This document shows, in pieces, positions 1 to 61,593 of a stretch of DNA of 61,593 bases. The stretch's first letter is position 1, and every line of letters starts with the position of its first letter. Source of the DNA: a virus; the IMG/VR virus record IMGVR_UViG_3300032288_002010, positions 1 to 61,593 of that record; one strand, given 5' to 3'. The position numbers were made by a program, and so were the translations under genes. The notes beneath the pieces are model-generated. The model was not told the DNA's origin. It saw only the letters and a list, made by a program, of their open reading frames with translations, and searched no databases.

Positions 1-1520
1 CATTACCACCCGCATCACCGGCTGTACCACTTGTACCAGTAGATCCAGTGCTACCGCTTGTACCGCTTGTGCCACTTACACCGCTTGTTTTACTTAAACC
101 ACTTTGACCATTACCACCCGCATCACCAGCAGTGCCGGTTGTACCAGTAGATCCGGTGCTACCACTTGTACCGCTTGTTCCACTTAATTTACTTGCACCA
201 TTTGCACCATTTACACCATCAGTGCCGCTTGTGCCGGTGCTACCACTTGTACCGCTTGTACCACTTGTACCACTCAGTTTGCTTTCACCACTACCACCAT
301 TAGCACCTGTATCACCAGCAGTGCCGGTTGTACCACTTGATCCAGAACTACCACTTGTGCCGCTTGTTCCACTTAATTTACTTGCACCATTTGCACCATC
401 AACGCCATCAGTGCCGCTTGTGCCAGTGCTACCACTTGTACCGCTTGTACCACTTGTACCACTTAATCCGCTTGTACCACTTAAACCATTGGATCCACTT
501 GTACCAACTGTACCACTTGTGCCTGTAGTGCCAGATGTGCCACTTGTACCACTGGTTCCATTTATACCACTTGTTGCGCTTAAACCATTACCTCCAACAC
601 CGGCGCTACCACTTGTGCCTGTGCTACCGCTGCTACCACTTGTGCCACTTGTGCCATTTATACCACTCGTTTTGCTCAATCCACCACCACCATCTGTACC
701 ATCGGTGCCAGATGTACCGCTACTACCGCTACTACCGCTACTACCACTTGTGCCGCTTGTACCACTCAATTTGCTTTCACCACTACCACCATTAGCACCT
801 GTATCACCGGCAGTGCCAGTTGTACCACTTGATCCAGAGCTACCACTTGTACCACTTGTACCACTCAATTTGCTTGCACCATTGGCGCCATCGACACCAT
901 CGGTACCAGATGTTCCACTTGAACCGGTGCTACCGCTTGTACCACTTGTACCATTTAAACCGCTTGTACCGTTTAATCCAGATGTTCCGTCAAAACCACT
1001 TGTACCGCTTGTTCCGCTTGTACCACTAAACCCATTAGTACCACTTAGTCCGCTTGTTCCACTTAACCCACTAGATCCACTTGTACCTTCGGTACCACTT
1101 GTACCTGTTGTACCGCTTGATCCACTAGTTCCAGATGTGCCTGATGTACCACTTAAGTTTGCAGATCCATTATCCCCAGATAACCCACTTGTACCGGCTG
1201 ATCCAGTAGTACCACTTGTACCACTGACACCACTTGTTGCATTTAGACCATCTCGACCAAAAGTACCACTGGAACCAGATGAACCACTTGTTCCGTTTGT
1301 TCCAGAAGTACCACTAAAACCAGAAGGACCGCCTTCGCCAGCGGTACCGGATGATCCACTTGTACCGCTGGTGCCACTGGTGCCACTTGTACCATGTGTA
1401 CCACCTTTACCACTTGTTCCACTTGTACCAGACACACCGGATGTATTGGAATTACCAGAACTTCCGCTTGTACCCATTGATCCTGTAGTTCCAGATGCAT
1501 TTGCTCCGGTTGCAACAGCA
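1..1520 (-). repeat. Gly-X-Y coding repeats with longer internal duplications
   Basis: A 9-base unit encoding Gly-Thr-Ser-like triplets is iterated throughout. Higher-order duplications are visible: bases 1-70 match 109-178 (offset 108, 36 residues), 186-275 match 375-464 (offset 189, 63 residues), and 275-360 match 767-852 (offset 492, 164 residues) with only a few substitutions. All offsets are multiples of 9, so the Gly-X-Y register is kept. This is the pattern expected from unequal recombination within a fibre gene. Confidence 0.9.
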
Positions 1521-1981
1521 TAACCGCAGGCTGAGTATGAAAAGGTAATAGTTGCTGTATTGTTGTCTACTAACAATATATTTTCTGGTATAATTTGATT
1601 ATAATTTTCATCATATACCTGTACAATAACAAATTGTGTATCTAAATTATGAGTAAATGTCCAAGTTGTGGATGGAGATGCACATGAAAATGCTTGATGT
1701 ACTACGTTACTATAACTACTTAAACCACTTGTTCCCGCAGTACCTCCTGTGCCTGTTGATCCACCTCCACCACCGCTAGTAGACAAATTATTTATCGCAG
1801 CGGCTTGTATATTGGATTGATTTTGAAGATTTACCAGATCATCAGTAACAACGACAAATGCCTTAGAGAGTTTTTTAGCACTTTCATCCTTGATACGTGC
1901 TCTTTCTTCAACATACTCCTTAAGTCTCAAATTGATGAGTTTTACATCAATTTTATTATTTGTGGGTAAATTATAAGGCAT
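1..1981 (-). CDS. Collagen-like tail fibre/adhesin (3' end outside window)
   Basis: The minus frame is open from an ATG at 1981 to the window edge (660 codons, no stop seen), so the protein is incomplete at its C-terminus. Residues 1-65 form a helical head beginning MPYNLPTNNK, followed by a Gly-rich linker. Residues about 90-155 look like a small beta domain with aromatic residues. From about residue 160 onward the chain is Gly-X-Y repeats, mostly GTS, GSS and GTT, with blocks such as GANGASKLSG. Collagen-like repeats trimerise into rigid stalks in phage fibres. It follows the gp13-gp14-gp15 genes with a 50-base gap. Thr and Ser fill most Y positions and Pro is almost absent, so stability may come from Thr glycosylation or threonine packing; that part is inference. 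Function at family level is fairly sure, receptor specificity unknown. Confidence 0.85.
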   Translation of the reverse strand, partial: MPYNLPTNNKIDVKLINLRLKEYVEERARIKDESAKKLSKAFVVVTDDLVNLQNQSNIQAAAINNLSTSGGGGGSTGTGGTAGTSGLSSYSNVVHQAFSCASPSTTWTFTHNLDTQFVIVQVYDENYNQIIPENILLVDNNTATITFSYSACGYAVATGANASGTTGSMGTSGSSGNSNTSGVSGTSGTSGKGGTHGTSGTSGTSGTSGSSGTAGEGGPSGFSGTSGTNGTSGSSGSSGTFGRDGLNATSGVSGTSGTTGSAGTSGLSGDNGSANLSGTSGTSGTSGSSGTTGTSGTEGTSGSSGLSGTSGLSGTNGFSGTSGTSGTSGFDGTSGLNGTSGLNGTSGTSGSTGSSGTSGTDGVDGANGASKLSGTSGTSGSSGSSGTTGTAGDTGANGGSGESKLSGTSGTSGSSGSSGSSGTSGTDGTDGGGGLSKTSGINGTSGTSGSSGSTGTSGSAGVGGNGLSATSGINGTSGTSGTSGTTGTSGTVGTSGSNGLSGTSGLSGTSGTSGTSGSTGTSGTDGVDGANGASKLSGTSGTSGSSGSSGTTGTAGDTGANGGSGESKLSGTSGTSGTSGSTGTSGTDGVNGANGASKLSGTSGTSGSTGSTGTTGTAGDAGGNGQSGLSKTSGVSGTSGTSGSTGSTGTSGTAGDAGGN

Positions 1982-2031
1982 ACTATCTTAAATAAATATA
2001 AAACATATTATACAATGAGTTATTGTATAAA

Positions 2032-3435
2032 TTAAAAAGGTTGAAACACTGAAGTAGCAACTCTTCTCCACAGACCGGAACTATATATATAAAAATAGTT
2101 CCCATCATAACTTACCCAACCATCTTCTCCATAATCAGTAGATTGATATGGCACTTGATGATAAAACTTATCAGGAAATCTTTGAAATACTCTGAATGCT
2201 GTATTTATTGGTCTTTTATTAGTAGTTGTATAAATAGGATTACCACAATCATCATACCCACTTATGTATGTATTAGTAGATGGATCATAGTCAAATGTAG
2301 AAATGGCTCTTCTGGTCCAACCTAATGGGTACTGATATAAGTACATATAGTTAGAATCATATGCTAACCAGCCATTTTCCCCATATGTTTGTGAATTTTT
2401 TGGAGCTGGATGAAATGGTGTTTTTTTAATAATTACCGACGACTTTTCCAATGGATTTGGCAAGTCCGGCACAATGTTTGTGTTGGATTGAACTCCAATT
2501 CCACTAACATATTCAAAATCAGAATTTTTATCTTTAATAGCAGTGGTATCTTGAATTTGTTGTTGATAAACATTATTTTTAATATCAAGCATTTGCTGAC
2601 CGCCAACTGGTTGTTCATCCAATACAATTTTTCTGATGGTAAACATTTTTTGTGTGGTATTTTTAATACCTTCTATACCAGGAACAAAGGATGGACTTAA
2701 GAGATATGCGGTAACAACCAAATTAAATGTTGTTTTTACATTTCTATCGTTATTATCGTCTAGTTCAATATCTGTTGTAAAGTTATCTACATTAACAATA
2801 AATTTTAAACGTTCTTTATCACCCCAATAATCATTACAAGCAAAATTAATTTGTTCTAACAGCTTGTTATTTTGATCAACATAGTCGGTCCAAATGACGC
2901 ATTCATAAGTAACTATTACTTGTTTTGGCATTGTAACAGTAAATATCTGTTTTGTTGGACGAGAATTGTATAGTACGTTGCTATTTAAAATATTAAATCT
3001 ATCATATTTATTTTTCTCAGTATATGGTACCACAACTTGATAACTCATATAACGATTGAAAGTTGATCGATCCTTGTTGTTTTGAACATCCGATCTTCTC
3101 AACATAAACGCCGGTAAAAGAATTTTGCCTTGATTATCTCTAATAAACCCTTCTTTTTTCATAGCAGTCCATCTTTCTGGACTACCATAGATAATTGGAA
3201 CTTTAACAACGTCACCATTATCCATCACTTGTAAATTTAATTTATTATTTAAATAATCTATAATTGTTGAATCAACATCATGAAGATCTATTGTTATATT
3301 TTGAACAGTATCAGTGTCACGACGAACTGCAAATTCACGCTTATACGATATATCTTTATCGGATTGAGCAATTGGTTGCTGTACAGGATTTGGTACAGCG
3401 CTGGACTTATCTTTTGATGTTGCGTTCCAAGCCAT
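2032..3435 (-). CDS. gp15-like tail sheath terminator with C-terminal repeat modules
   Basis: Probable T4 gp15 homologue, the ring protein that caps the tail and joins it to the neck. The central part has the order of gp15 motifs: VPIIYGSPERW, LLPAFMLRR, FNILNSN, then a beta-rich stretch containing VIWTDYVDQNNKLLEQI. It is third in the gp13-gp14-gp15 order known from T4 and lies 3 bases after gp14. At 467 aa it is much longer than T4 gp15 (about 270 aa). The extra C-terminal part (about residues 345-467) carries two copies of a module of the form GENGWLAYDSNYMYLY...GW.RRA and GEDGWVSYDGNYFYIY...LWRRVA. The same module occurs in the protein at 49962-51854. Assignment rests on motif order and neighbours, not an alignment. 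Confidence 0.72.
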   Translation of the reverse strand: MAWNATSKDKSSAVPNPVQQPIAQSDKDISYKREFAVRRDTDTVQNITIDLHDVDSTIIDYLNNKLNLQVMDNGDVVKVPIIYGSPERWTAMKKEGFIRDNQGKILLPAFMLRRSDVQNNKDRSTFNRYMSYQVVVPYTEKNKYDRFNILNSNVLYNSRPTKQIFTVTMPKQVIVTYECVIWTDYVDQNNKLLEQINFACNDYWGDKERLKFIVNVDNFTTDIELDDNNDRNVKTTFNLVVTAYLLSPSFVPGIEGIKNTTQKMFTIRKIVLDEQPVGGQQMLDIKNNVYQQQIQDTTAIKDKNSDFEYVSGIGVQSNTNIVPDLPNPLEKSSVIIKKTPFHPAPKNSQTYGENGWLAYDSNYMYLYQYPLGWTRRAISTFDYDPSTNTYISGYDDCGNPIYTTTNKRPINTAFRVFQRFPDKFYHQVPYQSTDYGEDGWVSYDGNYFYIYSSGLWRRVATSVFQPF

Positions 3436-3438
3436 AAA

Positions 3439-4011
3439 TTATGTCTGTCTTTGTACAATATTTAACTTACTTAATCTTGTATAATGAGTATTAACAATTA
3501 AACTCCAAGATTTGTCAGGATGACCACCTAAAAATTGTTCTTGTACAACGTTGTCCATTTCATAAAATCTTTCATTATAAAGAACAACATCGCCAATTTC
3601 TGGAAAAAAGTTTGTTATGATGCAGTCACGTTCTCTAAATCTAAAAACTACGTTTTGATTACGGTCTGGTCCAAACTTGCTAGCATTTTCACCTGTCAGA
3701 TCTTCTCGTTCTGCAAAACATGTTAGATTTATAGCTGGATAAAACATCTTACCTTGAGAAGAAACTGATTCACCATATATATTGACGGTAGTTTCATTCA
3801 AAGCAATCTTGAATACTTGAACAACCACTTCAGATATATCACCATATAATTCGGCATTTACTGACCCAAGCAAATTCATATCTCTTCTTGAGAAGAATCT
3901 GCCTGGTAAATAATTATTATTATAAACGCCTACGTCCTTACGTCCATCCGTCCAATATTGTGGAAACGCAGGATTTTGCTTAGGATATTGTGGTGTGGTT
4001 GGTGCTGCCAT
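3439..4011 (-). CDS. gp14-like neck protein
   Basis: Probable T4 gp14 homologue, part of the neck that closes the filled head and receives the tail. It sits between gp13-like and gp15-like genes with 3-base gaps on both sides, the conserved T4 order. At 190 aa it is a little shorter than T4 gp14 (256 aa). Features resembling the family are an early strand region NAELYGDISEVVVQVFKI, a central EDLTGENASKFG segment, and the late GDVVLYNERFYEMDNV strand followed by a Gly-Gly turn, comparable to the GDLIYF...FEI part of gp14. No signal peptide or membrane segment. Context carries much of the call. Confidence 0.68.
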   Translation of the reverse strand: MAAPTTPQYPKQNPAFPQYWTDGRKDVGVYNNNYLPGRFFSRRDMNLLGSVNAELYGDISEVVVQVFKIALNETTVNIYGESVSSQGKMFYPAINLTCFAEREDLTGENASKFGPDRNQNVVFRFRERDCIITNFFPEIGDVVLYNERFYEMDNVVQEQFLGGHPDKSWSLIVNTHYTRLSKLNIVQRQT

Positions 4012-4014
4012 ATA

Positions 4015-5232
4015 TTATCCAATATAAATGTGTAGTGGAACTTTAGACAACATCTTGTTCATCGCTTCTGCTTCTTTGTCTTTGTTTTCCAATTGATTTA
4101 CTCTTAAGCTCTTTTCCAACATCTCTCTTAATTTATCAAGAAGTGTACCCATTTCCTCCTTGGCTTCGGAACGTAACTCTGCACCATCTAGTGTTACTTC
4201 TCCACCTGGAATTGGAACAGTACTATATTTTTGAAGAATACGACCCAAAGTTTCTTTACATAATGCCAAGAAATACTTCTTGATCCATTGTTTGCCAGGT
4301 TGATTTATCTTACAATATTTGCAATATTCGTATGGAATATCACTTGGATCACTCACATATTCATAACGTGATCCACTATAGAAATTAGTAATATTCTTAT
4401 CTTTTTCTAGATAGTAATCAATCCACAACTTGAAATTATTTGTTGGTATTGGAAATATTCTTAGTTTATTATTACCAACGATTTCAAAACTATATGCACT
4501 TTTACGAACCATGTCGTTGAATTCGATAGCTTGTATGCGTTCCAAATCTTCAAAGATAGGAGTCATCAAGAATTGTGTAGCTGGACTATATGCGCTAAAT
4601 CCCAATTCAGACAAAATGTTACCATAACTCATACCAGTCATGCTAAATGGATCATAAATACGAGCAACGGCTGGTGGTCTATTATGAAATACTCTACGAA
4701 CTTCTATACGTGAACCAGTTAGATGTTCAATTTCATCGCCTATCAGTTTATTCAAGTCATATAATTGTTCACTGCCACTCATGCTTGCAGACACATAAAT
4801 AAAGTTTCTCTTGAGTGGAGTTTCACCATTAACCAAGGCTTCACTACCATATTGTTTACTCAATTGTACAACGAATGGTAGACCTGTGCTTTTAACACCC
4901 AATCCAGTTAAATTTGGATATTGACTTTGGGGTAAACCAGTCAAATCAACCATGTTGTTAACGATATTAAATTCATTAACTACACGATTATATTCTAGTA
5001 CAGACTCTTCAAAGCATGCATAAAAGTTGACATCAATCATTTCTATGTCAACAATTGGATAACCTAGACGTTTTGCAGCCCACATTGCACTGCTACTACA
5101 ATCATTTTCAAAGGTACTTTCGCCAGTACTACAATTTTCGCCTAAGTAGTAACCAAATGGAACGCTTCCAGAAGTAACTGCGCTACCACTTCCTGGCCAT
5201 CTTACTCTATCTTGATCTAAATTAGCACTCAT
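4015..5232 (-). CDS. gp13-like neck protein
   Basis: Probable T4 gp13 homologue, the neck protein that binds the portal vertex and starts the head-completion ring. The recognisable part is AAKRLGYPIVDIEMIDVNF (residues about 52-70), followed by a helix with EESVLEYNRVVNEF, matching the GYP-DIE-then-acidic-helix pattern of this family. The C-terminal third is helical and charged, ending in LEKSLRVNQLENKDKEAEAM. It is 405 aa against 309 in T4. It begins the gp13-14-15 unit. A TATTTATA box lies 4 bases before the ATG and no Shine-Dalgarno sequence is visible. Confidence 0.8.
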   Translation of the reverse strand: MSANLDQDRVRWPGSGSAVTSGSVPFGYYLGENCSTGESTFENDCSSSAMWAAKRLGYPIVDIEMIDVNFYACFEESVLEYNRVVNEFNIVNNMVDLTGLPQSQYPNLTGLGVKSTGLPFVVQLSKQYGSEALVNGETPLKRNFIYVSASMSGSEQLYDLNKLIGDEIEHLTGSRIEVRRVFHNRPPAVARIYDPFSMTGMSYGNILSELGFSAYSPATQFLMTPIFEDLERIQAIEFNDMVRKSAYSFEIVGNNKLRIFPIPTNNFKLWIDYYLEKDKNITNFYSGSRYEYVSDPSDIPYEYCKYCKINQPGKQWIKKYFLALCKETLGRILQKYSTVPIPGGEVTLDGAELRSEAKEEMGTLLDKLREMLEKSLRVNQLENKDKEAEAMNKMLSKVPLHIYIG

Positions 5233-5236
5233 TTAT

Positions 5237-5244
5237 TATAAATA
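5237..5244 (-). promoter_or_regulatory. TATTTATA box before gp13-like gene
   Basis: The coding strand reads ATATTTATAATAA directly before the ATG at 5232; the 8-base core ends 4 bases before the start. The same core recurs at a similar distance before at least seven other genes here. A promoter -10-like role with a leaderless transcript is inference. Confidence 0.55.
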
Positions 5245-5277
5245 TGGAATGAATGTTAATTTATTGATTTTAATGGA

Positions 5278-5415
5278 TTATAAAAATGAATCAGCCAAAG
5301 TTTTATATATTGATGGTTTTGGCATCGATGCTAACTTTTCCTTAATAACAGCCCTTTCCTTCTGTTTCTTGGCATCCAAGACCTTTTTCAACGTATTTTT
5401 GACTTTATCGTTCAT
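5278..5415 (-). CDS. Small basic protein of unknown function (45 aa)
   Basis: A 45-codon reading frame begins at ATG 5415 and ends with TAA at 5278. The sequence starts MNDKVKNTLKKVLDAKKQKE and is lysine-rich, predicted helical, ending in an aromatic/hydrophobic tail. It overlaps the end of the upstream cupin-like gene by 4 bases (ATG inside the preceding stop region), the arrangement used by most genes in this operon, and it fills the only sizeable gap between that gene and gp13. No family recognised. Compact coding, translational coupling and coding-like composition support it being real. Confidence 0.6.
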   Translation of the reverse strand: MNDKVKNTLKKVLDAKKQKERAVIKEKLASMPKPSIYKTLADSFL

Positions 5416-5681
5416 ATAAATTTTTTGATTTTAACCACCAACTTACCAGTTCCTTTGATGACTCGGTGATAAGTTTCCTTGGGTATAAATATCTTTTTAT
5501 CTAATGAAACAGGCAGAGAATTGTCTAATTGAATCAACCAATTTCCACAATTTTCTACAGCTTCGACAAGCCTATCTTCTTTATCTAAATGCCATTCCAA
5601 TTCATGAGTGGGAATATTTGAATCAAACTCACGAATATATTCGTTATTTCCTACGTTCGTTTCTTTGAACGGCAAACTCAT
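5412..5681 (-). CDS. Conserved phage cupin-like small protein
   Basis: An 89-aa protein with the pattern NEYIREFDSN, ELEWHLDKEDRLVEAV, WLIQLDNSLPVSL, then IFIPKETYHRVIKGTGKLVV. This resembles a small protein common in T4-like phages, with HxD and FIPxxxYHRxIKG signatures that look like a single-domain cupin (double-stranded beta helix) fold. The exact substrate is unknown. The His residues in WHLDKED and YHRVIKG could bind metal, but that is inference. The start overlaps the HAD/peptidase gene by 4 bases, so the two are probably translationally coupled. Confidence 0.6.
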   Translation of the reverse strand: MSLPFKETNVGNNEYIREFDSNIPTHELEWHLDKEDRLVEAVENCGNWLIQLDNSLPVSLDKKIFIPKETYHRVIKGTGKLVVKIKKFI

Positions 5682-6703
5682 ATTTTGATAATCTTACTAG
5701 ACGCACCTTTGTCACGCATATATCTATTAAATTCTTTGTATAAATCATCGGCGTTTAATCGTGCATCAACTTCCCATGGCAAAGATCTTTCTTTTTCTTC
5801 GTCATCATATTTAGGATAAACTTTACCATCCCAACTATTATCAACTATATTGTATCTACCATCCTCAACTTGTTTAATATGCCAACATTCATGTGCTAGT
5901 GTTTTGATCTGATCATCACTACTATGAGGACTATTGGTTCTCATAATGATCTTATAAGAATCAACCTTATATGGCTTTGATTTACCCTTAACATCCACTT
6001 TACCCTGAACCTTACCATCCAAACTACCAAATTCTAGTTTAATTTTACCAGTTGGTAAATTTAAAAAATTAGCAAAAAACTTATAAGCCTTTTTAAGTCT
6101 TTCTTTATCAACTACGTTTTTTACAACCATGGAGTTCTCATACAAATTTGAACTAGACTTAAATAGGTTATCGCCTTCATATTTACGTGGCGTAGATAAA
6201 TCCACAACTTTATATTTAATAGGAAGATCTTTTATAGATCTATAAACAGCCGCACCATTTTTTGGGCTATCATCTATAAAAAACACATCGTTGTATCCTT
6301 CATTATTAATCTTGTCAACTATCCAATCAGCTTTGGCTTGTGGACTTCCTGTTCCCAAAGTAACCACAGGTAAATCAATTTTGAATATTTTATGTATAAT
6401 ATCTTTGATGTGACTATTTGCTTTTGGACCTCTAGCGGTCAATATAACGGTCAACCTATCCTTTAAACCGGCATTAACAATCTTATAGAATCGTTTAGCG
6501 ACTGGTTTAATCAAACTAGGATTTATGATTTGATCAAATTGTGAAAAGTCAAACTCATCGCCAGGCTTAGGTTCATATACGGCATATTCGGCGGGAGTTA
6601 AATATGTAAAATTTCCACCGCCTTGTTTCAACAAAACCTTTGCGGTTGTATGGAACAAAGTATCATCAAAATCAAATACTCTGAGTTTTTTAATATTTGT
6701 CAT
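5678..6703 (-). CDS. HAD phosphatase fused to HExxH metallopeptidase-like domain
   Basis: Two domains on one chain. Residues 1-170 are a HAD-superfamily phosphatase: motif I VFDFDDTLF near the N-terminus, motif II ILTARG, a lysine in SPQAKADWI, and motif III/IV VFFIDDSPKN. This is the class that includes the phosphatase half of polynucleotide kinases. The C-terminal 130 residues contain AHECWHIKQ (HExxH zinc motif, about residue 270), with later acidic residues and EVDARLNADDL, suggesting a small zinc peptidase or SprT-like fold. ATG at 6703 is preferred to the upstream TTG at 6709. It overlaps the 435-aa gene by 14 bases. Substrates are unknown; the fusion is unusual. Confidence 0.7.
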   Translation of the reverse strand: MTNIKKLRVFDFDDTLFHTTAKVLLKQGGGNFTYLTPAEYAVYEPKPGDEFDFSQFDQIINPSLIKPVAKRFYKIVNAGLKDRLTVILTARGPKANSHIKDIIHKIFKIDLPVVTLGTGSPQAKADWIVDKINNEGYNDVFFIDDSPKNGAAVYRSIKDLPIKYKVVDLSTPRKYEGDNLFKSSSNLYENSMVVKNVVDKERLKKAYKFFANFLNLPTGKIKLEFGSLDGKVQGKVDVKGKSKPYKVDSYKIIMRTNSPHSSDDQIKTLAHECWHIKQVEDGRYNIVDNSWDGKVYPKYDDEEKERSLPWEVDARLNADDLYKEFNRYMRDKGASSKIIKI

Positions 6704-7997
6704 TTGCAAACTTTCTTCTATATAAAAGACTACGTAAAATTTCTTTTAATCTTGATTCTTTCTTGACTAATTGATCCAATGGTATACCTCTGTACTTTTG
6801 TCTTATTTGTGCAATAGGCATACCATATTGTTTTTCAGCTTGAGCAATCAAACTATATCTATCTTGTTTTTCTTTTTGTTTAGCGTGTAGTTTACGCTGT
6901 ACAACGGTGTTAACAACACTCTTTATGTTATCTGTATAAGACTTTTCACCCGAAGTCAATAAGTCATTTAGTATCTTGATTTCAATCTCTAAACTATCCA
7001 CTTCTTTTTCAAGATTTTCTTTTTCAGCAGGTGTTAATGCAGCACCAGTTGTATGTAACTTGCCTCTCTTTTCTACGAATTCTTGAGTCTTATCATCAAT
7101 TACTTTTTCCAAACTAGGTTGATCTTCTAGTTTCTGAAGTCCCCAATCTGGATAATCAAATTCGCTACCAACCGGAACACTTAGAAGACCACTATCGGTT
7201 ACCTTTATTGATACATTATTACCTTTAATAGATATAACATCTGCTTTTAAATCAATCCCTTTGATTTTTATTTTGTCACCTACTTTGAAAACCACATCGG
7301 CTTTATCGGTAACAGATGGTTTAGGTGGAGGAGTTTCTTTCTTAGGTTCTTCTTTGCCATACATTTGATCATATGACATCATTTTACTACCAGTTTCATA
7401 CAAACACTCAGTTGGATTATATCCATTGAACTCTATGACCTTTTCATATTGTTCTTTATATGGTGTTACTTTATCTTTATTATAATCCCAGAATGTTACA
7501 ATAACAGCTTTACCACTTGGTATGGTACTTTCAATTTGTAGATCCAAATTTTCAGGTGGTTTATTATCTGTATTCTCTACCTCAAAGATTCTACCCTTCA
7601 TAATAGGATCTGAATATTGACTCATTCTACGCAATCCCTTTAGAATATTTTCCAATTGCAAATGTCCACCACCATTGTTACTGGCCTTTAATCGTTTTAT
7701 ACCTTGTTGTGCCCAATACTTTGATTGTTCGTCACCTTGAAAATCATTACGAAAATCATCACTATATTTGATCTGTTCACCATCTTGCAACTCTTTGATT
7801 TCTTTTAACACATCACTATCATCTGAGTAAAATTCTTTTTTGTTGTCGCTATATCCAAATATTGATTTTTTACCACTCTTGTCGTCTTTGTAAACAAAGA
7901 AAGCACATCTGTTAGCTGGGGTAGTATAACTATAAGTTTTTCTTTTATAGATAACTGTGTCAGGATTTTCCAAAAGTAAATCTTTAAATCGGATCAT
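6690..7997 (-). CDS. Unknown 435-aa protein with capsid-targeting-like N-terminus
   Basis: Begins MIRFKDLLLENPD, matching the short N-terminal pattern shared by several proteins in this window and resembling T4 internal-head-protein targeting sequences (cleavage expected after LLE). The middle holds a small beta domain (about residues 235-285) with VFKVGDKIKIKGIDLKADV, similar in style to KOW/SH3-like modules. The C-terminal half is a long charged coiled coil with an ENLEKEVDSLEIEIKILND heptad-like stretch. No catalytic motif was seen. The gene ends inside the HAD/peptidase gene. A TATTTATA box lies 3 bases before the ATG, so it may start its own message. Packaging into the head is inference. 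Confidence 0.6.
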   Translation of the reverse strand: MIRFKDLLLENPDTVIYKRKTYSYTTPANRCAFFVYKDDKSGKKSIFGYSDNKKEFYSDDSDVLKEIKELQDGEQIKYSDDFRNDFQGDEQSKYWAQQGIKRLKASNNGGGHLQLENILKGLRRMSQYSDPIMKGRIFEVENTDNKPPENLDLQIESTIPSGKAVIVTFWDYNKDKVTPYKEQYEKVIEFNGYNPTECLYETGSKMMSYDQMYGKEEPKKETPPPKPSVTDKADVVFKVGDKIKIKGIDLKADVISIKGNNVSIKVTDSGLLSVPVGSEFDYPDWGLQKLEDQPSLEKVIDDKTQEFVEKRGKLHTTGAALTPAEKENLEKEVDSLEIEIKILNDLLTSGEKSYTDNIKSVVNTVVQRKLHAKQKEKQDRYSLIAQAEKQYGMPIAQIRQKYRGIPLDQLVKKESRLKEILRSLLYRRKFANDKY

Positions 7998-8000
7998 AGT

Positions 8001-8008
8001 TATAAATA
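8001..8008 (-). promoter_or_regulatory. TATTTATA box before 435-aa gene
   Basis: Coding strand reads AATATTTATAACT immediately before the ATG at 7997, leaving a 3-base gap. The core overlaps the last bases before the stop of the upstream DUF1289 gene. Same motif and spacing as other gene starts in the window. Confidence 0.5.
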
Positions 8009-8182
8009 TTAATAAAATCTACTCTTATGCTTACTTTTAAAATTCTTTAATCGTTCTATTATTTCATCACGTTGTTTATCTGTATAAAATGACCAATCCC
8101 TCAACTCTTCCCAAGTACGTCCACATCCTTCACACAATTTATTATCAACAATTACACAGATTCTTTTGCATGGCGTTTTCAT
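8009..8182 (-). CDS. DUF1289-like small cysteine-rich protein
   Basis: A 57-aa protein starting MKTPCKRICVIVDNKLCEGC. It has the DUF1289 pattern P-C-x3-C-x(n)-C-x2-C-GRTWEELRDW followed by a short helical tail with DEIIERL. Four cysteines suggest a small metal site. I chose ATG at 8182 rather than 8212 because the upstream start lies inside the loop of a terminator hairpin (8203-8224) and the family begins close to the first cysteine pair. DUF1289 proteins are common in proteobacteria and occur in phages. Their role is not established. Confidence 0.65.
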   Translation of the reverse strand: MKTPCKRICVIVDNKLCEGCGRTWEELRDWSFYTDKQRDEIIERLKNFKSKHKSRFY

Positions 8183-8202
8183 ATTATTTTTGAGCATTAA
8201 AA

Positions 8203-8224
8203 AACCCGTCATTTACGACGGGTT
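8203..8224 (-). terminator. Intrinsic terminator after the 162-aa gene
   Basis: 8-base-pair stem AACCCGTC/GACGGGTT with a 6-base loop; on the minus strand it is followed by TTTTTT. It lies 8 bases beyond the stop of the gene at 8232-8720 and overlaps the untranslated leader of the DUF1289 gene. Confidence 0.85.
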
Positions 8225-8231
8225 GAATAAA

Positions 8232-8720
8232 TTATTTATCTTTTAAATGTTTTGCTTTTTGTATAGCAGCCCCAACCGCTTTACGTCTTTTCGTAAGATA
8301 TTTATCGGTGCCATCTACTTTACCATCGTTATTGATATCACTATCTTCTTTACCAACTGGATCCATACCTTCCTCCCAACACTCGTCACACTGCATTTCT
8401 TCCATCATTTTTTCAACGTCCGATTCTTCAAGTGTTTGACCAATGCGACGTTTTAACAATTTATGAACCTTACCAAAAACGTCTACATCTGATTTATCAC
8501 CTTTTGCTTTATTTGCTTTTTCACGATCTTCGATCTTGTTTAACAAATTCTTAGTTACCTTGGTTTCTGGTTCTTTTTGAACCTTTGCATCGGTTTTACT
8601 TGGTTTTGTTGGTTTTGTTGCCTTCGTTGGTTTAGAAGACTTAACTTCTTCATAGGTGTCTTCACCCATAACTTCTTCGTAAACCTCTAGAATCAATTTT
8701 TTAATGTCGTTTTTGGTCAT
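8232..8720 (-). CDS. Lys/Glu-rich protein with dockerin-like calcium loop
   Basis: 162 aa, highly charged. The N-terminus [20 protein letters not shown] is helical and contains LILE, a loose match to the short-motif group here. Residues 28-60 are a Lys/Thr/Pro-rich linker ([13 protein letters not shown]). The C-terminal part has [20 protein letters not shown], a DxNxDGxVDxxD loop as in dockerins and EF-hands, likely to bind calcium. A CDECWEEG segment precedes it. It has a good Shine-Dalgarno (GTAGGAG) and a doubled TATTTATA box upstream and a strong terminator downstream, so it looks like a single-gene transcription unit. Function unknown. Confidence 0.6.
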
Positions 8721-8737
8721 ATAATAATCTCCTACGT

Positions 8738-8751
8738 TATAAATATAAATA
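8738..8751 (-). promoter_or_regulatory. Doubled TATTTATA box before 162-aa gene
   Basis: Two overlapping cores (8738-8745 and 8744-8751) lie 17 bases upstream of the ATG at 8720, with the Shine-Dalgarno GTAGGAG (8729-8735) between. Here the gap leaves room for a leader, which fits a promoter better than a ribosome signal. Confidence 0.55.
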
Positions 8752-8761
8752 AACTATCAAA

Positions 8762-9364
8762 TTACCAATATTTTCCTTTACCTTTATTTCCAAGAGAACG
8801 CATTCTGTGACTTCTGCAACTCCAATATCCAGCCGTGGTTCTGTCTTTCTTTTGACTACATCTGTGTCTAGCTGCAAAACTCTTTCTACGAGCCTTGCTA
8901 CTAGCTCTACTTCTCATATTTGGATCACCAAATGTTACTTTTTTAACATTACCACCCTTGCTCTTTACATAAACAGCAAATTTCTTTGGCCCACCAGGAG
9001 TTCTAAAGGGTCTATTTAAGTGAACTGTACGACCTCTATGTTTTAACTCCATTATTAAATCTTCTTCTATTTCAATAGGTGCATCCAAATAAACTTCTCT
9101 ACCTTCGAATAGTCCTTTTTTACCCAGATCACTCTCCACCAATTCAGCGTCTGAATCACATAATTCAATTTTGTTCTTGAAATAAAGAGAACGAACCTCT
9201 TCCAACAACTCAAAATAAGATTCGCTATAAGTTCTAAATATGTTTTCACTCAGTGCAATTTGTTTTTGAAGATGATACTTTAAGTTGTCACTGACTTGAA
9301 CATCTTCGGTTAAAGACATGCCACATAACTCTTGATTTTCAATTAAATCTGTTAGTTTAATCAT
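8762..9364 (-). CDS. Basic DUF5872-like phage protein with capsid-targeting-like N-terminus
   Basis: 200 aa. It begins MIKLTDLIENQELCGM, one of the shared N-terminal motifs. Residues 20-115 are acidic and helical. The C-terminal 85 residues are very basic and match a conserved viral module: KFAVYVKSKGGNVKKVTFGD, then DPNMRSRASSKARRKSFAAR, then CSQKKDRTTAGYWSCRSHR. Two cysteines and several arginines suggest nucleic-acid binding. In T4, internal head proteins with such targeting leaders are packaged and injected with DNA. By analogy this may be a DNA-binding head protein, which is inference. Its start is inside a 16-base palindrome shared with the divergent lipoprotein gene. Confidence 0.65.
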   Translation of the reverse strand: MIKLTDLIENQELCGMSLTEDVQVSDNLKYHLQKQIALSENIFRTYSESYFELLEEVRSLYFKNKIELCDSDAELVESDLGKKGLFEGREVYLDAPIEIEEDLIMELKHRGRTVHLNRPFRTPGGPKKFAVYVKSKGGNVKKVTFGDPNMRSRASSKARRKSFAARHRCSQKKDRTTAGYWSCRSHRMRSLGNKGKGKYW

Positions 9365-9377
9365 ATTTATAAATATG
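9362..9377. promoter_or_regulatory. 16-bp palindrome spanning two divergent start codons
   Basis: CATATTTATAAATATG is a perfect inverted repeat whose ends are the ATG codons of the minus gene (9364) and the plus gene (9375). It contains a TATTTATA core in each direction, each 3 bases from its start codon. There is no room for a Shine-Dalgarno on either side. Likely a divergent promoter giving very short or no leaders. Confidence 0.6.
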
Positions 9378-10334
9378 AAAAAGTTATCTTATATTATAAC
9401 AATATTCTGTTCGTTGTTTTTGTTGAGTTGTTCAACGTTGAGACCCACAAACCAAGTTGATGACAATCAGAAGAAGATCGGTAAAGAAGAAAAAAAGGTC
9501 GAAAATACTATAGAAGAAATTGACAAAAATGCTAAACAAAAGAAAATACAGACCGCTACACTAGCTGCTGGTATTCAACACTCATTGAGTGCTGTAACAA
9601 ATCCTCCAACCGAGGTGAAAACTGCTAAGGATTTAAATGAACGAGTTATTTCTATAGTAGGAGTTCCACATGTAGATGAACTTAATAAAGTGAAACAAAT
9701 GGTTGATTTATTGAATTCTGTAGTAATCGAAGAACGCAAACGTGGCGAAAAAATGTTAGCGGAAAAAGATCAAATTATAAATAAACTACAAAAAGAAACT
9801 ACCGAATTAAAAGAACAATATGATACCCAGATGTGGGCAATGACGGAAAAAGCCGAAGAGATAGCTAAACAAGCAGATGCCAATAAAGCTACATTGGATA
9901 GTATGAGTGGTATGTTTGGCTTAAACGCTGTAATGTGGGGATTAAAGAAGTTTGTTTTCAGTGCATTAACAGGAATTATTATATTTGGAGTAATATTCTT
10001 GGTTTTGAGAGTACTTGCAATGGTAAATCCAGCAGCAGGTGCCGCTTTCAGTATATTCAACATGATAGGTTCTTCTATCTTGGGAATCATCAAAGTATTA
10101 ACACCAAAAGCATTTGAGATGAGTAATTTTACATCAACTTCATCTGTAGATAAATACAAATCCCCACTGGTTAAGATTATTGATATAATTCAAGAATTAA
10201 AAGAAAAACAAAAAGATTTCCCAGAGAAAGAATATCCATTAAAAGAATTATTGGTTAAGTTTGATAAAGAAATGGATAGTCATGAAAAAGATCTAATTGA
10301 TGAAATTCTTTCTAATTTAAAATGGAAACGTTAA
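9375..10334 (+). CDS. Membrane-anchored lipoprotein with coiled coil (possible u-spanin-like)
   Basis: 319 aa. A lipoprotein signal peptide ends in LLSC with the acylated cysteine at residue 19. Residues 25-60 are charged and residues 100-175 form a long coiled coil. Two hydrophobic segments follow at about 190-215 and 218-240, and an 80-residue charged tail ends the chain. An outer-membrane lipid anchor, periplasmic coiled coil and inner-membrane segment are the architecture of unimolecular spanins, which fuse the two membranes at lysis. The protein is much longer than the T1 example, with an extra tail, so a different membrane role is possible. It lies on the opposite strand to the flanking structural genes. 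Confidence 0.6.
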   Translation: MKKLSYIITIFCSLFLLSCSTLRPTNQVDDNQKKIGKEEKKVENTIEEIDKNAKQKKIQTATLAAGIQHSLSAVTNPPTEVKTAKDLNERVISIVGVPHVDELNKVKQMVDLLNSVVIEERKRGEKMLAEKDQIINKLQKETTELKEQYDTQMWAMTEKAEEIAKQADANKATLDSMSGMFGLNAVMWGLKKFVFSALTGIIIFGVIFLVLRVLAMVNPAAGAAFSIFNMIGSSILGIIKVLTPKAFEMSNFTSTSSVDKYKSPLVKIIDIIQELKEKQKDFPEKEYPLKELLVKFDKEMDSHEKDLIDEILSNLKWKR

Positions 10335-10340
10335 AAATAC

Positions 10341-10369
10341 TTGACATATTATTTGTGTAATATTACTAT
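10341..10369 (+). promoter_or_regulatory. Consensus sigma70-type promoter for the Mom-like gene
   Basis: TTGACA (10341-10346) is a perfect -35 hexamer. A 17-base spacer leads to TACTAT (10364-10369), close to TATAAT. Expected transcription start is at or within a base or two of the A of the ATG at 10376, implying a leaderless message. The strength and host-like form suggest early expression by the host polymerase. Confidence 0.75.
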
Positions 10370-10375
10370 GATGTA

Positions 10376-11149
10376 ATGTCAGAGTATTGTGACACATCAT
10401 TAATTTACTTAAAAAGCATCAATAAGAATGTTGCAAAATCTCTTATTGAAAAGAATCATTATTCTCATAAATGGACATTATGCACCGTCGCATATGGAAT
10501 ATATTACAAAGATTATGTAGAAGGCACTTTCTTCGGTGGTTATAATAGTAAATTAATTGGCGTATTGGTGTATGGTAACGCTGTTGGACGTAATGCTAGT
10601 ACAAGTATAAGCCCTCTACTAACAAATGATAATGTATTTGAATTAACTCGTTTGTGGATAGAAGATGGATATGGCAAGAATATAGAAAGTTATTGTATTG
10701 CTGAAAGTTTCAGACTATTGAATATAGAATACCCACAAATAAAATGCATTCTAAGTTACGCAGATAGTGAGGTTGGTCATGCGGGTACAATCTATCAAGC
10801 CACTGGATTTCTATATCAAGGTGATAACTATGTAGATATTGCGTTGATGCCTAACTATAGTGTTAGTTTAGTAGGGCCACCCAAATATGACTGGATACAT
10901 AGTAGAAGCGTGTATTCACGTTGGAAGACTCACAGTGTAGACAAACTAAAAGAAAGAATTGGTAGAACGTTTTGGCGTAAAAGAGAAAGTGGTAAACATC
11001 GTTATATCAAGTTTATTAGTAACAAGATAGAAAATAAAAAGTTAACTAAATCTCTCAAACACAAAACTTTACCATATCTGAAAAGCACATCTTTCAAAGA
11101 AGAAGTACAAGAAATTATTGTCGATTCTACCAACGAATTTTTTGAATAA
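10376..11149 (+). CDS. Mom-like DNA adenine modification protein (GNAT fold)
   Basis: 257 aa. Mu Mom modifies adenines in phage DNA to block host restriction. Family features seen: KNHYSHKW near the N-terminus with an adjacent His-Tyr pair (28-29), FELTRLWIEDG (88-98), ESYCIAESFRLL (104-115), and LSYADSEVGHAGTIYQATGF (127-146). The His-Tyr pair, Asp130 and Tyr140 have the same relative order and Asp-Tyr spacing as the residues I recall as essential in Mu Mom. The C-terminal 90 residues are basic, suitable for DNA binding. It has its own sigma70-type promoter and a terminator, so it is an isolated early-type unit among late genes. The exact base modification cannot be inferred from sequence. 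Confidence 0.75.
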   Translation: MSEYCDTSLIYLKSINKNVAKSLIEKNHYSHKWTLCTVAYGIYYKDYVEGTFFGGYNSKLIGVLVYGNAVGRNASTSISPLLTNDNVFELTRLWIEDGYGKNIESYCIAESFRLLNIEYPQIKCILSYADSEVGHAGTIYQATGFLYQGDNYVDIALMPNYSVSLVGPPKYDWIHSRSVYSRWKTHSVDKLKERIGRTFWRKRESGKHRYIKFISNKIENKKLTKSLKHKTLPYLKSTSFKEEVQEIIVDSTNEFFE

Positions 11150-11159
11150 TGCAAGAAAA

Positions 11160-11187
11160 AACCCCCTACCTTTCGGTAGAGGGTTTG
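11160..11187. terminator. Bidirectional terminator between Mom-like gene and capsid gene
   Basis: A hairpin with stem ACCCCCTACC/GGTAGAGGGT (one internal mismatch) and loop TTTC is flanked by an A-run on the left and a T-run on the right. It ends the plus-strand unit and the minus-strand capsid unit, which converge here. Confidence 0.85.
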
Positions 11188-11210
11188 TTTTAACTTACTA
11201 ATCGTTCAGA

Positions 11211-12959
11211 TTATACGGTGTCTAGGTCACTGATGATAACCTTACCATAGAATTCAGGACGTACTACCTTCTTAGCGTAGCGGGTCATTACGCCTCTACG
11301 TGGTGTGAAGTTAGTTGGGTCATAAACCAATGGAGTTTGGATTAGTGGAATATATGGAGCATATACTGCACCGGTTTCTAGGAAGTTACTTCCACGGAAA
11401 CCAACCAAGATTACGTTATCGGTCATGTATGGGTTCTTGTAGACTTGGAAGCGACTTGCGAAGCTACCAACACGGCTTACACCCATTGCGAACTTGGCTT
11501 GGTCACCATCGGTGTTAACAACATATCCTGGGATTGATTCCAAGATGGTTGCTACGTCTGGTGAACATACCAAGAAGTTTGCACCACCACGTAGAGTCAA
11601 TTGGTGAATCTTGTTAGAGACCTTTTGGATCTTGTTACCAAGAGTTTGGAACCAAGTGCTCTTTACGTAAGCAGTACGATTTGCAGAAACATTTGTATTA
11701 CGTGTGAACGTAGCTACATTTGTTGAGGTATTTAATGTCTTGCTGAACTCTGTACCGATTTGGGCTGACCAAGCTTCGGTTGTAGTACCAGTGACAGACT
11801 CGTTCAACATGTCTAGGATTTCGAGATCGATTTCCATAGATACATATTCACTCAATAGAGCAGTAAGTTCTGCTTCTGCATCGATAGAGTGATATGCGTT
11901 CAAGTCTTGAGCCAATTCTGGGGTCCAGACTGCCTTCAACTTACGGGTCTTAGCAACGATTGGTTCGCTGTTTAGTACCAAGTTAACTTCTGGGATATTG
12001 ATATCAGTATCAATACTTTGAGTTGCTGTAGCAGCGCTGTTACCAGAACCTTCACCAGCGGTCTTACCAGCTTCGAAGTCACCACGTAGGTTATCGGTTG
12101 GTTGAATGGTGTAGTTCAACTTTGGAGTTTGTGCTGGTGTAGTAGCAGTACTTGATTGACTTACGAACAAATTAATTACATAATTTGGAGCAGACAATGT
12201 ACCATTGTTGATTACGTTAGCATAGGTATTCAATACTGTGTAAGCGGCGTTACCAGTGGTTTGTAGACCGAATGAACGTACTGCGTTCAAGTCAGCGTTC
12301 CAAACGTAACCAGAAGCAGCAACTGCATTGGTTTGAGTATTGTCGTTAATGTCAAGAGAAATCTTGAAGACACCCTTAACGTTACCGCTTCTCAATGATG
12401 AACTGAATTCAGAAGCAAATTGTAGATCGTTCCAGCTTGCTGATGCTACAGTTGCGTTTGCGCTTGTGAAAGCGGAACTTGTTACTGTACGTTCAGAGTA
12501 AGCATAACGACCTTGGCCGTATAGACCGTTTACTGCGGAATCAGTAGAACCGTACTTCAATTGGTTACCACCGAACAAGCTTTCGCCTGCAGTGTGACCC
12601 AAGTGATTACCGGAACCATACTTAAAGTCTAAGTAGAATACTAGACCAGATGGTAGATTCATTGGTTGTACGCTGACGAATTCCTTAGCGGCAATTTCAG
12701 CGAACACACGACGAACCAATGGTAGAGCAACACCAGCCCATTGTTCTGAACTGGTAGAGGTACCAGTTGTAGAAGCTTCGTCTAGAAGTTGCTTTGCTTG
12801 GTTTTCCAAGAGGATTGACATGTGTGCCTTCTCAACGCCATTTACGCCTTCAAGAAGACCTGTCTTTTCCCACTTGCTTTGTAGTCCACGGGTTTCAGCC
12901 ATCAATTTGGCTTGTGGATTCATATTGTTTGTCAATAGACCTTTAATGTCCATACTCAT
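11211..12959 (-). CDS. Major capsid protein (gp23-like)
   Basis: 582 aa, HK97-fold T4 gp23 family. The N-terminal prohead propeptide (about residues 1-61) is helical and ends in AKQLLDEASTTG. The LxE motif predicts gp21 cleavage after Glu61. Then come GVALPLVRRVFAEIAAKEFV and SVQPMNLPSGLVFYLDFKYG, a segment highly conserved in gp23 proteins, and later VKSTWFQTLGNKIQKVSNKI and the C-terminal GVMTRYAKKVVRPEFYG. A central Ser/Thr/Asn-rich region (about residues 120-310) may be the surface insertion. It is followed by a strong terminator and preceded by the scaffold gene. No vertex paralogue (gp24) is seen in the window. A second in-frame ATG lies two codons downstream. Confidence 0.92.
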   Translation of the reverse strand: MSMDIKGLLTNNMNPQAKLMAETRGLQSKWEKTGLLEGVNGVEKAHMSILLENQAKQLLDEASTTGTSTSSEQWAGVALPLVRRVFAEIAAKEFVSVQPMNLPSGLVFYLDFKYGSGNHLGHTAGESLFGGNQLKYGSTDSAVNGLYGQGRYAYSERTVTSSAFTSANATVASASWNDLQFASEFSSSLRSGNVKGVFKISLDINDNTQTNAVAASGYVWNADLNAVRSFGLQTTGNAAYTVLNTYANVINNGTLSAPNYVINLFVSQSSTATTPAQTPKLNYTIQPTDNLRGDFEAGKTAGEGSGNSAATATQSIDTDINIPEVNLVLNSEPIVAKTRKLKAVWTPELAQDLNAYHSIDAEAELTALLSEYVSMEIDLEILDMLNESVTGTTTEAWSAQIGTEFSKTLNTSTNVATFTRNTNVSANRTAYVKSTWFQTLGNKIQKVSNKIHQLTLRGGANFLVCSPDVATILESIPGYVVNTDGDQAKFAMGVSRVGSFASRFQVYKNPYMTDNVILVGFRGSNFLETGAVYAPYIPLIQTPLVYDPTNFTPRRGVMTRYAKKVVRPEFYGKVIISDLDTV

Positions 12960-13009
12960 ATTTTTGTTTCTTTCTATATTTTTCTGTTAGGTTTTTACTC
13001 GCAAACTAA

Positions 13010-14113
13010 TTACTTCTTGATTCCTGCGAGTTTTTGGAATCTTGAAGTCATCACATCAGCTTGAGGTTCTACAATGGTAGAATCAGGCTTTGTTGATGAT
13101 ACTGGTTTGCTTGCCAAACCCTCGGTGATAGTACTTACAGTTGCATTGGTCTTCTTTTTAACAACTGATCCACCGGCATTAATTGATTCGGCCAAAACGG
13201 TGTATGCCAACTTGACTTCACGAATGTTCTTGGTCAAGTCGAAAGTGTTGATGATCTTCAACTTTTGATCTTCAGTAAGAGCCTTACCTTTGAACAACTT
13301 GTTGGTGTATAGCAACTTAGCATTCAACAAATTGGTTTCAGCGAGAACACCCTTCAAATACTTGACGGTGTTTACGTGTTCACTCAATTGGTCTTTCAAT
13401 GCTTCGTTTTCTTCATTGATAGCTACTAGAGCTTCAGCCATTTCTTCGTAAGTTACTTCACCTTCAGATGGTGATGGTACTTGACCTGGAACTGGTGCTG
13501 GAGCTGGTGCTGGAACAGCAGCAGCCATAGGATCTACTGGAGCAGCTGGAACTGGAGCTGGAGCAACTGCAGCTGCAGCTGGATCAGCAACTTCATCTTC
13601 CATTTCTAATTCTGCCAATAGTTCGTCGAGGTTTACTTCTTCACCTTCGTCAACAGTTTCTTCAACTGATTCGTTGGTTTCTTTTTCCTCACCTTTTTCT
13701 TCCTTCTCTTCCTTTTCTTCACTAACTACTTCACCTTCAAGTTCAGCTAGAATTTCATCTAGTTCTTCACTGGTGATTTCTTCGTCAGAAGCACCTGCTT
13801 CTTCTTCCAACTTCGCATCAAACTCTTGAGATCCTGGTTTGACGGTGTTCTTGTTTGCGGCAGGTGATGGTTTTACAGGATGTTGCTTTGAAGCTTCATT
13901 TCCTTTTTCTCCACCAATCTTTGAAGTTGACAAGTTTTCTTCAACTTGTTCTTCGGCTGCTGGTTCGTCTGTCATTTCTTCCTTGAGTTTTTCTGCGAAC
14001 ATTTCTTTCATGCTCTTAGCAAAATTTTCCTCAAGAAAGGTCTTTGCATTGGCAATTGCTGTTTCACGAACAGCCTTTGCGTCTGCGATGCTTTCCTTTA
14101 ATAGATCGCTCAT
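13010..14113 (-). CDS. Prohead core scaffold (gp22-like)
   Basis: 367 aa, immediately upstream of the capsid gene, the place of gp22 in T4. It is strongly acidic with long helical segments and begins MSDLLKESIADAKAV. Residues about 100-170 are Glu-rich (EEKEEKEEKGEEKE) and an Ala/Pro linker (about 175-225, APAPVPAAPVDPM) follows. The C-terminal part is a coiled coil ending SRFQKLAGIKK. Several LxE/IxE sequences are possible gp21 cut sites, as in T4, where the core is digested to peptides at maturation. It has a Shine-Dalgarno-like AAAGGA before the ATG. The Ala/Pro linker makes it longer than T4 gp22 (269 aa). Confidence 0.8.
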   Translation of the reverse strand: MSDLLKESIADAKAVRETAIANAKTFLEENFAKSMKEMFAEKLKEEMTDEPAAEEQVEENLSTSKIGGEKGNEASKQHPVKPSPAANKNTVKPGSQEFDAKLEEEAGASDEEITSEELDEILAELEGEVVSEEKEEKEEKGEEKETNESVEETVDEGEEVNLDELLAELEMEDEVADPAAAAVAPAPVPAAPVDPMAAAVPAPAPAPVPGQVPSPSEGEVTYEEMAEALVAINEENEALKDQLSEHVNTVKYLKGVLAETNLLNAKLLYTNKLFKGKALTEDQKLKIINTFDLTKNIREVKLAYTVLAESINAGGSVVKKKTNATVSTITEGLASKPVSSTKPDSTIVEPQADVMTSRFQKLAGIKK

Positions 14114-14256
14114 ATAATATTACTATCCTTTCTTATTGTTTTTTGGTGAAGTTATTGGAGAACTCCAAAGAAGATTAATTTAGATGTAGACATCAAATGA
14201 TTGATGTATTTGATAAATAAATATAATTAAAAATCGCAAGATGTTAAAAAAAATGA

Positions 14257-14264
14257 TATTTATT
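14257..14264 (+). promoter_or_regulatory. TATTTATT box before DUF3008-like gene
   Basis: A one-mismatch version of the TATTTATA core lies 4 bases before the ATG at 14269, in the same orientation relative to the gene as on the minus strand. It supports the motif being tied to gene direction rather than to one strand. Confidence 0.4.
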
Positions 14265-14268
14265 GTAT

Positions 14269-14889
14269 ATGCCAGCACAAAGTGAAAAGCAAGCAAGATT
14301 ATTTAGACTAGTACGTGGAGTTCAAAAAGGCGATGTAAAACCATCTAGTGTATCTCCACAAGTACGTAAAATGGCTAAAACTATCAAACCAGGCAGTGTA
14401 AAAGATTTTACTAAGGTTAAGGAAATTATCAATAGACTAAAAGAAGATGATACTGCAAAAGGTGTTGGATCTGAATATACACTTAGTAAAGCAAAAGAAA
14501 TTACAGACAAACCATTTGATCAAGTTTTAAGAGAAAACGTTGGTGTACCATTTGATCAAAAAGAATTATTAACCTTTCAATCCAAACAAAAAGGTTTTGC
14601 TGGTTTTGGTCAAACAAACTTTATTCATAAAAGAAGTACCAGAGAAGTATCTGCTGATGTACAAAGCAATGATTCAAATAAAAAGTTTGTATTCAAGAAG
14701 TTGACTAACAATCAGAACAAAGGATTTTATAACTATGCTTGTTTTGTTAGAATCGTATCAGATGATTCGGATGAACCAACTGATAAAGTGTTTTATGTTT
14801 TGAGTAGCATGTTTGAAGACGAAGACGGAACAAAGAAAACCAAAATCCTAGCAGATTTTATAGATAGAATTAACTCATATGGCCTATAA
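14269..14889 (+). CDS. DUF3008-like N-terminus, unknown phage protein
   Basis: 206 aa from ATG 14269. I prefer it to the TTG two codons upstream because the family begins MPAQSEKQARLFR. The first 50 residues match a short module common in phages (PAxSxxQxRLFR...SVSPQVRKMAKTI), sometimes called DUF3008. The rest has KPFDQVLRENVGVPFD, then a beta-rich domain with NKGFYNYACFVRIVSDD and VFYVLSSMFEDEDG. No catalytic motif recognised. It lies on the plus strand between the scaffold and a gene downstream of gp21, and overlaps the next gene by 11 bases, so the two form a small operon. Function unknown. Confidence 0.6.
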   Translation: MPAQSEKQARLFRLVRGVQKGDVKPSSVSPQVRKMAKTIKPGSVKDFTKVKEIINRLKEDDTAKGVGSEYTLSKAKEITDKPFDQVLRENVGVPFDQKELLTFQSKQKGFAGFGQTNFIHKRSTREVSADVQSNDSNKKFVFKKLTNNQNKGFYNYACFVRIVSDDSDEPTDKVFYVLSSMFEDEDGTKKTKILADFIDRINSYGL

Positions 14890-15307
14890 TTACAACCCAA
14901 ATTTCGGTAAGCACATGGAAATTAGTAAAAGTAATTCTAAGTTCTTAAAACAACTCAGAAATAACGAGAACTTTAATTACAAACCTACAACCATGAAGAT
15001 GAGAAATTTTCTAAATAACGAACAAGAAGAAATTCAAAAGTATAAAATTGCTGATATTGATAATCCAAATGGTTGGTGTTTTAACGAAATTGACACATTA
15101 GGTCACATGGGATTCAAGATGGATGATGATTATGATTTATCTTGTGAAGTAGAAATTCCAACATTAGAAATGGAAGGTAATAAACAAACCGTTAAGGTAT
15201 ATAAAGAAGAAGACGGGTATGTTTTGGAAACATCCCGTCGTTATGTATTTGAAACTTTTAATAAATTAATTGAATTTATTGATAGTATTCCAACCAAAAT
15301 ATTTTAA
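14879..15307 (+). CDS. Unknown 142-aa protein
   Basis: Starts MAYNYNPNFGKHMEISKSNS and has no recognised family. The N-terminal 50 residues are polar with many Asn and Lys. The remainder alternates short strands (YDLSCEVEIPTLEME, QTVKVYKEEDGYVLE) and ends in a helix FNKLIEFIDSIPTKIF. It is translationally coupled to the DUF3008-like gene by an 11-base overlap. Its stop codon and that of the opposing gene share the TTAA at 15304-15307, so the two units converge with no spacer and no visible hairpin terminator. Confidence 0.55.
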   Translation: MAYNYNPNFGKHMEISKSNSKFLKQLRNNENFNYKPTTMKMRNFLNNEQEEIQKYKIADIDNPNGWCFNEIDTLGHMGFKMDDDYDLSCEVEIPTLEMEGNKQTVKVYKEEDGYVLETSRRYVFETFNKLIEFIDSIPTKIF

Positions 15308-15732
15308 ATCTGAGTTGGTGGCTTTTGTTCACCAGTTGGATCTTGTGTTGGTTGTGCAACGTCTGCTATTTCAAAATAGCGTTCTAGTTTCATACCAATT
15401 TCTTCATACAACATTTCCATTTGCTTTTCTACACCTTTGATCTTTTGTGATTCTTCGTATAGTTTGGTAGCCATCTTTTTGACTTCCTTCATATCACGTT
15501 CAATCATCTTGGCTTCCATCCATTCGTTACACTCTTTAATAGCATAACGTTCTGCCAAATTAACTGCTTCCATAATTTTGGTTGCGGTTTCATAGACATT
15601 TTCGGCCTTCAATGAACCACGATATTCATTATAAGCTTTGATGGTTTCGTACAACTTCTTCTTTTCTTCTTTAGTCAAAGGAGTGTAAGCAATTTCTGTG
15701 GAATTTTCTACTAAATGTTTTAGCTTAATCAT
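15304..15732 (-). CDS. Unknown helical prohead-region protein with MIKLKHLVEN leader
   Basis: 142 aa, almost entirely helical and charged. It begins MIKLKHLVENSTEIAY, the shared N-terminal motif, and contains KMIERDMKEVKKMATKLYEE and a second helix KGVEKQMEMLYEEIGMKLE. The C-terminal tail is Pro/Gln-rich (QPTQDPTGEQKPP). It lies between gp21 and the scaffold gene, the part of the genome where T4 encodes prohead core proteins. A small core or internal head protein is plausible but inferred. A TATTTATA box is 5 bases before its ATG. Confidence 0.55.
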   Translation of the reverse strand: MIKLKHLVENSTEIAYTPLTKEEKKKLYETIKAYNEYRGSLKAENVYETATKIMEAVNLAERYAIKECNEWMEAKMIERDMKEVKKMATKLYEESQKIKGVEKQMEMLYEEIGMKLERYFEIADVAQPTQDPTGEQKPPTQI

Positions 15733-15737
15733 ATGAA

Positions 15738-15745
15738 TATAAATA
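15738..15745 (-). promoter_or_regulatory. TATTTATA box before 142-aa minus-strand gene
   Basis: Coding strand reads CAATATTTATATTC before the ATG at 15732, with a 5-base gap. It lies in the 23-base space after gp21. Confidence 0.5.
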
Positions 15746-15755
15746 TTGTTTAAAA

Positions 15756-16358
15756 TTACAATTCAGAAAGAATATTGTGAATTAGTCTTTCTACGTTATT
15801 GTATGGGTTGATGATAATTCTTTGATCAACACTTTCGTTGATTTTACCTTGAGGATACATGAATGCACCTTGTGTACTAGGATTGCTTACAAAGTCAAAG
15901 GCAATTAAATCAAAATCATCTTGTACTACGTCAGCACCTTCTCTCATGTCTTTCTTAACACTACCTAGACCACGACTACTGATACCCAATAAAATTCCAG
16001 ATTGTAGTAGATCTCTGAGAATATTACCACTTGGTGTAGGAAGAATTTCAACAGTACCAACTAAATCTTTACCATCCCACCCCATATCTGTGATGTTATG
16101 ACTAACGTTTTTTAAGTTAACAACAGATGATTCTGGATGATCAAGTTCACCCATAGCACGACGTTGTTTAACAAAATTATCCATGTATTTTGCTGCTTCA
16201 CGTTTTAAAATCTCTTCTGGATATACACGGCCGTTTTGATTCTTTGCGTCGGCACGTTGTAATACACCATTTACAAGAAGTTTGCCATCTTTCAATGATT
16301 CGTTTAGTGATGTCTTTTTAAATTCAAAAGGTAATACGTCGATTAGAATTTGTTTCAT
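15756..16358 (-). CDS. Prohead protease (gp21-like)
   Basis: 200 aa, T4 gp21 serine protease family, which matures the prohead by cutting scaffold, capsid and internal proteins after LxE/IxE. Conserved parts: QNGRVYPEEILKREAAKYM, RRAMGELDHPESS (catalytic His), VNLKNVSHNITDM, ILLGISSRGLGS (catalytic Ser), and DFDLIAFDFVSNPSTQGAFM (acidic residue and substrate strand). Length is close to T4 gp21 (212 aa). A near-N-terminal LNES sequence could serve self-cleavage. It is separated from the 384-aa upstream gene by 1 base, so expression is coupled. Confidence 0.93.
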   Translation of the reverse strand: MKQILIDVLPFEFKKTSLNESLKDGKLLVNGVLQRADAKNQNGRVYPEEILKREAAKYMDNFVKQRRAMGELDHPESSVVNLKNVSHNITDMGWDGKDLVGTVEILPTPSGNILRDLLQSGILLGISSRGLGSVKKDMREGADVVQDDFDLIAFDFVSNPSTQGAFMYPQGKINESVDQRIIINPYNNVERLIHNILSEL

Positions 16359-16359
16359 A

Positions 16360-17514
16360 TTAAGCAGTAGGTTGAGATTGTGGTGGTTTTTCTCCAGCGG
16401 TTTGTGAAGTTACTGGAGGTTCTTCAGATGTCACATTATTTGCAGATTGTGTTGCCACCTGTTTGTTTGGATCAACTAATGCTTTTGATTTAGCTATTTG
16501 ATATTGATCTTTAGGTTTGACATCTGCTTTTCCTAAAATTTTGATTTTGAATCCTGGCTTGATGAAGAACTTAGCAGTCTTTTGTTTGCTTTCTTCACGA
16601 CCAATAATTACAATAACATATCGATCATAGTAATAATCGATTTGTACACCAGTTACATTAATAGTATAATCGGCTTCTGGTTGTTTGTATCCTTTACTAG
16701 CACGAACCACAATCTTTTTATCTAAAATTGCATCTTGAATCTTTTTTTGAAGATCCACCTTCAATTGTTCAGTACTATTTTTCAACTTGGCATCAAAGTC
16801 GGTAAAATCTGGTTGAATATCATACGATTGTAGATTTACATCAACCGGAGCTTTTTGAGCTTGTGGTGTTGGTTGTGCTGGAGCTGACACGGGTGCGGTA
16901 GATGGTGCTGGTTGAGCACCTACTTGTTGTTCAGCCTCACTTTTCAATTTATACAATAACCCACCAACACCTTCTTTACGCATTTGTCTAACAAGTCTAT
17001 TTGCGTGTTCAGTTACAGGCAAAATTCCTTGTTCATGACCAGCCAATGCTGGATCCAATTCTGGATCTCCATGTTGTACTAAACCATTAGAATCTTTATA
17101 TGTAGCAACTGGCTCTATATTTTGAGCAGGAGTAACATATGCTGGTTCACTATACATTTGATTCTCTAAAGCATAACCAGGACTTTTCTTTACAGGTTTA
17201 GCCAACTTAAATCCGAATTGTGTTGCAGCACGTACATTACCAGGAGATTTTTTATTGGAACTAAATGCAAATGGTGTCATTACACCAGGAACACCCGATG
17301 TTGTACTAGCTTCATTCTTCTTCTTCAACTTGGCATCCACCTGCTTTTTTATTTTTTCACGAGTAGATGGTGAAATTTTATCTGCGTGAGATTGCAACCA
17401 CGCATTGTATTCTTGTTTAGAAATACGAGCTAACTCGCTATCTCTATAATATTCAGCGTATTTTTTAACAATATCTCTAAATGGGTCACCTGATTCTTTA
17501 AGGAGTTTTTTCAT
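16360..17514 (-). CDS. Pro/Gln-rich prohead-region protein, unknown
   Basis: 384 aa in the position between portal and protease where T4 has core proteins gp67/gp68. It begins MKKLLKESGDPFRDIV, with an LxE-type site (LLKE) near the N-terminus. Residues 15-70 are helical and basic, then comes a region with repeated Pro and Ala (APSTAPVSAPAQPTPQAQ). A compact beta domain at about 230-345 includes DYTINVTGVQIDYYYDRYV and FFIKPGFKIKILGKAD, and the tail is disordered and Pro/Gln-rich. It overlaps the previous gene by 17 bases. Possible core or internal head protein. No family recognised. Confidence 0.55.
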   Translation of the reverse strand: MKKLLKESGDPFRDIVKKYAEYYRDSELARISKQEYNAWLQSHADKISPSTREKIKKQVDAKLKKKNEASTTSGVPGVMTPFAFSSNKKSPGNVRAATQFGFKLAKPVKKSPGYALENQMYSEPAYVTPAQNIEPVATYKDSNGLVQHGDPELDPALAGHEQGILPVTEHANRLVRQMRKEGVGGLLYKLKSEAEQQVGAQPAPSTAPVSAPAQPTPQAQKAPVDVNLQSYDIQPDFTDFDAKLKNSTEQLKVDLQKKIQDAILDKKIVVRASKGYKQPEADYTINVTGVQIDYYYDRYVIVIIGREESKQKTAKFFIKPGFKIKILGKADVKPKDQYQIAKSKALVDPNKQVATQSANNVTSEEPPVTSQTAGEKPPQSQPTA

Positions 17515-18373
17515 TTTGAATCTTTTTTAATTCCTCAACCAATTCATATGCAGTCAAAAGAGATGTGAGTTGGTTCTCTTTTACTAACCCACTGATAGTT
17601 TTGTTTGAAAGTTGAGTGATAGTTTCATTCAACTTAATCTTAATAACTTCGTTGTTTTTAATTACCGAAATAGTTTCTTTTAAAATTTCAGAGACTCTCT
17701 TATACTCTAAATTTACAAACTCAGTAAACTTGTTTGTGTTGGACACATTTGTAATATACTCCTTTAACAAACGCTTTTGATCCGGTAATAGATTGCTATA
17801 TTTTTTGTTGAAGTTTTCAATTAGGAACTTATAAGCTAACAATCTAACTTCAGCTGGTTGACTATCATATATATCAAGAGGTTGTGAATCACTCTTCTTA
17901 TCCTTAGTCAAACTTTCAATAACACATTCTCTTGCTTCAATCAATTCTTCTACTCCGAACTTTACTTCATTCAAATTTTGATTTTCAAACAATTTATAAA
18001 CTGAAGCGTATAGTTTATAATTTGGAATCTTATTCTTTAAGAACTCATCGATATTATATTGTTCTTTAATTTCTTTTACCAGATTATACTTCTGTTTATT
18101 TAATTCACGAGCATCAATCTTGGAACGAGTTTGCAAAACTACATCGAGAATGCGTTCTGCTGTTTGAGGATTTTTAGAGGATTGTGATGCTATGAAGTTG
18201 TACAATTGGAACTCTTTGCCCAACTCCTTTGACTCGTTGAAGTATTTGAACATCAGATTTTTCGTGAATGATTCATCACGACCTGCCAAAATATCAGACG
18301 TTATTTGTCTGGTAAGTAGTTCGAATAGAACACCGCTATTCTTAAACTTTGAATGTTTCGCTTTCTTATGCAT
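17498..18373 (-). CDS. Conserved T4-like phage protein next to the portal, unknown
   Basis: 291 aa from ATG 18373; the in-frame TTG three codons upstream is less likely. It begins MHKKAKHSKFKNSGVLFELL, a conserved opening I associate with a protein beside the portal gene in large T4-like phages, followed by TRQITSDILAGR. The rest is almost all alpha-helical, with an ELGKEFQLYNFI segment and a long C-terminal coiled coil. No enzymatic motif. The location between portal and core genes suggests a part in prohead assembly, which is inference. A GGAA-type ribosome site and a TATTTATA box lie upstream. Confidence 0.6.
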   Translation of the reverse strand: MHKKAKHSKFKNSGVLFELLTRQITSDILAGRDESFTKNLMFKYFNESKELGKEFQLYNFIASQSSKNPQTAERILDVVLQTRSKIDARELNKQKYNLVKEIKEQYNIDEFLKNKIPNYKLYASVYKLFENQNLNEVKFGVEELIEARECVIESLTKDKKSDSQPLDIYDSQPAEVRLLAYKFLIENFNKKYSNLLPDQKRLLKEYITNVSNTNKFTEFVNLEYKRVSEILKETISVIKNNEVIKIKLNETITQLSNKTISGLVKENQLTSLLTAYELVEELKKIQNEKTP

Positions 18374-18387
18374 AAGTTCCAATTAAA

Positions 18388-18395
18388 TATAAATA
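18388..18395 (-). promoter_or_regulatory. TATTTATA box before 291-aa gene
   Basis: The core is 14 bases upstream of the ATG at 18373, with GGAA between. It lies in the 61-base gap after the portal gene, where a new transcript could start. Confidence 0.45.
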
Positions 18396-18434
18396 TAAGT
18401 AGAATTTAAAAATAATCACTATTTATACTATTCT

Positions 18435-20342
18435 TTATTCTTTTATGTTTGTTTCGTCCATGAACGAAGGTTTATTTTTTGACTCCTTTAAAATGTCTTT
18501 GTGACCATTGAATGCCTGCATCAATGATGATAATGATTCAAGTGATAATGGAGACTTGTTTTTGTATTTGTGTGTAGGTGATAAATCACTATCTCTATTA
18601 TTTTCTAATGTACCAAGTGGATCTTCACCAAATGGATATTTACTAGCGTCTTTTCTGCCAGTTTGATCACGTTTTTCGGCTAATTTAGGAGGTGTTTCTC
18701 CACCACCTGCACCTCCAGCTCCACCTGTTTCTCCACCGGATGGAGTAGCTTCTCCACCTGTTTCACCACCTGATTCTGGTGATGTAGATTCGCCGCCTCC
18801 AGTATCACCGCCACCGGCGGACCCCCCACCACCTTCTTCACCTTTTGATTTCAAGAAGTTGAGTGCTGGGTCGTTACCTTCTTCTTCAATTTGCTTGAAT
18901 CTATACGCACCCTTAGCATCATCAACAAGTTGTTTTTGTAGGGTAATCATATCTTGATCACTCATACTAAATACATTTTCATAAATCCACTTTTTGCTGA
19001 ACAATTTTTGTTCTTGCATGTCCTTGCTAACTTCAACCTTACTCTTCCAAACATCAATCTTTTCTTTTTCAAAAATAGTAGATGGGTTAGTTAATTCTAA
19101 AGTAAAATCAACCAATGATTCATCTCTATATCCTTGTGAGTATAAATGAATAACCGCAATCTTGTTCAATTCACTAACAATGATACGTTGTATACGTTGA
19201 ATTGTACGTGCAAAACGAATATCTTCTGCTGCCAATGTAGCTTTACCACTTAAACTTTCATCATATCCTAAGAATGCCTTTGGAATCTTAAGTGCTGCCA
19301 TCATCTTATTACGTAGATATTCAATATCGTCCGTACCTGTCCATTCAAGTCCAGGCAAATTACTAATATCAGTACCACTATCACCACCACGTACTGGCAA
19401 GAAAAAGTCTTCTACCATGTTTTGTAGATTAAAACGTAAATTATAATCACCAGTTGCTTGATCCAAGTATGGTGTCTTTTTCATCTGTGCGATAATACGT
19501 TCCATATGATTATCGACTTCATTTGGAGGAATATTACCAATATCAACTTTGAAAATACGTTTTTCAGGAGCACGCATGATACGATGAATTAACATTGCGT
19601 CTTCCATCAAACTCAATTGTTTCCATACACGACGAGCGCCTTCTAACATACTCTTACCATATGGTAAGAAGTTACTATCACTCAACAATCGGAAATGAGC
19701 CATTTGGTAGTTTTCAAGATCTTCAATTTTGTTACCATAAGGAAGATTAACTTGGAACTTTACAAAATTCTTATTTTCTAGATGGGCATTTTCTACACGG
19801 GTCACATAATATGAACTCAAAGGTTCAACCATGTAAACACCATATTCAGGACTAATGTGCAATCTCAAATAGAAATCACCATACTTTACCAAACTACGAG
19901 TCCAACTCCATAAATTAAATTCAATGTTTAGAATATCATAGAACAAATTGTTTAATATTTGTTTAATATCGTCGTTTGAGGATTGTACAGAAATGATATC
20001 ACCTAATTCATTTTTACTTGTACATTCATCCGCATAAATGTCTAAAGCGGATGCTAGGATTGGATCCATATCCATTGTATCATAGTCACGAAATAATTCT
20101 ACACGACTACTTTGATAACTAAGATTGAAATCTCTGGTATATTGATTATATGCGGTTGTACGTAATCTATTAAAACGATCTCTTAAACTATTACGATCTG
20201 TTGCATATTGAATTTCATCGGTATCTATAACCTTCAACTTTTTGCCGCCAATGTTTCTGACAATTACGTCATTACTAAACAAGCGCTTTAGTCTTGCAAA
20301 AAGTGATCTATTCTTTAATTCTTGAAATGCTTTATCAGTCAT
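18435..20342 (-). CDS. Portal protein (gp20-like)
   Basis: 635 aa, T4 gp20 family dodecameric portal through which DNA enters the head. Typical parts: YDTMDMDPILASALDIYADE, the RSLVKYGDFYLRL segment, MAHFRLLSDSNFLPYGKSML, RAPEKRIFKVDIGNIPP, and IPKAFLGYDESLSGKATL followed by LAAEDIRFARTIQRIQRII. The C-terminal 120 residues are unusual: a Gly/Ser/Glu/Thr-rich stretch such as GGGGSAGGGDTGGGES (about 500-555) makes it about 110 residues longer than T4 gp20. The gene starts 25 bases after the terminase stop. Confidence 0.93.
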   Translation of the reverse strand: MTDKAFQELKNRSLFARLKRLFSNDVIVRNIGGKKLKVIDTDEIQYATDRNSLRDRFNRLRTTAYNQYTRDFNLSYQSSRVELFRDYDTMDMDPILASALDIYADECTSKNELGDIISVQSSNDDIKQILNNLFYDILNIEFNLWSWTRSLVKYGDFYLRLHISPEYGVYMVEPLSSYYVTRVENAHLENKNFVKFQVNLPYGNKIEDLENYQMAHFRLLSDSNFLPYGKSMLEGARRVWKQLSLMEDAMLIHRIMRAPEKRIFKVDIGNIPPNEVDNHMERIIAQMKKTPYLDQATGDYNLRFNLQNMVEDFFLPVRGGDSGTDISNLPGLEWTGTDDIEYLRNKMMAALKIPKAFLGYDESLSGKATLAAEDIRFARTIQRIQRIIVSELNKIAVIHLYSQGYRDESLVDFTLELTNPSTIFEKEKIDVWKSKVEVSKDMQEQKLFSKKWIYENVFSMSDQDMITLQKQLVDDAKGAYRFKQIEEEGNDPALNFLKSKGEEGGGGSAGGGDTGGGESTSPESGGETGGEATPSGGETGGAGGAGGGETPPKLAEKRDQTGRKDASKYPFGEDPLGTLENNRDSDLSPTHKYKNKSPLSLESLSSLMQAFNGHKDILKESKNKPSFMDETNIKE

Positions 20343-20367
20343 ATTTTACCGCCATATATATAAGTAT

Positions 20368-21969
20368 TTATAACAACCATTTTAAGCTTTCTTTTTTACC
20401 GTTTACATTAGCATTTGGACTAAACTCCCACGATTCAGACATCTGTCCAAGTGGTTTTGTTAACATAGGTTGATTACTAACACTAGTAACTTTATTAATA
20501 CCAGCCAACATTTGTCTATTGTAAGCGATTTGTTCGTTTCTGAGTCTTAATGCTGTTTCACGTACCCATAATCCAATACCCATAGACATAACTAAATCAT
20601 CGTTATATCCACGCATTGCTTCTGCTTTTGGACCATTCCATATGAATACATTCAACTCTTCAAACAATCGTTTAGACTTCATAATTACTTGTTTTTGTCT
20701 AAAAAATAGTTCCAATCCACTCACAATTAATGGACGATTTCTGGATGTTGTTGTAAATCCAGGTACCAATTTTTTATCTTGTGTGTTTAATTTATTGCTA
20801 TATGTTTTTTCTACATCTACAATAGTAAGATCAGATGCACTATAAAATGTATTCTGGTAGTCTCTATCAATGATCTGTTGAAGTGTTCCCCAACCTACGT
20901 TGTTGTTTTCTACAACCAATAGTGCGTTATTATATTCGGTTGCAACACTAACCAGTAGATTACCATAATCTTTGGTAGTTAATTGTCCTCTATATTCTGC
21001 GACTTGTTCTAATGTTTCAACGTCAATAACATGAAATGCACTAAAATCTCCACCATCTCCTCTAGCACAATCCGCAGTTAATAGATAATTTTTACTATAA
21101 TTTGGATAATCCCATATCCATAAGTCTTGATTATTCCCTCGTTTTTCTACAGGATCTTTAATATACGTCTGTTTATAAAACTCTAAAACCTCTACACTTA
21201 CAACTTGATTACCAGATGTACTAAAGTCACAATCACACTCTTGAGCAGCACCTTTTACACCGGATAATTCAGTTTGTTTATCTCTCCAAGCTTGATCTCT
21301 TTCTGGATGTAAATGCCATGGCAAACGAATGGTCTTGAAATTGTTTTTACCCTCTTCAGCATCAACCCAAGTCTTATGAAAGAAGTTGCCTACACCATTT
21401 GGAGTACTCAATATAATAGCTCTACCGCCAGTAGATAGTGTATATTGGGCTGACAACCAGATTTCTTCAATACCATCAATAAATGCAGCTTCGTCAATAA
21501 TTAGTAAGGATAGTGCAGATGAACGACCTGCGGTACCAGCGGATGATACTGCTTTAATCTGAGAACCATTCTTTAAACGAAGTGATAAACGATTGTCTTC
21601 TACGCATGGTACTTTCAACCAAGATGGCAAGTTATCGTTAGCAAATCTGACCTTGGTAACAATTTCCTTTGCGGTTTCCTGTGTAATACTAATACATAAA
21701 ATGTTCTTATCATTGTGGAATGTCATCAACCACAAACTATAAGCTGCAGTAAGAGTACTAATACCCATCTGACGACTTTTAAGAACAATGTTTAATTGAT
21801 TGTCAACAAAGTCTTGAAGAGCATTTTCTTGGAACGGATATAGTTCAAACCCAACCGTTCCTCTTATAGGATGTTGAATCTTTACATACTTCTTCATGAA
21901 GTATATAGGATCTTCTATACATCTCTTATACTCTTGCTTTATTATCTCTCTTAAGTTTGGCTGACTCAT
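20368..21969 (-). CDS. Terminase large subunit (gp17-like)
   Basis: 533 aa. N-terminal ATPase: Walker A-type NIVLKSRQMGISTLTAAYSL (about residue 60), Walker B LSLLIIDEAAFIDG (about 155), and coupling motif IILSTPNGVGNFFHKTW. C-terminal RNase H-like nuclease: LLTADCARGDGGDFSAFHVI supplies the first acidic residue, VENNNVGWG the second, and GYNDDLVMSMGIGLW the third. The motor packages DNA into the prohead and cuts the concatemer. Length is close to T4 gp17 (610 aa) minus tails. It overlaps the upstream zinc-finger gene by 44 bases. Confidence 0.94.
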   Translation of the reverse strand: MSQPNLREIIKQEYKRCIEDPIYFMKKYVKIQHPIRGTVGFELYPFQENALQDFVDNQLNIVLKSRQMGISTLTAAYSLWLMTFHNDKNILCISITQETAKEIVTKVRFANDNLPSWLKVPCVEDNRLSLRLKNGSQIKAVSSAGTAGRSSALSLLIIDEAAFIDGIEEIWLSAQYTLSTGGRAIILSTPNGVGNFFHKTWVDAEEGKNNFKTIRLPWHLHPERDQAWRDKQTELSGVKGAAQECDCDFSTSGNQVVSVEVLEFYKQTYIKDPVEKRGNNQDLWIWDYPNYSKNYLLTADCARGDGGDFSAFHVIDVETLEQVAEYRGQLTTKDYGNLLVSVATEYNNALLVVENNNVGWGTLQQIIDRDYQNTFYSASDLTIVDVEKTYSNKLNTQDKKLVPGFTTTSRNRPLIVSGLELFFRQKQVIMKSKRLFEELNVFIWNGPKAEAMRGYNDDLVMSMGIGLWVRETALRLRNEQIAYNRQMLAGINKVTSVSNQPMLTKPLGQMSESWEFSPNANVNGKKESLKWLL

Positions 21970-22573
21970 ATTGTATTTCTAATTCTGATATTTCAGAGTC
22001 TATATTTGATAGACGTTCATTTATAACCTCTAGATCTTTTGTGACATCTTCAAGTATTTTAGAAAAGTTTTCTACACCACTCCAACGTTCAATAGTGCCA
22101 TCTTCTTCAGAAAACTCAATGTTTTTACCATTGTTTTGTTCACACCACTTTTTTGTTTCCTCAAACTTTTGTTTATAATCTTGAAGAGCAGATCTTACGT
22201 TTTTAAGTTCACGAATTTTATTGAATGTATCCCAGATTCCTAATGTTTTGAGTCTGGTTTCCTCATTTGTAAAACATTCATAACATAGTCCGGTTTTTGG
22301 CCAAGTTCTATCGTCCAAGTAACTACCCCAGCGAACATCCATATTACAACAAGTACATCTTTGTTCTATAACAAGTGTTGCACGTTTTGGAACTCTACGT
22401 TTGCTTCCATTTTTCCATACCCATTTTCTACCTTGACTATCCTCCCATTCTTCACCCTCTTTACGTTTTGCGTTTTCCAAGTTAGGATCATATCCTACTT
22501 GGATGAATGGACGAACTCCATCAACATAGTCTTTAACAATATCTAGATTGTTTTTACCCGATGCTCTTTTCAT
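21926..22573 (-). CDS. Zinc-finger/coiled-coil protein in the gp16 position
   Basis: 215 aa, directly upstream of and overlapping the large terminase gene, where T4 carries the small terminase gp16. It begins MKRASGKNNLDIVKDYVDG and contains GYDPNLENAKRKEGEEW and a four-cysteine site (Cys73, Cys76, Cys97, Cys100; RCTCCN...GLCYECF). The C-terminal half is a long coiled coil with LEDVTKDLEVINERLSNID. T4 gp16 is also helical but has no such finger. It may be a terminase accessory or small-subunit replacement, or an unrelated conserved phage protein. Position is the main clue. Confidence 0.5.
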   Translation of the reverse strand: MKRASGKNNLDIVKDYVDGVRPFIQVGYDPNLENAKRKEGEEWEDSQGRKWVWKNGSKRRVPKRATLVIEQRCTCCNMDVRWGSYLDDRTWPKTGLCYECFTNEETRLKTLGIWDTFNKIRELKNVRSALQDYKQKFEETKKWCEQNNGKNIEFSEEDGTIERWSGVENFSKILEDVTKDLEVINERLSNIDSEISELEIQYESAKLKRDNKARV

Positions 22574-22591
22574 AACAAATATGTATTTAAT

Positions 22592-23626
22592 TTATTTCTT
22601 AAACTTACTTTCCAGACCTTTTATAATAAAACTTCCTGTAATTTTAAACGGATTATTGTAAATGTTTGGATCTCTAACTACTATTCCTTCGTGTTTATCT
22701 AGATCTCCAATTTCACTAGTAGCATTCTTTAATACTTCATCTCCTAATTTAATTGTTGCTAAATAAACAATGGTATCATTTATAACCTTTTGAATATCTT
22801 GACCCGTGAAATCTTGTGAAATATTTTTGCTGTTTGAAGCATTAATAAATTGTTCACGGGTAATAAGCGGTAAATTAATTTTTACATTTTTTAACCAATC
22901 CTTTAACGACTTGGTTTCAGCTACTTCTGTAGGATATAAAGTTATTGGTTCTCTCAATACTTTTGCTAAATTTGGATCGGCTTTGAAAGATGTACCAACA
23001 CTTCCTAAAACTTTGAACCCATACTTCATCGCAACCTTATTTAATTTATTGATATAAGACTGCATTGCCGCTTTATCATATGGTATTTCCACAGCTACAC
23101 GGGATTTAACACTACCATCCTTACCAAATGTTTTTGGTTTGATCTCCTTTAGTCCGTGTATCGCTAAGAAATTCCCTATATCTCCATATCCAACAACATT
23201 GGTGGTTCCTTCAACATATTCAATATTGAACAAGATGTTTGGATTGTCTAACAAACCCAACTTTTTTAATTCGGATTTGGTGCTTGGAATAGCTTCATCA
23301 AAAATGTTTATTACTTTTGTTCCTATATTAATAAATCCATGGCCAGGTTCAAATCTGTTAGGCAAATCTTCTGGTCTCATTCCTTTAATATCAAGTGGTT
23401 TTGCACTACCACGATCCATTACAAATTGACCATTAGATAATCTAATACTAGCATTTACACCATCGATTTTAACACTACCACCACCTTGTTTTAGTGATTC
23501 GACTGCTTTAACAAATACATTTACTAAATCTTTTCCGTTGGATGAAAAATCGAATGGATGTGCCATATGACCTCCAGCTCCACCTTCTTTAATCATTTCG
23601 TTCAAAATATTATTCAGCTTTATCAT
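22592..23626 (-). CDS. Ligase/nucleotidyltransferase-like protein with capsid-targeting-like leader
   Basis: 344 aa. The nucleotidyltransferase core shared by DNA/RNA ligases and capping enzymes is visible. Motif I is VKIDG at residues 52-56 with the candidate adenylated Lys53, an Arg follows in NASIRLSNGQF, the motif III region is LFNIEYVEG, motif IV is HEGIVVRDP near residue 320, and a lysine-containing FIIKGLESKFKK lies at the end (motif V-like). Similar proteins occur in T4-like cyanophages. The N-terminus MIKLNNILNEMIKEG matches the shared leader with an LNE cut site. It ends 19 bases before the zinc-finger gene and overlaps the flavodoxin-like gene by 17 bases. Actual substrate (DNA, RNA or other) is unknown. 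Confidence 0.68.
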   Translation of the reverse strand: MIKLNNILNEMIKEGGAGGHMAHPFDFSSNGKDLVNVFVKAVESLKQGGGSVKIDGVNASIRLSNGQFVMDRGSAKPLDIKGMRPEDLPNRFEPGHGFINIGTKVINIFDEAIPSTKSELKKLGLLDNPNILFNIEYVEGTTNVVGYGDIGNFLAIHGLKEIKPKTFGKDGSVKSRVAVEIPYDKAAMQSYINKLNKVAMKYGFKVLGSVGTSFKADPNLAKVLREPITLYPTEVAETKSLKDWLKNVKINLPLITREQFINASNSKNISQDFTGQDIQKVINDTIVYLATIKLGDEVLKNATSEIGDLDKHEGIVVRDPNIYNNPFKITGSFIIKGLESKFKK

Positions 23627-24395
23627 ATGGTTTTAAAAATGTTTTATCAAATACTCTGATTGCTTTATCATAGGATCGTTTGGTTTCGTCTGTATCGTCT
23701 TGTGTAAATTGCCAATTCCAAAACAATTGATCGGGGGTTTGAAATTTATAGTAGTCGCCTAACACAGCTTTTTGTGTGTCTACGACTTGTTTTCCGTGCC
23801 AGTTTTGTCCAACAGCAATAAATCCAGCTTCAATGTCTTTCACTACATTCTTTTCCCCTAACGTAGAATGTCTATTTTCAATCCAAGTTAATCTCTCAAT
23901 TAACTTCTGATAGTATCCATTGGCCTGTCCCCATCTAACACTTGCAAAAAATACAACGCAATCGCTTTCAAATAATTCTTTGGTAATCTTCCAAAGTTCG
24001 TCGTTTTTATTATTTAAACTAGCCCAACAACGATGATATCCACTTGGATTTTTGTCGTCATCTTTGAGTAAAGCTCCTTTTACGCCACAATGATTGCCAT
24101 CATATTTCAGATTACTACTTACATTGCCTTCACAAGGAGCTATATTTAAACTAGGTACTTCAATTAATGTTACTTTCTCTTTACCTAATAGTTCTTGTAT
24201 TTTGATCGCTAACTGTGTACTTTTTGGAACATCGTCTTTGTGTTGACTCCATCTATTACTTGTAGTCAATAGTAATATTTTGTTCTTTGTACGTAAATAG
24301 TCAATAGTCTTCTTGTATTTACGAGCATAAATATCCATATCTTGCTCGCTTTGAGGAAGTTTGGCTTCTAGTAATATATCTGAAAGACTAATCAT
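23610..24395 (-). CDS. Flavodoxin-fold (NADPH-FMN reductase-like) protein with capsid-targeting-like leader
   Basis: 261 aa. It begins MISLSDILLEAKL, the best match to a gp21-cleavable targeting leader (LLE|A). The remainder resembles flavodoxin-like NADPH-dependent FMN reductases: a first strand and phosphate loop ILLLTTSNRWSQHKDDV, conserved Cys positions in APCEGN...NHCGVKG, DDDKN, then ESDCVVFFASVRWGQANGYY and KLIERLTWIE, equivalent to the second flavin loop and dimer helix. The C-terminus has FWNWQFTQ and a charged tail. Flavin binding is inferred. A redox enzyme next to terminase and sheath genes, with a packaging leader, is unusual. Overlaps of 4 and 17 bases couple it to its neighbours. 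Confidence 0.65.
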   Translation of the reverse strand: MISLSDILLEAKLPQSEQDMDIYARKYKKTIDYLRTKNKILLLTTSNRWSQHKDDVPKSTQLAIKIQELLGKEKVTLIEVPSLNIAPCEGNVSSNLKYDGNHCGVKGALLKDDDKNPSGYHRCWASLNNKNDELWKITKELFESDCVVFFASVRWGQANGYYQKLIERLTWIENRHSTLGEKNVVKDIEAGFIAVGQNWHGKQVVDTQKAVLGDYYKFQTPDQLFWNWQFTQDDTDETKRSYDKAIRVFDKTFLKPYDKAE

Positions 24396-24682
24396 TTTGC
24401 TAAATTGTCTAATTTATTTTGCATAGTCATACCACGAATAACTTCGGGAGTACCACCATTATCTCTATTAAAATATCGTTTGTAATTACTCAGTGCTACG
24501 TTCAACTTGTCTTTATCAATAGGTTCTTTTGATATAATATCTTTGATCATCTTTAAATTATTCACGACCAAAACGTTTGTATCACTGATTACTTCATCTA
24601 TTAACTTTAAAAGAGATGGATCTACAGATTCTTTAACATGTGGTTTAGTTAAATCCTCAACAATTCGTGTCAATAGTATCAT
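24392..24682 (-). CDS. Small unknown protein with MILLTRIVED leader
   Basis: 96 aa, helical. It begins MILLTRIVEDLTKPHVKES, a variant of the shared N-terminal motif. Then come LLKLIDEVISDTNVLVVN and a basic C-terminal helix with LSNYKRYFNRDN. No family recognised. It is the first gene of a new unit: a terminator (24711-24734) closes the sheath gene just upstream, and a TATTTATA box lies 3 bases before the ATG. It overlaps the flavodoxin-like gene by 4 bases, so it is co-expressed with it, the ligase-like protein and terminase. Confidence 0.55.
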   Translation of the reverse strand: MILLTRIVEDLTKPHVKESVDPSLLKLIDEVISDTNVLVVNNLKMIKDIISKEPIDKDKLNVALSNYKRYFNRDNGGTPEVIRGMTMQNKLDNLAK

Positions 24683-24685
24683 GAT

Positions 24686-24693
24686 TATAAATA
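24686..24693 (-). promoter_or_regulatory. TATTTATA box restarting transcription after the sheath terminator
   Basis: Coding strand reads GATATTTATAATC before the ATG at 24682, with a 3-base gap. It lies 18 bases downstream of the sheath-gene terminator, the expected place for a promoter for the terminase-portal unit. Confidence 0.6.
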
Positions 24694-24710
24694 TCTAAAT
24701 TAAATAAAAA

Positions 24711-24734
24711 ACCCCACCTTTTTAGGGGTGGGGT
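24711..24734 (-). terminator. Intrinsic terminator of the tail sheath gene
   Basis: Stem ACCCCACC/GGTGGGGT with a short AT loop is followed on the minus strand by TTTTTT. It sits 20 bases past the sheath stop codon. Confidence 0.88.
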
Positions 24735-24754
24735 CTTGTTTTATTCTATTTCAA

Positions 24755-27700
24755 TTAGATATTGAAACTTGCACCAGTTGGTAGAATGTTGAAGTCAAGG
24801 ATAATGAATTCAGCGGTTCTAGTTGGTTGGATGAAGATTTGACCATATAGAATATTTCTATCAATTAGGTCAGGAGTATTGTTTTGTTCATCCATCTTAA
24901 CTTGGTAAGCATAGATACCATTACGTTGTTGTACAGATTCCAAGTAAGGATTTACGATACTCAAGAATCTATTACGTGTAGCAGCTACGTTTTGTTCGAA
25001 TACCAAGTAGTTGCTTGAACTTGCGACGAACTTCTTCAAGTTGATCAACAAGCGACGAACATTGATACGATCCAAGGCACTTGGAGCAATTTGTAGAGTC
25101 TTTTGACCCCATACACAAATACCTTGGCCAGGGAATGCTGCGATTGGATTTACACGACCTTCATACAAGGTGTCACGTTCGTTATGAGTCAAACGATCAA
25201 GTACTTGTACTGCGGTTGGAATACCACCACGATTTAGACCGGCTGGTGCGTACCATTCGGCAGCAGCGTTGTCGTTAGCAGCGTAAACTGCTGGCAATAC
25301 TACTGAAGGTGGAACGCTAATAACCTTGTTGGTATTAGTATCTAGGATCTTAACCCAAGGATAATAAGTACATACATAGTTACTATCAATTGTTGCTACG
25401 CTGTTGATAGCTGCATCAATTAATCCAACGGTTTGGTTACTTGCTGGGAACACGATGTTATCCATGATGTAGAAACAATCGCCACGAGCTTCGCACATAT
25501 CGATAGTAATCTCGGTTACGTAGCTGTGTTGTTCACGGAAGATACCAGGCAACACAATCAAGTTGATATCAAATTCATCAGCGTTACCTAAAGCAGCAAT
25601 AGCTTGTTTATAAGCAATGCTACCTGGGCTGTTGATATTTGTACAATCTAGACCTTGTGTATTACCGGCGGTAATATCACTACCGATGTTGATTGGAATT
25701 GCTGGCCATTGACCATCAAATCCACCTTGGAAACCTACCAAGAACTTACGCAACTTGACGTAGGTTGATTCATTTACTGGATCATAGTTACTTGGAATAC
25801 TACCACTTAGGGTTGGTGACAATAGTGATCCTGTTCCATTTGCATAGAACTTAGCACTATCGGTACCCCATGTCTTGTCTTCCAAGTCGAAGTCAATATT
25901 TACACCATTTACACTACTTGGTAGTGGTTTGAAGTATTGATATGTATCATTATATACACCCACGTTAGCAGATGATGTAGGATACAATGAGGTCAATTCA
26001 TCATCAGCTTGTGGTACTGCGTTAAACACTGTACCAGAAGCATATTTACCAGGAGCCAATGACCAGATACTTGCTTTGCTGTATCTTACTGGAGGAATAA
26101 TATCAGCCAAGGTACCAGCAACTGGAGTTGAATATGATTCAAATCCATATGGAACAGATACTTCTGGATATAAACCATCAGCCATTTCAATTCTGATAAA
26201 TTGACTCAAGTTTGCGTATGTACCAAACTCAATAATTTTACCAGCAAATGTAATGTAAGCATATCTATCACCAATTCTACGAGCAATGAAGTTAGCAGAT
26301 GCAGGATCTAGATTCAAGTTTTGATAAATTTCCAAATATTTTGGACGCTTATCAGTATCACTATAAGCACGTACTGCCAATGTGAAACTACCCCAATCAC
26401 TACCTGGGACTGTACCAGACAACTTAACGTTGCTGATTTCAATCTTATACTTCTTATTACTCAAAGTACCATCGCTCAATGTGTGTACTTTAAACAATTG
26501 GAATTTGGTTGGAGTGGAAGCACCAGATGCACTACCTTTGAATGGAGCAATCTTTTGAGAATAGATCCATGGAGTATAAGCATTTGTGATACTGAATTGG
26601 CTATCACCAGCATTCAAGTTTGTGCTGTATTGATCGACGAACTTTAGAGGTTCACCAACTGCAAATCCTGTTTCAGGAGCAGTCTTAGCAGACAATCTCC
26701 AACCGCCGCCTTCTGCACTTGGACGAGTCTTTTCTGCTACGAATCTTTGAATACTATCATTGAACAACAAGTAGTTGTAGGCAGCTTCTACTTTTTGTCC
26801 AGCAACTTGTTTAGCAGGATTACCAGCGGTAGGATCCATACCAAATACGTTTGCAATATAATTATTATCACTTTCATTTAGGGTGAAGTCATAGTAACCA
26901 TATGTTCCCGAACTTGTGCTACCATCATTATTTGCGAAGTTATACTTCAAAATTAGTTGATAAGCATTTTCGTTTGGATTGATTAATCCCTTATATGGGA
27001 ATACTGAACTTGTCAATTGACTCAAGGTTGATGTGTCAAATCCAAATACTTCATAGCTACTATTGAATTGGGTTGAACCATTTTGAGTATTATTCAAAAC
27101 AGCCAATACCATCTTGGTTCTAGCAGATGTGTTTGGATTACATGGATCTCCACCTGAATTATCTTGACTTGTGAATGTACCATTGAAATCACCATAAGCA
27201 CCACCAATTAGACCCAAGAATTGTAGTGAAGAACCACAACTGGTTGAACTTCTAATAGATTTTACACTTGCGCTATATACTGATAAGATACCATTTACAT
27301 CAAATGTAGTTGTATCGTAATCCAAGGAAATCTTGGCACTTGAAGTCATTGATGCTGAGAAGTAAGCAACCGTTTCAGAACTTTCATTGAAAGCTGTAGA
27401 AACCTTAACTTCTGGACTTACGTTTTGAGATTGTACACTGGAACTTAGATAGTAATAACCAGCAAATAATCCAGATGTTGGAGTTACTCCTGTGATCTTT
27501 CTATACAAATATGTGTTAGCACCAGAACTATTTGTTGTGCTTACTGTTCCAATATTTACTTGTTTTCCAGCATACAATACTGAACCACTTAGTGATCCGC
27601 CTGTACCATTGTACCCAGATGGATAGTTACTTGTAGCGGCCTTTGGAGCAAACTTACCGTTAACTGTACCATTTAGTCTCAAACGAGATGTATCATATCT

Positions 27701-28696
27701 ATAAACAAATGCTGCAGTTGATTTTGAACTGCTTATACTTGCATTACTAAAATCAAGAGTATTGTTTGAGGCATATTTACCCAATACCAAACCATAAGTT
27801 ACATCATTACCACTTAGAGTATAAGATGCGGTCAAATAGTTATAATATGGTAGTGAACTTGCCAAATATGATGATGAATAAGTAACTGAATATCTTGTTG
27901 ATCCGATAGAAGCGGAAACTACACCCGCGATTAAAGATCTATCATAATCAAAATTTGCCAACGTATAATCACTAGAACCACCTGGTGGTTGAACCTTGCT
28001 GCCTTGTTGTACTACAGATGCACTAAAGATGTAACTATTTCTAGTGGTTGCGATCTTAAACAACTTACCTTTACTACCAGAAGCAGCTAGTGATGCGGAT
28101 AGTGTAGTACTATTTGTTGCGGTAGGCCATCCAATAGATACTAGGAATTGTGCAATTTCTGTATTTGTAGCTTTGGTGACGTTTACAGATGAAGAAATTG
28201 TTCCAGTAGTACCTGCTATACCACGAATTCCCGTCACGCTCGATGCGATTGTTGAAGAACTATATTCAAGAATGATGTTTGATGTATAGGAATCACTATC
28301 CAAATACATGAATGATGCAGTGGTCAAAGCACCCAAGTCGCTATTTCTGTTCCAGTAACCTGGTTCAGCGTATACAACTAATGGATTCTTTTGCCAGTAT
28401 CCGGTTAGACCGCCGATACGAACGACGGTTACTACACCTTGTTGAATTAAATATTCTTTGGCAGTGTATGGACCATAATATACCCCGTCAGCTACGCCGA
28501 AACGTTGTTCGAGCATTGCTACTTCGGTCATTCTTGCTGGGAAGAATGCTGGTCCATCTGAAAATGGTGCTACGATGGCACCTCCGATATTGGCTACGCC
28601 TTGGGCTAGCCCTGACAAGTCATTTTCTCTGGTAAATACACCAGGACTTACTATATTTTGTGTTGGTGAAAATCTTCCACCTTCTTGTATTGGCAT
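24755..28696 (-). CDS. Tail sheath protein (gp18-like), very large
   Basis: 1313 aa, about twice T4 gp18 (659 aa). The N-terminus has the sheath signature NIVSPGVFTRENDLSGLAQG, APFSDGPAFFPARMTEVAML, and GVVTVVRIGGLTGYW. The C-terminal domain is also typical: ICVWGQKTLQIAPSALDRIN, RRLLINLKKFVASSSNYLVF, then IFIQPTRTAEFIILDF. Between them (about residues 130-1000) is a long Ser/Thr/Tyr-rich, beta-strand-rich insertion that should sit on the outside of the tail, since inserts in sheath proteins usually face outward. Good Shine-Dalgarno (GAAAGGAA), a TATTTATA box and a terminator make it a single-gene unit, suited to high expression. No gp19 tube gene follows it. Confidence 0.92.
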   Translation of the reverse strand: MPIQEGGRFSPTQNIVSPGVFTRENDLSGLAQGVANIGGAIVAPFSDGPAFFPARMTEVAMLEQRFGVADGVYYGPYTAKEYLIQQGVVTVVRIGGLTGYWQKNPLVVYAEPGYWNRNSDLGALTTASFMYLDSDSYTSNIILEYSSSTIASSVTGIRGIAGTTGTISSSVNVTKATNTEIAQFLVSIGWPTATNSTTLSASLAASGSKGKLFKIATTRNSYIFSASVVQQGSKVQPPGGSSDYTLANFDYDRSLIAGVVSASIGSTRYSVTYSSSYLASSLPYYNYLTASYTLSGNDVTYGLVLGKYASNNTLDFSNASISSSKSTAAFVYRYDTSRLRLNGTVNGKFAPKAATSNYPSGYNGTGGSLSGSVLYAGKQVNIGTVSTTNSSGANTYLYRKITGVTPTSGLFAGYYYLSSSVQSQNVSPEVKVSTAFNESSETVAYFSASMTSSAKISLDYDTTTFDVNGILSVYSASVKSIRSSTSCGSSLQFLGLIGGAYGDFNGTFTSQDNSGGDPCNPNTSARTKMVLAVLNNTQNGSTQFNSSYEVFGFDTSTLSQLTSSVFPYKGLINPNENAYQLILKYNFANNDGSTSSGTYGYYDFTLNESDNNYIANVFGMDPTAGNPAKQVAGQKVEAAYNYLLFNDSIQRFVAEKTRPSAEGGGWRLSAKTAPETGFAVGEPLKFVDQYSTNLNAGDSQFSITNAYTPWIYSQKIAPFKGSASGASTPTKFQLFKVHTLSDGTLSNKKYKIEISNVKLSGTVPGSDWGSFTLAVRAYSDTDKRPKYLEIYQNLNLDPASANFIARRIGDRYAYITFAGKIIEFGTYANLSQFIRIEMADGLYPEVSVPYGFESYSTPVAGTLADIIPPVRYSKASIWSLAPGKYASGTVFNAVPQADDELTSLYPTSSANVGVYNDTYQYFKPLPSSVNGVNIDFDLEDKTWGTDSAKFYANGTGSLLSPTLSGSIPSNYDPVNESTYVKLRKFLVGFQGGFDGQWPAIPINIGSDITAGNTQGLDCTNINSPGSIAYKQAIAALGNADEFDINLIVLPGIFREQHSYVTEITIDMCEARGDCFYIMDNIVFPASNQTVGLIDAAINSVATIDSNYVCTYYPWVKILDTNTNKVISVPPSVVLPAVYAANDNAAAEWYAPAGLNRGGIPTAVQVLDRLTHNERDTLYEGRVNPIAAFPGQGICVWGQKTLQIAPSALDRINVRRLLINLKKFVASSSNYLVFEQNVAATRNRFLSIVNPYLESVQQRNGIYAYQVKMDEQNNTPDLIDRNILYGQIFIQPTRTAEFIILDFNILPTGASFNI

Positions 28697-28727
28697 AATT
28701 TATTCCTTTCAAAAGTTAGGTTTAATT

Positions 28728-28735
28728 TATAAATA
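28728..28735 (-). promoter_or_regulatory. TATTTATA box of the tail sheath gene
   Basis: The core is 31 bases upstream of the ATG at 28696, with GAAAGGAA (28703-28710) between. This spacing leaves a true leader of about 25 bases, so here the box behaves as a promoter rather than as part of ribosome binding. Confidence 0.6.
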
Positions 28736-28783
28736 GTGCCAGAAAAAGTCAACATCTCACTATTTATTATATCTTTTGAAATT

Positions 28784-29311
28784 TTATAATGTGCCTATAA
28801 ATTTTTTAATAATTTCTATAGAATCAACTCTGTTTAAATCAAATGACTCTAAGTTATATATGATATTATACTTTTCTCTGGAAATTTCAAAATTATCAAA
28901 CTCATCATTAAATTCTGTCATATTTATCTGATATTTGAAATTAGTACCCCGAGTTTGATTATATAAATCTATATAAGATCCCCAAATTCTAGAATCTTCT
29001 AAACTAGAAGTTTTTAAATTAAACATGAAGTTATAATCTTTTATATTAAATTCATATTCATCTATTAAACTCACACCATTTTCCAAACTGAACGCGTAGA
29101 GTTTAATATAATCAAATTGTAAGGATTTAATATTTGTTCGTAAATACCAATGTCCTATCTCAGGAGTTTCTGTTGAATAAAACTCATGTTCTTTGCTAGA
29201 AATTACATAATGTAGAGTATGATTAAAATATCTGTCTGGTATGTTAGCAAATGTCAATTTAATAAACGACTCCGTATATTTTACATTAAAAAAATTATTT
29301 TTTGATCTCAT
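28784..29311 (-). CDS. Unknown protein ending the glycosylation operon
   Basis: 175 aa, rich in Phe, Tyr, Asn and Glu, with no recognised family. The first 100 residues look like a beta sandwich (SFIKLTFANIPDRYF, HWYLRTNIKSLQFDYIKLY); the rest is mixed with a final helix. The ATG overlaps the stop of the carbamoyltransferase gene by 4 bases, making it the last gene of the RuvC-primase-nuclease-glycosyltransferase operon. A partner or acceptor-binding protein of the sugar-modifying enzymes is possible from context only. Confidence 0.5.
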   Translation of the reverse strand: MRSKNNFFNVKYTESFIKLTFANIPDRYFNHTLHYVISSKEHEFYSTETPEIGHWYLRTNIKSLQFDYIKLYAFSLENGVSLIDEYEFNIKDYNFMFNLKTSSLEDSRIWGSYIDLYNQTRGTNFKYQINMTEFNDEFDNFEISREKYNIIYNLESFDLNRVDSIEIIKKFIGTL

Positions 29312-30951
29312 TGTAATTTATAAATTTTGTTGTTTATGATTAATAAATCAATAGTACCCTCAGATAGATGTGATAACGCATCATTTGGAGAATTAATTAT
29401 TGGTTCACCATGACCATTGAAACTAGTGTTCATTAACACAGGTATATTTGTTTTTTCATTAAATTTACTTAATATCTTATGAAACAAAGAGTGTCGATCC
29501 TTATTAACAACTTGTGGACGGGCTGTATTATCATGAAAGTTTATAACCGCAGGTATCTTTTTAGCCCATTCTTCACGAACTGTATAACACAACGTCATAA
29601 ATTCAGCGGCATTTTTAGATTTATAAACATGACATATATTTTCGATATGTTCTTCCATAATAATAGGAGCAAAAGGCATTATTTCATCTCTCTTTAATCT
29701 TTTATTTATGTAAGCATGTGTTTCTAATCTAGTTGGTTCAACGACTATAGATCTAGATCCTAAAGCTCTAGGCCCATACTCAGTAGCTCCTTCAAAAATA
29801 CCAATAACTTTTCCATCAACAAGATAGTTTGCAACATTATCAAAGTTTAATTCTTCTTCTATAATGTTTTTTCTAAAATTTGTAGAAAAATTATCTAAGT
29901 CGTTCTGTATATCTACAGAAGAATGTTTTTTTCCAAAGAAAACATCTTTTATACGACGATTTGTAAACTCTCCCAGTTCAACTCCATATGCAATCGCAGA
30001 TCCTAATGATAATCCTTCATCACCCATCGCTGGATAAATCCATATATTTTTAAATGGAAGGTATTCATTAATTTTTTGATTTAACTTTACATTTGCAAAC
30101 ACTCCTCCAGCTAAACAAATGTTATCAAATGGACCATACTGATCATATAATGATTTAATATGAGTCAACAGAGTGTTTTCTGTTAAGTATTGTAGATTAT
30201 ATGCTAAATTTCTTTTTAAATTAATAGCTTCTTCTGGATTTAAATTCTGCAAAAGATTTTTAAATTTATTTTCAATTGTACATGAAGCTTTTATCATGTC
30301 ATTCTTTACAAAGAAATTTAATATATCATAAATTTTATGATCGAACTCTCCTTGTGCAGCAAGACCCATTATTTTACCCTCATCTTTTAAAGGAGTAAGA
30401 CCAAATATATAACACATCAAATACCACATGTTTGCGATACTTCCATGTTTTACTCGTTCACCTATTTCAACCAATTTACCATTTTTAACTATATATGATG
30501 CCGATTGATTATCATTGAGATTATTAAACCAGTTGTATCTTTGATAATTGGAAATATTTAATTCTGTCCAATTATCATCTCCTATGTCACCACCATCATA
30601 GGAGATGACCAACGTATTATCATTAAATCCGGATGTATAATAAGCACCACATGCGTGTGCGTAATGATGACCTATTAGTCTTATACTTTTATTTTTTAAT
30701 ATATTTACGATATCATCGTGTCTGTGGTGAATGGCAGGTTTTGCAATTGCAAATTTTACACTCGGATCTTTTATGTCAAAATCAAAATCTTTTTGAATTG
30801 CTGAAAAACTATGTGATGGAAACAAACCGCCAGCGTATGCTGATTTCACTCGCGAGAATCTCTCCTCTGTATAACAAGCTAATATTTGATTATTTTCAAT
30901 CAAAGAAAAACCTACATCATGTGCGCCGATATAACTTCCTACAATTTTCAT
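29308..30951 (-). CDS. O-carbamoyltransferase (NodU/TobZ family)
   Basis: 547 aa, full length for the family, which transfers a carbamoyl group from carbamoyl phosphate via carbamoyl-AMP to a hydroxyl, commonly on a sugar. N-terminal Kae1-like domain: SYIGAHDVGFSLIEN, LACYTEERFSRVK, LIGHHYAHACGAYY (metal-binding His residues) and VISYDGGDIGDDNW. C-terminal YrdC-like part: IGIFEGATEYGPRALGSRSI, EIMPFAPIIMEEH and VLMNTSFNGHGEPIINS. All key motifs are intact. It overlaps both neighbours by 4 bases. Next to two glycosyltransferases the likely acceptor is a glycan. A related phage enzyme that carbamoylates 5-hydroxymethylcytosine in DNA has been reported, so DNA is the alternative. Confidence 0.9.
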   Translation of the reverse strand: MKIVGSYIGAHDVGFSLIENNQILACYTEERFSRVKSAYAGGLFPSHSFSAIQKDFDFDIKDPSVKFAIAKPAIHHRHDDIVNILKNKSIRLIGHHYAHACGAYYTSGFNDNTLVISYDGGDIGDDNWTELNISNYQRYNWFNNLNDNQSASYIVKNGKLVEIGERVKHGSIANMWYLMCYIFGLTPLKDEGKIMGLAAQGEFDHKIYDILNFFVKNDMIKASCTIENKFKNLLQNLNPEEAINLKRNLAYNLQYLTENTLLTHIKSLYDQYGPFDNICLAGGVFANVKLNQKINEYLPFKNIWIYPAMGDEGLSLGSAIAYGVELGEFTNRRIKDVFFGKKHSSVDIQNDLDNFSTNFRKNIIEEELNFDNVANYLVDGKVIGIFEGATEYGPRALGSRSIVVEPTRLETHAYINKRLKRDEIMPFAPIIMEEHIENICHVYKSKNAAEFMTLCYTVREEWAKKIPAVINFHDNTARPQVVNKDRHSLFHKILSKFNEKTNIPVLMNTSFNGHGEPIINSPNDALSHLSEGTIDLLIINNKIYKLQ

Positions 30952-33089
30952 AAATTATGATCTTTTATCAGACTATCAATTTTTTCTATAACCATTTGCG
31001 GAGTAATTGATTTTGTACACTCAAACATTTCCTTTTTATCGGGTTTTGGGCACCACATCCAATTACCTCTGTCGAAATAATTATCATTCCAACATCCATT
31101 ACACACATTTTTATTTTGAACTCTATATGGAGTTTCAAATTCAGTATAGTCATGAGAAAATCCACTAATTAATGTTACTGGCTTTCCTATAGACCAAGCC
31201 AACCAAGATAATCCGGATGGAAGTCCTATAAAAAATGAACTATGATAGATTTGATTAATACGATCTTCTAATGAATAATTTCCGGTTAAATCTAACGCAT
31301 TAGAAGGGATTATATTCATATTATTATTATTTCCAAAAGAACTATTTTTATCTATACAAACTACATCGAATCCTTTTGATTTTAAATAATCAACTATAAT
31401 ATTCCAACCACCTTTGTAATTCCAATATTTTGCTTGTGCAGTACTTTGCGTTGCAATAGTAACATATGGCTTTGTGAATTTAGATGGTGATAATCTATAA
31501 TCTAAAGATGGCCTTTCAGGAACATAATTTAAACCCAAATAATCACTCGCTACTTTTTGCAATGGTTGTTTTCTAATATCATTCTTACATCGCATCGCAT
31601 TAATAGAACTATTATCTACATACCATCCAGGCTTATATGTTGCAAATAAATCGGGGACAGATTCATCAAAATTTATAAATTTAATATCCTTATATTTATT
31701 TTGAAACAATTCACGAAGTCTTATTTTTAAGAATAAATTACATTTGTGTTTTTTTCTAAATTGTTCTGCTATTGGCATCCAACATAACTGATCACCCAAC
31801 GCATTAGTTTCATATTCTATTAGTACATTCTTATCTTGCAAGTCCAAGTCATAATTTAACACGATTTCATTTGTTAAATTACTTTTAACTATTAAATTGT
31901 ATGGTATAAAATACGTATAATCACATCTACCCCACCAACCATCTTGCAGATTGGTATCATACAAAACTTCATCCGTTAAGGAGTTTTTAAATTTTACGTT
32001 AAACGTTTCATCTTTATTAGTACACTTTGTAATTTGTACAAATGCATTATCATTAAATGAATATTCAACATGTACTTTATTGTTAACTTTATTTGTATTT
32101 TTATTTAAGTTTGAATAAATATCTATAAATTTTTTCGCAAACAATTCATTTGTATACTCGTTATATAACTCAATCAGTTGATCAACTCTATTGGTATACG
32201 AATTATTATTTGCAGCTTTTAATGATTCGGTATGATAATATTCATAGTTTGAAATAACTTTATTGATTGCATCTTTTATTTGTTTTGTATCTCTATCAAC
32301 GACGATCATTCCATCATAACGTTTATTTTCAAACGTTCCTACAACTGGTAGTCCACAAGCCATAGCTTCCAGTAATGTTAAATTAGGATGACCTGCTTCT
32401 AACTCAGATGCGTGAATGAATATGTCATGGTTGTTGTATAACTCTATTAAACCATTTTCATCAAGATCAAATATCTTAGTTAGATGTTCATAATTGTTCA
32501 ATGATGGATCTAAAGTTTCAAAAAACTTTTTATTGTTACTTGGTCCAGCAATTGTAATAGGTAGATTCAACTCTTTAGCAGCTTGTATTGCATACGTGAA
32601 TCCCTTTCTATCATAAGATTGATTGTTTGCATAACCATTATTGGCAACACATAGTAATTTATATCCTTCTCTATTATAATTTTTATACTTAAATACATCG
32701 GTATTTACAGCATGTGAAAAATAACGTAACTTTTTACTAGCAAAATAATCAACCAAATATTTTGCTGGACATGTTGATATTATACTATTTTCTATAGCCT
32801 TTAGATTTTCTTTAAAAACATCTGAATTTTTTCCATATAGGAATGCGTGATGATCGTGTAATGTAAAAATATATGGTATACCACGTTCATAACATTCATT
32901 GGCTAAGTTTGCAACGTGAACATGTACGATTGTATTGTCATTATATTTAATATCATTTAAATATTTAATCTCACATTGTAATCCCTTAGAATTTAATTGT
33001 TGATGATAATCCCAAATAATTTTTTCAATAGCCCCCCAACCATTTGGTGGAATTGGAAGCAAACCTAAATGTACTTGTACTACTTTCAT
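30948..33089 (-). CDS. GT4 glycosyltransferase fused to TibC/BAHT-like heptosyltransferase domain
   Basis: 713 aa, two enzymes in one. Residues 1-325: GT-B GT4 glycosyltransferase with VQVHLGLLPIPPNGWGAIEK, FTLHDHHAFL, VANNGYANNQSYDRKGF and the C-terminal nucleotide-sugar site HPNLTLLEAMACGLPVVG. Residues about 335-713 follow the bacterial autotransporter heptosyltransferase (BAHT) layout. It has a strand module ending LQDGWWGRCDYTYF, IEYETNALGDQLCWMPIAEQ, QPLQKVASDYLGLNY, FIGLPSGLSWLAWSIGKPV, and a Cys finger C663-x2-C666-x13-C680-x10-C691 like the iron-binding finger of TibC. TibC-type enzymes O-heptosylate Ser of surface adhesins. Both halves look intact. The sugar used is unknown. It overlaps the carbamoyltransferase by 4 bases. 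Confidence 0.82.
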   Translation of the reverse strand: MKVVQVHLGLLPIPPNGWGAIEKIIWDYHQQLNSKGLQCEIKYLNDIKYNDNTIVHVHVANLANECYERGIPYIFTLHDHHAFLYGKNSDVFKENLKAIENSIISTCPAKYLVDYFASKKLRYFSHAVNTDVFKYKNYNREGYKLLCVANNGYANNQSYDRKGFTYAIQAAKELNLPITIAGPSNNKKFFETLDPSLNNYEHLTKIFDLDENGLIELYNNHDIFIHASELEAGHPNLTLLEAMACGLPVVGTFENKRYDGMIVVDRDTKQIKDAINKVISNYEYYHTESLKAANNNSYTNRVDQLIELYNEYTNELFAKKFIDIYSNLNKNTNKVNNKVHVEYSFNDNAFVQITKCTNKDETFNVKFKNSLTDEVLYDTNLQDGWWGRCDYTYFIPYNLIVKSNLTNEIVLNYDLDLQDKNVLIEYETNALGDQLCWMPIAEQFRKKHKCNLFLKIRLRELFQNKYKDIKFINFDESVPDLFATYKPGWYVDNSSINAMRCKNDIRKQPLQKVASDYLGLNYVPERPSLDYRLSPSKFTKPYVTIATQSTAQAKYWNYKGGWNIIVDYLKSKGFDVVCIDKNSSFGNNNNMNIIPSNALDLTGNYSLEDRINQIYHSSFFIGLPSGLSWLAWSIGKPVTLISGFSHDYTEFETPYRVQNKNVCNGCWNDNYFDRGNWMWCPKPDKKEMFECTKSITPQMVIEKIDSLIKDHNL

Positions 33090-33091
33090 AA

Positions 33092-35083
33092 TTATTTAGC
33101 TATAAAATGTCCGTTGTTTTTTAATTCTTCGATTGACGAAAATTCAGTTAAAACTTCTTTTATGATACGAGCTTTGTCTTTGTCAAAAATGGTGTTTAAT
33201 ACTTTATACTTGTTATTTTCACGAAAATCAACCTCTATGTGCCACCAACCACCATTTATTATTTGTTTAATTTCTTTCTTAATCAAAATGTCATTTTCAT
33301 AAACACATATTTCATTTAGTTTATTGTCAATTTTATTATTAAAATTGCTCAAACATACAAATTTGTTTTGATTTGGAATAGGTAGAACAGTTAAATATTC
33401 ACACATAGAAAACATGTTAATTTCACTATTATTGAAAAAACTTTCTTCATTGTTTTTATAGTCAATGTATATATCTTTCTTTTTATGTATCAGTTTATTA
33501 TAATAAAATTGTTCAAGTCCATTTGATATGCCTGTTTCTTTTACAAATCTCTCATATGTGGTTGGAGTAAAGTACTCAAATAGTTCAAGATAGAAGTCTG
33601 TATTAATTGCATGAAATACCGTCTTTATAGTATCTCCCTCTAACGCTTTATCATAGAAGAAAAATCCTTTTTTTGTTTGCATGATATTTTTTATCATGTT
33701 TAATTGATTAAAATCTTTCTCAGATATAACAACGTCGTAATTAAACGCAAATACGTTTTTGTAACCAATCTTATTAGCAAAACCAATTCCATTATAATAA
33801 TTTAAAGCAACTCCTAATCCATGATATTTATCAGATCCACATGATGGTAGATAAACTTTTATATCATGATGTTGATTTACATATGTCCAATTTTTATAAA
33901 AATTATGAATCAATAATGGATTGTTTTTGTCGTAAACATAATAATCGGCTGCAGATTGTAATCTAGTACTAACTGGATAATGTGAGGATAAAATGACTTT
34001 ACATCCAAATTTTTTAATTTGTTCTATGGATTTTAAAGTTGTTTCTTCTATAATATCGTAATTTGGATGTGTGGAGATTACTGCTACAAACTCTTTTTCA
34101 TCAAAACGATCTATAGATTTATTTCCATACACAACATTACGAATTAAATTTACATTATTCTCGAAATTTGTTTCATTTAAATATGATACATTATCATAGC
34201 AGTTGTATCTATCTAGATATACAGGAAGATTATAAAATAGACTTGGTATATTATAAGCTATAGCTTCTTTGATAACGATAGGTGCTGTTTCTTTATCGTT
34301 AGCATGTCCACGACTGGTAAACAAAAATAAGTCCATACAACTATAAAAATTATGTACGTCTTTTCTCTCACCCCAGATTTTAACATTTTTTGGCAAATCT
34401 ATCAATAATGGTTCCCAATAGAATTTGAAATTATCTGCCATATTACCAACGCAATGAAATTGAATATTTTCACACTCCATCGATTTAGCATATTCAATGA
34501 ATTCTTTTTGATTTTTTCTTGGAGTAAATAATCCGACATGTAATACGTGTTTTTTCTTAGGATCAAGACCTAATTTTTTTAATCCATCTTCTCTTTTTTG
34601 ACGAGTTCTTACTTCAATTGGATACTCAATGACTTTTGATTTAACAGGAATAGATTTTACATTATTTTCTTGAAATTTGCTCACAAATGTAAAATGGTCT
34701 GGATACACCATCTTGGTAGATGGATTAAAACTACTATCATGTGATGTTTCAACTATAAAATATGATCTAGACACATCATATATTTTTGAAGAAATAGAAA
34801 AATCCATGAAATATTCCGGCATCTCTTCTAATGCAACTATATCCGGTTTTACTTTTTTAATTATAGTAATTAATTCTGATTTATCATTGCCTAAAACATA
34901 AAATCTATTCTTACATAGATTTTGAATCTGTTCTCTTTGTACTATCAACACACCACCTGTGTGATCATTATATTCTACACAATGTATTTCGTAATAATTA
35001 TTTAATGCTTGGATTTTTTTTAACAAAAATTGAGGCAAACCTCCTGTTGATAAGTGTGGAGATACAAATAACAATTTTTTCAT
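33092..35083 (-). CDS. Two-domain glycosyltransferase (GT4 plus unclassified C-terminal part)
   Basis: 663 aa. Residues 1-320 are a GT4 enzyme: LLFVSPHLSTGGLPQFLLKK, HVLHVGLFTPRKNQKEFIEY, IQFHCVGNMADN, LFLFTSRGHANDKETAP and IVIKEAIAYNIPSLFYN, with the Glu of the ExxxxxxE-like region. Residues 330-560 look like a second, GT-A-like sugar-transferase or glycan-binding fold (AVISTHPNYDIIEETTLKSI, INTDFYLELFEYFTP). The last 90 residues hold a strand module with GGWWHIEVDF, resembling GGWW/GWWG in the neighbouring BAHT-type protein. It lies 2 bases before the GT4-BAHT gene. Likely builds or extends the glycan. Donor and acceptor unknown. Confidence 0.75.
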   Translation of the reverse strand: MKKLLFVSPHLSTGGLPQFLLKKIQALNNYYEIHCVEYNDHTGGVLIVQREQIQNLCKNRFYVLGNDKSELITIIKKVKPDIVALEEMPEYFMDFSISSKIYDVSRSYFIVETSHDSSFNPSTKMVYPDHFTFVSKFQENNVKSIPVKSKVIEYPIEVRTRQKREDGLKKLGLDPKKKHVLHVGLFTPRKNQKEFIEYAKSMECENIQFHCVGNMADNFKFYWEPLLIDLPKNVKIWGERKDVHNFYSCMDLFLFTSRGHANDKETAPIVIKEAIAYNIPSLFYNLPVYLDRYNCYDNVSYLNETNFENNVNLIRNVVYGNKSIDRFDEKEFVAVISTHPNYDIIEETTLKSIEQIKKFGCKVILSSHYPVSTRLQSAADYYVYDKNNPLLIHNFYKNWTYVNQHHDIKVYLPSCGSDKYHGLGVALNYYNGIGFANKIGYKNVFAFNYDVVISEKDFNQLNMIKNIMQTKKGFFFYDKALEGDTIKTVFHAINTDFYLELFEYFTPTTYERFVKETGISNGLEQFYYNKLIHKKKDIYIDYKNNEESFFNNSEINMFSMCEYLTVLPIPNQNKFVCLSNFNNKIDNKLNEICVYENDILIKKEIKQIINGGWWHIEVDFRENNKYKVLNTIFDKDKARIIKEVLTEFSSIEELKNNGHFIAK

Positions 35084-35084
35084 A

Positions 35085-38000
35085 TTACTTATATATTACT
35101 TTGCTAAATCCGTTGTCTTTTTTTATTTCGATCTGGTTATCAACCATGTCTCTCATTTGATCCAAGTGGCTAATAATCCAGATAAAATCAAATTGATGTT
35201 TTAAGTAATTAAATAAAGCACCCATCTGACCAAGATGATCACTGTCAGCACATCCAAATCCTTCATCGATACAGATAATATTGGGTCTTGGTAAATTACT
35301 GATATTAATCAATGCAACTCTGATGGCTAATCCACTAATAAACTTTTCCATACCACTAGCCATTTCCAATGGCCATTGTCTGTCATCATAAATGATGTTG
35401 GTCATAATGTTCTTACCATCGGTTTGCAAAGATATAGTAAATTCTACCAACTGATGGAGAATATTATTCACTTCCTTTTCAATTTCTGGAAGAGTCTTGG
35501 TTATGATTTCATATGGAATACCATCTCGACTAATAATATTGGTATATAGCTTGTAAGCCTCATAAGAATCTTCAAGTTCTTTCACCTTATTTAGTTGATC
35601 TGTAGTATTCTTATATTGAAGTTCTAACTTTCCCTTCTCAGTTGATGCAGAAAACAATTTATTGTTGATGTTTTTAATATCTGATTCTACGTTCTTAATT
35701 AGAGTCTTAACCTCAGTAATTTCTTTCAACAATTTAGAGTTGTTCTCAATGATATCTTTGTTCTTGTAAAATATATCAATATTGTCAACAACAGACTTCA
35801 AGTTATTTTGACGAGTAATTAATACATTTTCATCACGTAATACCGCATTGGATAGAACTTCCTTTGATTTTTCCAACTTAACTTTTTCAGAATCAATTCG
35901 TTGACATTCTTTATATTTAAATTCTATGTCACCAAAAGACTCCAATTTAACCTTGATAGAATTATATTCATCCATCAACGCTTTACCTTTATTTTTGTCT
36001 AGTTCAATTTCCTCTTTGGTTTTAATTGCGTCTTTTACGAAGACGTTATTTACGCAATAACTACAATTAGGATCGTACTTGTGATCTTCTAGTTTTTTAA
36101 GTTTATCAATTTTATTTTTGACTACAACTTTCAACTTTTCTAATTCAGAAGACTTCTTAGCCTCTTCATCTTTACAAGATCTATATTGTTCATATTCAAC
36201 TTCGATATTTTCACAAGATTTCAAAGATGCAGATAGTTGACTCAGTTGAGTATCAATCTCAATAATCTTATTCTTTTTATCACTAATATCAGTTTGAATA
36301 GAATCAATCTTAGTTTTCAAATCAGATTGTTCTTTTTCCAAAGATGTAATGTCAAAATCAAACGTTGTAGTTTTGACAATATCATTGGATAATTCTAGCA
36401 GTTTATTATTCTGTAATTCCTTATCTGATTCATATCTTTTAATCTCATTATTAAATTCTGAGATTTTAATATTATTTGAATCAATACTACCAGACACATT
36501 TTGCAATTGTTCTACTAATTGTTCTTTGCTGATATTTTTAAGAAGGGTATTAGTCTCTTTAAACTTGTCATTTGCGATTGTGTACAATTGATCAAAGATG
36601 TTTAATCCCATAAATTGACACAATAGATCCTTACGTTCAGTTTGACCTAAATCAATAAATGATCCAGTCTTGCTATTTTGAATGCTAAGAACCGTTAGAA
36701 TAAAATCTTCGTATGTACCAACATAATCACGAATGATATCATTGGTATTACGACGAGCTTCTCCATTCAATGGTACTTCATTTCCGCCTTCCTTCTTATA
36801 GAATTTAACTTCTACCTTAACATTACCTTTTTTATCAGCTTTACCTTCACGTTCGATAAAATAGTCTACACCATTTACTTCAAAGTTAAACTTGCAACGA
36901 AAACTCATTTTCTGAGTATTCAATACGTGAGATGCTTTATATCCTTTACTGAACTTATCAAATACGCAAAAGGCCAGTGCATCCATAATACTAGATTTAC
37001 CACTCGCATTTGGTGCAAACAATCCAATAGCACCTTTTAACTTTGTAAAGTCAATATAATTACCCTCTCCATAACTAAACATATTATCAAACTCAAAAGT
37101 CTTTGGTTTCCAACGAATGTTCTTTGGAGCCTTATCTTTTGGAATACTATTGTTTATAGATTTATTTAAATCTTTAACCTTTTCAATGAGATTGCTTGTA
37201 ACTTTCTTTTGTACAAGGTTATCTTCAATGAGTTTATTTTGGTAATCAACATCGAATATGTTATGTACATCAAATATCTGACCATTCTTTAGGGTCATAT
37301 CAATCGATTGTTCATCAACTCTGATAAAGGTACTCTCTATGATTTCACATTTAGTTACCAAATCATTCATCACCTCTTTTACTTGTGATGGAATAGTTTC
37401 ATAACACATAGTTCTAACACGAGCCTTCTTTGGAATATCAGAAACATCGGTTACTAACTTACCTTTATTGATTTCGATAGTATAAAATCCATAGTCATTC
37501 AATAATTCATAATGTTTGAATACTCTGCGCTTTAAATCCCAAAGCAAAAATCCATGACCTTTTAAATCTTCACCATGATTTTGTTGAACCATAGATCCAG
37601 CATAAACAATAATAGGTTTTTGATTGATATCATCAAACTCTTGTAAGATCTGGTGCTTATGAATATCACCCAACATGGCCATATGATGACCGTCAAATAG
37701 TTCGTTGGTGATTGATCTACTACTAACTGTGTATCCAACATCAGTCACGGCATTATTTACTGGTCCATGAAATAAAGCGATGTGGTGATCAGTTTCATTT
37801 TTATACCTTGTAGGAATGGTATTATAGTTTGTATACTTATCTGGATCATCAAATACACTGAAATTATTAAACAAGATGTTCTCATAACGAAATACATCAG
37901 AATCCTTCAGATAAAATAGATTTGGATGATTTAAAGCATCAACAATTGGAGTTAAACAATCCAATCTAGATTTATTTGCTAATGTAGCATCATGATTACC

Positions 38001-38273
38001 TGCGGTAAGAATAGTTGGAATTCTATCTGCACAATTCTTAAGAAAGTCACTACCAATTTTTACACACTCAGGACTAAGATCCGACTTATTATGAAATACG
38101 TCTCCGGCGATAACTAATACAGCATTAGTTACCTTTTTTACTTTGTCAAGAGAATCGTATAATTTTTTAAAAATCGAAGTATATTCATCGTGTCGTTTAG
38201 TCAAACGAATATGAATATCTGCGATATGAACGACATTATCGATCTTCTGATTTGTGTTTTTTAATACTATCAT
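35085..38273 (-). CDS. Single-chain Mre11-Rad50 (gp47-gp46) recombination nuclease
   Basis: 1062 aa containing both subunits that T4 makes from two genes. Residues 1-360 are the Mre11/SbcD/gp47 phosphoesterase: HIADIHIR (Asp19, His21), IAGDVFHNKSD (Asp58, His61), TAGNHDA (Asn93, His94), ALFHGP and LGDIHKHQ. Residues 385-1062 are the Rad50/SbcC/gp46 ATPase: Walker A FAPNASGKSS (420-428), a Q-loop region VLSIQNSKTGSF, long coiled coils, a zinc hook CSYC at about 738-741, signature MASGMEKFISGLA, Walker B NIICIDEGFGCAD and switch IISHLDQ. All catalytic motifs are intact and no stop interrupts them. It processes DNA ends for recombination-dependent replication. The start overlaps the primase stop by 4 bases. 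Confidence 0.93.
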   Translation of the reverse strand: MIVLKNTNQKIDNVVHIADIHIRLTKRHDEYTSIFKKLYDSLDKVKKVTNAVLVIAGDVFHNKSDLSPECVKIGSDFLKNCADRIPTILTAGNHDATLANKSRLDCLTPIVDALNHPNLFYLKDSDVFRYENILFNNFSVFDDPDKYTNYNTIPTRYKNETDHHIALFHGPVNNAVTDVGYTVSSRSITNELFDGHHMAMLGDIHKHQILQEFDDINQKPIIVYAGSMVQQNHGEDLKGHGFLLWDLKRRVFKHYELLNDYGFYTIEINKGKLVTDVSDIPKKARVRTMCYETIPSQVKEVMNDLVTKCEIIESTFIRVDEQSIDMTLKNGQIFDVHNIFDVDYQNKLIEDNLVQKKVTSNLIEKVKDLNKSINNSIPKDKAPKNIRWKPKTFEFDNMFSYGEGNYIDFTKLKGAIGLFAPNASGKSSIMDALAFCVFDKFSKGYKASHVLNTQKMSFRCKFNFEVNGVDYFIEREGKADKKGNVKVEVKFYKKEGGNEVPLNGEARRNTNDIIRDYVGTYEDFILTVLSIQNSKTGSFIDLGQTERKDLLCQFMGLNIFDQLYTIANDKFKETNTLLKNISKEQLVEQLQNVSGSIDSNNIKISEFNNEIKRYESDKELQNNKLLELSNDIVKTTTFDFDITSLEKEQSDLKTKIDSIQTDISDKKNKIIEIDTQLSQLSASLKSCENIEVEYEQYRSCKDEEAKKSSELEKLKVVVKNKIDKLKKLEDHKYDPNCSYCVNNVFVKDAIKTKEEIELDKNKGKALMDEYNSIKVKLESFGDIEFKYKECQRIDSEKVKLEKSKEVLSNAVLRDENVLITRQNNLKSVVDNIDIFYKNKDIIENNSKLLKEITEVKTLIKNVESDIKNINNKLFSASTEKGKLELQYKNTTDQLNKVKELEDSYEAYKLYTNIISRDGIPYEIITKTLPEIEKEVNNILHQLVEFTISLQTDGKNIMTNIIYDDRQWPLEMASGMEKFISGLAIRVALINISNLPRPNIICIDEGFGCADSDHLGQMGALFNYLKHQFDFIWIISHLDQMRDMVDNQIEIKKDNGFSKVIYK

Positions 38274-39184
38274 AAAATGGTTTTAAGCTTCAGACTATAC
38301 AAGTCACTTTCTGTTAGTCTATCACAACTATCTATAAACTGCCAAGTTTTTTTATGACCAATTTCATTTGGGTCTTTACCCTCAAGTCGAATCAAATAAG
38401 TATCTATATTATTTTGTAGGAGAAAATCACAGATTCTTAGACTTGATTGTAATGCATCGTTATCCAACAATACATTTACTCTCGGAGGTCTACATGACAT
38501 CAACTTAATTTTCAGTTTATTAGACAAGTTCTTACCAAACAATGGAATAGCGTTGTATTTAACTGCAAATGCATCAAATACACCTTCTACTAAAGTTAAT
38601 GGCTGATTGAAATCAGTATACAATTCAAATCCAACAATATCTTTTGTAGCTTCACACAATCGATACTTCATCTTACTCTCATAGAAATCCCGTCCACAAT
38701 AGAAATTCAAATTTCCACCATCATCGTAAGACGGCACAACTATTCTATTTCTAAAATTACCATCTGAACAATATCCTATATTATATCTTACTATTTCGTG
38801 GATTGTTAAACCTCGTTTAAAACAATACGAAAGTGCGTGTTTATACTCAATATCAGAGTTATCTTTATATAATGGCTTGAATCCCTCAGGCAACATCAAC
38901 TTAATTTCAGTCTTATTCGATGTGTCATGTTTAATTTTATGTTTACATAGTAATTCAAAATATTCTTTAGGAGCGCCAATCTTTTTAAGAAGAGTAGAAA
39001 AACTCTTTCCACTGAAGTTACAAACCCAACAATGATAATAACCAGTGGTGGTGTTAATATTCAGTTTTCTTTTATAATGTTTGCAGTTTGGACAGAAAAA
39101 TAGAGCTTCCTCACCACCTTTTTGTATGGATGGTTTGTGCTTGAACAACTTTGTAAGCGTATCTATTACGGAAATTTCTAACAT
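38270..39184 (-). CDS. DNA primase (DnaG-type, gp61-like)
   Basis: 304 aa. N-terminal zinc-binding domain: Cys31, Cys34 (FFCPNCKHY) and Cys52, Cys55 (YYHCWVCNF), which recognises the priming site. The central segment contains FKPLYKDNSDIEYKHALSYC and RIVVPSYDDGGNLNFYCGR. The TOPRIM catalytic part follows, with the Glu in LTLVEGVFDAFAV, the LFGKNLSNKLKIKLM helix and the acidic pair in VNVLLDNDALQ. Short for DnaG, close to the T4 gp61 size (342 aa). It makes RNA primers for lagging-strand synthesis with a helicase (not in the window). Coupled to the nuclease gene by a 4-base overlap and to the RuvC-like gene by a 38-base gap. Confidence 0.88.
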   Translation of the reverse strand: MLEISVIDTLTKLFKHKPSIQKGGEEALFFCPNCKHYKRKLNINTTTGYYHCWVCNFSGKSFSTLLKKIGAPKEYFELLCKHKIKHDTSNKTEIKLMLPEGFKPLYKDNSDIEYKHALSYCFKRGLTIHEIVRYNIGYCSDGNFRNRIVVPSYDDGGNLNFYCGRDFYESKMKYRLCEATKDIVGFELYTDFNQPLTLVEGVFDAFAVKYNAIPLFGKNLSNKLKIKLMSCRPPRVNVLLDNDALQSSLRICDFLLQNNIDTYLIRLEGKDPNEIGHKKTWQFIDSCDRLTESDLYSLKLKTIL

Positions 39185-39222
39185 AACGTCTCGTCATGAT
39201 TATACGACGAATATTTTAAACA

Positions 39223-39735
39223 TCAAGTTATTTTATAAAGAGAACAAACTATTCCGTCGTACATATCACCATTTTTTTCATCCCAATTGCCTTTTTTGTT
39301 CAATACAGAAAATTTAGTGACTTCTGGAATTAACTTTTCTAGCTCTATCTTGACAAAATCTTTTGACTTGACACCCTTGATTCTGCATTTGCCAAATAAC
39401 TGCTTTCTCATAGTATTTACAGACAACAAATTTACTTTTACTTTAAAATGTTCTTCTATAATATAAGCAAAAACCGCATTGTGTCTAGCTAGTGTAATGA
39501 TAACTTGTTGTGAAGTAAATCCGCCGGCAAATCCACTTAAAGCTGCTTCTAGGTTAATATATCCAACCTGTTTCATCAGCTTATTTTTTTCTAATATCTC
39601 TATAACATGATAAGTTTTTTCCTTGGTGGTTTCAAATTTTTTAGTGTCTATAAAACCAGCATCAAGAACTTTACCATTTTCAGAAAACGCCCAACCCGTA
39701 ACAGACGTTGAAGAGTCTAATCCTAATATAACCAT
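39223..39735 (-). CDS. RuvC-like Holliday junction nuclease
   Basis: 170 aa, RNase H-fold RuvC family. Candidate acidic active-site residues are Asp7 (VILGLDSSTSVTGWAF), Glu63 (INLEAALSGFAGG) and Asp160 with Asp157 near the C-terminus (GDMYDGIVCSLY), in the order and spacing usual for RuvC. The middle holds basic residues (KQLFGKCRIKGVKSKDF). T4 itself uses gp49 (endonuclease VII) for this job. Many other T4-like phages carry a RuvC type. It lies at the head of the replication/recombination genes and would resolve branched DNA before packaging. Confidence 0.82.
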   Translation of the reverse strand: MVILGLDSSTSVTGWAFSENGKVLDAGFIDTKKFETTKEKTYHVIEILEKNKLMKQVGYINLEAALSGFAGGFTSQQVIITLARHNAVFAYIIEEHFKVKVNLLSVNTMRKQLFGKCRIKGVKSKDFVKIELEKLIPEVTKFSVLNKKGNWDEKNGDMYDGIVCSLYKIT

Positions 39736-39747
39736 TTAGAATATATA

Positions 39748-40065
39748 TCAACGATTAATCACTGCGCTACCATATTTTGTAGAACTGAAACCCTTTAGAT
39801 ATACAGATTGTTGGCGAGAGTTTGATCCATCACCAACGTCTTTGAATTCACTTTGTTGCAATCCCATTTGTAACTTGAAACCTTTAGTCTTGGTATAATT
39901 GGTTTCAAAGGTGCTTCCACCCAATGAAATTTCATTGGCGCCACTGGTCTTAACGTTTTGTTGAACATTAAACGCACCACCGGCTTTTTGAGTCTTGTAT
40001 CTATCAGCTAGGCTGACTTTACTAGATTCACGATCAATTACTTTACTATCAGATGAGGTTGCCAT
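39748..40065 (-). CDS. Small unknown protein after the propeller adhesin
   Basis: 105 aa, polar, rich in Ser, Lys, Gly and Gln, no hydrophobic segment. It begins MATSSDSKVIDRESSKVSLA and contains GGAFNVQQNVKTSGANEISL and QMGLQQSEFKDVGDG, which look largely disordered with a few strands. A clear Shine-Dalgarno (AAGGAT) precedes the ATG, in the 27-base gap after the propeller gene. No family recognised. A small virion or tail-fibre accessory protein is plausible because it ends the fibre gene block. Confidence 0.5.
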   Translation of the reverse strand: MATSSDSKVIDRESSKVSLADRYKTQKAGGAFNVQQNVKTSGANEISLGGSTFETNYTKTKGFKLQMGLQQSEFKDVGDGSNSRQQSVYLKGFSSTKYGSAVINR

Positions 40066-40092
40066 ATTTTATCCTTATAATAATAAATATAA

Positions 40093-42546
40093 TTAAGTAT
40101 CCCATTTAACAGCAATATTAATAGGCAACTCACCACTATTTTTAATTGGTTGTGCCAATTTAGCTATTGCCACTAAATCCGCACCACTATACAATCCTAC
40201 TTGAGTAATATATGGTGCTAAATAAGATCCGGTTGGATCAAAAGATGAACTATATTGGTAATTAAAGAAATCCTTCTTAATATAATCTTTATTACCTTTT
40301 CCAGTATTTGTATCCAAGAACTTAATCATTCCATCGTATGTATTTCGTTTACTATTAGGATTAATATAGTTTTTGTAATTTTGAAAAGTAAGGTTGTTTA
40401 TAAAATATTTCCAAATAGCATTACCATCTTGGAAATCTACCTTACCATCACCATTAACATCAAAATTCTTAGTTGCCAAAATACACTTCAATGGTTCAGT
40501 CAATTTATTATCTTGGAATTTTGATCCTTGAATATAAGATGCATATGGTGTGGTAACATCATACGATCCCGAATAAAAAGAAAGAATGCTGGTTTCAACA
40601 TCACCTGATACCATCGTATTCCACCATTGTTCACTTCTAGGACTTGTTATTTTATAATTTATGTATCTTAAGATAAGATCTAAGTTATTGAAATCGAAAT
40701 CGGTCTTATTAACAATTCCATAATTAATCACACTGCCGGTTACAGCCGTTGGGTTTGTTGAAATGTTAAACTCACCTGGTTCAACAGTACAAATGTATTG
40801 TTTTTCATTCAATTGAATCAAACTTTCGTAATCCATGTATATGTACGACTCGTTAGGATTTGCTGGATTTCTAGCTATTAAATTTAAACCACTACCAGTA
40901 TTATTAATAACGACTCGGTTATTATTGTAAAATACATTTCCAACGTTAAAATTCTTTTGAAGATCGGATGAATTATAAATAAAAACACTTCCTTCAATTG
41001 CTGTATATGGTGAGTCAGGAACTTCCTCACATAGTGCAACATACACAGGAGCTCCTGTATCTGTAGTAACCGATTGTTCTATTTGAAGAAATATTACACT
41101 TGATGTAACATCACATCCTTCGGCATAATAAGAAGATGTTAATTTATAATTAGCATCCGCCATACTTCCAGATTCCGTAATATATGGTGTGTTTAAATAA
41201 TAATCTCTCAATAGTGGTATAGGAGATCCTATTACCAGATTGTTTCCATAGATTGAAACGGCACTTCCAAATGCTTGAAATGGACTATTATCACTTTCCT
41301 TACGTTTAGAAATAGGATAATCGGTCATTTTTACTAAGCTAGATCCTGTGACAGAATAGTACAATACTTGACCTAAGAAGGTTGACGCTCCAAAATCATT
41401 TGCGTCGGAAATATTTTCATAAAAATTCAAAGACCCAGATATAAAGAGCGATGAGAATGGAGAGTATCTTTTTGGAGAACCAATTAATATATTATTATCA
41501 TATACACATACAGATTGTCCTAACAAATTATCTTTGAACGTATTTTCATCTCCATAAAGTTTTGATATTAAATTGTAACTACCAGTTGGCTTTTCATCAC
41601 ACGGATTTGTAGAATATACATAAAAAGCGCCTCTTTGTCTTTGAATGGTTGATCCTGAGTATTCATAATAAACCAAATCATTTGGTGATCCCACTACAAT
41701 AATCTTATCATAAATAGAAACTGAATGGCCATAGTTAGAATTTAATAATGATACTGGATACCAATTAAACACGCTATTTTCAACAGAAAGCGATCCTGTT
41801 ACCTGCACAAATGTTTGCTTTAATCCCCAACCGCCGGACGACGATTGATATAGATAAACTCTAGATTGAGACAATTGATTACTTCCAATAACAATTCTAT
41901 TTTGATTTTTTTTATCAAACGAAACGGAATATCCAAAACCTCGTTGTTTAGGGTATAAAGTTGGATCTGGAGTCAGAACAGACTCTAACTTGTATTTAGA
42001 AGCAGAAAATTGATAAATATACACTCCACCACGGTTACTATTATCAGATGGAGAACCAATGGCAAGATATTTATTGGTTATACTAACAGATGTGCCAAAA
42101 GAATTTGATCCAGTAAGTGTAACCAATGGTGTGTTTGAATAAGTTTGTGTATTAATACTTTCATCTACACAATTATTATCTGCTACGAGAGCACCACTCA
42201 CAACATTATAGTTGGAGTCAATAACGTATACATCAACAAAGGAACCTTTTGTAACACTAGCTGATAGCACACTATTACCTACGGCTAAAAAGTAATCGGA
42301 TAGATCTACAGATTCACCAAAACGAGTACTATAAATTGTTTGTCCACTTAAACTTTTTGTAAATGTGTATGATGAAGAATAATTGGAATTAAAAGTATCA
42401 CGTTTGATTAATTTAACTTCACCGATTCTATAAAATCCCTCTGCTGGATCATAATCATGAGTAGGAGGATTTCCAACTGCGATGTAATTGTCATTGGCTG
42501 AAACAGAAGTTCCATATCTCTCGTTATATATGTTAGTAAGACTCAT
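40093..42546 (-). CDS. FG-GAP propeller tail-fibre/adhesin with dockerin-like loop
   Basis: 817 aa. The first about 470 residues contain at least six repeats of the form FGxSVSxxxxxLxIGSP: RYGTSVSANDNYIAVGNP, RFGESVDLSDYFLAVGN, SFGTSVSITNKYLAIGSP, GFGYSVSFDKK, YGHSVSIYDKIIVVGSP, LGQSVCVYDNNILIGSP and FGSAVSIYGNNLVIGSP. These are FG-GAP/integrin-type blades predicted to close into a beta propeller. Residues about 700-715 hold DVNGDGKVDFQDG, a dockerin/EF-hand calcium loop. The C-terminus YITQVGLYSGADLVAIAKLA resembles that of the 364-aa protein nearby. It lies in the fibre block and starts 4 bases inside the 226-aa gene. Receptor binding is the likely role, by inference. Confidence 0.72.
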   Translation of the reverse strand: MSLTNIYNERYGTSVSANDNYIAVGNPPTHDYDPAEGFYRIGEVKLIKRDTFNSNYSSSYTFTKSLSGQTIYSTRFGESVDLSDYFLAVGNSVLSASVTKGSFVDVYVIDSNYNVVSGALVADNNCVDESINTQTYSNTPLVTLTGSNSFGTSVSITNKYLAIGSPSDNSNRGGVYIYQFSASKYKLESVLTPDPTLYPKQRGFGYSVSFDKKNQNRIVIGSNQLSQSRVYLYQSSSGGWGLKQTFVQVTGSLSVENSVFNWYPVSLLNSNYGHSVSIYDKIIVVGSPNDLVYYEYSGSTIQRQRGAFYVYSTNPCDEKPTGSYNLISKLYGDENTFKDNLLGQSVCVYDNNILIGSPKRYSPFSSLFISGSLNFYENISDANDFGASTFLGQVLYYSVTGSSLVKMTDYPISKRKESDNSPFQAFGSAVSIYGNNLVIGSPIPLLRDYYLNTPYITESGSMADANYKLTSSYYAEGCDVTSSVIFLQIEQSVTTDTGAPVYVALCEEVPDSPYTAIEGSVFIYNSSDLQKNFNVGNVFYNNNRVVINNTGSGLNLIARNPANPNESYIYMDYESLIQLNEKQYICTVEPGEFNISTNPTAVTGSVINYGIVNKTDFDFNNLDLILRYINYKITSPRSEQWWNTMVSGDVETSILSFYSGSYDVTTPYASYIQGSKFQDNKLTEPLKCILATKNFDVNGDGKVDFQDGNAIWKYFINNLTFQNYKNYINPNSKRNTYDGMIKFLDTNTGKGNKDYIKKDFFNYQYSSSFDPTGSYLAPYITQVGLYSGADLVAIAKLAQPIKNSGELPINIAVKWDT

Positions 42547-43223
42547 GATATTACACTTGCTAATCCGTAAGTTCCTTTTTTAATTAACCCACTATTATCG
42601 GAATTAAAGCCGAAGTAATTAATGAAGTAACTTCCAGATAAATATAGGTTATAATTACTATCATCTACGATATATCCAATTATATCCCCACTTTGATTAT
42701 TTATACGAACTGAACCAGGTCTAATACGATCACCAGCCTGAGAAGATGCAAAACTAAATAAAGAAAAATCGTTTGTTAGATTCAATTTAGCTTTTGATGT
42801 ATCATATCCATCAAATCCAAATATGTTATATCCGTTATTGTAACTATTATAATACATTCGATTGATAGTATTATAAACTTGTCCTTGATATGTTCCAATC
42901 GAATTTGTCGGATTGGTTTTTACATTATAAAACTCACTTTCTTTTGGATAAAATACAACACTAGAAGTGATATATTTTCCAATTTCAAAGTTCGGAATTA
43001 CGCCGGAATACTGAGATTCAGCCAGATATGATTGATTAGAAAAATTAGGTTCACAACTGCCAGATACATTGTAGTCACATTCGTCATTAAATATTAATAT
43101 TGGGAAATAATCAGTGGAATCATTTCCGGCTATCAAATCAGTAACAATGTTATTAACGTTCTGTGTAGATGCTACAGAGAACGCAGTAACAAGTATGTCT
43201 TCGTTTTTGAAAAATTTAATCAT
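42543..43223 (-). CDS. Structural protein, probable paralogue of the 364-aa neighbour
   Basis: 226 aa, rich in Asn, Ser, Tyr and Gly, predicted mostly beta. It begins MIKFFKNEDILVTAFSVAST. Its later part SFASSQAGDRIRPGSVRINN followed by IIGYIVDDSNYNLY parallels SADKFKDQIDPGQIQLNLSG and IYSFIDDSQI in the next gene upstream, suggesting a duplicated domain. It lacks the C-terminal SVGLYDDNNEL module found there. A TATTTATA box lies 5 bases before the ATG. A tail-fibre or baseplate-appendage part is likely from location. Exact role unknown. Confidence 0.58.
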   Translation of the reverse strand: MIKFFKNEDILVTAFSVASTQNVNNIVTDLIAGNDSTDYFPILIFNDECDYNVSGSCEPNFSNQSYLAESQYSGVIPNFEIGKYITSSVVFYPKESEFYNVKTNPTNSIGTYQGQVYNTINRMYYNSYNNGYNIFGFDGYDTSKAKLNLTNDFSLFSFASSQAGDRIRPGSVRINNQSGDIIGYIVDDSNYNLYLSGSYFINYFGFNSDNSGLIKKGTYGLASVIS

Positions 43224-43228
43224 CCTAA

Positions 43229-43236
43229 TATAAATA
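43229..43236 (-). promoter_or_regulatory. TATTTATA box before 226-aa structural gene
   Basis: Coding strand reads CCTATTTATATTAGGATG: the core ends 5 bases before the ATG at 43223, with AGG between. It lies in the 30-base gap after the 364-aa gene. Confidence 0.5.
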
Positions 43237-43253
43237 GGAAGATTTATTGATAA

Positions 43254-44348
43254 TTAAAAGTCAATTCTAACTTTAATCAACAATTCATTATCAAATGATT
43301 TTTGAGTAGGACGACTTAACTTACCAATTGCTAGCAATTCATTGTTGTCATCATACAAACCAACCGAAGTGATATAAGTACGTGGATTGTTTATCAAGTC
43401 TTGATAAATAATTGTACCTTTTGTTTGACCATCCGTACCATCTGATACAAATGTTGGATTGTTGCTATAATTAAACTCTCTATTCTTAACACGAACGAAG
43501 TAATTTGTAGATGGTACAAACTCACTCTTTCGTACAGCCATCAATTTGGTTGTTCCCTTTAATGCTTTGAAAAAGTCTCTGATCCAAACTCTCCAGTGAC
43601 CATCAACATTTGTAGATGTTGAGTTTGGAAAACCGGCTCTGTTTGCGATTTGAGAATTAATTCCAACACGCTTTTGTAAATTTAAGGCATTTAATACAAC
43701 AATACCATTTGTTGGATAAGACAATCCGATACCTTCATATTGAACAGTATTATTCTTCAGATATGGTGTTGGTATACCATTGATAATAGAACCTGAAATG
43801 ATATTATATACACCTAGAGACTTATTAACAATCTGTGAGTCATCAATAAATGAATAAATTCCATTTGCACCACTCAAATTTAGTTGGATTTGACCTGGAT
43901 CAATTTGATCTTTAAACTTATCGGCTGAAAAATTAACAGCAAAAATTGCTTCACTATCAACTGGGTTATCTACACTGCCAGAAGCAAAGCTGAATAGTGT
44001 ATCGCCTGGTTGTAGTAATGTATTCTTGTATTGTGTGTAAATAACTTTAGTTTCATTAGTTAATACAGGTACAGAATAACTTGGATTATCATATTGAGAA
44101 CTACCTGTGTTTGCATAGTCTCCATATGCAACTGCAAAATATTGTTCACTACTATAATAAATGTCTAAGTAGTATTGACCATTCTTAACATCATATGGTG
44201 ATGAACCGGTCAATTGACGACCCTGTGTAGATGATGTGGTGAATAAAGATTGGCTGACTTGCAAGTCTCCAGATCCAAATAATCCAGATGAAACTTGGTT
44301 AATTCTACCAGCTACGATGTCATCTTTTGTAAATTGACTAAATATCAT
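43254..44348 (-). CDS. Structural/fibre protein with duplicated beta domain
   Basis: 364 aa, beta-rich with a Ser/Gly/Tyr-rich N-terminus (SSGLFGSGDLQVSQSLF). The middle DPGQIQLNLSGANGIYSFID resembles the 226-aa protein. A helical basic stretch RVWIRDFFKALKGTTKLM follows, and the C-terminus YITSVGLYDDNNELLAIGKL with a final ELLIKVRIDF is related to the end of the 817-aa propeller protein. This sharing suggests a common attachment module placed on different fibre components. It lies 6 bases after the 212-aa gene. Tail-associated role inferred from context. Confidence 0.6.
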   Translation of the reverse strand: MIFSQFTKDDIVAGRINQVSSGLFGSGDLQVSQSLFTTSSTQGRQLTGSSPYDVKNGQYYLDIYYSSEQYFAVAYGDYANTGSSQYDNPSYSVPVLTNETKVIYTQYKNTLLQPGDTLFSFASGSVDNPVDSEAIFAVNFSADKFKDQIDPGQIQLNLSGANGIYSFIDDSQIVNKSLGVYNIISGSIINGIPTPYLKNNTVQYEGIGLSYPTNGIVVLNALNLQKRVGINSQIANRAGFPNSTSTNVDGHWRVWIRDFFKALKGTTKLMAVRKSEFVPSTNYFVRVKNREFNYSNNPTFVSDGTDGQTKGTIIYQDLINNPRTYITSVGLYDDNNELLAIGKLSRPTQKSFDNELLIKVRIDF

Positions 44349-44354
44349 AATTTA

Positions 44355-44993
44355 TTAAGTTGTTGGTACTGTTACGGTCACGTTGATTGCGGTATTACCA
44401 CCACTTTCATTACCAATAATTGTAATATTGGTTGTGGTAGTCTTTGAGAGAGACGCATTTGGAATAAATCTAAACTTATTACCAACAACAGCTTGTGAAG
44501 TGTTGGATGCCAAATCTCCAGCGAATGTTGGAATAGTTGCAGTAGAAGAATTGATACTATTAGTTTCAGTTACAACCAATGTACCCACGTTCTTATTTGA
44601 CAAAATAGCAGTATAACCCAAGGTTACGTTATAAGTTGGGTTAGTACTTGGACTCAACAATATTTCTCCAGTAAAGTCTCTTGGAACATTTATAGAAGAA
44701 ATATTCAAATTGATTGTAGGTACAGCCGTCACCCCATCATTCAATGTCACCAACTTATATTTCATCAACTGAGACTCATCTGTGATTGGTTCCATTACAG
44801 GCGTGTTACGAATAGCTATATCGTAGTATGCGCTACCAAGTGGGTGGTTTGGGTTAAACTGAGTATAGTCGATTTCATCATCGGCTAGAGCGAAAGCAGT
44901 GATGTTTAAACCACCGGTTTTTGCTAGGATTTCTCTACCCTTCTTAGTAAGTATCGCGTTTACTGTAAGAACGTTATTGTCTAAATATGCCAT
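44355..44993 (-). CDS. Tail/baseplate-associated structural protein with C-terminal beta domain
   Basis: 212 aa. The N-terminus MAYLDNNVLTVNAILTKKGR followed by EILAKTGGLNITAFALADDE is a recognisable conserved opening in T4-like phage structural genes near the baseplate. The second half (about 85-212) is Thr/Asn/Ser-rich and predicted all-beta, like an Ig-type surface domain (INLNISSINVPRDFTGEILL). No cleavage or membrane signals. It is positioned between the 1481-aa protein and fibre genes, suggesting a connector or decoration. Function not established. Confidence 0.58.
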   Translation of the reverse strand: MAYLDNNVLTVNAILTKKGREILAKTGGLNITAFALADDEIDYTQFNPNHPLGSAYYDIAIRNTPVMEPITDESQLMKYKLVTLNDGVTAVPTINLNISSINVPRDFTGEILLSPSTNPTYNVTLGYTAILSNKNVGTLVVTETNSINSSTATIPTFAGDLASNTSQAVVGNKFRFIPNASLSKTTTTNITIIGNESGGNTAINVTVTVPTT

Positions 44994-45039
44994 ATATAAT
45001 AATTATCTCTAAGTTTTGTTTTTTTATCGAAATTTGTAA

Positions 45040-48000
45040 TTATAAATTCATTATGTACATATCCAAACTTGCACTCGTATATATGGATGCGGTTATTGGT
45101 AATTGTACAAATATTGATTTAGGTTTACCAACGGATCCAGTTAATGTACCATATTTAGGGAATGTACTACTCGTAACTTCCATAGATAAGAATCCAGGAA
45201 TAGAAATTACTGGTAATGATCCATTTGGTAATCCGTTTCTATTAACGGTTCTAGTATAATCATTCTTACCCTTTGTGAATGGATAATATGTTAAAGAACC
45301 CATACTTTTATCTAACTTCACACCATTTGTAATTCTGGTTACAGAACCACTTACAGCACGATATCTGTTTCTTGAACCAGCAAATACAAACTTACTCAGA
45401 TGTCTCTTAGAATAACCTGAATTTAAATCACCCTTGTATAAATCTCTATAAACTGTACTACCAGTTACAGATCCAGATCCAACAATTTGAACTTCAAAAT
45501 AACTGGATGTAAATCCAACTACGCTTGGAAGTTTGTTATTGGTCATCAAGTAGTAACTACTTTGACCTACCTTAGATAAATCTCTAATATAAGGTCCGTT
45601 TTTATCCACACCCACATCCTTGCCATACTTGCTGTATACGAAATCTCTCACATCATATGATGGCTTGATTTCAAACATCGAATAATTATACTGATCTTTA
45701 TCTGTATCTATATCAGTTGTTTCAAACATTGTTACAATGCCACAGCTAGATGTGTCACTAGTATTAATTAAACTTGATGTAAAAGTAGCATAATTATTAA
45801 ATGTTATTAGACTAGATGATGAAGCGAGTGGATTATCAGGATCCAAAGCTGTTACACCCACATTTTTATAGTTGAATTTTTTACGTTCAAAAATAGAAGG
45901 TTCTAGTAGTATACCACGTTTTAATGTAGCTCTTTGTGGAGTAAGTTTCTTGATAAAATCAAATATAGAAAAATCAATATAAAACTTATAGGTGCTTAAA
46001 AATTCTTGTGGATATATGTATTTTTCATTTAACTTGGCAAAGTCTCTTTGTAGAACCTTTAGTTCTGGATAACTTTGACTAGTTAAATATGCTGGATTTC
46101 CTATGACATCTGTAATACCTTCTTTACCCAAAAAGTCTTCAATCTTTGAATTCAAATATTGGTATGGAGATATGTAGTATCCAACAAGATTTGAATCAGC
46201 ACCGATAACATCTTCCGTATAGGCTGATTGTTCAGATGGTACCAAATTTGTATTAAGTAACATGTCAATCTTATTTATCTTACTATTATTTCTATAATTT
46301 GGTCCAAATTTATTTGAGTTAATTGCTTGTTTTATAGATAATTTCTCAAATTGATAAGGAAACTTAGTTACTTCAGATGGTTTACAAATAGGATAAGGTA
46401 GTGTTTCTATTTGAGCCGGGAAATTAACAGCTTGGAAATTGTCTTTGTAATATAAGTTTTGATTTGGTATCAACTTGGTTGAAGTCGATGAGTATAAACT
46501 AACCGGAGTGTCAAAACTCCAAACATATCTTGCATTCTTATATTCTCGTTCCTTATCATCTATTGCAAACGAGTTAATATTGTATGAGTGTTCGTCAAAA
46601 TTCTCAGAAGATACAGGATCTAAATAAACTTTAACTTTATCGATATTACCAAAAAATTTTACAGATGATGAAAAGTTACCAATATGATAACTACCACTTG
46701 AAAAATATTGATTGTGATCATATAGAATTGTAGAATTCTTTTTAGCACTAAAATTCAATTGACTTCCATAATATTGATTGATAGCTAATGTATAAACATA
46801 AGGTGCAAATTTATTTGCAGCAGATGATGTTATAGATTGTGTAAGTGGATAGTGGTTGATGTTTGTAGTTGGAGTATCAAATACACCAGGAGCAACATTT
46901 CTAGTCAATAGAATTGTATAAATATCCCCATTTAATAATGGAAGTTCTTGAAGTACAATAGAATTTGAATCAGTTCCTTGAGGTTGAAAATTAAATATTA
47001 ACTGGCCACTTACCTGTTGTATGGATTTCTTAATATAAATTTCCCAATCAACTTGGTTGTTTCTGTATTTTTTAATTAATGGAATTCTATCCAAATAATC
47101 ATAGTTATTTTTATTGAATCTAAAAGAACACTCCAACGCTGATAATCCTGTAAACACTTCACGATATGATTGTGTAATACCAGTACCAGGCGTTGCACTT
47201 TGAGAATATGGTAAACCACTGGATTGTAATATAAATTCACTTCCTGTATAATTGAATTTTATATACTCGTTGTTTGTGAACTTAGACATATACACTATGT
47301 CATCGAAATCATAAAATACCTGTCTGTTTACCAAAACATCACTGCTTCCATATTCAACTGGTTGAATTAGATCGGCAGATACACCAAAAATACTTCTTAC
47401 CAATTCATACGAAGTAGTAGTGCCTTTAGTCTTATATACACCGCTCATATTATTTGCAAATCTATTGAGTATAGATTTAGCATAATCAAAGTATGATGAC
47501 GATAAAGATCCAGTCTGTTCTGATGCATTAAATAACAATTGACTTATATCACTCTTTTCAAATTTTATATTATCAATATTCCAGTTGAAAGAGTTTAACA
47601 ACTCTTCTATGTAATTTTTTGGATAATCATTGTTATCGTTATAGTTAATTGGATATGCTCTTGGAAACTTTTTGATATAAACCAATATATTATCAAAGAA
47701 ATGACCAACCATTGATGTAAACTTTATATAATCCTCCGATTGCGGATCATTCTTCAAATATTCAGGCAATTGATTCAACAAACTATCGTAATTGTCTCTA
47801 TCGTAAGAAACACCATCTTGTATTTTGTCATCTATACTAGACGTATTAAAGAACAAATATGATTCATATTCATCAAACGTATTTAACAAATTGATTTGAG
47901 TTTGTGTAATTGAATCATACTTTTCAGATAAAGAAGATGATATAGCTATGTTAGCAGTATCGGCTTGTTTGCTTATTTGTATTTTTGATACATCATAACT

Positions 48001-49485
48001 ACTATATTGATTAATCTTATTCTTAGCTATCTTAGATCTAAGTTCCGCAGAAGAATAATTTATGAAATTATCAAAGTTATCGTAATTGATTAATAAATCA
48101 TTAACTTTTTCTTTTAACTTTGATTTTGCATAAAACAAAGTGTTTCTGTCCAAGTCTGAAAATTTATCATTTGTAGGACTTATGGTTGGTACTTGTACTG
48201 AAAAATTAACACCATTTAAGTACACCTTTCTGGATACACTATCGGCATATATATTAACTTTAAAATATAATGGAGCTATTGAAATGTTTGATATCCAACA
48301 AGTTGATTTAACGTTGTATTCTGTTGGAAGAGGAGAATCTAATTTTACCTGTACGTTATTGACTCCATCGATTGTATTATAATAACTGGTGTGACTTAAA
48401 ATCTTAATAAGATTTCCGTTATCAAAATTCAAAGCATTCTTATATAAACCAAAAAATCTGTCAGAATAATTTGATAGAAGTAAATTGGTCTGAGGTTGTA
48501 GCCAATCAGTATACAATATTTGTACAAATAAATTAACTGCGTCTTGTAAATCAATAGCATTTAAAGATGTTTTTTGTACAATTCTATCTTGAGAGACTTT
48601 AGTTACTATTGTTTTAAAAGCAAGTTGTATTTCTTCCCCAGAAAATTCTACGTCGTTATATTGATAAATAAAATTCTTTAATTGTTGTGCTATACCTGTG
48701 AACTTGACCGATTGATAAGACAGCACATCGGAATTTTCAGTTCTATTTAAAACTAAAACTCTATCAAATCCAACATATGAATCAATTATAAATTGTGTTA
48801 AATCGGCTTCATTTTTGAAACCTAAATTTTGACAAATTTTTATTAAATTTGCGTTTTGTCGTTCTATAGAAAAATTCTGAGAGATAGGATTATTGTCAAT
48901 TATCTTGATCAAATTATCCTCTAATTGCAAGAACAAATATTTTTTATCAGCGAATGCTGTAGTCTTAATCGCAGATAGTCTGTTAGAAGTACTTGCGTCT
49001 TTATTAAAAGCAAAGGAAAGTTTTAGTTCAGTTCTACTCGGAGAAATTTCTTTTATTACCAATTTATTTGTAGAATTACCAGCTACATTTCTGGTTGGGT
49101 TATACAAAAGATAATACAACCCAGGACTTACTTGATTGAACTTTAAATCAAATTGTGGATGTAAAAGTATGTTATAATCGAATCTAGTTATATTAGTATT
49201 TGGATTTAATACTCTATAATTTTTTGGTTGACCATTTATATCCAAATAATCACCTTGGATTACACTATAAGTAATACTTGGAACTATTCTATTAAACGTC
49301 AATGGTTCTTGATTAGAATTATACAAACTGAACTCTATTAAATCATCATCTGAGTCTCCGAAAAATACTTCATTTGTACTATATTGTTGTTCATACAAAG
49401 ATTGCAATTCAACATCAAAATAAGAAGCACTTACCAAACCCGAATTTAGTCCACTTTCATTAATTGTTAGGTAATTATAAGGCAT
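45040..49485 (-). CDS. Large tail/baseplate structural protein (gp7-position, LamG-like region)
   Basis: 1481 aa, the largest protein here. It begins MPYNYLTINESGLNSGLVSA and has an N-terminal beta region (1-180), then helical segments with NLIKICQNLGFKNEADLTQF. About residues 560-700 contain an assembly-like part (LPEYLKNDPQSEDYIKFTSM, NYIEELLNSFNWNIDNIKF). Residues about 770-970 resemble a concanavalin/LamG-type jellyroll (SGSYHIGNFSSSVKFFGNID). The C-terminal third has SIFDFIKKLTPQRATLKRG. Its place after gp25 and gp6 genes is where T4 has the large wedge protein gp7 (1032 aa), but sequence similarity could not be confirmed by eye. It may be a wedge or proximal-fibre protein. Confidence 0.6.
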   Translation of the reverse strand: MPYNYLTINESGLNSGLVSASYFDVELQSLYEQQYSTNEVFFGDSDDDLIEFSLYNSNQEPLTFNRIVPSITYSVIQGDYLDINGQPKNYRVLNPNTNITRFDYNILLHPQFDLKFNQVSPGLYYLLYNPTRNVAGNSTNKLVIKEISPSRTELKLSFAFNKDASTSNRLSAIKTTAFADKKYLFLQLEDNLIKIIDNNPISQNFSIERQNANLIKICQNLGFKNEADLTQFIIDSYVGFDRVLVLNRTENSDVLSYQSVKFTGIAQQLKNFIYQYNDVEFSGEEIQLAFKTIVTKVSQDRIVQKTSLNAIDLQDAVNLFVQILYTDWLQPQTNLLLSNYSDRFFGLYKNALNFDNGNLIKILSHTSYYNTIDGVNNVQVKLDSPLPTEYNVKSTCWISNISIAPLYFKVNIYADSVSRKVYLNGVNFSVQVPTISPTNDKFSDLDRNTLFYAKSKLKEKVNDLLINYDNFDNFINYSSAELRSKIAKNKINQYSSYDVSKIQISKQADTANIAISSSLSEKYDSITQTQINLLNTFDEYESYLFFNTSSIDDKIQDGVSYDRDNYDSLLNQLPEYLKNDPQSEDYIKFTSMVGHFFDNILVYIKKFPRAYPINYNDNNDYPKNYIEELLNSFNWNIDNIKFEKSDISQLLFNASEQTGSLSSSYFDYAKSILNRFANNMSGVYKTKGTTTSYELVRSIFGVSADLIQPVEYGSSDVLVNRQVFYDFDDIVYMSKFTNNEYIKFNYTGSEFILQSSGLPYSQSATPGTGITQSYREVFTGLSALECSFRFNKNNYDYLDRIPLIKKYRNNQVDWEIYIKKSIQQVSGQLIFNFQPQGTDSNSIVLQELPLLNGDIYTILLTRNVAPGVFDTPTTNINHYPLTQSITSSAANKFAPYVYTLAINQYYGSQLNFSAKKNSTILYDHNQYFSSGSYHIGNFSSSVKFFGNIDKVKVYLDPVSSENFDEHSYNINSFAIDDKEREYKNARYVWSFDTPVSLYSSTSTKLIPNQNLYYKDNFQAVNFPAQIETLPYPICKPSEVTKFPYQFEKLSIKQAINSNKFGPNYRNNSKINKIDMLLNTNLVPSEQSAYTEDVIGADSNLVGYYISPYQYLNSKIEDFLGKEGITDVIGNPAYLTSQSYPELKVLQRDFAKLNEKYIYPQEFLSTYKFYIDFSIFDFIKKLTPQRATLKRGILLEPSIFERKKFNYKNVGVTALDPDNPLASSSSLITFNNYATFTSSLINTSDTSSCGIVTMFETTDIDTDKDQYNYSMFEIKPSYDVRDFVYSKYGKDVGVDKNGPYIRDLSKVGQSSYYLMTNNKLPSVVGFTSSYFEVQIVGSGSVTGSTVYRDLYKGDLNSGYSKRHLSKFVFAGSRNRYRAVSGSVTRITNGVKLDKSMGSLTYYPFTKGKNDYTRTVNRNGLPNGSLPVISIPGFLSMEVTSSTFPKYGTLTGSVGKPKSIFVQLPITASIYTSASLDMYIMNL

Positions 49486-49486
49486 A

Positions 49487-49960
49487 TTAAATTATTGGTA
49501 AGAATGGATAGTCATCACTAAAATCAGATGGTACATTACCTTGTCCAAGTTCAATTCTAAGTTTGATAATTTCACTTTTCATAGAAGCAATGACTTGTTT
49601 ATCATCATTCACTTCGTATTTTTCAACCAACTGATTTATGGTCTCATTCAAAATACGATTCTCAGCGATTGCAACATTGTATTGTTCAAGAATTTGATCA
49701 ATGTTTCTATTGTCAACCGATTCTTCAGTTTGCATCTCAGTGAAATCAGTTGTATTGGTATCAACAATTTTAGATTCGTTGTATACAAATACTTTGAGTG
49801 GAACATTTACATAATTTAAACTACCACTTACAGATTGTGTGACTGAATAGACTTGTTTTAGATTTCCAAAATCATCAAAATTATTAGCGAATGTACCAAA
49901 GTCTCTGAACTTTTGAACATCAACCAAAGATACATTATAAACTAATGGTATATTTGCCAT
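49487..49960 (-). CDS. Small coiled-coil tail protein, unknown
   Basis: 157 aa. The N-terminal half is beta-type (IPLVYNVSLVDVQKFRDFGT, SVSGSLNYVNVPLKVFVY); the C-terminal half is a helical coiled coil (IDQILEQYNVAIAENRIL, IASMKSEIIKLRIELGQG) with a short Pro/Asp tail. It is flanked by 1-base gaps to the DNRLRE-like gene and the 1481-aa gene, so the three are translated as a block. A baseplate linker or trimerisation element is plausible. No family recognised. Confidence 0.55.
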   Translation of the reverse strand: MANIPLVYNVSLVDVQKFRDFGTFANNFDDFGNLKQVYSVTQSVSGSLNYVNVPLKVFVYNESKIVDTNTTDFTEMQTEESVDNRNIDQILEQYNVAIAENRILNETINQLVEKYEVNDDKQVIASMKSEIIKLRIELGQGNVPSDFSDDYPFLPII

Positions 49961-49961
49961 A

Positions 49962-51854
49962 TCATCTTACTATCTTGAATATTTTGCCAGTATCCGCAAT
50001 ATCAACGGTACCATCACTATATTCTACTTTAATAAGTATTTTGAAATATCTTTCTTGTGGTAGTCCTGTAGTATCTATTATAAAGTAATTTCCCTTTGAT
50101 GGATCACAACTTAATTTTGTATATCTGTCAAAATCTACTAATACCTCTTCTGATTCCGCATCTTTAATCATGTAATATGATGATTTTGGCAAATACTTAG
50201 GTGTTACCATTACTGGTTGTTGATAAGCCTTATTAAAAGTTTTTAATGGATATTTATCTCTTCCAAATACAAATACTTTAGGAATACTACCAGCTTTATA
50301 AGCCTCTTTTAGATATTGAAGATTTATTAAATTGTCTGTGGACCCACTAAGAGGAGCTAAACTACCAGTATTAAATATCACATCCTCCCAAGCCACATCC
50401 AAATATGGTGAATAAATTGTATTAGATTCTTTACTAAAGAATTGTAATAATCCATTGGTATATTCTAATGGAGGAGTACTCAATTCAAATGAAGTTATCA
50501 AAATTAACCCGTTATTTGGAACACATCCACACAACCAAGATCTCACCATCGTGGTTATATCCATGTTTATATCACTTTGCGATCCATATGAGAATGATTG
50601 ACTAGCAATCAAACTTGATCCTCTTAATCCAGGAAAAAATGATGAACTACAAATCCAATTACGCTTGTTGGTATATGTTGGTGGAACATTATAATACCAA
50701 GTTCCACCTTGGTTTTTAAAACTTCCGGTAGCATAAGATGATGTTAATAGATAATCAACTTGTTGATAACTACGAGTTTGTAAATTACGATACCACAATC
50801 CACTGCCTGAATAATTTCTATAATCCCAGCTGGCTCCTATTTCACTACCATCGTTTGCATATCTACCATTACCATTTTCCCAACTTGCACTCAATGGATA
50901 TGCATAGATCTTATAATCCAATGGAATATTTCTAGCACCAGCCGCTTTCAGATTTAAAGAAAACTTCATGTATGAACTTGAAATTTGTCGGCTTGCGATT
51001 GACTGACTTAATTCTGTTAAATCAAACTTAATTAATGTTCTTGAGAATTCTGGATACAATAAATAAGTTGCGGTTGATGGTCTTGTGAAATTGCCATTAT
51101 ATTGACCATCGAAGTATCCAATAAAATTAGTAACATCTGTTCTATATAAACGAGATGAAGTTACGGTTTGAATATATCCATTAAAATTGGATGAAGAAAA
51201 ACTTCCTGTAAATGATCCGCTTAAAAATGCTCGAACTGGTCTATAAAATCCTGTACAACAAGGAAGCCCTGTATTTGATCTACCATCGATGATACCTGTC
51301 AAATTCTTGAAGCTACCAGTACCAGTTACAGAAGCGGTAAGTGGAGACGTAAAATTTCTCGATCCAATTCTTAATTGGGTAAATGAAGATTTAGCTCGTA
51401 TAGATCCTGAAAAACTGCCTGTTGTCCAAGAACCGCTAGCATGAAAATTGTTATTAATAAAATTATAACTTCCGCTAAAAGATCCAGACGTAAATCCCGC
51501 AGATCCTGATACAAATAGTCTTTTTCTAGGAACGCTTATCACATTAGATAATCTTCCATTAAAATTAGCAATAAATGAAGTTCCAGCAATTGTATCTGAT
51601 GTCAAACTAAACTTTCTCCAAGTACTACCAGAATATATGAAAAGAGAGCTTGTATTATAAGCTAACCAACCTTCATTTCCATATGACGAAGTGGTCTGTG
51701 GAGGAGTCTGCCAATTTGGGGTCGTATATATTGTTTCTGACCCTTTGTTTGATGCATAGATTTCTAATATCTCATCAATACCAAAATTTTTATCTTCAAA
51801 TTTGGATGAGTTATTGATGTATGTATCTTTAGCTGGATATATAAATTTATGCAT
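49962..51854 (-). CDS. DNRLRE-like adhesin/baseplate protein with inserted surface domain
   Basis: 630 aa. It begins FIYPAKDTYINNSSKFEDKN, the opening of a DNRLRE/TGF-beta-propeptide-like beta sandwich, which resumes near residue 275 as RTLIKFDLTELSQSIASRQI and later INMDITTMVRSWL. Between these lie one GNEGWLAYNTSSLFIYSG...TWRKF module (also present twice in the gp15-like protein) and a Gly/Ser/Phe-rich region with repeated SGSFSGS motifs (about 120-265). A Cys pair (GLPCCTGF) is in the insert. The C-terminus (PQERYFKILIKVEYSDGTVD) is a separate beta domain. It is located directly after gp6, so attachment to the baseplate is likely. Exact role unknown. Confidence 0.62.
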   Translation of the reverse strand: MHKFIYPAKDTYINNSSKFEDKNFGIDEILEIYASNKGSETIYTTPNWQTPPQTTSSYGNEGWLAYNTSSLFIYSGSTWRKFSLTSDTIAGTSFIANFNGRLSNVISVPRKRLFVSGSAGFTSGSFSGSYNFINNNFHASGSWTTGSFSGSIRAKSSFTQLRIGSRNFTSPLTASVTGTGSFKNLTGIIDGRSNTGLPCCTGFYRPVRAFLSGSFTGSFSSSNFNGYIQTVTSSRLYRTDVTNFIGYFDGQYNGNFTRPSTATYLLYPEFSRTLIKFDLTELSQSIASRQISSSYMKFSLNLKAAGARNIPLDYKIYAYPLSASWENGNGRYANDGSEIGASWDYRNYSGSGLWYRNLQTRSYQQVDYLLTSSYATGSFKNQGGTWYYNVPPTYTNKRNWICSSSFFPGLRGSSLIASQSFSYGSQSDINMDITTMVRSWLCGCVPNNGLILITSFELSTPPLEYTNGLLQFFSKESNTIYSPYLDVAWEDVIFNTGSLAPLSGSTDNLINLQYLKEAYKAGSIPKVFVFGRDKYPLKTFNKAYQQPVMVTPKYLPKSSYYMIKDAESEEVLVDFDRYTKLSCDPSKGNYFIIDTTGLPQERYFKILIKVEYSDGTVDIADTGKIFKIVR

Positions 51855-51855
51855 A

Positions 51856-53835
51856 TTAGACTACCAATCCCTTAATGTCGTTGTTTGGATATTTAACCTC
51901 AAATACTGATGGATCCTTTGATGGATACACGATATTATTTTGAGTGGCGATACTGATATTATAAGCAACCGGAGAATAGTTTCCATCATCGATGGTTAAA
52001 TTTTTCACCTTAATATCAGTGACAGATTGGACTCCTTCAATCTTCATGATTTCAAAATTCAATTGACTAAGATTAATTGGTTGATTGAAACTCCACTTAT
52101 CAATTTCAAAGAATGATTTAACAGATTGAATACAATTATTTAAAACATCACGTTTATTGAACCCTTGAAATACTGATATTTTAAATTCAACGCCGATATT
52201 AATTATGAATCCGTCAATTATATTAATCTTATCGGTTAATATTCTATAATTTTTTATGTAGGTAATTAAGTTCTGAAGAGTAGCTTGGTTGATAGTAGTC
52301 AAGTTTTTATTTGCATCATAACCCAATAAATATAGATTATTTGTAAATGGGTTATTTGACTCTAAGAACTTTCTTCTATCCAAAAGATTAATTGGTGTCA
52401 AATCAACATTTAAATTATTATCAATAGTTGTTATACCAGATACCAATCCGTTGTAAGTAACTTGTTGTGTTAAATTACTTTGAACATAAGCTTTAGCAAT
52501 ATTTCCTAAGTCTGGTGGAAGTGCATATACTCTCAACAAAAAGTCATCTTGGGTAACCATTCTGTTTTGAGATGAAAAGTTTAAAATAGCATTTTGACGA
52601 ATCTCTTCATCTGATTCTGCATCATCGCCTCCGGTAGAAGCTTCATCATTATTCACTCTCAACGAGTTCTTTATATTATTTAATAATGAAATTTCACTAT
52701 CGGTTAAACCTGTAGTATCGTTTTGGAATGATGTTGCAGAAATTTTACTAATATCTCCGGCATTTACATTCGAATTGATTCCACCACCTATAATGTAAGT
52801 AATAGTTAAAGTTGTATTTGATGGAGATACGCCGTAAGAATTGCTTTTTAATACATTCGTACCATCTAAGCTGATATTTAAATTCTTTAGATTGGATAGT
52901 GCAACACCAACATTCGTTGGATTTGGGATTACAATTGTATTCTCAAAATTTTCAGTGTTTGCACCAAATTGTAAATACGTAAAATTGTTTTCGTCAATAG
53001 TTGTTACAAATCTTTTCTCAGTTCTTAAATATTTAAGAATTTTTGGAGTTTCACCTCTGTATTTAGATAAAGTCTGGTTTGTTAACGGAACATTATCGAT
53101 CTTGAGTGGAATGGTATCTTGCGCCAAGTAATCCACTTCATAATAATTGTTATTATTTGAGTCTATTACACTTACAACTTTAAGAACATTGGTTTCATCT
53201 AGCTTTATAGACAAAAATGGAGTAGCGTTTGTAACACTAACTTGTTTTGTTACTATTGTTCCAGAATAAGCCTTGGTTGATTTCTTTAATAGGAAGAATT
53301 GTGGAGCGCCGGTTTCGTCTCTATTGAAAACGCTAATTTCTCTAGGCGAGAATAGTGTGTCTTGAGTGAAATCCACACTTTCTTCAACAATAAAGTTAAC
53401 ACCACTTATACTTGATAGTTGAGTAAATGGTCTTAGTATCAACGCATATCGTTCATCTGGTACATATTCATTATTTGTTGTTTGAATTGATGGTACTAAT
53501 TGAAATATATCAACTGATGTTGATGAAGCAGATGATACTTTTGGTTTGTAACCCAAAAATTTAGCTAAATTTATAATATTTCTACGATCAACCGCAAATT
53601 GGATGAAACTTTCCAAGAATTGTTGATCGGTATAATATGATAATACATCACCTACATATGCGGCTTGTTCAATAAAGATTTGGCCTGGAGAACTTTCACT
53701 AAAATCTCTGTAAGACAACGGATAATATTGCTTGGTGAAGTCAATCAGTTGTTGTTTTAAAGATGTAAAGTCCCTATTCACATAGTTAACATCCTTTGTG
53801 TTTGTTCTAAACGTTTTGTTAATTAGTTCTGACAT
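51856..53835 (-). CDS. Baseplate wedge protein (gp6-like, baseplate J family)
   Basis: 659 aa, equal to T4 gp6 (660 aa). The N-terminal signature is NYVNRDFTSLKQQLIDFTKQ, YYPLSYRDFSESSPGQIFIE, QAAYVGDVLSYYTDQQFLES, then RRNIINLAKFLGYKP. The central part has GGDDAESDEEIRQNAILNFS and RMVTQDDFLLRVYALPPDLG, typical of baseplate J-like proteins. The C-terminus INLSQLNFEIMKIEGVQSVT closes the wedge-core fold. gp6 dimers form the inner iris of the baseplate that opens on contraction. The ATG overlaps the gp25 stop by one base (TGATG). Confidence 0.93.
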   Translation of the reverse strand: MSELINKTFRTNTKDVNYVNRDFTSLKQQLIDFTKQYYPLSYRDFSESSPGQIFIEQAAYVGDVLSYYTDQQFLESFIQFAVDRRNIINLAKFLGYKPKVSSASSTSVDIFQLVPSIQTTNNEYVPDERYALILRPFTQLSSISGVNFIVEESVDFTQDTLFSPREISVFNRDETGAPQFFLLKKSTKAYSGTIVTKQVSVTNATPFLSIKLDETNVLKVVSVIDSNNNNYYEVDYLAQDTIPLKIDNVPLTNQTLSKYRGETPKILKYLRTEKRFVTTIDENNFTYLQFGANTENFENTIVIPNPTNVGVALSNLKNLNISLDGTNVLKSNSYGVSPSNTTLTITYIIGGGINSNVNAGDISKISATSFQNDTTGLTDSEISLLNNIKNSLRVNNDEASTGGDDAESDEEIRQNAILNFSSQNRMVTQDDFLLRVYALPPDLGNIAKAYVQSNLTQQVTYNGLVSGITTIDNNLNVDLTPINLLDRRKFLESNNPFTNNLYLLGYDANKNLTTINQATLQNLITYIKNYRILTDKINIIDGFIINIGVEFKISVFQGFNKRDVLNNCIQSVKSFFEIDKWSFNQPINLSQLNFEIMKIEGVQSVTDIKVKNLTIDDGNYSPVAYNISIATQNNIVYPSKDPSVFEVKYPNNDIKGLVV

Positions 53836-54248
53836 CAGATTCTAGGGTTTGAAATTGCTACATCCGTCGTTGCAGTCGTATTATTATAAGTAAACACGAC
53901 GCTTATAAATATCTTATTCTTATCATTATTAATTGTTCCCGTGAATTTTTGTTCATTCGATAATGATACCTTTACATCGGTAACTATCACACCATTAACA
54001 AACTTATCAACATCACGTTGAACTGCATCAACAATAATTTCTTTAGACACCTCCAAATCATTCATTTGAAACAATAGTCCATATAAACTTGAACCAAATG
54101 TGTTGTTGAATCGTCTTTCTCCAGGCTTAGTTAACAATAGGTTCTGAATATTTGAAGACAATTGTTCAGCAGTCAAAGAATTGGTTTGAAAATATCCATC
54201 TTGACCCAAAGTAATTGGTAGTTTTAAACCTAATGCTTTTTTAGCCAT
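53835..54248 (-). CDS. Baseplate wedge protein (gp25-like)
   Basis: 137 aa, T4 gp25 family (132 aa), also related to the sheath-initiating TssE/GpW-like proteins. Typical features are the N-terminal LGLKLPITLGQDGYF, a helix SNIQNLLLTKPGERRFNNTF with the conserved EPR-like LTKPGERRF motif, GSSLYGLLFQMND, then strands IVTDVKVSLSNE and FISVVFTYNNT. It starts sheath polymerisation on the baseplate. It lies immediately before gp6 as in T4-type order and is translationally coupled to it. Confidence 0.92.
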   Translation of the reverse strand: MAKKALGLKLPITLGQDGYFQTNSLTAEQLSSNIQNLLLTKPGERRFNNTFGSSLYGLLFQMNDLEVSKEIIVDAVQRDVDKFVNGVIVTDVKVSLSNEQKFTGTINNDKNKIFISVVFTYNNTTATTDVAISNPRI

Positions 54249-54251
54249 GTA

Positions 54252-54725
54252 TTAAACCTTGTTTCTCTTCTTGTCTATAGCCTTCATCAACTTTGAATAG
54301 TCTCTGGTCATGGCTTGATAAACACCTTTTACTTCGGCGGGAGCACTTTCAGGAGCTTTAACTGGTGCCACAACTTCGTTGATAATTGATGAATCTCCAC
54401 CTATGTTTGAAAATCCTTCGGATAGACCAACATATTGACCTTCTCTTGGAATTCCACCCTTGGTCTCATTTAGTATTTGATTCAACACTTCGTTGTTTGT
54501 ATATTTAACAAACTTCTTTGGTGGTTCGGGTACAACTTCTTCTTTAATAGATTCCTCAAGCATTTCTTCCATCTTGATAGGAGCATCTTCTCTTATTTTA
54601 GTTTTCTTAGCGTCTTCTGCAAGAATTATTTCTGCTAAACAAGATCTCAATTCCTTTTTAAGAATAGATTTAACTTCTTGATGTACTATTTTTTTGATTA
54701 CTTCTTTCAATGCATCACTTTTCAT
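54252..54725 (-). CDS. Unknown acidic coiled-coil protein before gp25
   Basis: 157 aa. The N-terminal 45 residues form an amphipathic helix (MKSDALKEVIKKIVHQEVKS) ending CLAEIILAED. Then comes a Glu-rich stretch (MEEMLEESIKEEVVPEPPK), and a short conserved-looking YTNNEVLNQILNETKGGIPR. The last part is basic (RDYSKLMKAIDKKRNKV). LAE and IxE sequences could be gp21 sites but the location is in the baseplate block, so a baseplate assembly or chaperone-like role is equally possible. 3-base spacing to gp25. No family recognised. Confidence 0.5.
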   Translation of the reverse strand: MKSDALKEVIKKIVHQEVKSILKKELRSCLAEIILAEDAKKTKIREDAPIKMEEMLEESIKEEVVPEPPKKFVKYTNNEVLNQILNETKGGIPREGQYVGLSEGFSNIGGDSSIINEVVAPVKAPESAPAEVKGVYQAMTRDYSKLMKAIDKKRNKV

Positions 54726-54741
54726 ATGCTTATATATATAA

Positions 54742-56343
54742 TTATACTAGACCAGACAGATTTTGATTAATATTTGATATTTGTTGACTACCTATATCAG
54801 GTAAAGACATGGCTTCTTTTTGTAGTTCGGCCGAAGTTGGAACATTTATATCCCCAGTGTAGTTTTTAGGTTTCTTCACCTTAATCGTCTTTATTCTGGG
54901 TTGACTTGGTGGTTTTGGTACTTTTGGTTTTGGAACTCCATTTTTTATAGATGACAATTTTGCAGCTGCCGCACCTAATGCACCACCAGATACAGCTCCT
55001 ATTATTGCACCCCTTTTACCACCAGCTATTGCTCCTATACTAGCTCCAAGACCAGTTCCAGCCAAAGCACCTCCAGTAACACCTCCTATTGATAATCCTG
55101 TACCAACGGCAGCACCACCTAATCCACCAATTAAAGCACCTTTTCCGCCTCCAGCCAATGCACCTATTCCTGCGCCAGCAGCACCACCCAATAAACCAGC
55201 TCCCAAAGCCTTTTTAGCAGCATCAACTTTGGCTATAGCTTGAGTGGATGATATCTGCCCAGTTTTTGGATCTATAACCTTGTCATTTCCTGCAATAGAT
55301 GTTGGATTAAATTTATCCGGATTCCAATCTTTACCCAAACCATCGGCTTTAGACTTTAAACTACCAACTACACCACCCAATGCTGCTCCAGAAATTCCAC
55401 CAATCAAAGCACCTTTTCCACCCCCGGCTAACGCACCAATTCCTGCACCGGCTGCACCACCCAATAAACCACCAGTTAATCCATTTAAAGCACTACCGGC
55501 CGATTGAGCCTGATTTGTTACGTTACCAACAGCTCCTTGAGCTTGTGAAGTTACATTACTAACTGAACTTTGTGCTTGTGAAGTTACTCCGCTAACAGCT
55601 CCTTGAGCTTGTGAAGTTACATTACTAACTGAACTTTGTGCTTGTGAAGTTACTCCGCTAACAGCTCCTTGAGCTTGTGAAGTTACATTACTAACTGAAC
55701 TTTGTGCGTTTGAAGTGGCCTGTTGTGCTGCGGTAGAATCTAGTTGTTTAACTTCTTGTGTTGGAAGTTTTACATTCGGATTATCTACAACCGGCGCTTT
55801 ATTGGTAACACCGGATATAGTTTGTGTTGGTGGACCTGGCAACGATGGATCTGGATCAGTTAATGGAAGATCCTTCTCTATAGTAAATCCTCTCGTTGCT
55901 AGTTGATCTTTTATAGTTTGAACAAAAGACTCACGTAGATAACTTAAAGACTTTGATACAGATTCTCCGGGAGATTTTCTTTGTTGAATATCGGTCTTAC
56001 TCTCAGCTGCAACAATTGTTCTAAACTTTTTACCTGGCACAGGATTTTTTATATCAACGCCACCTGTAGTAAACGACCTAAATAATCCATATTCATTTGG
56101 AGTATCAACTACATAACCTTCAACCGAGAAATCAATTTGCTGTGGGAAATTTGCATCAGGTGTTAAATTTCTAGTCTTAACATCAAAAACCAGAGATGCG
56201 TCTTTGTCAGTTACTAAATTTGGGTTTTTAAGATCTATATTTGATACAAACGCATTCCAATCTTTCCTAAATTGATTGGGAGAGAATGTACCATTCCAAG
56301 GAATTGCTTGTTTATACGCAAAATAATATTTTTTAGTAGCCAT
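54742..56343 (-). CDS. Baseplate-region protein with glycine-zipper membrane-like repeats
   Basis: 533 aa. Residues 1-130 are a folded N-terminal domain (AIPWNGTFSPNQFRKDWNAF, DFSVEGYVVDTPNEYG). Residues about 205-285 are tandem 22-residue repeats of SNVTSQAQxxVSGVTSQAQ type, encoded by 66-base DNA repeats. Two glycine-zipper blocks (GGAAGAGIGALAGGGKGALI, near 295 and 385) and a third (GALAGTGLGASIGAIAGG) follow. The C-terminus is basic and Pro/Lys-rich (PKPKVPKPPSQPRIKTIKV). Glycine zippers pack into or across membranes. A baseplate-associated protein that inserts into the host envelope during DNA entry, or a tape-measure substitute, is inference. Confidence 0.6.
   Translation of the reverse strand: MATKKYYFAYKQAIPWNGTFSPNQFRKDWNAFVSNIDLKNPNLVTDKDASLVFDVKTRNLTPDANFPQQIDFSVEGYVVDTPNEYGLFRSFTTGGVDIKNPVPGKKFRTIVAAESKTDIQQRKSPGESVSKSLSYLRESFVQTIKDQLATRGFTIEKDLPLTDPDPSLPGPPTQTISGVTNKAPVVDNPNVKLPTQEVKQLDSTAAQQATSNAQSSVSNVTSQAQGAVSGVTSQAQSSVSNVTSQAQGAVSGVTSQAQSSVSNVTSQAQGAVGNVTNQAQSAGSALNGLTGGLLGGAAGAGIGALAGGGKGALIGGISGAALGGVVGSLKSKADGLGKDWNPDKFNPTSIAGNDKVIDPKTGQISSTQAIAKVDAAKKALGAGLLGGAAGAGIGALAGGGKGALIGGLGGAAVGTGLSIGGVTGGALAGTGLGASIGAIAGGKRGAIIGAVSGGALGAAAAKLSSIKNGVPKPKVPKPPSQPRIKTIKVKKPKNYTGDINVPTSAELQKEAMSLPDIGSQQISNINQNLSGLV
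55541..55706 (-). repeat. 66-bp tandem repeats in glycine-zipper gene
   Basis: A 66-base unit starting GCTTGTGAAGTTACATTACT (plus strand) recurs at 55541, 55607 and 55673 with near-perfect identity. It encodes 22-residue Ser/Gln/Ala repeats. High DNA identity suggests recent slippage or selection for variable length. Confidence 0.9.
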
Positions 56344-56346
56344 ATA

Positions 56347-58056
56347 TTATTCAAATTCAAATTCGATTTGCACTGGACCTTCACGGCGATTTCTACCTTT
56401 GAAATCACCCACAACACCTTCTCCGGTCACCGTATTAATTTTAACTGGATCTTTGCATTCGGATCCACTACCAGATGGTTTTACACCATTACTGCCAGGA
56501 GCATATCCACCACCAGTTAAAAATACTCTTCTACTCAATGTTTTATGTAGATTATCTCTCAACAACTTCAATGTTATTTGTTGTACTGGAATTTGTGTTT
56601 GATCTGGTTGTGCATCCATCGTATTTTGTTGATTAATAGCACCGGCATCTTGATGCCCGTGTGGATGTGGATGTACGTGGTGATACCAGTGTACATGATC
56701 CAATAACCAATTACAAAGATCATACAACCAATCAACGGTTGTTTGTCCCAACATTGCTGGTTCATTAGTTTCTCCATATTGTCCCAAAAATATCTGTGGA
56801 GAGTTTAAACATGTTAATCGGTTGGTGGTGATTATAACTTGATCATTTGCATCAACTGTGTATTCATTATCTGTTACTACAGCATAACGTTTTTTGCTAA
56901 AGTGTAATGTCTCAGCAAATCTGCTACTTAAAACTAAACGATCTGTGTTTATAACAATTTGATCTCCATTCAAAGATGGCATCACAAAATTTGTAGAATT
57001 TGAAGGATTAAATTTTGTTTGTTCTTCTGTTGGTTCGTTATCTTGATTTACTCCGAATACACTTTTATATATTGTAGTTTTCCATTTAGATATTGTTGCT
57101 CCGCTTGATATTTCTATGGTACTACCATCGTGATTTATATCTTCCTCTATTTGTCCGCCATAGTTTTTTTCCAGAGGATTTATTTTATTAATCTTTGGTA
57201 ATTTTGGATGAACAGATTGATCTACGTCTCTAGAAATATTTCTTTGTCTATTTCTGATTGTGATTTTTGGATTACCATATCCACCTAATTGAGATTTCTT
57301 GAATAGATTTTTATCTAAAATATATGATGAATTAGTTATATTTTTATCAATCAATCTATTATCATCATAAGCACTGAATCTAATTGATTGCCCAAATCTA
57401 CTTTCTATAGCAGTGTCACCTTCGTATTTTTTAACTGATCGAATATACGGATTGATAATAAAATAGTTACCAAAAAAACCAGTTTGATTTAAATTAGTAA
57501 ATAGTGGATGTGAAATATAACTCTCTTTAAAAGGAGGTTTTAAATATGGGATTGCACTATTTGCGGTATCACTAGCCGATTTCTCAGTAACAAAATCTCC
57601 GTTAGTACCTACAAAATTATACTTACTTAATGGTTTTGTATAATAGTAGCTATCTCCTATTTTGATAACCATCACCTGTTCATTTATTAATGGATATTGT
57701 GTTATGGTGGTATCCAAAGGAATAGCCCATGGTAACTTTTCCACCGCAGTTTGTTTTTCCAAACTAAGTATTCTTATTTTCGCTCTACCGATATAACTAT
57801 AGTCAACATCTGATGCATTTGGAACTGCGGTGTTGTAATTTACAGGAATCTGTTGATACTTAATTGTAGGTGCTGGATATGAATTTGGATCATTTTGATT
57901 CTTACCCATGAATGGATGATTTTCATCAAGTATAATATCAACCACAACTGCTAGTTGAAAGTTTGGATTGGCTGATAAAATATTCGTAGGATCCATAGAT
58001 TTAGCCGGTTGGCTAAGGTTCCTTACGATATTCATTACATTAGTAGAGCTGCTCAT
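56347..58056 (-). CDS. Baseplate hub/spike-like protein with His-rich segment
   Basis: 569 aa. The N-terminal 150 residues are beta-rich (NFQLAVVVDIILDENHPFMG, RAKIRILSLEK, EQVMVIKIGDSYYYTKPLS), compatible with an OB-type domain as in gp5/VgrG. A conserved-looking ESRFGQSIRFSAYDDNR follows (about 216-232). Residues 330-470 are beta strands (DQIVINTDRLVLSSRFAETL, ANDQVIITTNRL), consistent with a spike helix. A His cluster VHWYHHVHPHPHGHQD (about 464-479) could bind a metal, as tips of phage spikes do. The C-terminus is Gly/Ser-rich and ends with an acidic strand. The assignment as central spike is from architecture and its place before gp25/gp6. Confidence 0.58.
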   Translation of the reverse strand: MSSSTNVMNIVRNLSQPAKSMDPTNILSANPNFQLAVVVDIILDENHPFMGKNQNDPNSYPAPTIKYQQIPVNYNTAVPNASDVDYSYIGRAKIRILSLEKQTAVEKLPWAIPLDTTITQYPLINEQVMVIKIGDSYYYTKPLSKYNFVGTNGDFVTEKSASDTANSAIPYLKPPFKESYISHPLFTNLNQTGFFGNYFIINPYIRSVKKYEGDTAIESRFGQSIRFSAYDDNRLIDKNITNSSYILDKNLFKKSQLGGYGNPKITIRNRQRNISRDVDQSVHPKLPKINKINPLEKNYGGQIEEDINHDGSTIEISSGATISKWKTTIYKSVFGVNQDNEPTEEQTKFNPSNSTNFVMPSLNGDQIVINTDRLVLSSRFAETLHFSKKRYAVVTDNEYTVDANDQVIITTNRLTCLNSPQIFLGQYGETNEPAMLGQTTVDWLYDLCNWLLDHVHWYHHVHPHPHGHQDAGAINQQNTMDAQPDQTQIPVQQITLKLLRDNLHKTLSRRVFLTGGGYAPGSNGVKPSGSGSECKDPVKINTVTGEGVVGDFKGRNRREGPVQIEFEFE

Positions 58057-58057
58057 T

Positions 58058-58402
58058 TTATTCGGAGGTTTTACTTATCTTGATTACTTCATCCATTAGT
58101 TGTTTACGTTCTTCGTCTGAAATTAAAGTTTGCATTCCTTCGGCACTATTTTCTGACTTTGCAACCAATCTCTGTACGACCGCAGCTATTTTAATCAGTT
58201 GTTCGTCATTCTTTACGCCAACATCAAAATAATCTTTGATAAGTGGTACAATAATAACTGCGTCGTTAATGGTTTTGATTAAACCTCTTAGTTCAGAAAC
58301 CAGTATATCGATTTGATCCTTTTTATTTTCTGAGTTCTTCACAATATCTTTGCAAAGTCCAGAAAAGGATTTTCCTTTATATATCTCAAAATTTAGATCC
58401 AT
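58058..58402 (-). CDS. Small helical protein upstream of spike-like gene, unknown
   Basis: 114 aa, all helical: FEIYKGKSFSGLCKDIVKNS, ISELRGLIKTINDAVIIVPL-type amphipathic helix, VKNDEQLIKIAAVVQRLVAK, and an acidic C-terminal helix. I associate similar short proteins (EIYKGKSFxxLCKDI) with genes next to the spike/hub in large T4-like phages, where a baseplate assembly role is possible. It begins a unit: a terminator and TATTTATA box lie just upstream. It ends 1 base before the spike-like gene. Confidence 0.55.
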   Translation of the reverse strand: MDLNFEIYKGKSFSGLCKDIVKNSENKKDQIDILVSELRGLIKTINDAVIIVPLIKDYFDVGVKNDEQLIKIAAVVQRLVAKSENSAEGMQTLISDEERKQLMDEVIKISKTSE

Positions 58403-58406
58403 ATCA

Positions 58407-58414
58407 TATAAATA
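58407..58414 (-). promoter_or_regulatory. TATTTATA box starting the baseplate unit
   Basis: Coding strand reads TTCTATTTATATGAT before the ATG at 58402; gap 4 bases. It lies 5 bases downstream of the sigma-factor gene terminator stem, so it marks the start of the long baseplate/fibre transcript. Confidence 0.6.
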
Positions 58415-58419
58415 GAAAA

Positions 58420-58443
58420 AACCACCTAATTTCTTAGGTGGTT
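58420..58443 (-). terminator. Intrinsic terminator after the gp55-like gene
   Basis: Perfect 10-base-pair stem AACCACCTAA/TTAGGTGGTT with loop TTTC; minus-strand transcript continues with a T-run (TTTTTTC). It is 16 bases past the stop codon at 58460. Confidence 0.9.
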
Positions 58444-58459
58444 AGTTAATTTAATTGTT

Positions 58460-59458
58460 TTAAATGACTCCTCTATTCAAATAATTCTGCATTATAAAGT
58501 TCTGATAATTCTTCATTTTGTTAATAACTTTGGTAACCTGCTGTGTTTTACATCCACTAATTTCTCTAATATAAAGATATAATGTTTTTTTATTGAATGT
58601 CTCTAATCTATCACAACTTCTGAATAACTCTATAACTGCATATGCAATATGCAAATCTTTTTCCTTGTTAAAAATCTTACGAATATTTTTTTCCCAGTAA
58701 TCAACCAATAATTTCATTAACTCTTGAGTCTGTACATTTTTATGATGTGCATCTTCCGTTTGTAAACACACAGAAGATTCTCCAGGAGTTTCTGAAATGT
58801 CTACGTGTTGATTAAAACGTTTATAATTTGAATTGTTATGAAATATTAAATAGTTCTTAGCTACGATACTAAAATAACTAAATGCTTTACCCTTACCAGC
58901 TTGAAATTTATGCATATTTGATACCAAATGTGATACAGTTTCCTTTTGAATTTCAAGTGGACTATTGTCAAAATAAGTAAACTTAAATGTATTAAATATA
59001 TTTTCTACCAATTTATCAAAACTATACTTTATCTTCGTTTCATATATTACATTTCGCATCTTTATGTCTTCAGTCTCATTGTAAGCAACTATGGCCTCTT
59101 CGGTAGCTTTGCTAAAGTAAATCTTTTCCTTTTTATTTCTACCTCTTCTTCTCTTCTTTGGTTCATTTTCATCAACCAATGTAATTTCCTCAGATTCCTC
59201 AACATCAACGTTTGTCTTTGGTACAATATTACTTCTTGGTACTACAATCTCCGAATTAACACTTAACTTTGTTTTAGGCTCTTTGTTGGGTTTAACTTGT
59301 TTCTTTTTCTTGGTATCCTTTTTTAGGATAACAGAAATAGATATTTTTGGCTTTTTTGAAACCTTTATACCCTTAGATTTACTAGTCAACTTGACAAGTT
59401 TCTTCTTAGTTTTTGTTGGTTTTTTCATTAATGTTGGCTGGATTACTGGACTCATCAT
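58460..59458 (-). CDS. Late sigma factor (gp55-like) with long basic extension
   Basis: 332 aa. The C-terminal 200 residues resemble T4-type late-transcription sigma factors: FDKLVENIFNTFKFTYFDN, then GKGKAFSYFSIVAKNYLIF (region 2-like -10 recognition and core-binding helices), and a helical end with IYLRE-like SGCKTQQVTKVINKMKNY. T4 gp55 is 185 aa. Here the first about 130 residues are an added Lys/Pro-rich region (KKPTKTKKKLVKLTSKSKG) with a KKRRRGRNKKEK patch. gp55 directs RNA polymerase to a short -10-like box, so the recurrent TATTTATA boxes are candidate targets, which is inference. The start is supported by AAAGGA 4 bases upstream. Overlaps the membrane-protein gene by 53 bases. Confidence 0.68.
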   Translation of the reverse strand: MMSPVIQPTLMKKPTKTKKKLVKLTSKSKGIKVSKKPKISISVILKKDTKKKKQVKPNKEPKTKLSVNSEIVVPRSNIVPKTNVDVEESEEITLVDENEPKKRRRGRNKKEKIYFSKATEEAIVAYNETEDIKMRNVIYETKIKYSFDKLVENIFNTFKFTYFDNSPLEIQKETVSHLVSNMHKFQAGKGKAFSYFSIVAKNYLIFHNNSNYKRFNQHVDISETPGESSVCLQTEDAHHKNVQTQELMKLLVDYWEKNIRKIFNKEKDLHIAYAVIELFRSCDRLETFNKKTLYLYIREISGCKTQQVTKVINKMKNYQNFIMQNYLNRGVI

Positions 59459-59711
59459 TTATCCTTTCGTTAGTTATCTTTATAATATTGAGAATGTCGG
59501 AAAACAAAAATCCAACATCATCATCTTTTTCAAAGATACCACGATTATCAACATCCTTCAACTTTTTGTATACATTATTTACTGATTGTTTGAAATCAAC
59601 TAACCATTCTTCTAACATATCAATCGTATAAAATGCACGACGCAACGATATGATTAAAAAGACATTAGCCATTACCGATATCAGTAAAACAAATATTAAA
59701 AAGTATATCAT
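59406..59711 (-). CDS. Small single-pass membrane protein, unknown
   Basis: 101 aa. Residues 2-23 are a hydrophobic membrane segment (IYFLIFVLLISVMANVFLII), followed by a basic residue pair that should lie in the cytoplasm. A helical charged region (DMLEEWLVDFKQSVNNVYKK) and a polar tail follow. Similar small N-terminally anchored proteins are frequent in T4-like phages but their role is not established. The last 53 bases overlap the sigma-factor gene in another frame, and 4 bases separate it from the 44-aa gene upstream. Confidence 0.6.
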   Translation of the reverse strand: MIYFLIFVLLISVMANVFLIISLRRAFYTIDMLEEWLVDFKQSVNNVYKKLKDVDNRGIFEKDDDVGFLFSDILNIIKITNERINDESSNPANINEKTNKN

Positions 59712-59715
59712 TCAG

Positions 59716-59850
59716 TTATTCCACAATGTCATCAGACACATCAATAAATTCGGCTATGTAGTCTAGTGATTCTTTAACAGAGTTCCAATCAGTATTTTCA
59801 TAACTATACTTGATCAGTCTATAGAGTTCTTGCAATTCTTCTTCGTTCAT
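59716..59850 (-). CDS. Small acidic protein, unknown (44 aa)
   Basis: A 44-codon frame from ATG 59850 to TAA 59716 encodes MNEEELQELYRLIKYSYENT and continues as an acidic amphipathic helix ending DVSDDIVE. It lies 4 bases before the small membrane-protein gene and fills most of a 205-base gap. No Shine-Dalgarno is obvious; an AT-rich AATATATATG precedes the start. Coding-like composition and tight spacing support it. Function unknown. Confidence 0.55.
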   Translation of the reverse strand: MNEEELQELYRLIKYSYENTDWNSVKESLDYIAEFIDVSDDIVE

Positions 59851-59916
59851 ATATATTGAATATTTATCCTCAAGTATAAAATATATATTACGATTTGAAG
59901 AAATTAATTTTTTTAT

Positions 59917-60954
59917 TTAAAAGCTTGTAAACATTCCTCTTACTCCTGGAACTTTTTGTTTAACAATCTTTTCTACTGGTTTTTCAACAACCTTTTCAAC
60001 AATTTTTTCCACAGGCTTTTCAACCTCAACAACTTTCTCTACAATTTTTTCGACTTCAACAGGCTTTTCTACAATTTTTTCAACCACCTGTGGTTCAGGT
60101 TTTTGTTCAACGGGTGATGATTCTTTTTGTTTATCAACATTTTTATATAAGTTATAATCCTTATCATCTTCATCGTTATAAACTCTGTTTGAAGATATAT
60201 TGTAAGCTAATAATAGTATAATGGCAAGTGGGTCAAACACTACAATCAATATTATAATGAACCATTTAGCTACTTTTTGAATAGTGGTGTTGAATTCATC
60301 TGCTACGAATTTAAATGTAGTGATATCCTTCTTTTGACTATTCTCCATTTTTAACTTAAATATACCATCATCTATTTTAGAAACTTTATCACCAGAAATT
60401 TTCAACTTTTCATTTTCAGCTTCCATTTGTTTATTAATGTCTGTGATTTGGTCATTAATTTGGTTTTGTATATTTTGAAATTGAATTGGATTTCTAGCAA
60501 TAACAACATTTGTTAATGTTTCTGATAATCTAGATTCTTGTGAAGATCTTAACTTAAACAAATTACTAATAGAACTTTTTGTGGACTCGATTTTTTTACT
60601 TTCTTCGACTTTTTGAGTCTCTAACGCCGCAATTTTAGATATAGACACTTCGTTTTCAAGTGAAGATTTTTGAAATGCAGATGTAAGAAAACCAAAAACA
60701 CCGAGTGATGTAATTGCCATCAATGCAAATACAGCAAAAATCATGTAAACTCTCATTAATATATTCGCTCTATCCCAATATCTAAACAACCAAGAAGTTG
60801 TTACGAGTTTGCCCAATTCTAAAGAAGATGCCATAATCATTGCAGCGATTGTTGCTCCTGAAAATAACATACCAATACCGTATACACTAAAATACGCAGC
60901 ACATCCAGCTATTAGTAAAGAACTAAGTATCACCAAGTGTTTAAATTTTATCAT
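59917..60954 (-). CDS. Multi-pass membrane protein with VEK-repeat tail
   Basis: 345 aa. Four hydrophobic segments are visible: about 7-25 (LVILSSLLIAGCAAYFSVYG), 28-50 (GMLFSGATIAAMIMASSLEL), 65-92 (RVYMIFAVFALMAITSLGVF) and 225-250 (WFIIILIVVFDPLAIILLLA). A coiled coil (about 100-215) lies between segments three and four. The tail has repeated VEKIVEKPVE units. A similar conserved protein, with SLELGKLVTTSWLFRYW after the second segment, is found in cyanophage-type T4-like phages without known function. It may remodel the host membrane or act in lysis control. It follows the Hsp20 terminator and has its own TATTTATA box. Confidence 0.65.
   Translation of the reverse strand: MIKFKHLVILSSLLIAGCAAYFSVYGIGMLFSGATIAAMIMASSLELGKLVTTSWLFRYWDRANILMRVYMIFAVFALMAITSLGVFGFLTSAFQKSSLENEVSISKIAALETQKVEESKKIESTKSSISNLFKLRSSQESRLSETLTNVVIARNPIQFQNIQNQINDQITDINKQMEAENEKLKISGDKVSKIDDGIFKLKMENSQKKDITTFKFVADEFNTTIQKVAKWFIIILIVVFDPLAIILLLAYNISSNRVYNDEDDKDYNLYKNVDKQKESSPVEQKPEPQVVEKIVEKPVEVEKIVEKVVEVEKPVEKIVEKVVEKPVEKIVKQKVPGVRGMFTSF
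59955..60095 (-). repeat. VEKxVEKxVE coding repeats
   Basis: Imperfect short repeats in the tail of the membrane-protein gene, encoding VEKIVEK, VEKPVEK and VEVEKPVE units. The plus strand shows repeated TTTTTCAAC/ACAATTTTTTC elements. Likely an extended charged stalk. Confidence 0.75.
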
Positions 60955-60957
60955 ATA

Positions 60958-60965
60958 TATAAATA
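60958..60965 (-). promoter_or_regulatory. TATTTATA box before membrane-protein gene
   Basis: Coding strand reads AAATATTTATATATATG; the core ends 3 bases before the ATG at 60954. It is just downstream of the Hsp20 terminator, again a terminator-then-box arrangement. Confidence 0.55.
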
Positions 60966-60979
60966 TTTGAATATTAAAA

Positions 60980-61005
60980 AACCCCGTTAATTTAATAACG
61001 GGGTT
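60980..61005 (-). terminator. Intrinsic terminator of the Hsp20 gene
   Basis: 10-base-pair stem AACCCCGTTA/TAACGGGGTT with a 6-base loop, followed on the minus strand by TTTTTTAATA. It is 20 bases past the Hsp20 stop. Confidence 0.9.
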
Positions 61006-61025
61006 AACATAACCATGATTGACTA

Positions 61026-61508
61026 TTAATCAATCTTTACTTTTTTTGTTTCTGGAACTGTAGGTTTAACCTTTGAGAGTGTCACCTTTAACAATCCATT
61101 TTCAAACTTTGCCGTCGGATTTCTTCGATCAATTTGATCACCCAATGTAAAACTGCGCTTAAAACTACTATGTTTTAACTCTCGACGAATGTACTTTCCT
61201 GATGATTCTTTATCATCAACCTTTTTAATCTTCTGACCACTTATAGTGAGTACATTTTCTTGTACATCGACAGAAACCTCTTCTTTTGATAAACCAGGAA
61301 TTTCAGCCAGAATTTCTACACGATCATTGTAATCGATAACGTCTACTCGGGGATAACTCTGTTTTTCAAAAAAACCAACACCTAACTCTTTGTTTAATTC
61401 TGGGAAATGAGCCGCAAATACTTCATCAAATACGCGGTCAAATGGGGTTAAAAACTCATCACGATCAACATGACGTAATGCAAACGGACTATATTTTACT
61501 ACTGACAT
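61026..61508 (-). CDS. Small heat-shock protein (Hsp20 family)
   Basis: 160 aa. The alpha-crystallin domain covers about residues 50-150: YPRVDVIDYNDRVEILAEIP, GLSKEEVSVDVQENVLTISG, YIRRELKHSSFKRSF (conserved RSF), and KFENGLLKVTLSK (the GxLxV signature). The N-terminal arm has FALRHVDRDEFLTPFDRVF, common in bacterial Hsp20. The C-terminal tail is short and lacks a clear IxI motif. Hsp20 genes occur in many T4-like cyanophages, where they are thought to protect phage proteins during assembly. It has a good ribosome site (AGAAAGG) and a terminator, so it is a single-gene unit. Confidence 0.9.
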   Translation of the reverse strand: MSVVKYSPFALRHVDRDEFLTPFDRVFDEVFAAHFPELNKELGVGFFEKQSYPRVDVIDYNDRVEILAEIPGLSKEEVSVDVQENVLTISGQKIKKVDDKESSGKYIRRELKHSSFKRSFTLGDQIDRRNPTAKFENGLLKVTLSKVKPTVPETKKVKID

Positions 61509-61593
61509 ATATTTACCTTTCTTTTTTAATAATTCTATTGAACTTATTAACCTAATAGCCTCACTCGAGCACTATAGTAGATGATGTCTATAA
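61509..61593. other. Leader region of Hsp20 gene, no further gene seen
   Basis: 85 bases to the window end. On the minus strand it carries AGAAAGG 7 bases before the Hsp20 ATG. No TATTTATA box and no confident promoter hexamers were seen, and no reading frame is supported. Confidence 0.4.

Follow-up and report, generated by a model that had tools for sequence, protein, structure and literature searches.

The closest described relatives of the locus analysed here are the TibC/AAH autotransporter heptosyltransferases of the BAHT family (TIGR04414; PDB entries 4RAP and 4RB4). The same order of β-barrel, transferase domain and iron finger, with the catalytic D, T, K, R and W residues and four Cys, recurs in a protein encoded in a 61,593-nt stretch of viral DNA (IMG/VR record IMGVR_UViG_3300032288_002010; hereafter the window). 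Unlike TibC/AAH, the window enzyme is phage-encoded and fused to a GT4 domain (GT2 or other domains elsewhere in the group), and it lies with other phage enzymes on a separate, fully supported branch that is linked to (Gly-Ser/Thr-Ser/Thr)n, or (GTS)n, proteins. It also differs in its thumb tip, and the phage has no strand-loop-strand acceptor.

The full-length two-domain architecture of the NodU/TobZ/CmcH-type O-carbamoyltransferases is also found in the window. Homologues of this enzyme (phrog_1601) are already known from cyanophages and Pelagibacter phages, but here the gene is coupled to a BAHT cassette and to a gene for a 175-residue protein. Glycosylation by a virus or spore of its own Gly-X-Y repeat protein, as proposed below, has precedents in mimivirus collagen (L230) and bacterial BclA. 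L230 acts on hydroxylysine, whereas the enzyme in the window is a BAHT and X and Y are Ser/Thr; the enzymes that glycosylate BclA are not known to be related. The T4 DNA glucosyltransferases and a 5hmC carbamoyltransferase are likewise phage enzymes, although the former belong to other glycosyltransferase families and no hydroxymethylase partner was found in the T4-like records compared here. In the literature searched, mostly outside subscription papers, neither a BAHT in a phage nor glycosylation of a collagen-like phage fibre is described.

Gene content and distribution of the cassette

The preliminary description of the window as T4-like, with four coupled genes forming a glycosylation cassette, agrees with our analysis. 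Homologues of gp18, gp17, gp20, gp23, gp46/47 and gp61 were found with PHROG, and the four tightly packed reading frames all begin with ATG (Table 1). We regard the genes as coupled because they are separated by gaps of only 1–2 nt or overlap by 4 nt. The reading frames are not a product of chance, since most of 64 additional loci on viral contigs hold a full-length copy of the fusion (48–88% identity); in most of the 64, a gene of the 663-residue type adjoins the fusion or shares its cassette.

Table 1. Features of the window discussed in the text.
Feature	Position	Strand	Remarks
Collagen-like tail fibre, proposed acceptor	1-1981	minus	(Gly-Ser/Thr-Ser/Thr)n repeats; C-terminus cut by contig edge
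gp18-like tail sheath, alternative acceptor	24755-28696	minus	Long S/T-rich N-terminal extension; next to cassette
Four-gene cassette	28784-35083	minus	Tightly packed reading frames, all with ATG starts
175-aa protein	28784-29311	minus	No family match; N-terminal ~100 residues modelled as β-sandwich
547-aa NodU/TobZ-type O-carbamoyltransferase	29308-30951	minus	PF16861, PF02543 and phrog_1601; decorating enzyme of the window's clade
713-aa GT4-BAHT fusion	30948-33089	minus	PF00534, TIGR04414 and TibC matches
BAHT catalytic domain of fusion	30963-31799	minus	Residues equivalent to TibC active site
Iron-finger cysteines C663, C666, C680, C691	31017-31103	minus	Align with TibC Cys339/342/358/370
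TibC-like N-terminal β-barrel module of fusion, residues ~338-430	31800-32078	minus	TibC_1st match weak; colinear with TibC from residue 23
GT4 half of fusion, residues 1-~315	32145-33089	minus	Carries invariant SELEAGHPNLTL motif
663-aa GT4 protein	33092-35083	minus	GT4 at residues 1-~320; α/β domain without family assignment at ~330-545; C-terminal all-β module at ~560-650

A genome scan with the full-length fusion as the query gave nothing, and the BAHT half was used instead. Some 60 contigs of uncultured phages keep the fusion, as do a 735-kb phage and one misbinned T4-like contig, and LR756501 is among the records in which it is conserved; in the remaining bacterial relatives that were fetched the BAHT stands alone. 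Only members of the clade closest to the window have the carbamoyltransferase and 175-residue genes inside the cassette, and elsewhere in the group FkbM methyltransferases, aminotransferases, acetyltransferases or GT2 take their place; carbamoylation is therefore not the core of the cassette. A search for the same gene set in other phages had been suggested previously, and it finds the fusion with its 663-type partner to be widespread and the other two genes to be restricted to the closest clade. Of the carbamoylated O-glycan first envisaged on phage proteins, an O-glycan on a phage protein is still the most likely product, while its carbamoylation had been overstressed.

The GT4-BAHT fusion

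The proposed fusion of a GT4 domain to a TibC-like domain is well founded. The N-terminal half matches PF00534 (6e-15, residues 160–286); the two GT4 proteins of the cassette score 55.6 and 47.1 bits against Glycos_transf_1, for which the gathering score is 26.4 bits. The C-terminal half scores 329 bits against TIGR04414 (329.3, and 331.9 on a second scoring; residues 338–706; curated cut-off 200 bits) and aligns with TibC (4rap) in phmmer at E=1.9e-70 over residues 340–705. On this sequence evidence, it is a member of the BAHT/TibC family.

In the alignment, residues D433, T550, K554, R610, W629 and P624 correspond to D110, T226, K230, R286, W305 and P300 of TibC, the last of which is the D,D-heptose selectivity residue. 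The catalytic Asp and the donor residues (Thr, Lys, Arg and Trp) are invariant in 19 phage fusions, although the Arg286 equivalent is kept in only 10/15 when all aligned phage rows are counted. Heptosyltransferase activity with ADP-heptose is predicted from this conservation. The Cys finger had been correctly identified: all four Cys are invariant in the 19 fusions and are present in 13 of the 15 phage rows. At the tip of the thumb, the β-hairpin residues Phe265/Val266 that make the dodecamer contact in TibC are replaced by Asn-Asn. A TibC-like dodecamer is therefore less supported, but family membership is untouched; the tip varies in many other bacterial BAHTs too, so a hydrophobic tip is no strict mark of the family.

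The partner enzymes

The 663-residue protein matches PF00534 (2.4e-12), and its AlphaFold model (pLDDT 75) has PimB' (3oka) as the best Foldseek match (E=1.6e-9). Among its relatives the GT4 half is conserved and the C-terminal half is swapped, being either the α/β domain or an FkbM or other methyltransferase.

The carbamoyltransferase, described earlier as a full-length NodU/TobZ-type enzyme, does contain both the Carbam_trans_N (PF02543, 1.6e-32; 113.8 bits against a threshold of 24) and the Carbam_trans_C domain (PF16861, 3.8e-53; 180 bits against a threshold of 27). It scores 312 bits against phrog_1601 and shares about 24–31% identity with the listed homologues from cultured phages; TobZ and GdmN are solved relatives. 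The motifs HHYAHA (95), SYDGG (117) and GDEG (310) resemble a metal site and may correspond to the His/Asp site of the Kae1-like part.

The gene for the 175-residue protein is translationally coupled to that of the carbamoyltransferase and, among the loci compared, occurs only together with it. Profile searches, including PHROG, gave no family match. The low-confidence model (pLDDT 62) is a weak FnIII-like β-sandwich, and Foldseek returned FnIII-like sandwiches with none below E 0.001 (TibC ranked 26th, E 0.02); we therefore assign it to no family. A single TibC-like β module common to all of the cassette proteins was considered and rejected by profile comparison. A shared module was detected only between the FkbM N-terminus and FkbM-fused 663-type proteins (E about 1e-8); the BAHT barrel was marginally above shuffles, and neither the 175-residue protein nor the 663-residue C-terminus gave support.

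The BAHT branch and its repeat-protein neighbours

In the tree, a branch with SH-aLRT 100 separates the phage BAHTs and 12 bacterial BAHTs from all 65 classical BAHTs, TibC included. Genes for exported (GTS)n proteins lie beside the BAHT gene in ten of the 12 bacterial loci of the phage-containing branch versus none of 64 classical loci (Fisher 7e-11, a value that overstates independence, as the records are related). Within one order, such a neighbour accompanies 8/10 close homologues and 0/6 distant ones (p=0.007). The bacteria of the branch are mainly Methylococcales among Pseudomonadota, and the branch includes methane-oxidising bacteria with similar repeat proteins beside the BAHT. The equivalent of R286, an adenine contact in TibC, is I, V or M in most bacterial members; some enzymes of the branch may therefore use a donor other than an ADP-sugar.

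It is slightly more probable than not that this branch, which T4-like phages, huge phages and certain Pseudomonadota have in common, is dedicated to the O-glycosylation of collagen-like (GTS)n proteins and that phages have built from it a multi-domain assembly line for coating their own tail fibres. Such a line would comprise a GT4 or GT2-GT4 fused to BAHT, with swappable methyl-, carbamoyl- and aminotransferases.

The candidate acceptor

The preliminary description placed the glycan on phage proteins without naming an acceptor, and it drew no link between the cassette and the fibre gene that sits at the window's other end. This gene is annotated as tail fibre/collagen-like (PHROG) and matches collagen-like adhesin models. 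Its 660 residues include 147 Ser and 115 Thr, with 40 matches to the repeat pattern, 152 Gxx triplets (longest uninterrupted run 31) and 55 GTS. Repeats of the (GTS)n type occur in 16 of 23 phage records with a BAHT versus none of 17 BAHT-less T4-like relatives (Fisher 6.7e-6, with the same caveat of relatedness). The seven repeat-free records with a BAHT are six contigs of 58–101 kb, which are probably fragments, and the 636-kb LR756504, in which the BAHT stands alone. A repeat gene adjoins the cassette in L024, L057 and LR756501, and in Microcystis phage Mel-JY01 one lies near that of the BAHT. Mel-JY01 is an isolate that has both a BAHT and repeat proteins, and the Flavobacterium immuto phages have neither. 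The distance of about 27 kb between fibre gene and cassette in the window counts against the fibre.

The earlier reliance on autotransporters as the usual BAHT substrates does not help in naming an acceptor: the strand-loop-strand repeats (TIGR04415) are absent from 20 phage records, with a positive E. coli control, and the branch is tied to (GTS)n proteins. A partner autotransporter with TIGR04415 is functional context and is no criterion of the sequence family. A (GTS)n chain differs in shape from the β-helical passenger domains that TibC modifies.

Another virion protein, in particular the tail sheath (phrog_23, 3.5e-63, residues 974–1311) with its long S/T-rich extension, is an unlikely acceptor, but it is the alternative that survives best. 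The sheath gene directly follows the cassette downstream in the window and its close relatives, and S+T make up 19% of the protein and up to 36% of a 100-residue stretch. In the larger group of loci, however, the cassette lies beside the terminase gene or unrelated genes, and it is adjacency to (GTS)n genes that is found repeatedly, both across separate lineages and among bacteria.

Proposed mechanism and alternatives

We consider it likely, on sequence grounds, that the cassette serves the O-glycosylation and decoration of the (GTS)n tail fibre. From the genes present, the families to which they belong, their conserved active sites, the clade structure and the association with repeat proteins, we infer a donor, an acceptor, an order of steps and a benefit. 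The cassette would be a phage-encoded, cytoplasmic system in which the BAHT domain of the fusion adds the first sugar to Ser/Thr of the fibre, most likely from host ADP-heptose or a related ADP-sugar. A donor made by the phage was rejected: heptose synthesis genes gave only weak nucleotidyltransferase matches in T4-like relatives and none in the window. The fused GT4 domain and the 663-residue glycosyltransferase would lengthen the glycan, and the carbamoyltransferase would cap one of its hydroxyls, a role probably taken in relatives by FkbM methyltransferases and sugar aminotransferases or acetyltransferases. Ahead of virion assembly, the fibre shaft would in this way be covered with a capped O-glycan that is variable; this coat could stiffen or solubilise the shaft, shield it from proteases or alter adsorption.

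The GT4, FkbM, DegT and hexapeptide transferases of the group are typical of surface-polysaccharide clusters, and the enzymes might instead alter the LPS, capsule or S-layer glycan of the host, giving superinfection exclusion. This is improbable: BAHTs modify proteins, the cassette is situated within the structural-gene region and no flippase, polymerase or ligase family was found among the cassette genes scanned.

DNA hypermodification, with the glycosyltransferases and carbamoyltransferase acting on hydroxymethylated bases as in T4 with its glucosyl-hmC or in phages with 5-carbamoyloxymethylcytosine, is very improbable and was rejected as the main reading. The phage is T4-like, and a phage carbamoyltransferase of the same superfamily carbamoylates 5hmC (PMC8670742). 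In that study, however, the carbamoyltransferases with flanking GT4 genes were those unlinked to DNA modification and sat in unmodified contigs (PMC8670742). Neither the window nor the T4-like records, including the complete 190-kb Mel-JY01, yielded a thymidylate synthase/dCMP hydroxymethylase; among the phage records, several of them fragments, only two huge phages were positive. A search for TET/JBP, run without a positive control, gave no match, and BAHT is a family of protein O-glycosyltransferases. Least likely of all is glycosylation of a host protein, for although bacteria of the same branch have exported (GTS)n proteins, the phages of the group encode their own.

Implications

The main new result is the candidate acceptor that we infer, the (GTS)n tail fibre. 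BAHT enzymes were previously known only from bacterial adhesin glycosylation, and the phage cassette probably extends them to a phage tail fibre. If this is correct, BAHTs would not be confined to autotransporter virulence factors but would be a general means of sugar-coating low-complexity repeat proteins, with a testable acceptor named, and phages would be seen to encode a multi-step protein-glycan pathway with swappable parts. The bacterial pair of a single transferase gene and an adjoining repeat-protein gene offers a small test system that is independent of the uncultured phage. The proposal also provides a candidate role for the Gly-Thr-Ser repeats in the fibres of environmental phages.

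Organization of the cassette

The four ORFs that the preliminary description had placed at 28784-35083 were confirmed by an ORF check. They encode a 175-aa protein, a 547-aa carbamoyltransferase, a 713-aa GT4-BAHT fusion and a 663-aa GT4 protein, lie on the minus strand, are separated by gaps of 1-2 nt or overlap by 4 nt, and are flanked by a fused gp46/gp47-like gene on one side and a gp18-like tail-sheath gene on the other. The window, a virus record of 61.6 kb, is assigned as T4-like from its terminase, portal, major capsid, baseplate and primase homologues. The closest relatives of its terminase are from Microcystis phage Mel-JY01 (56%) and the immuto group of Flavobacterium phages (52%). 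The Mel-JY01 terminase lies near this phage group, Flavobacterium phages included, and not near cyanophages, so its host label may merit checking.

Features in the window and in related loci
Locus	Position	Feature	Remarks
Window	1-1981	Tail-fibre gene	152 Gly-X-Y triplets, including 55 GTS; 40% Ser+Thr
Window	24755-28696	Tail sheath, 1313 aa	gp18-like part confined to about the last third; remainder largely S/T-rich
Window	35083-35087	1-nt junction of the gp46/47-like and 663-aa genes	Site of the FkbM methyltransferase gene of relatives
Window	35085-38273	Fused gp46- and gp47-like (SbcC/SbcD) subunits	Single 1062-aa ORF
L052, same phage group	2-1546	Protein with a near-perfect repeat of another kind	NTGGVSVWNTYP
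L059, viral contig	250-1371	BAHT homologue	None of the four iron-finger cysteines
L060, viral contig	3480-4577	BAHT homologue	None of the four iron-finger cysteines
L315	511-3472	GT4-BAHT fusion	Directly followed by a second, shorter BAHT gene
L138, L121, L322, L324-L326, L328, L329 (Methylococcales)		Exported (GTS)n proteins	Encoded next to BAHT genes

The fusion protein and its distribution

The 713-aa protein comprises a GT4 half and a BAHT half, the latter exceeding the TIGR04414 cut-off by 129 bits and aligning with TibC across almost its full length. Residue roles from the TibC structure paper (PMC4358343) were transferred through the alignment: the BAHT half keeps the equivalents of the catalytic Asp110, of the donor residues Thr226, Lys230, Arg286 and Trp305, of Pro300, which governs selectivity, and of the four cysteines of the iron finger; all of these but Pro300 are invariant across 19 fusions. 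The TibC dodecamer is held by a hydrophobic thumb tip that is absent from the window BAHT half, and the quaternary structure may therefore differ. The score, alignment and cysteines bear out the earlier assignment of a BAHT with a four-Cys finger. The fusion is a genuine BAHT variant, and its BAHT half is very probably a protein O-glycosyltransferase.

Homologues of the fusion occur in 64 further viral loci, almost all as full-length fusions. Only four annotated phage records contain a BAHT: two versions of a 735-kb phage with the same fusion (39.5%), a 636-kb phage with a stand-alone BAHT, and Mel-JY01, in which GT4 and other domains are fused to the BAHT in a 1227-aa protein. Bacterial BAHTs are numerous (379 stretches), and almost all of those in the 80 loci fetched are stand-alone proteins of ~400 aa. 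The clear exception is a GT2-GT4-BAHT protein on L126 (a NAT137 contig of 161 kb, classified as Chloroflexi); its neighbours, homologues of gp32, gp59, tail tube and baseplate hub, mark L126 as a contig of a T4-like phage that was binned with a bacterial genome. In the loci sampled, the GT4-BAHT fusion is thus confined to phages.

The other cassette genes vary. In the 663-type protein the GT4 half is constant; its partner half is an unassigned domain among relatives of the window and consists of methyltransferase domains in others. An FkbM methyltransferase gene, absent from the window, lies between the gp46/47 and 663-type genes in all close relatives, and other loci contain DegT aminotransferase, hexapeptide transferase, GT2 and CmcI-like methyltransferase genes. 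Such variability is the pattern of a fixed core served by interchangeable decorating enzymes. Only the closest relatives of the window have the carbamoyltransferase and 175-aa genes inside the cassette; two other records have a carbamoyltransferase outside it.

Gly-Ser/Thr repeats beside BAHT genes

No strand-loop-strand autotransporter repeats were found across 20 phage records. Three Gly-[Ser/Thr]-[Ser/Thr] triplets in a row, searched for as a DNA pattern, occurred in 16 of the 23 records that carry a BAHT and in none of the 17 T4-like relatives that lack one, most of these relatives having been sampled independently by terminase (Fisher 6.7e-6, a guide only because the records are related); the reversed control pattern gave zero matches. 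The same association is seen in the distant 735-kb phage, in Mel-JY01 and in L126, and the repeat gene is located at the cassette in four cases.

Bacterial loci gave independent support. In a BAHT-domain tree, the phage and a few bacterial sequences split from all classical BAHTs, TibC included (SH-aLRT 100); the tree came from a quick search and was not bootstrapped, and the inner order of its phage part is unsure owing to long branches. Among the 80 bacterial loci, a gene of the (GTS)n type was present in exactly three, each of which belonged to the phage-containing branch and had this gene adjoining that for the BAHT. We then tested the prediction that close homologues (Methylococcales and other gammaproteobacteria) would have such neighbours and distant ones none; they were found for 10 of 12 bacterial branch members versus 0 of 64 classical BAHTs and, within one order, for 8/10 close versus 0/6 distant homologues. 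The neighbouring proteins start with signal-peptide-like sequences. We judge this adjacency the best evidence that the phage-containing branch O-glycosylates (Gly-Ser/Thr-Ser/Thr)n chains.

Proposed pathway

The BAHT, with its family and catalytic residues established, would move a sugar onto Ser/Thr of the repeat. ADP-D,D-heptose is the favoured donor in the window because Arg610 and Pro624 are present; most bacterial branch members have Ile/Val for the arginine, which leaves room for other donors. The search for genes of donor synthesis found none in the window. The GT4 domains may then lengthen the glycan, which the carbamoyltransferase, clear in its family, would carbamoylate. Homologous DNA-modifying carbamoyltransferases (PMC8670742) are paired with a hydroxymethylase, whereas none was found here. 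That the acceptor is a phage protein is probable; that the (GTS)n fibre is the main one is favoured more cautiously, as is carbamoylation of its glycan.

The preliminary description had proposed a carbamoylated O-glycan on phage proteins. Its observation holds, with a real BAHT variant and a member of the carbamoyltransferase family, but its emphasis on carbamoylation was too strong, that step being a local option. The pathway would yield a collagen-like fibre decorated with glycan, of the same kind as Mimivirus collagen and BclA but made by an unrelated enzyme. The earlier interpretation is thus partly supported, and is redirected towards a Gly-Ser/Thr tail fibre as the likely acceptor.
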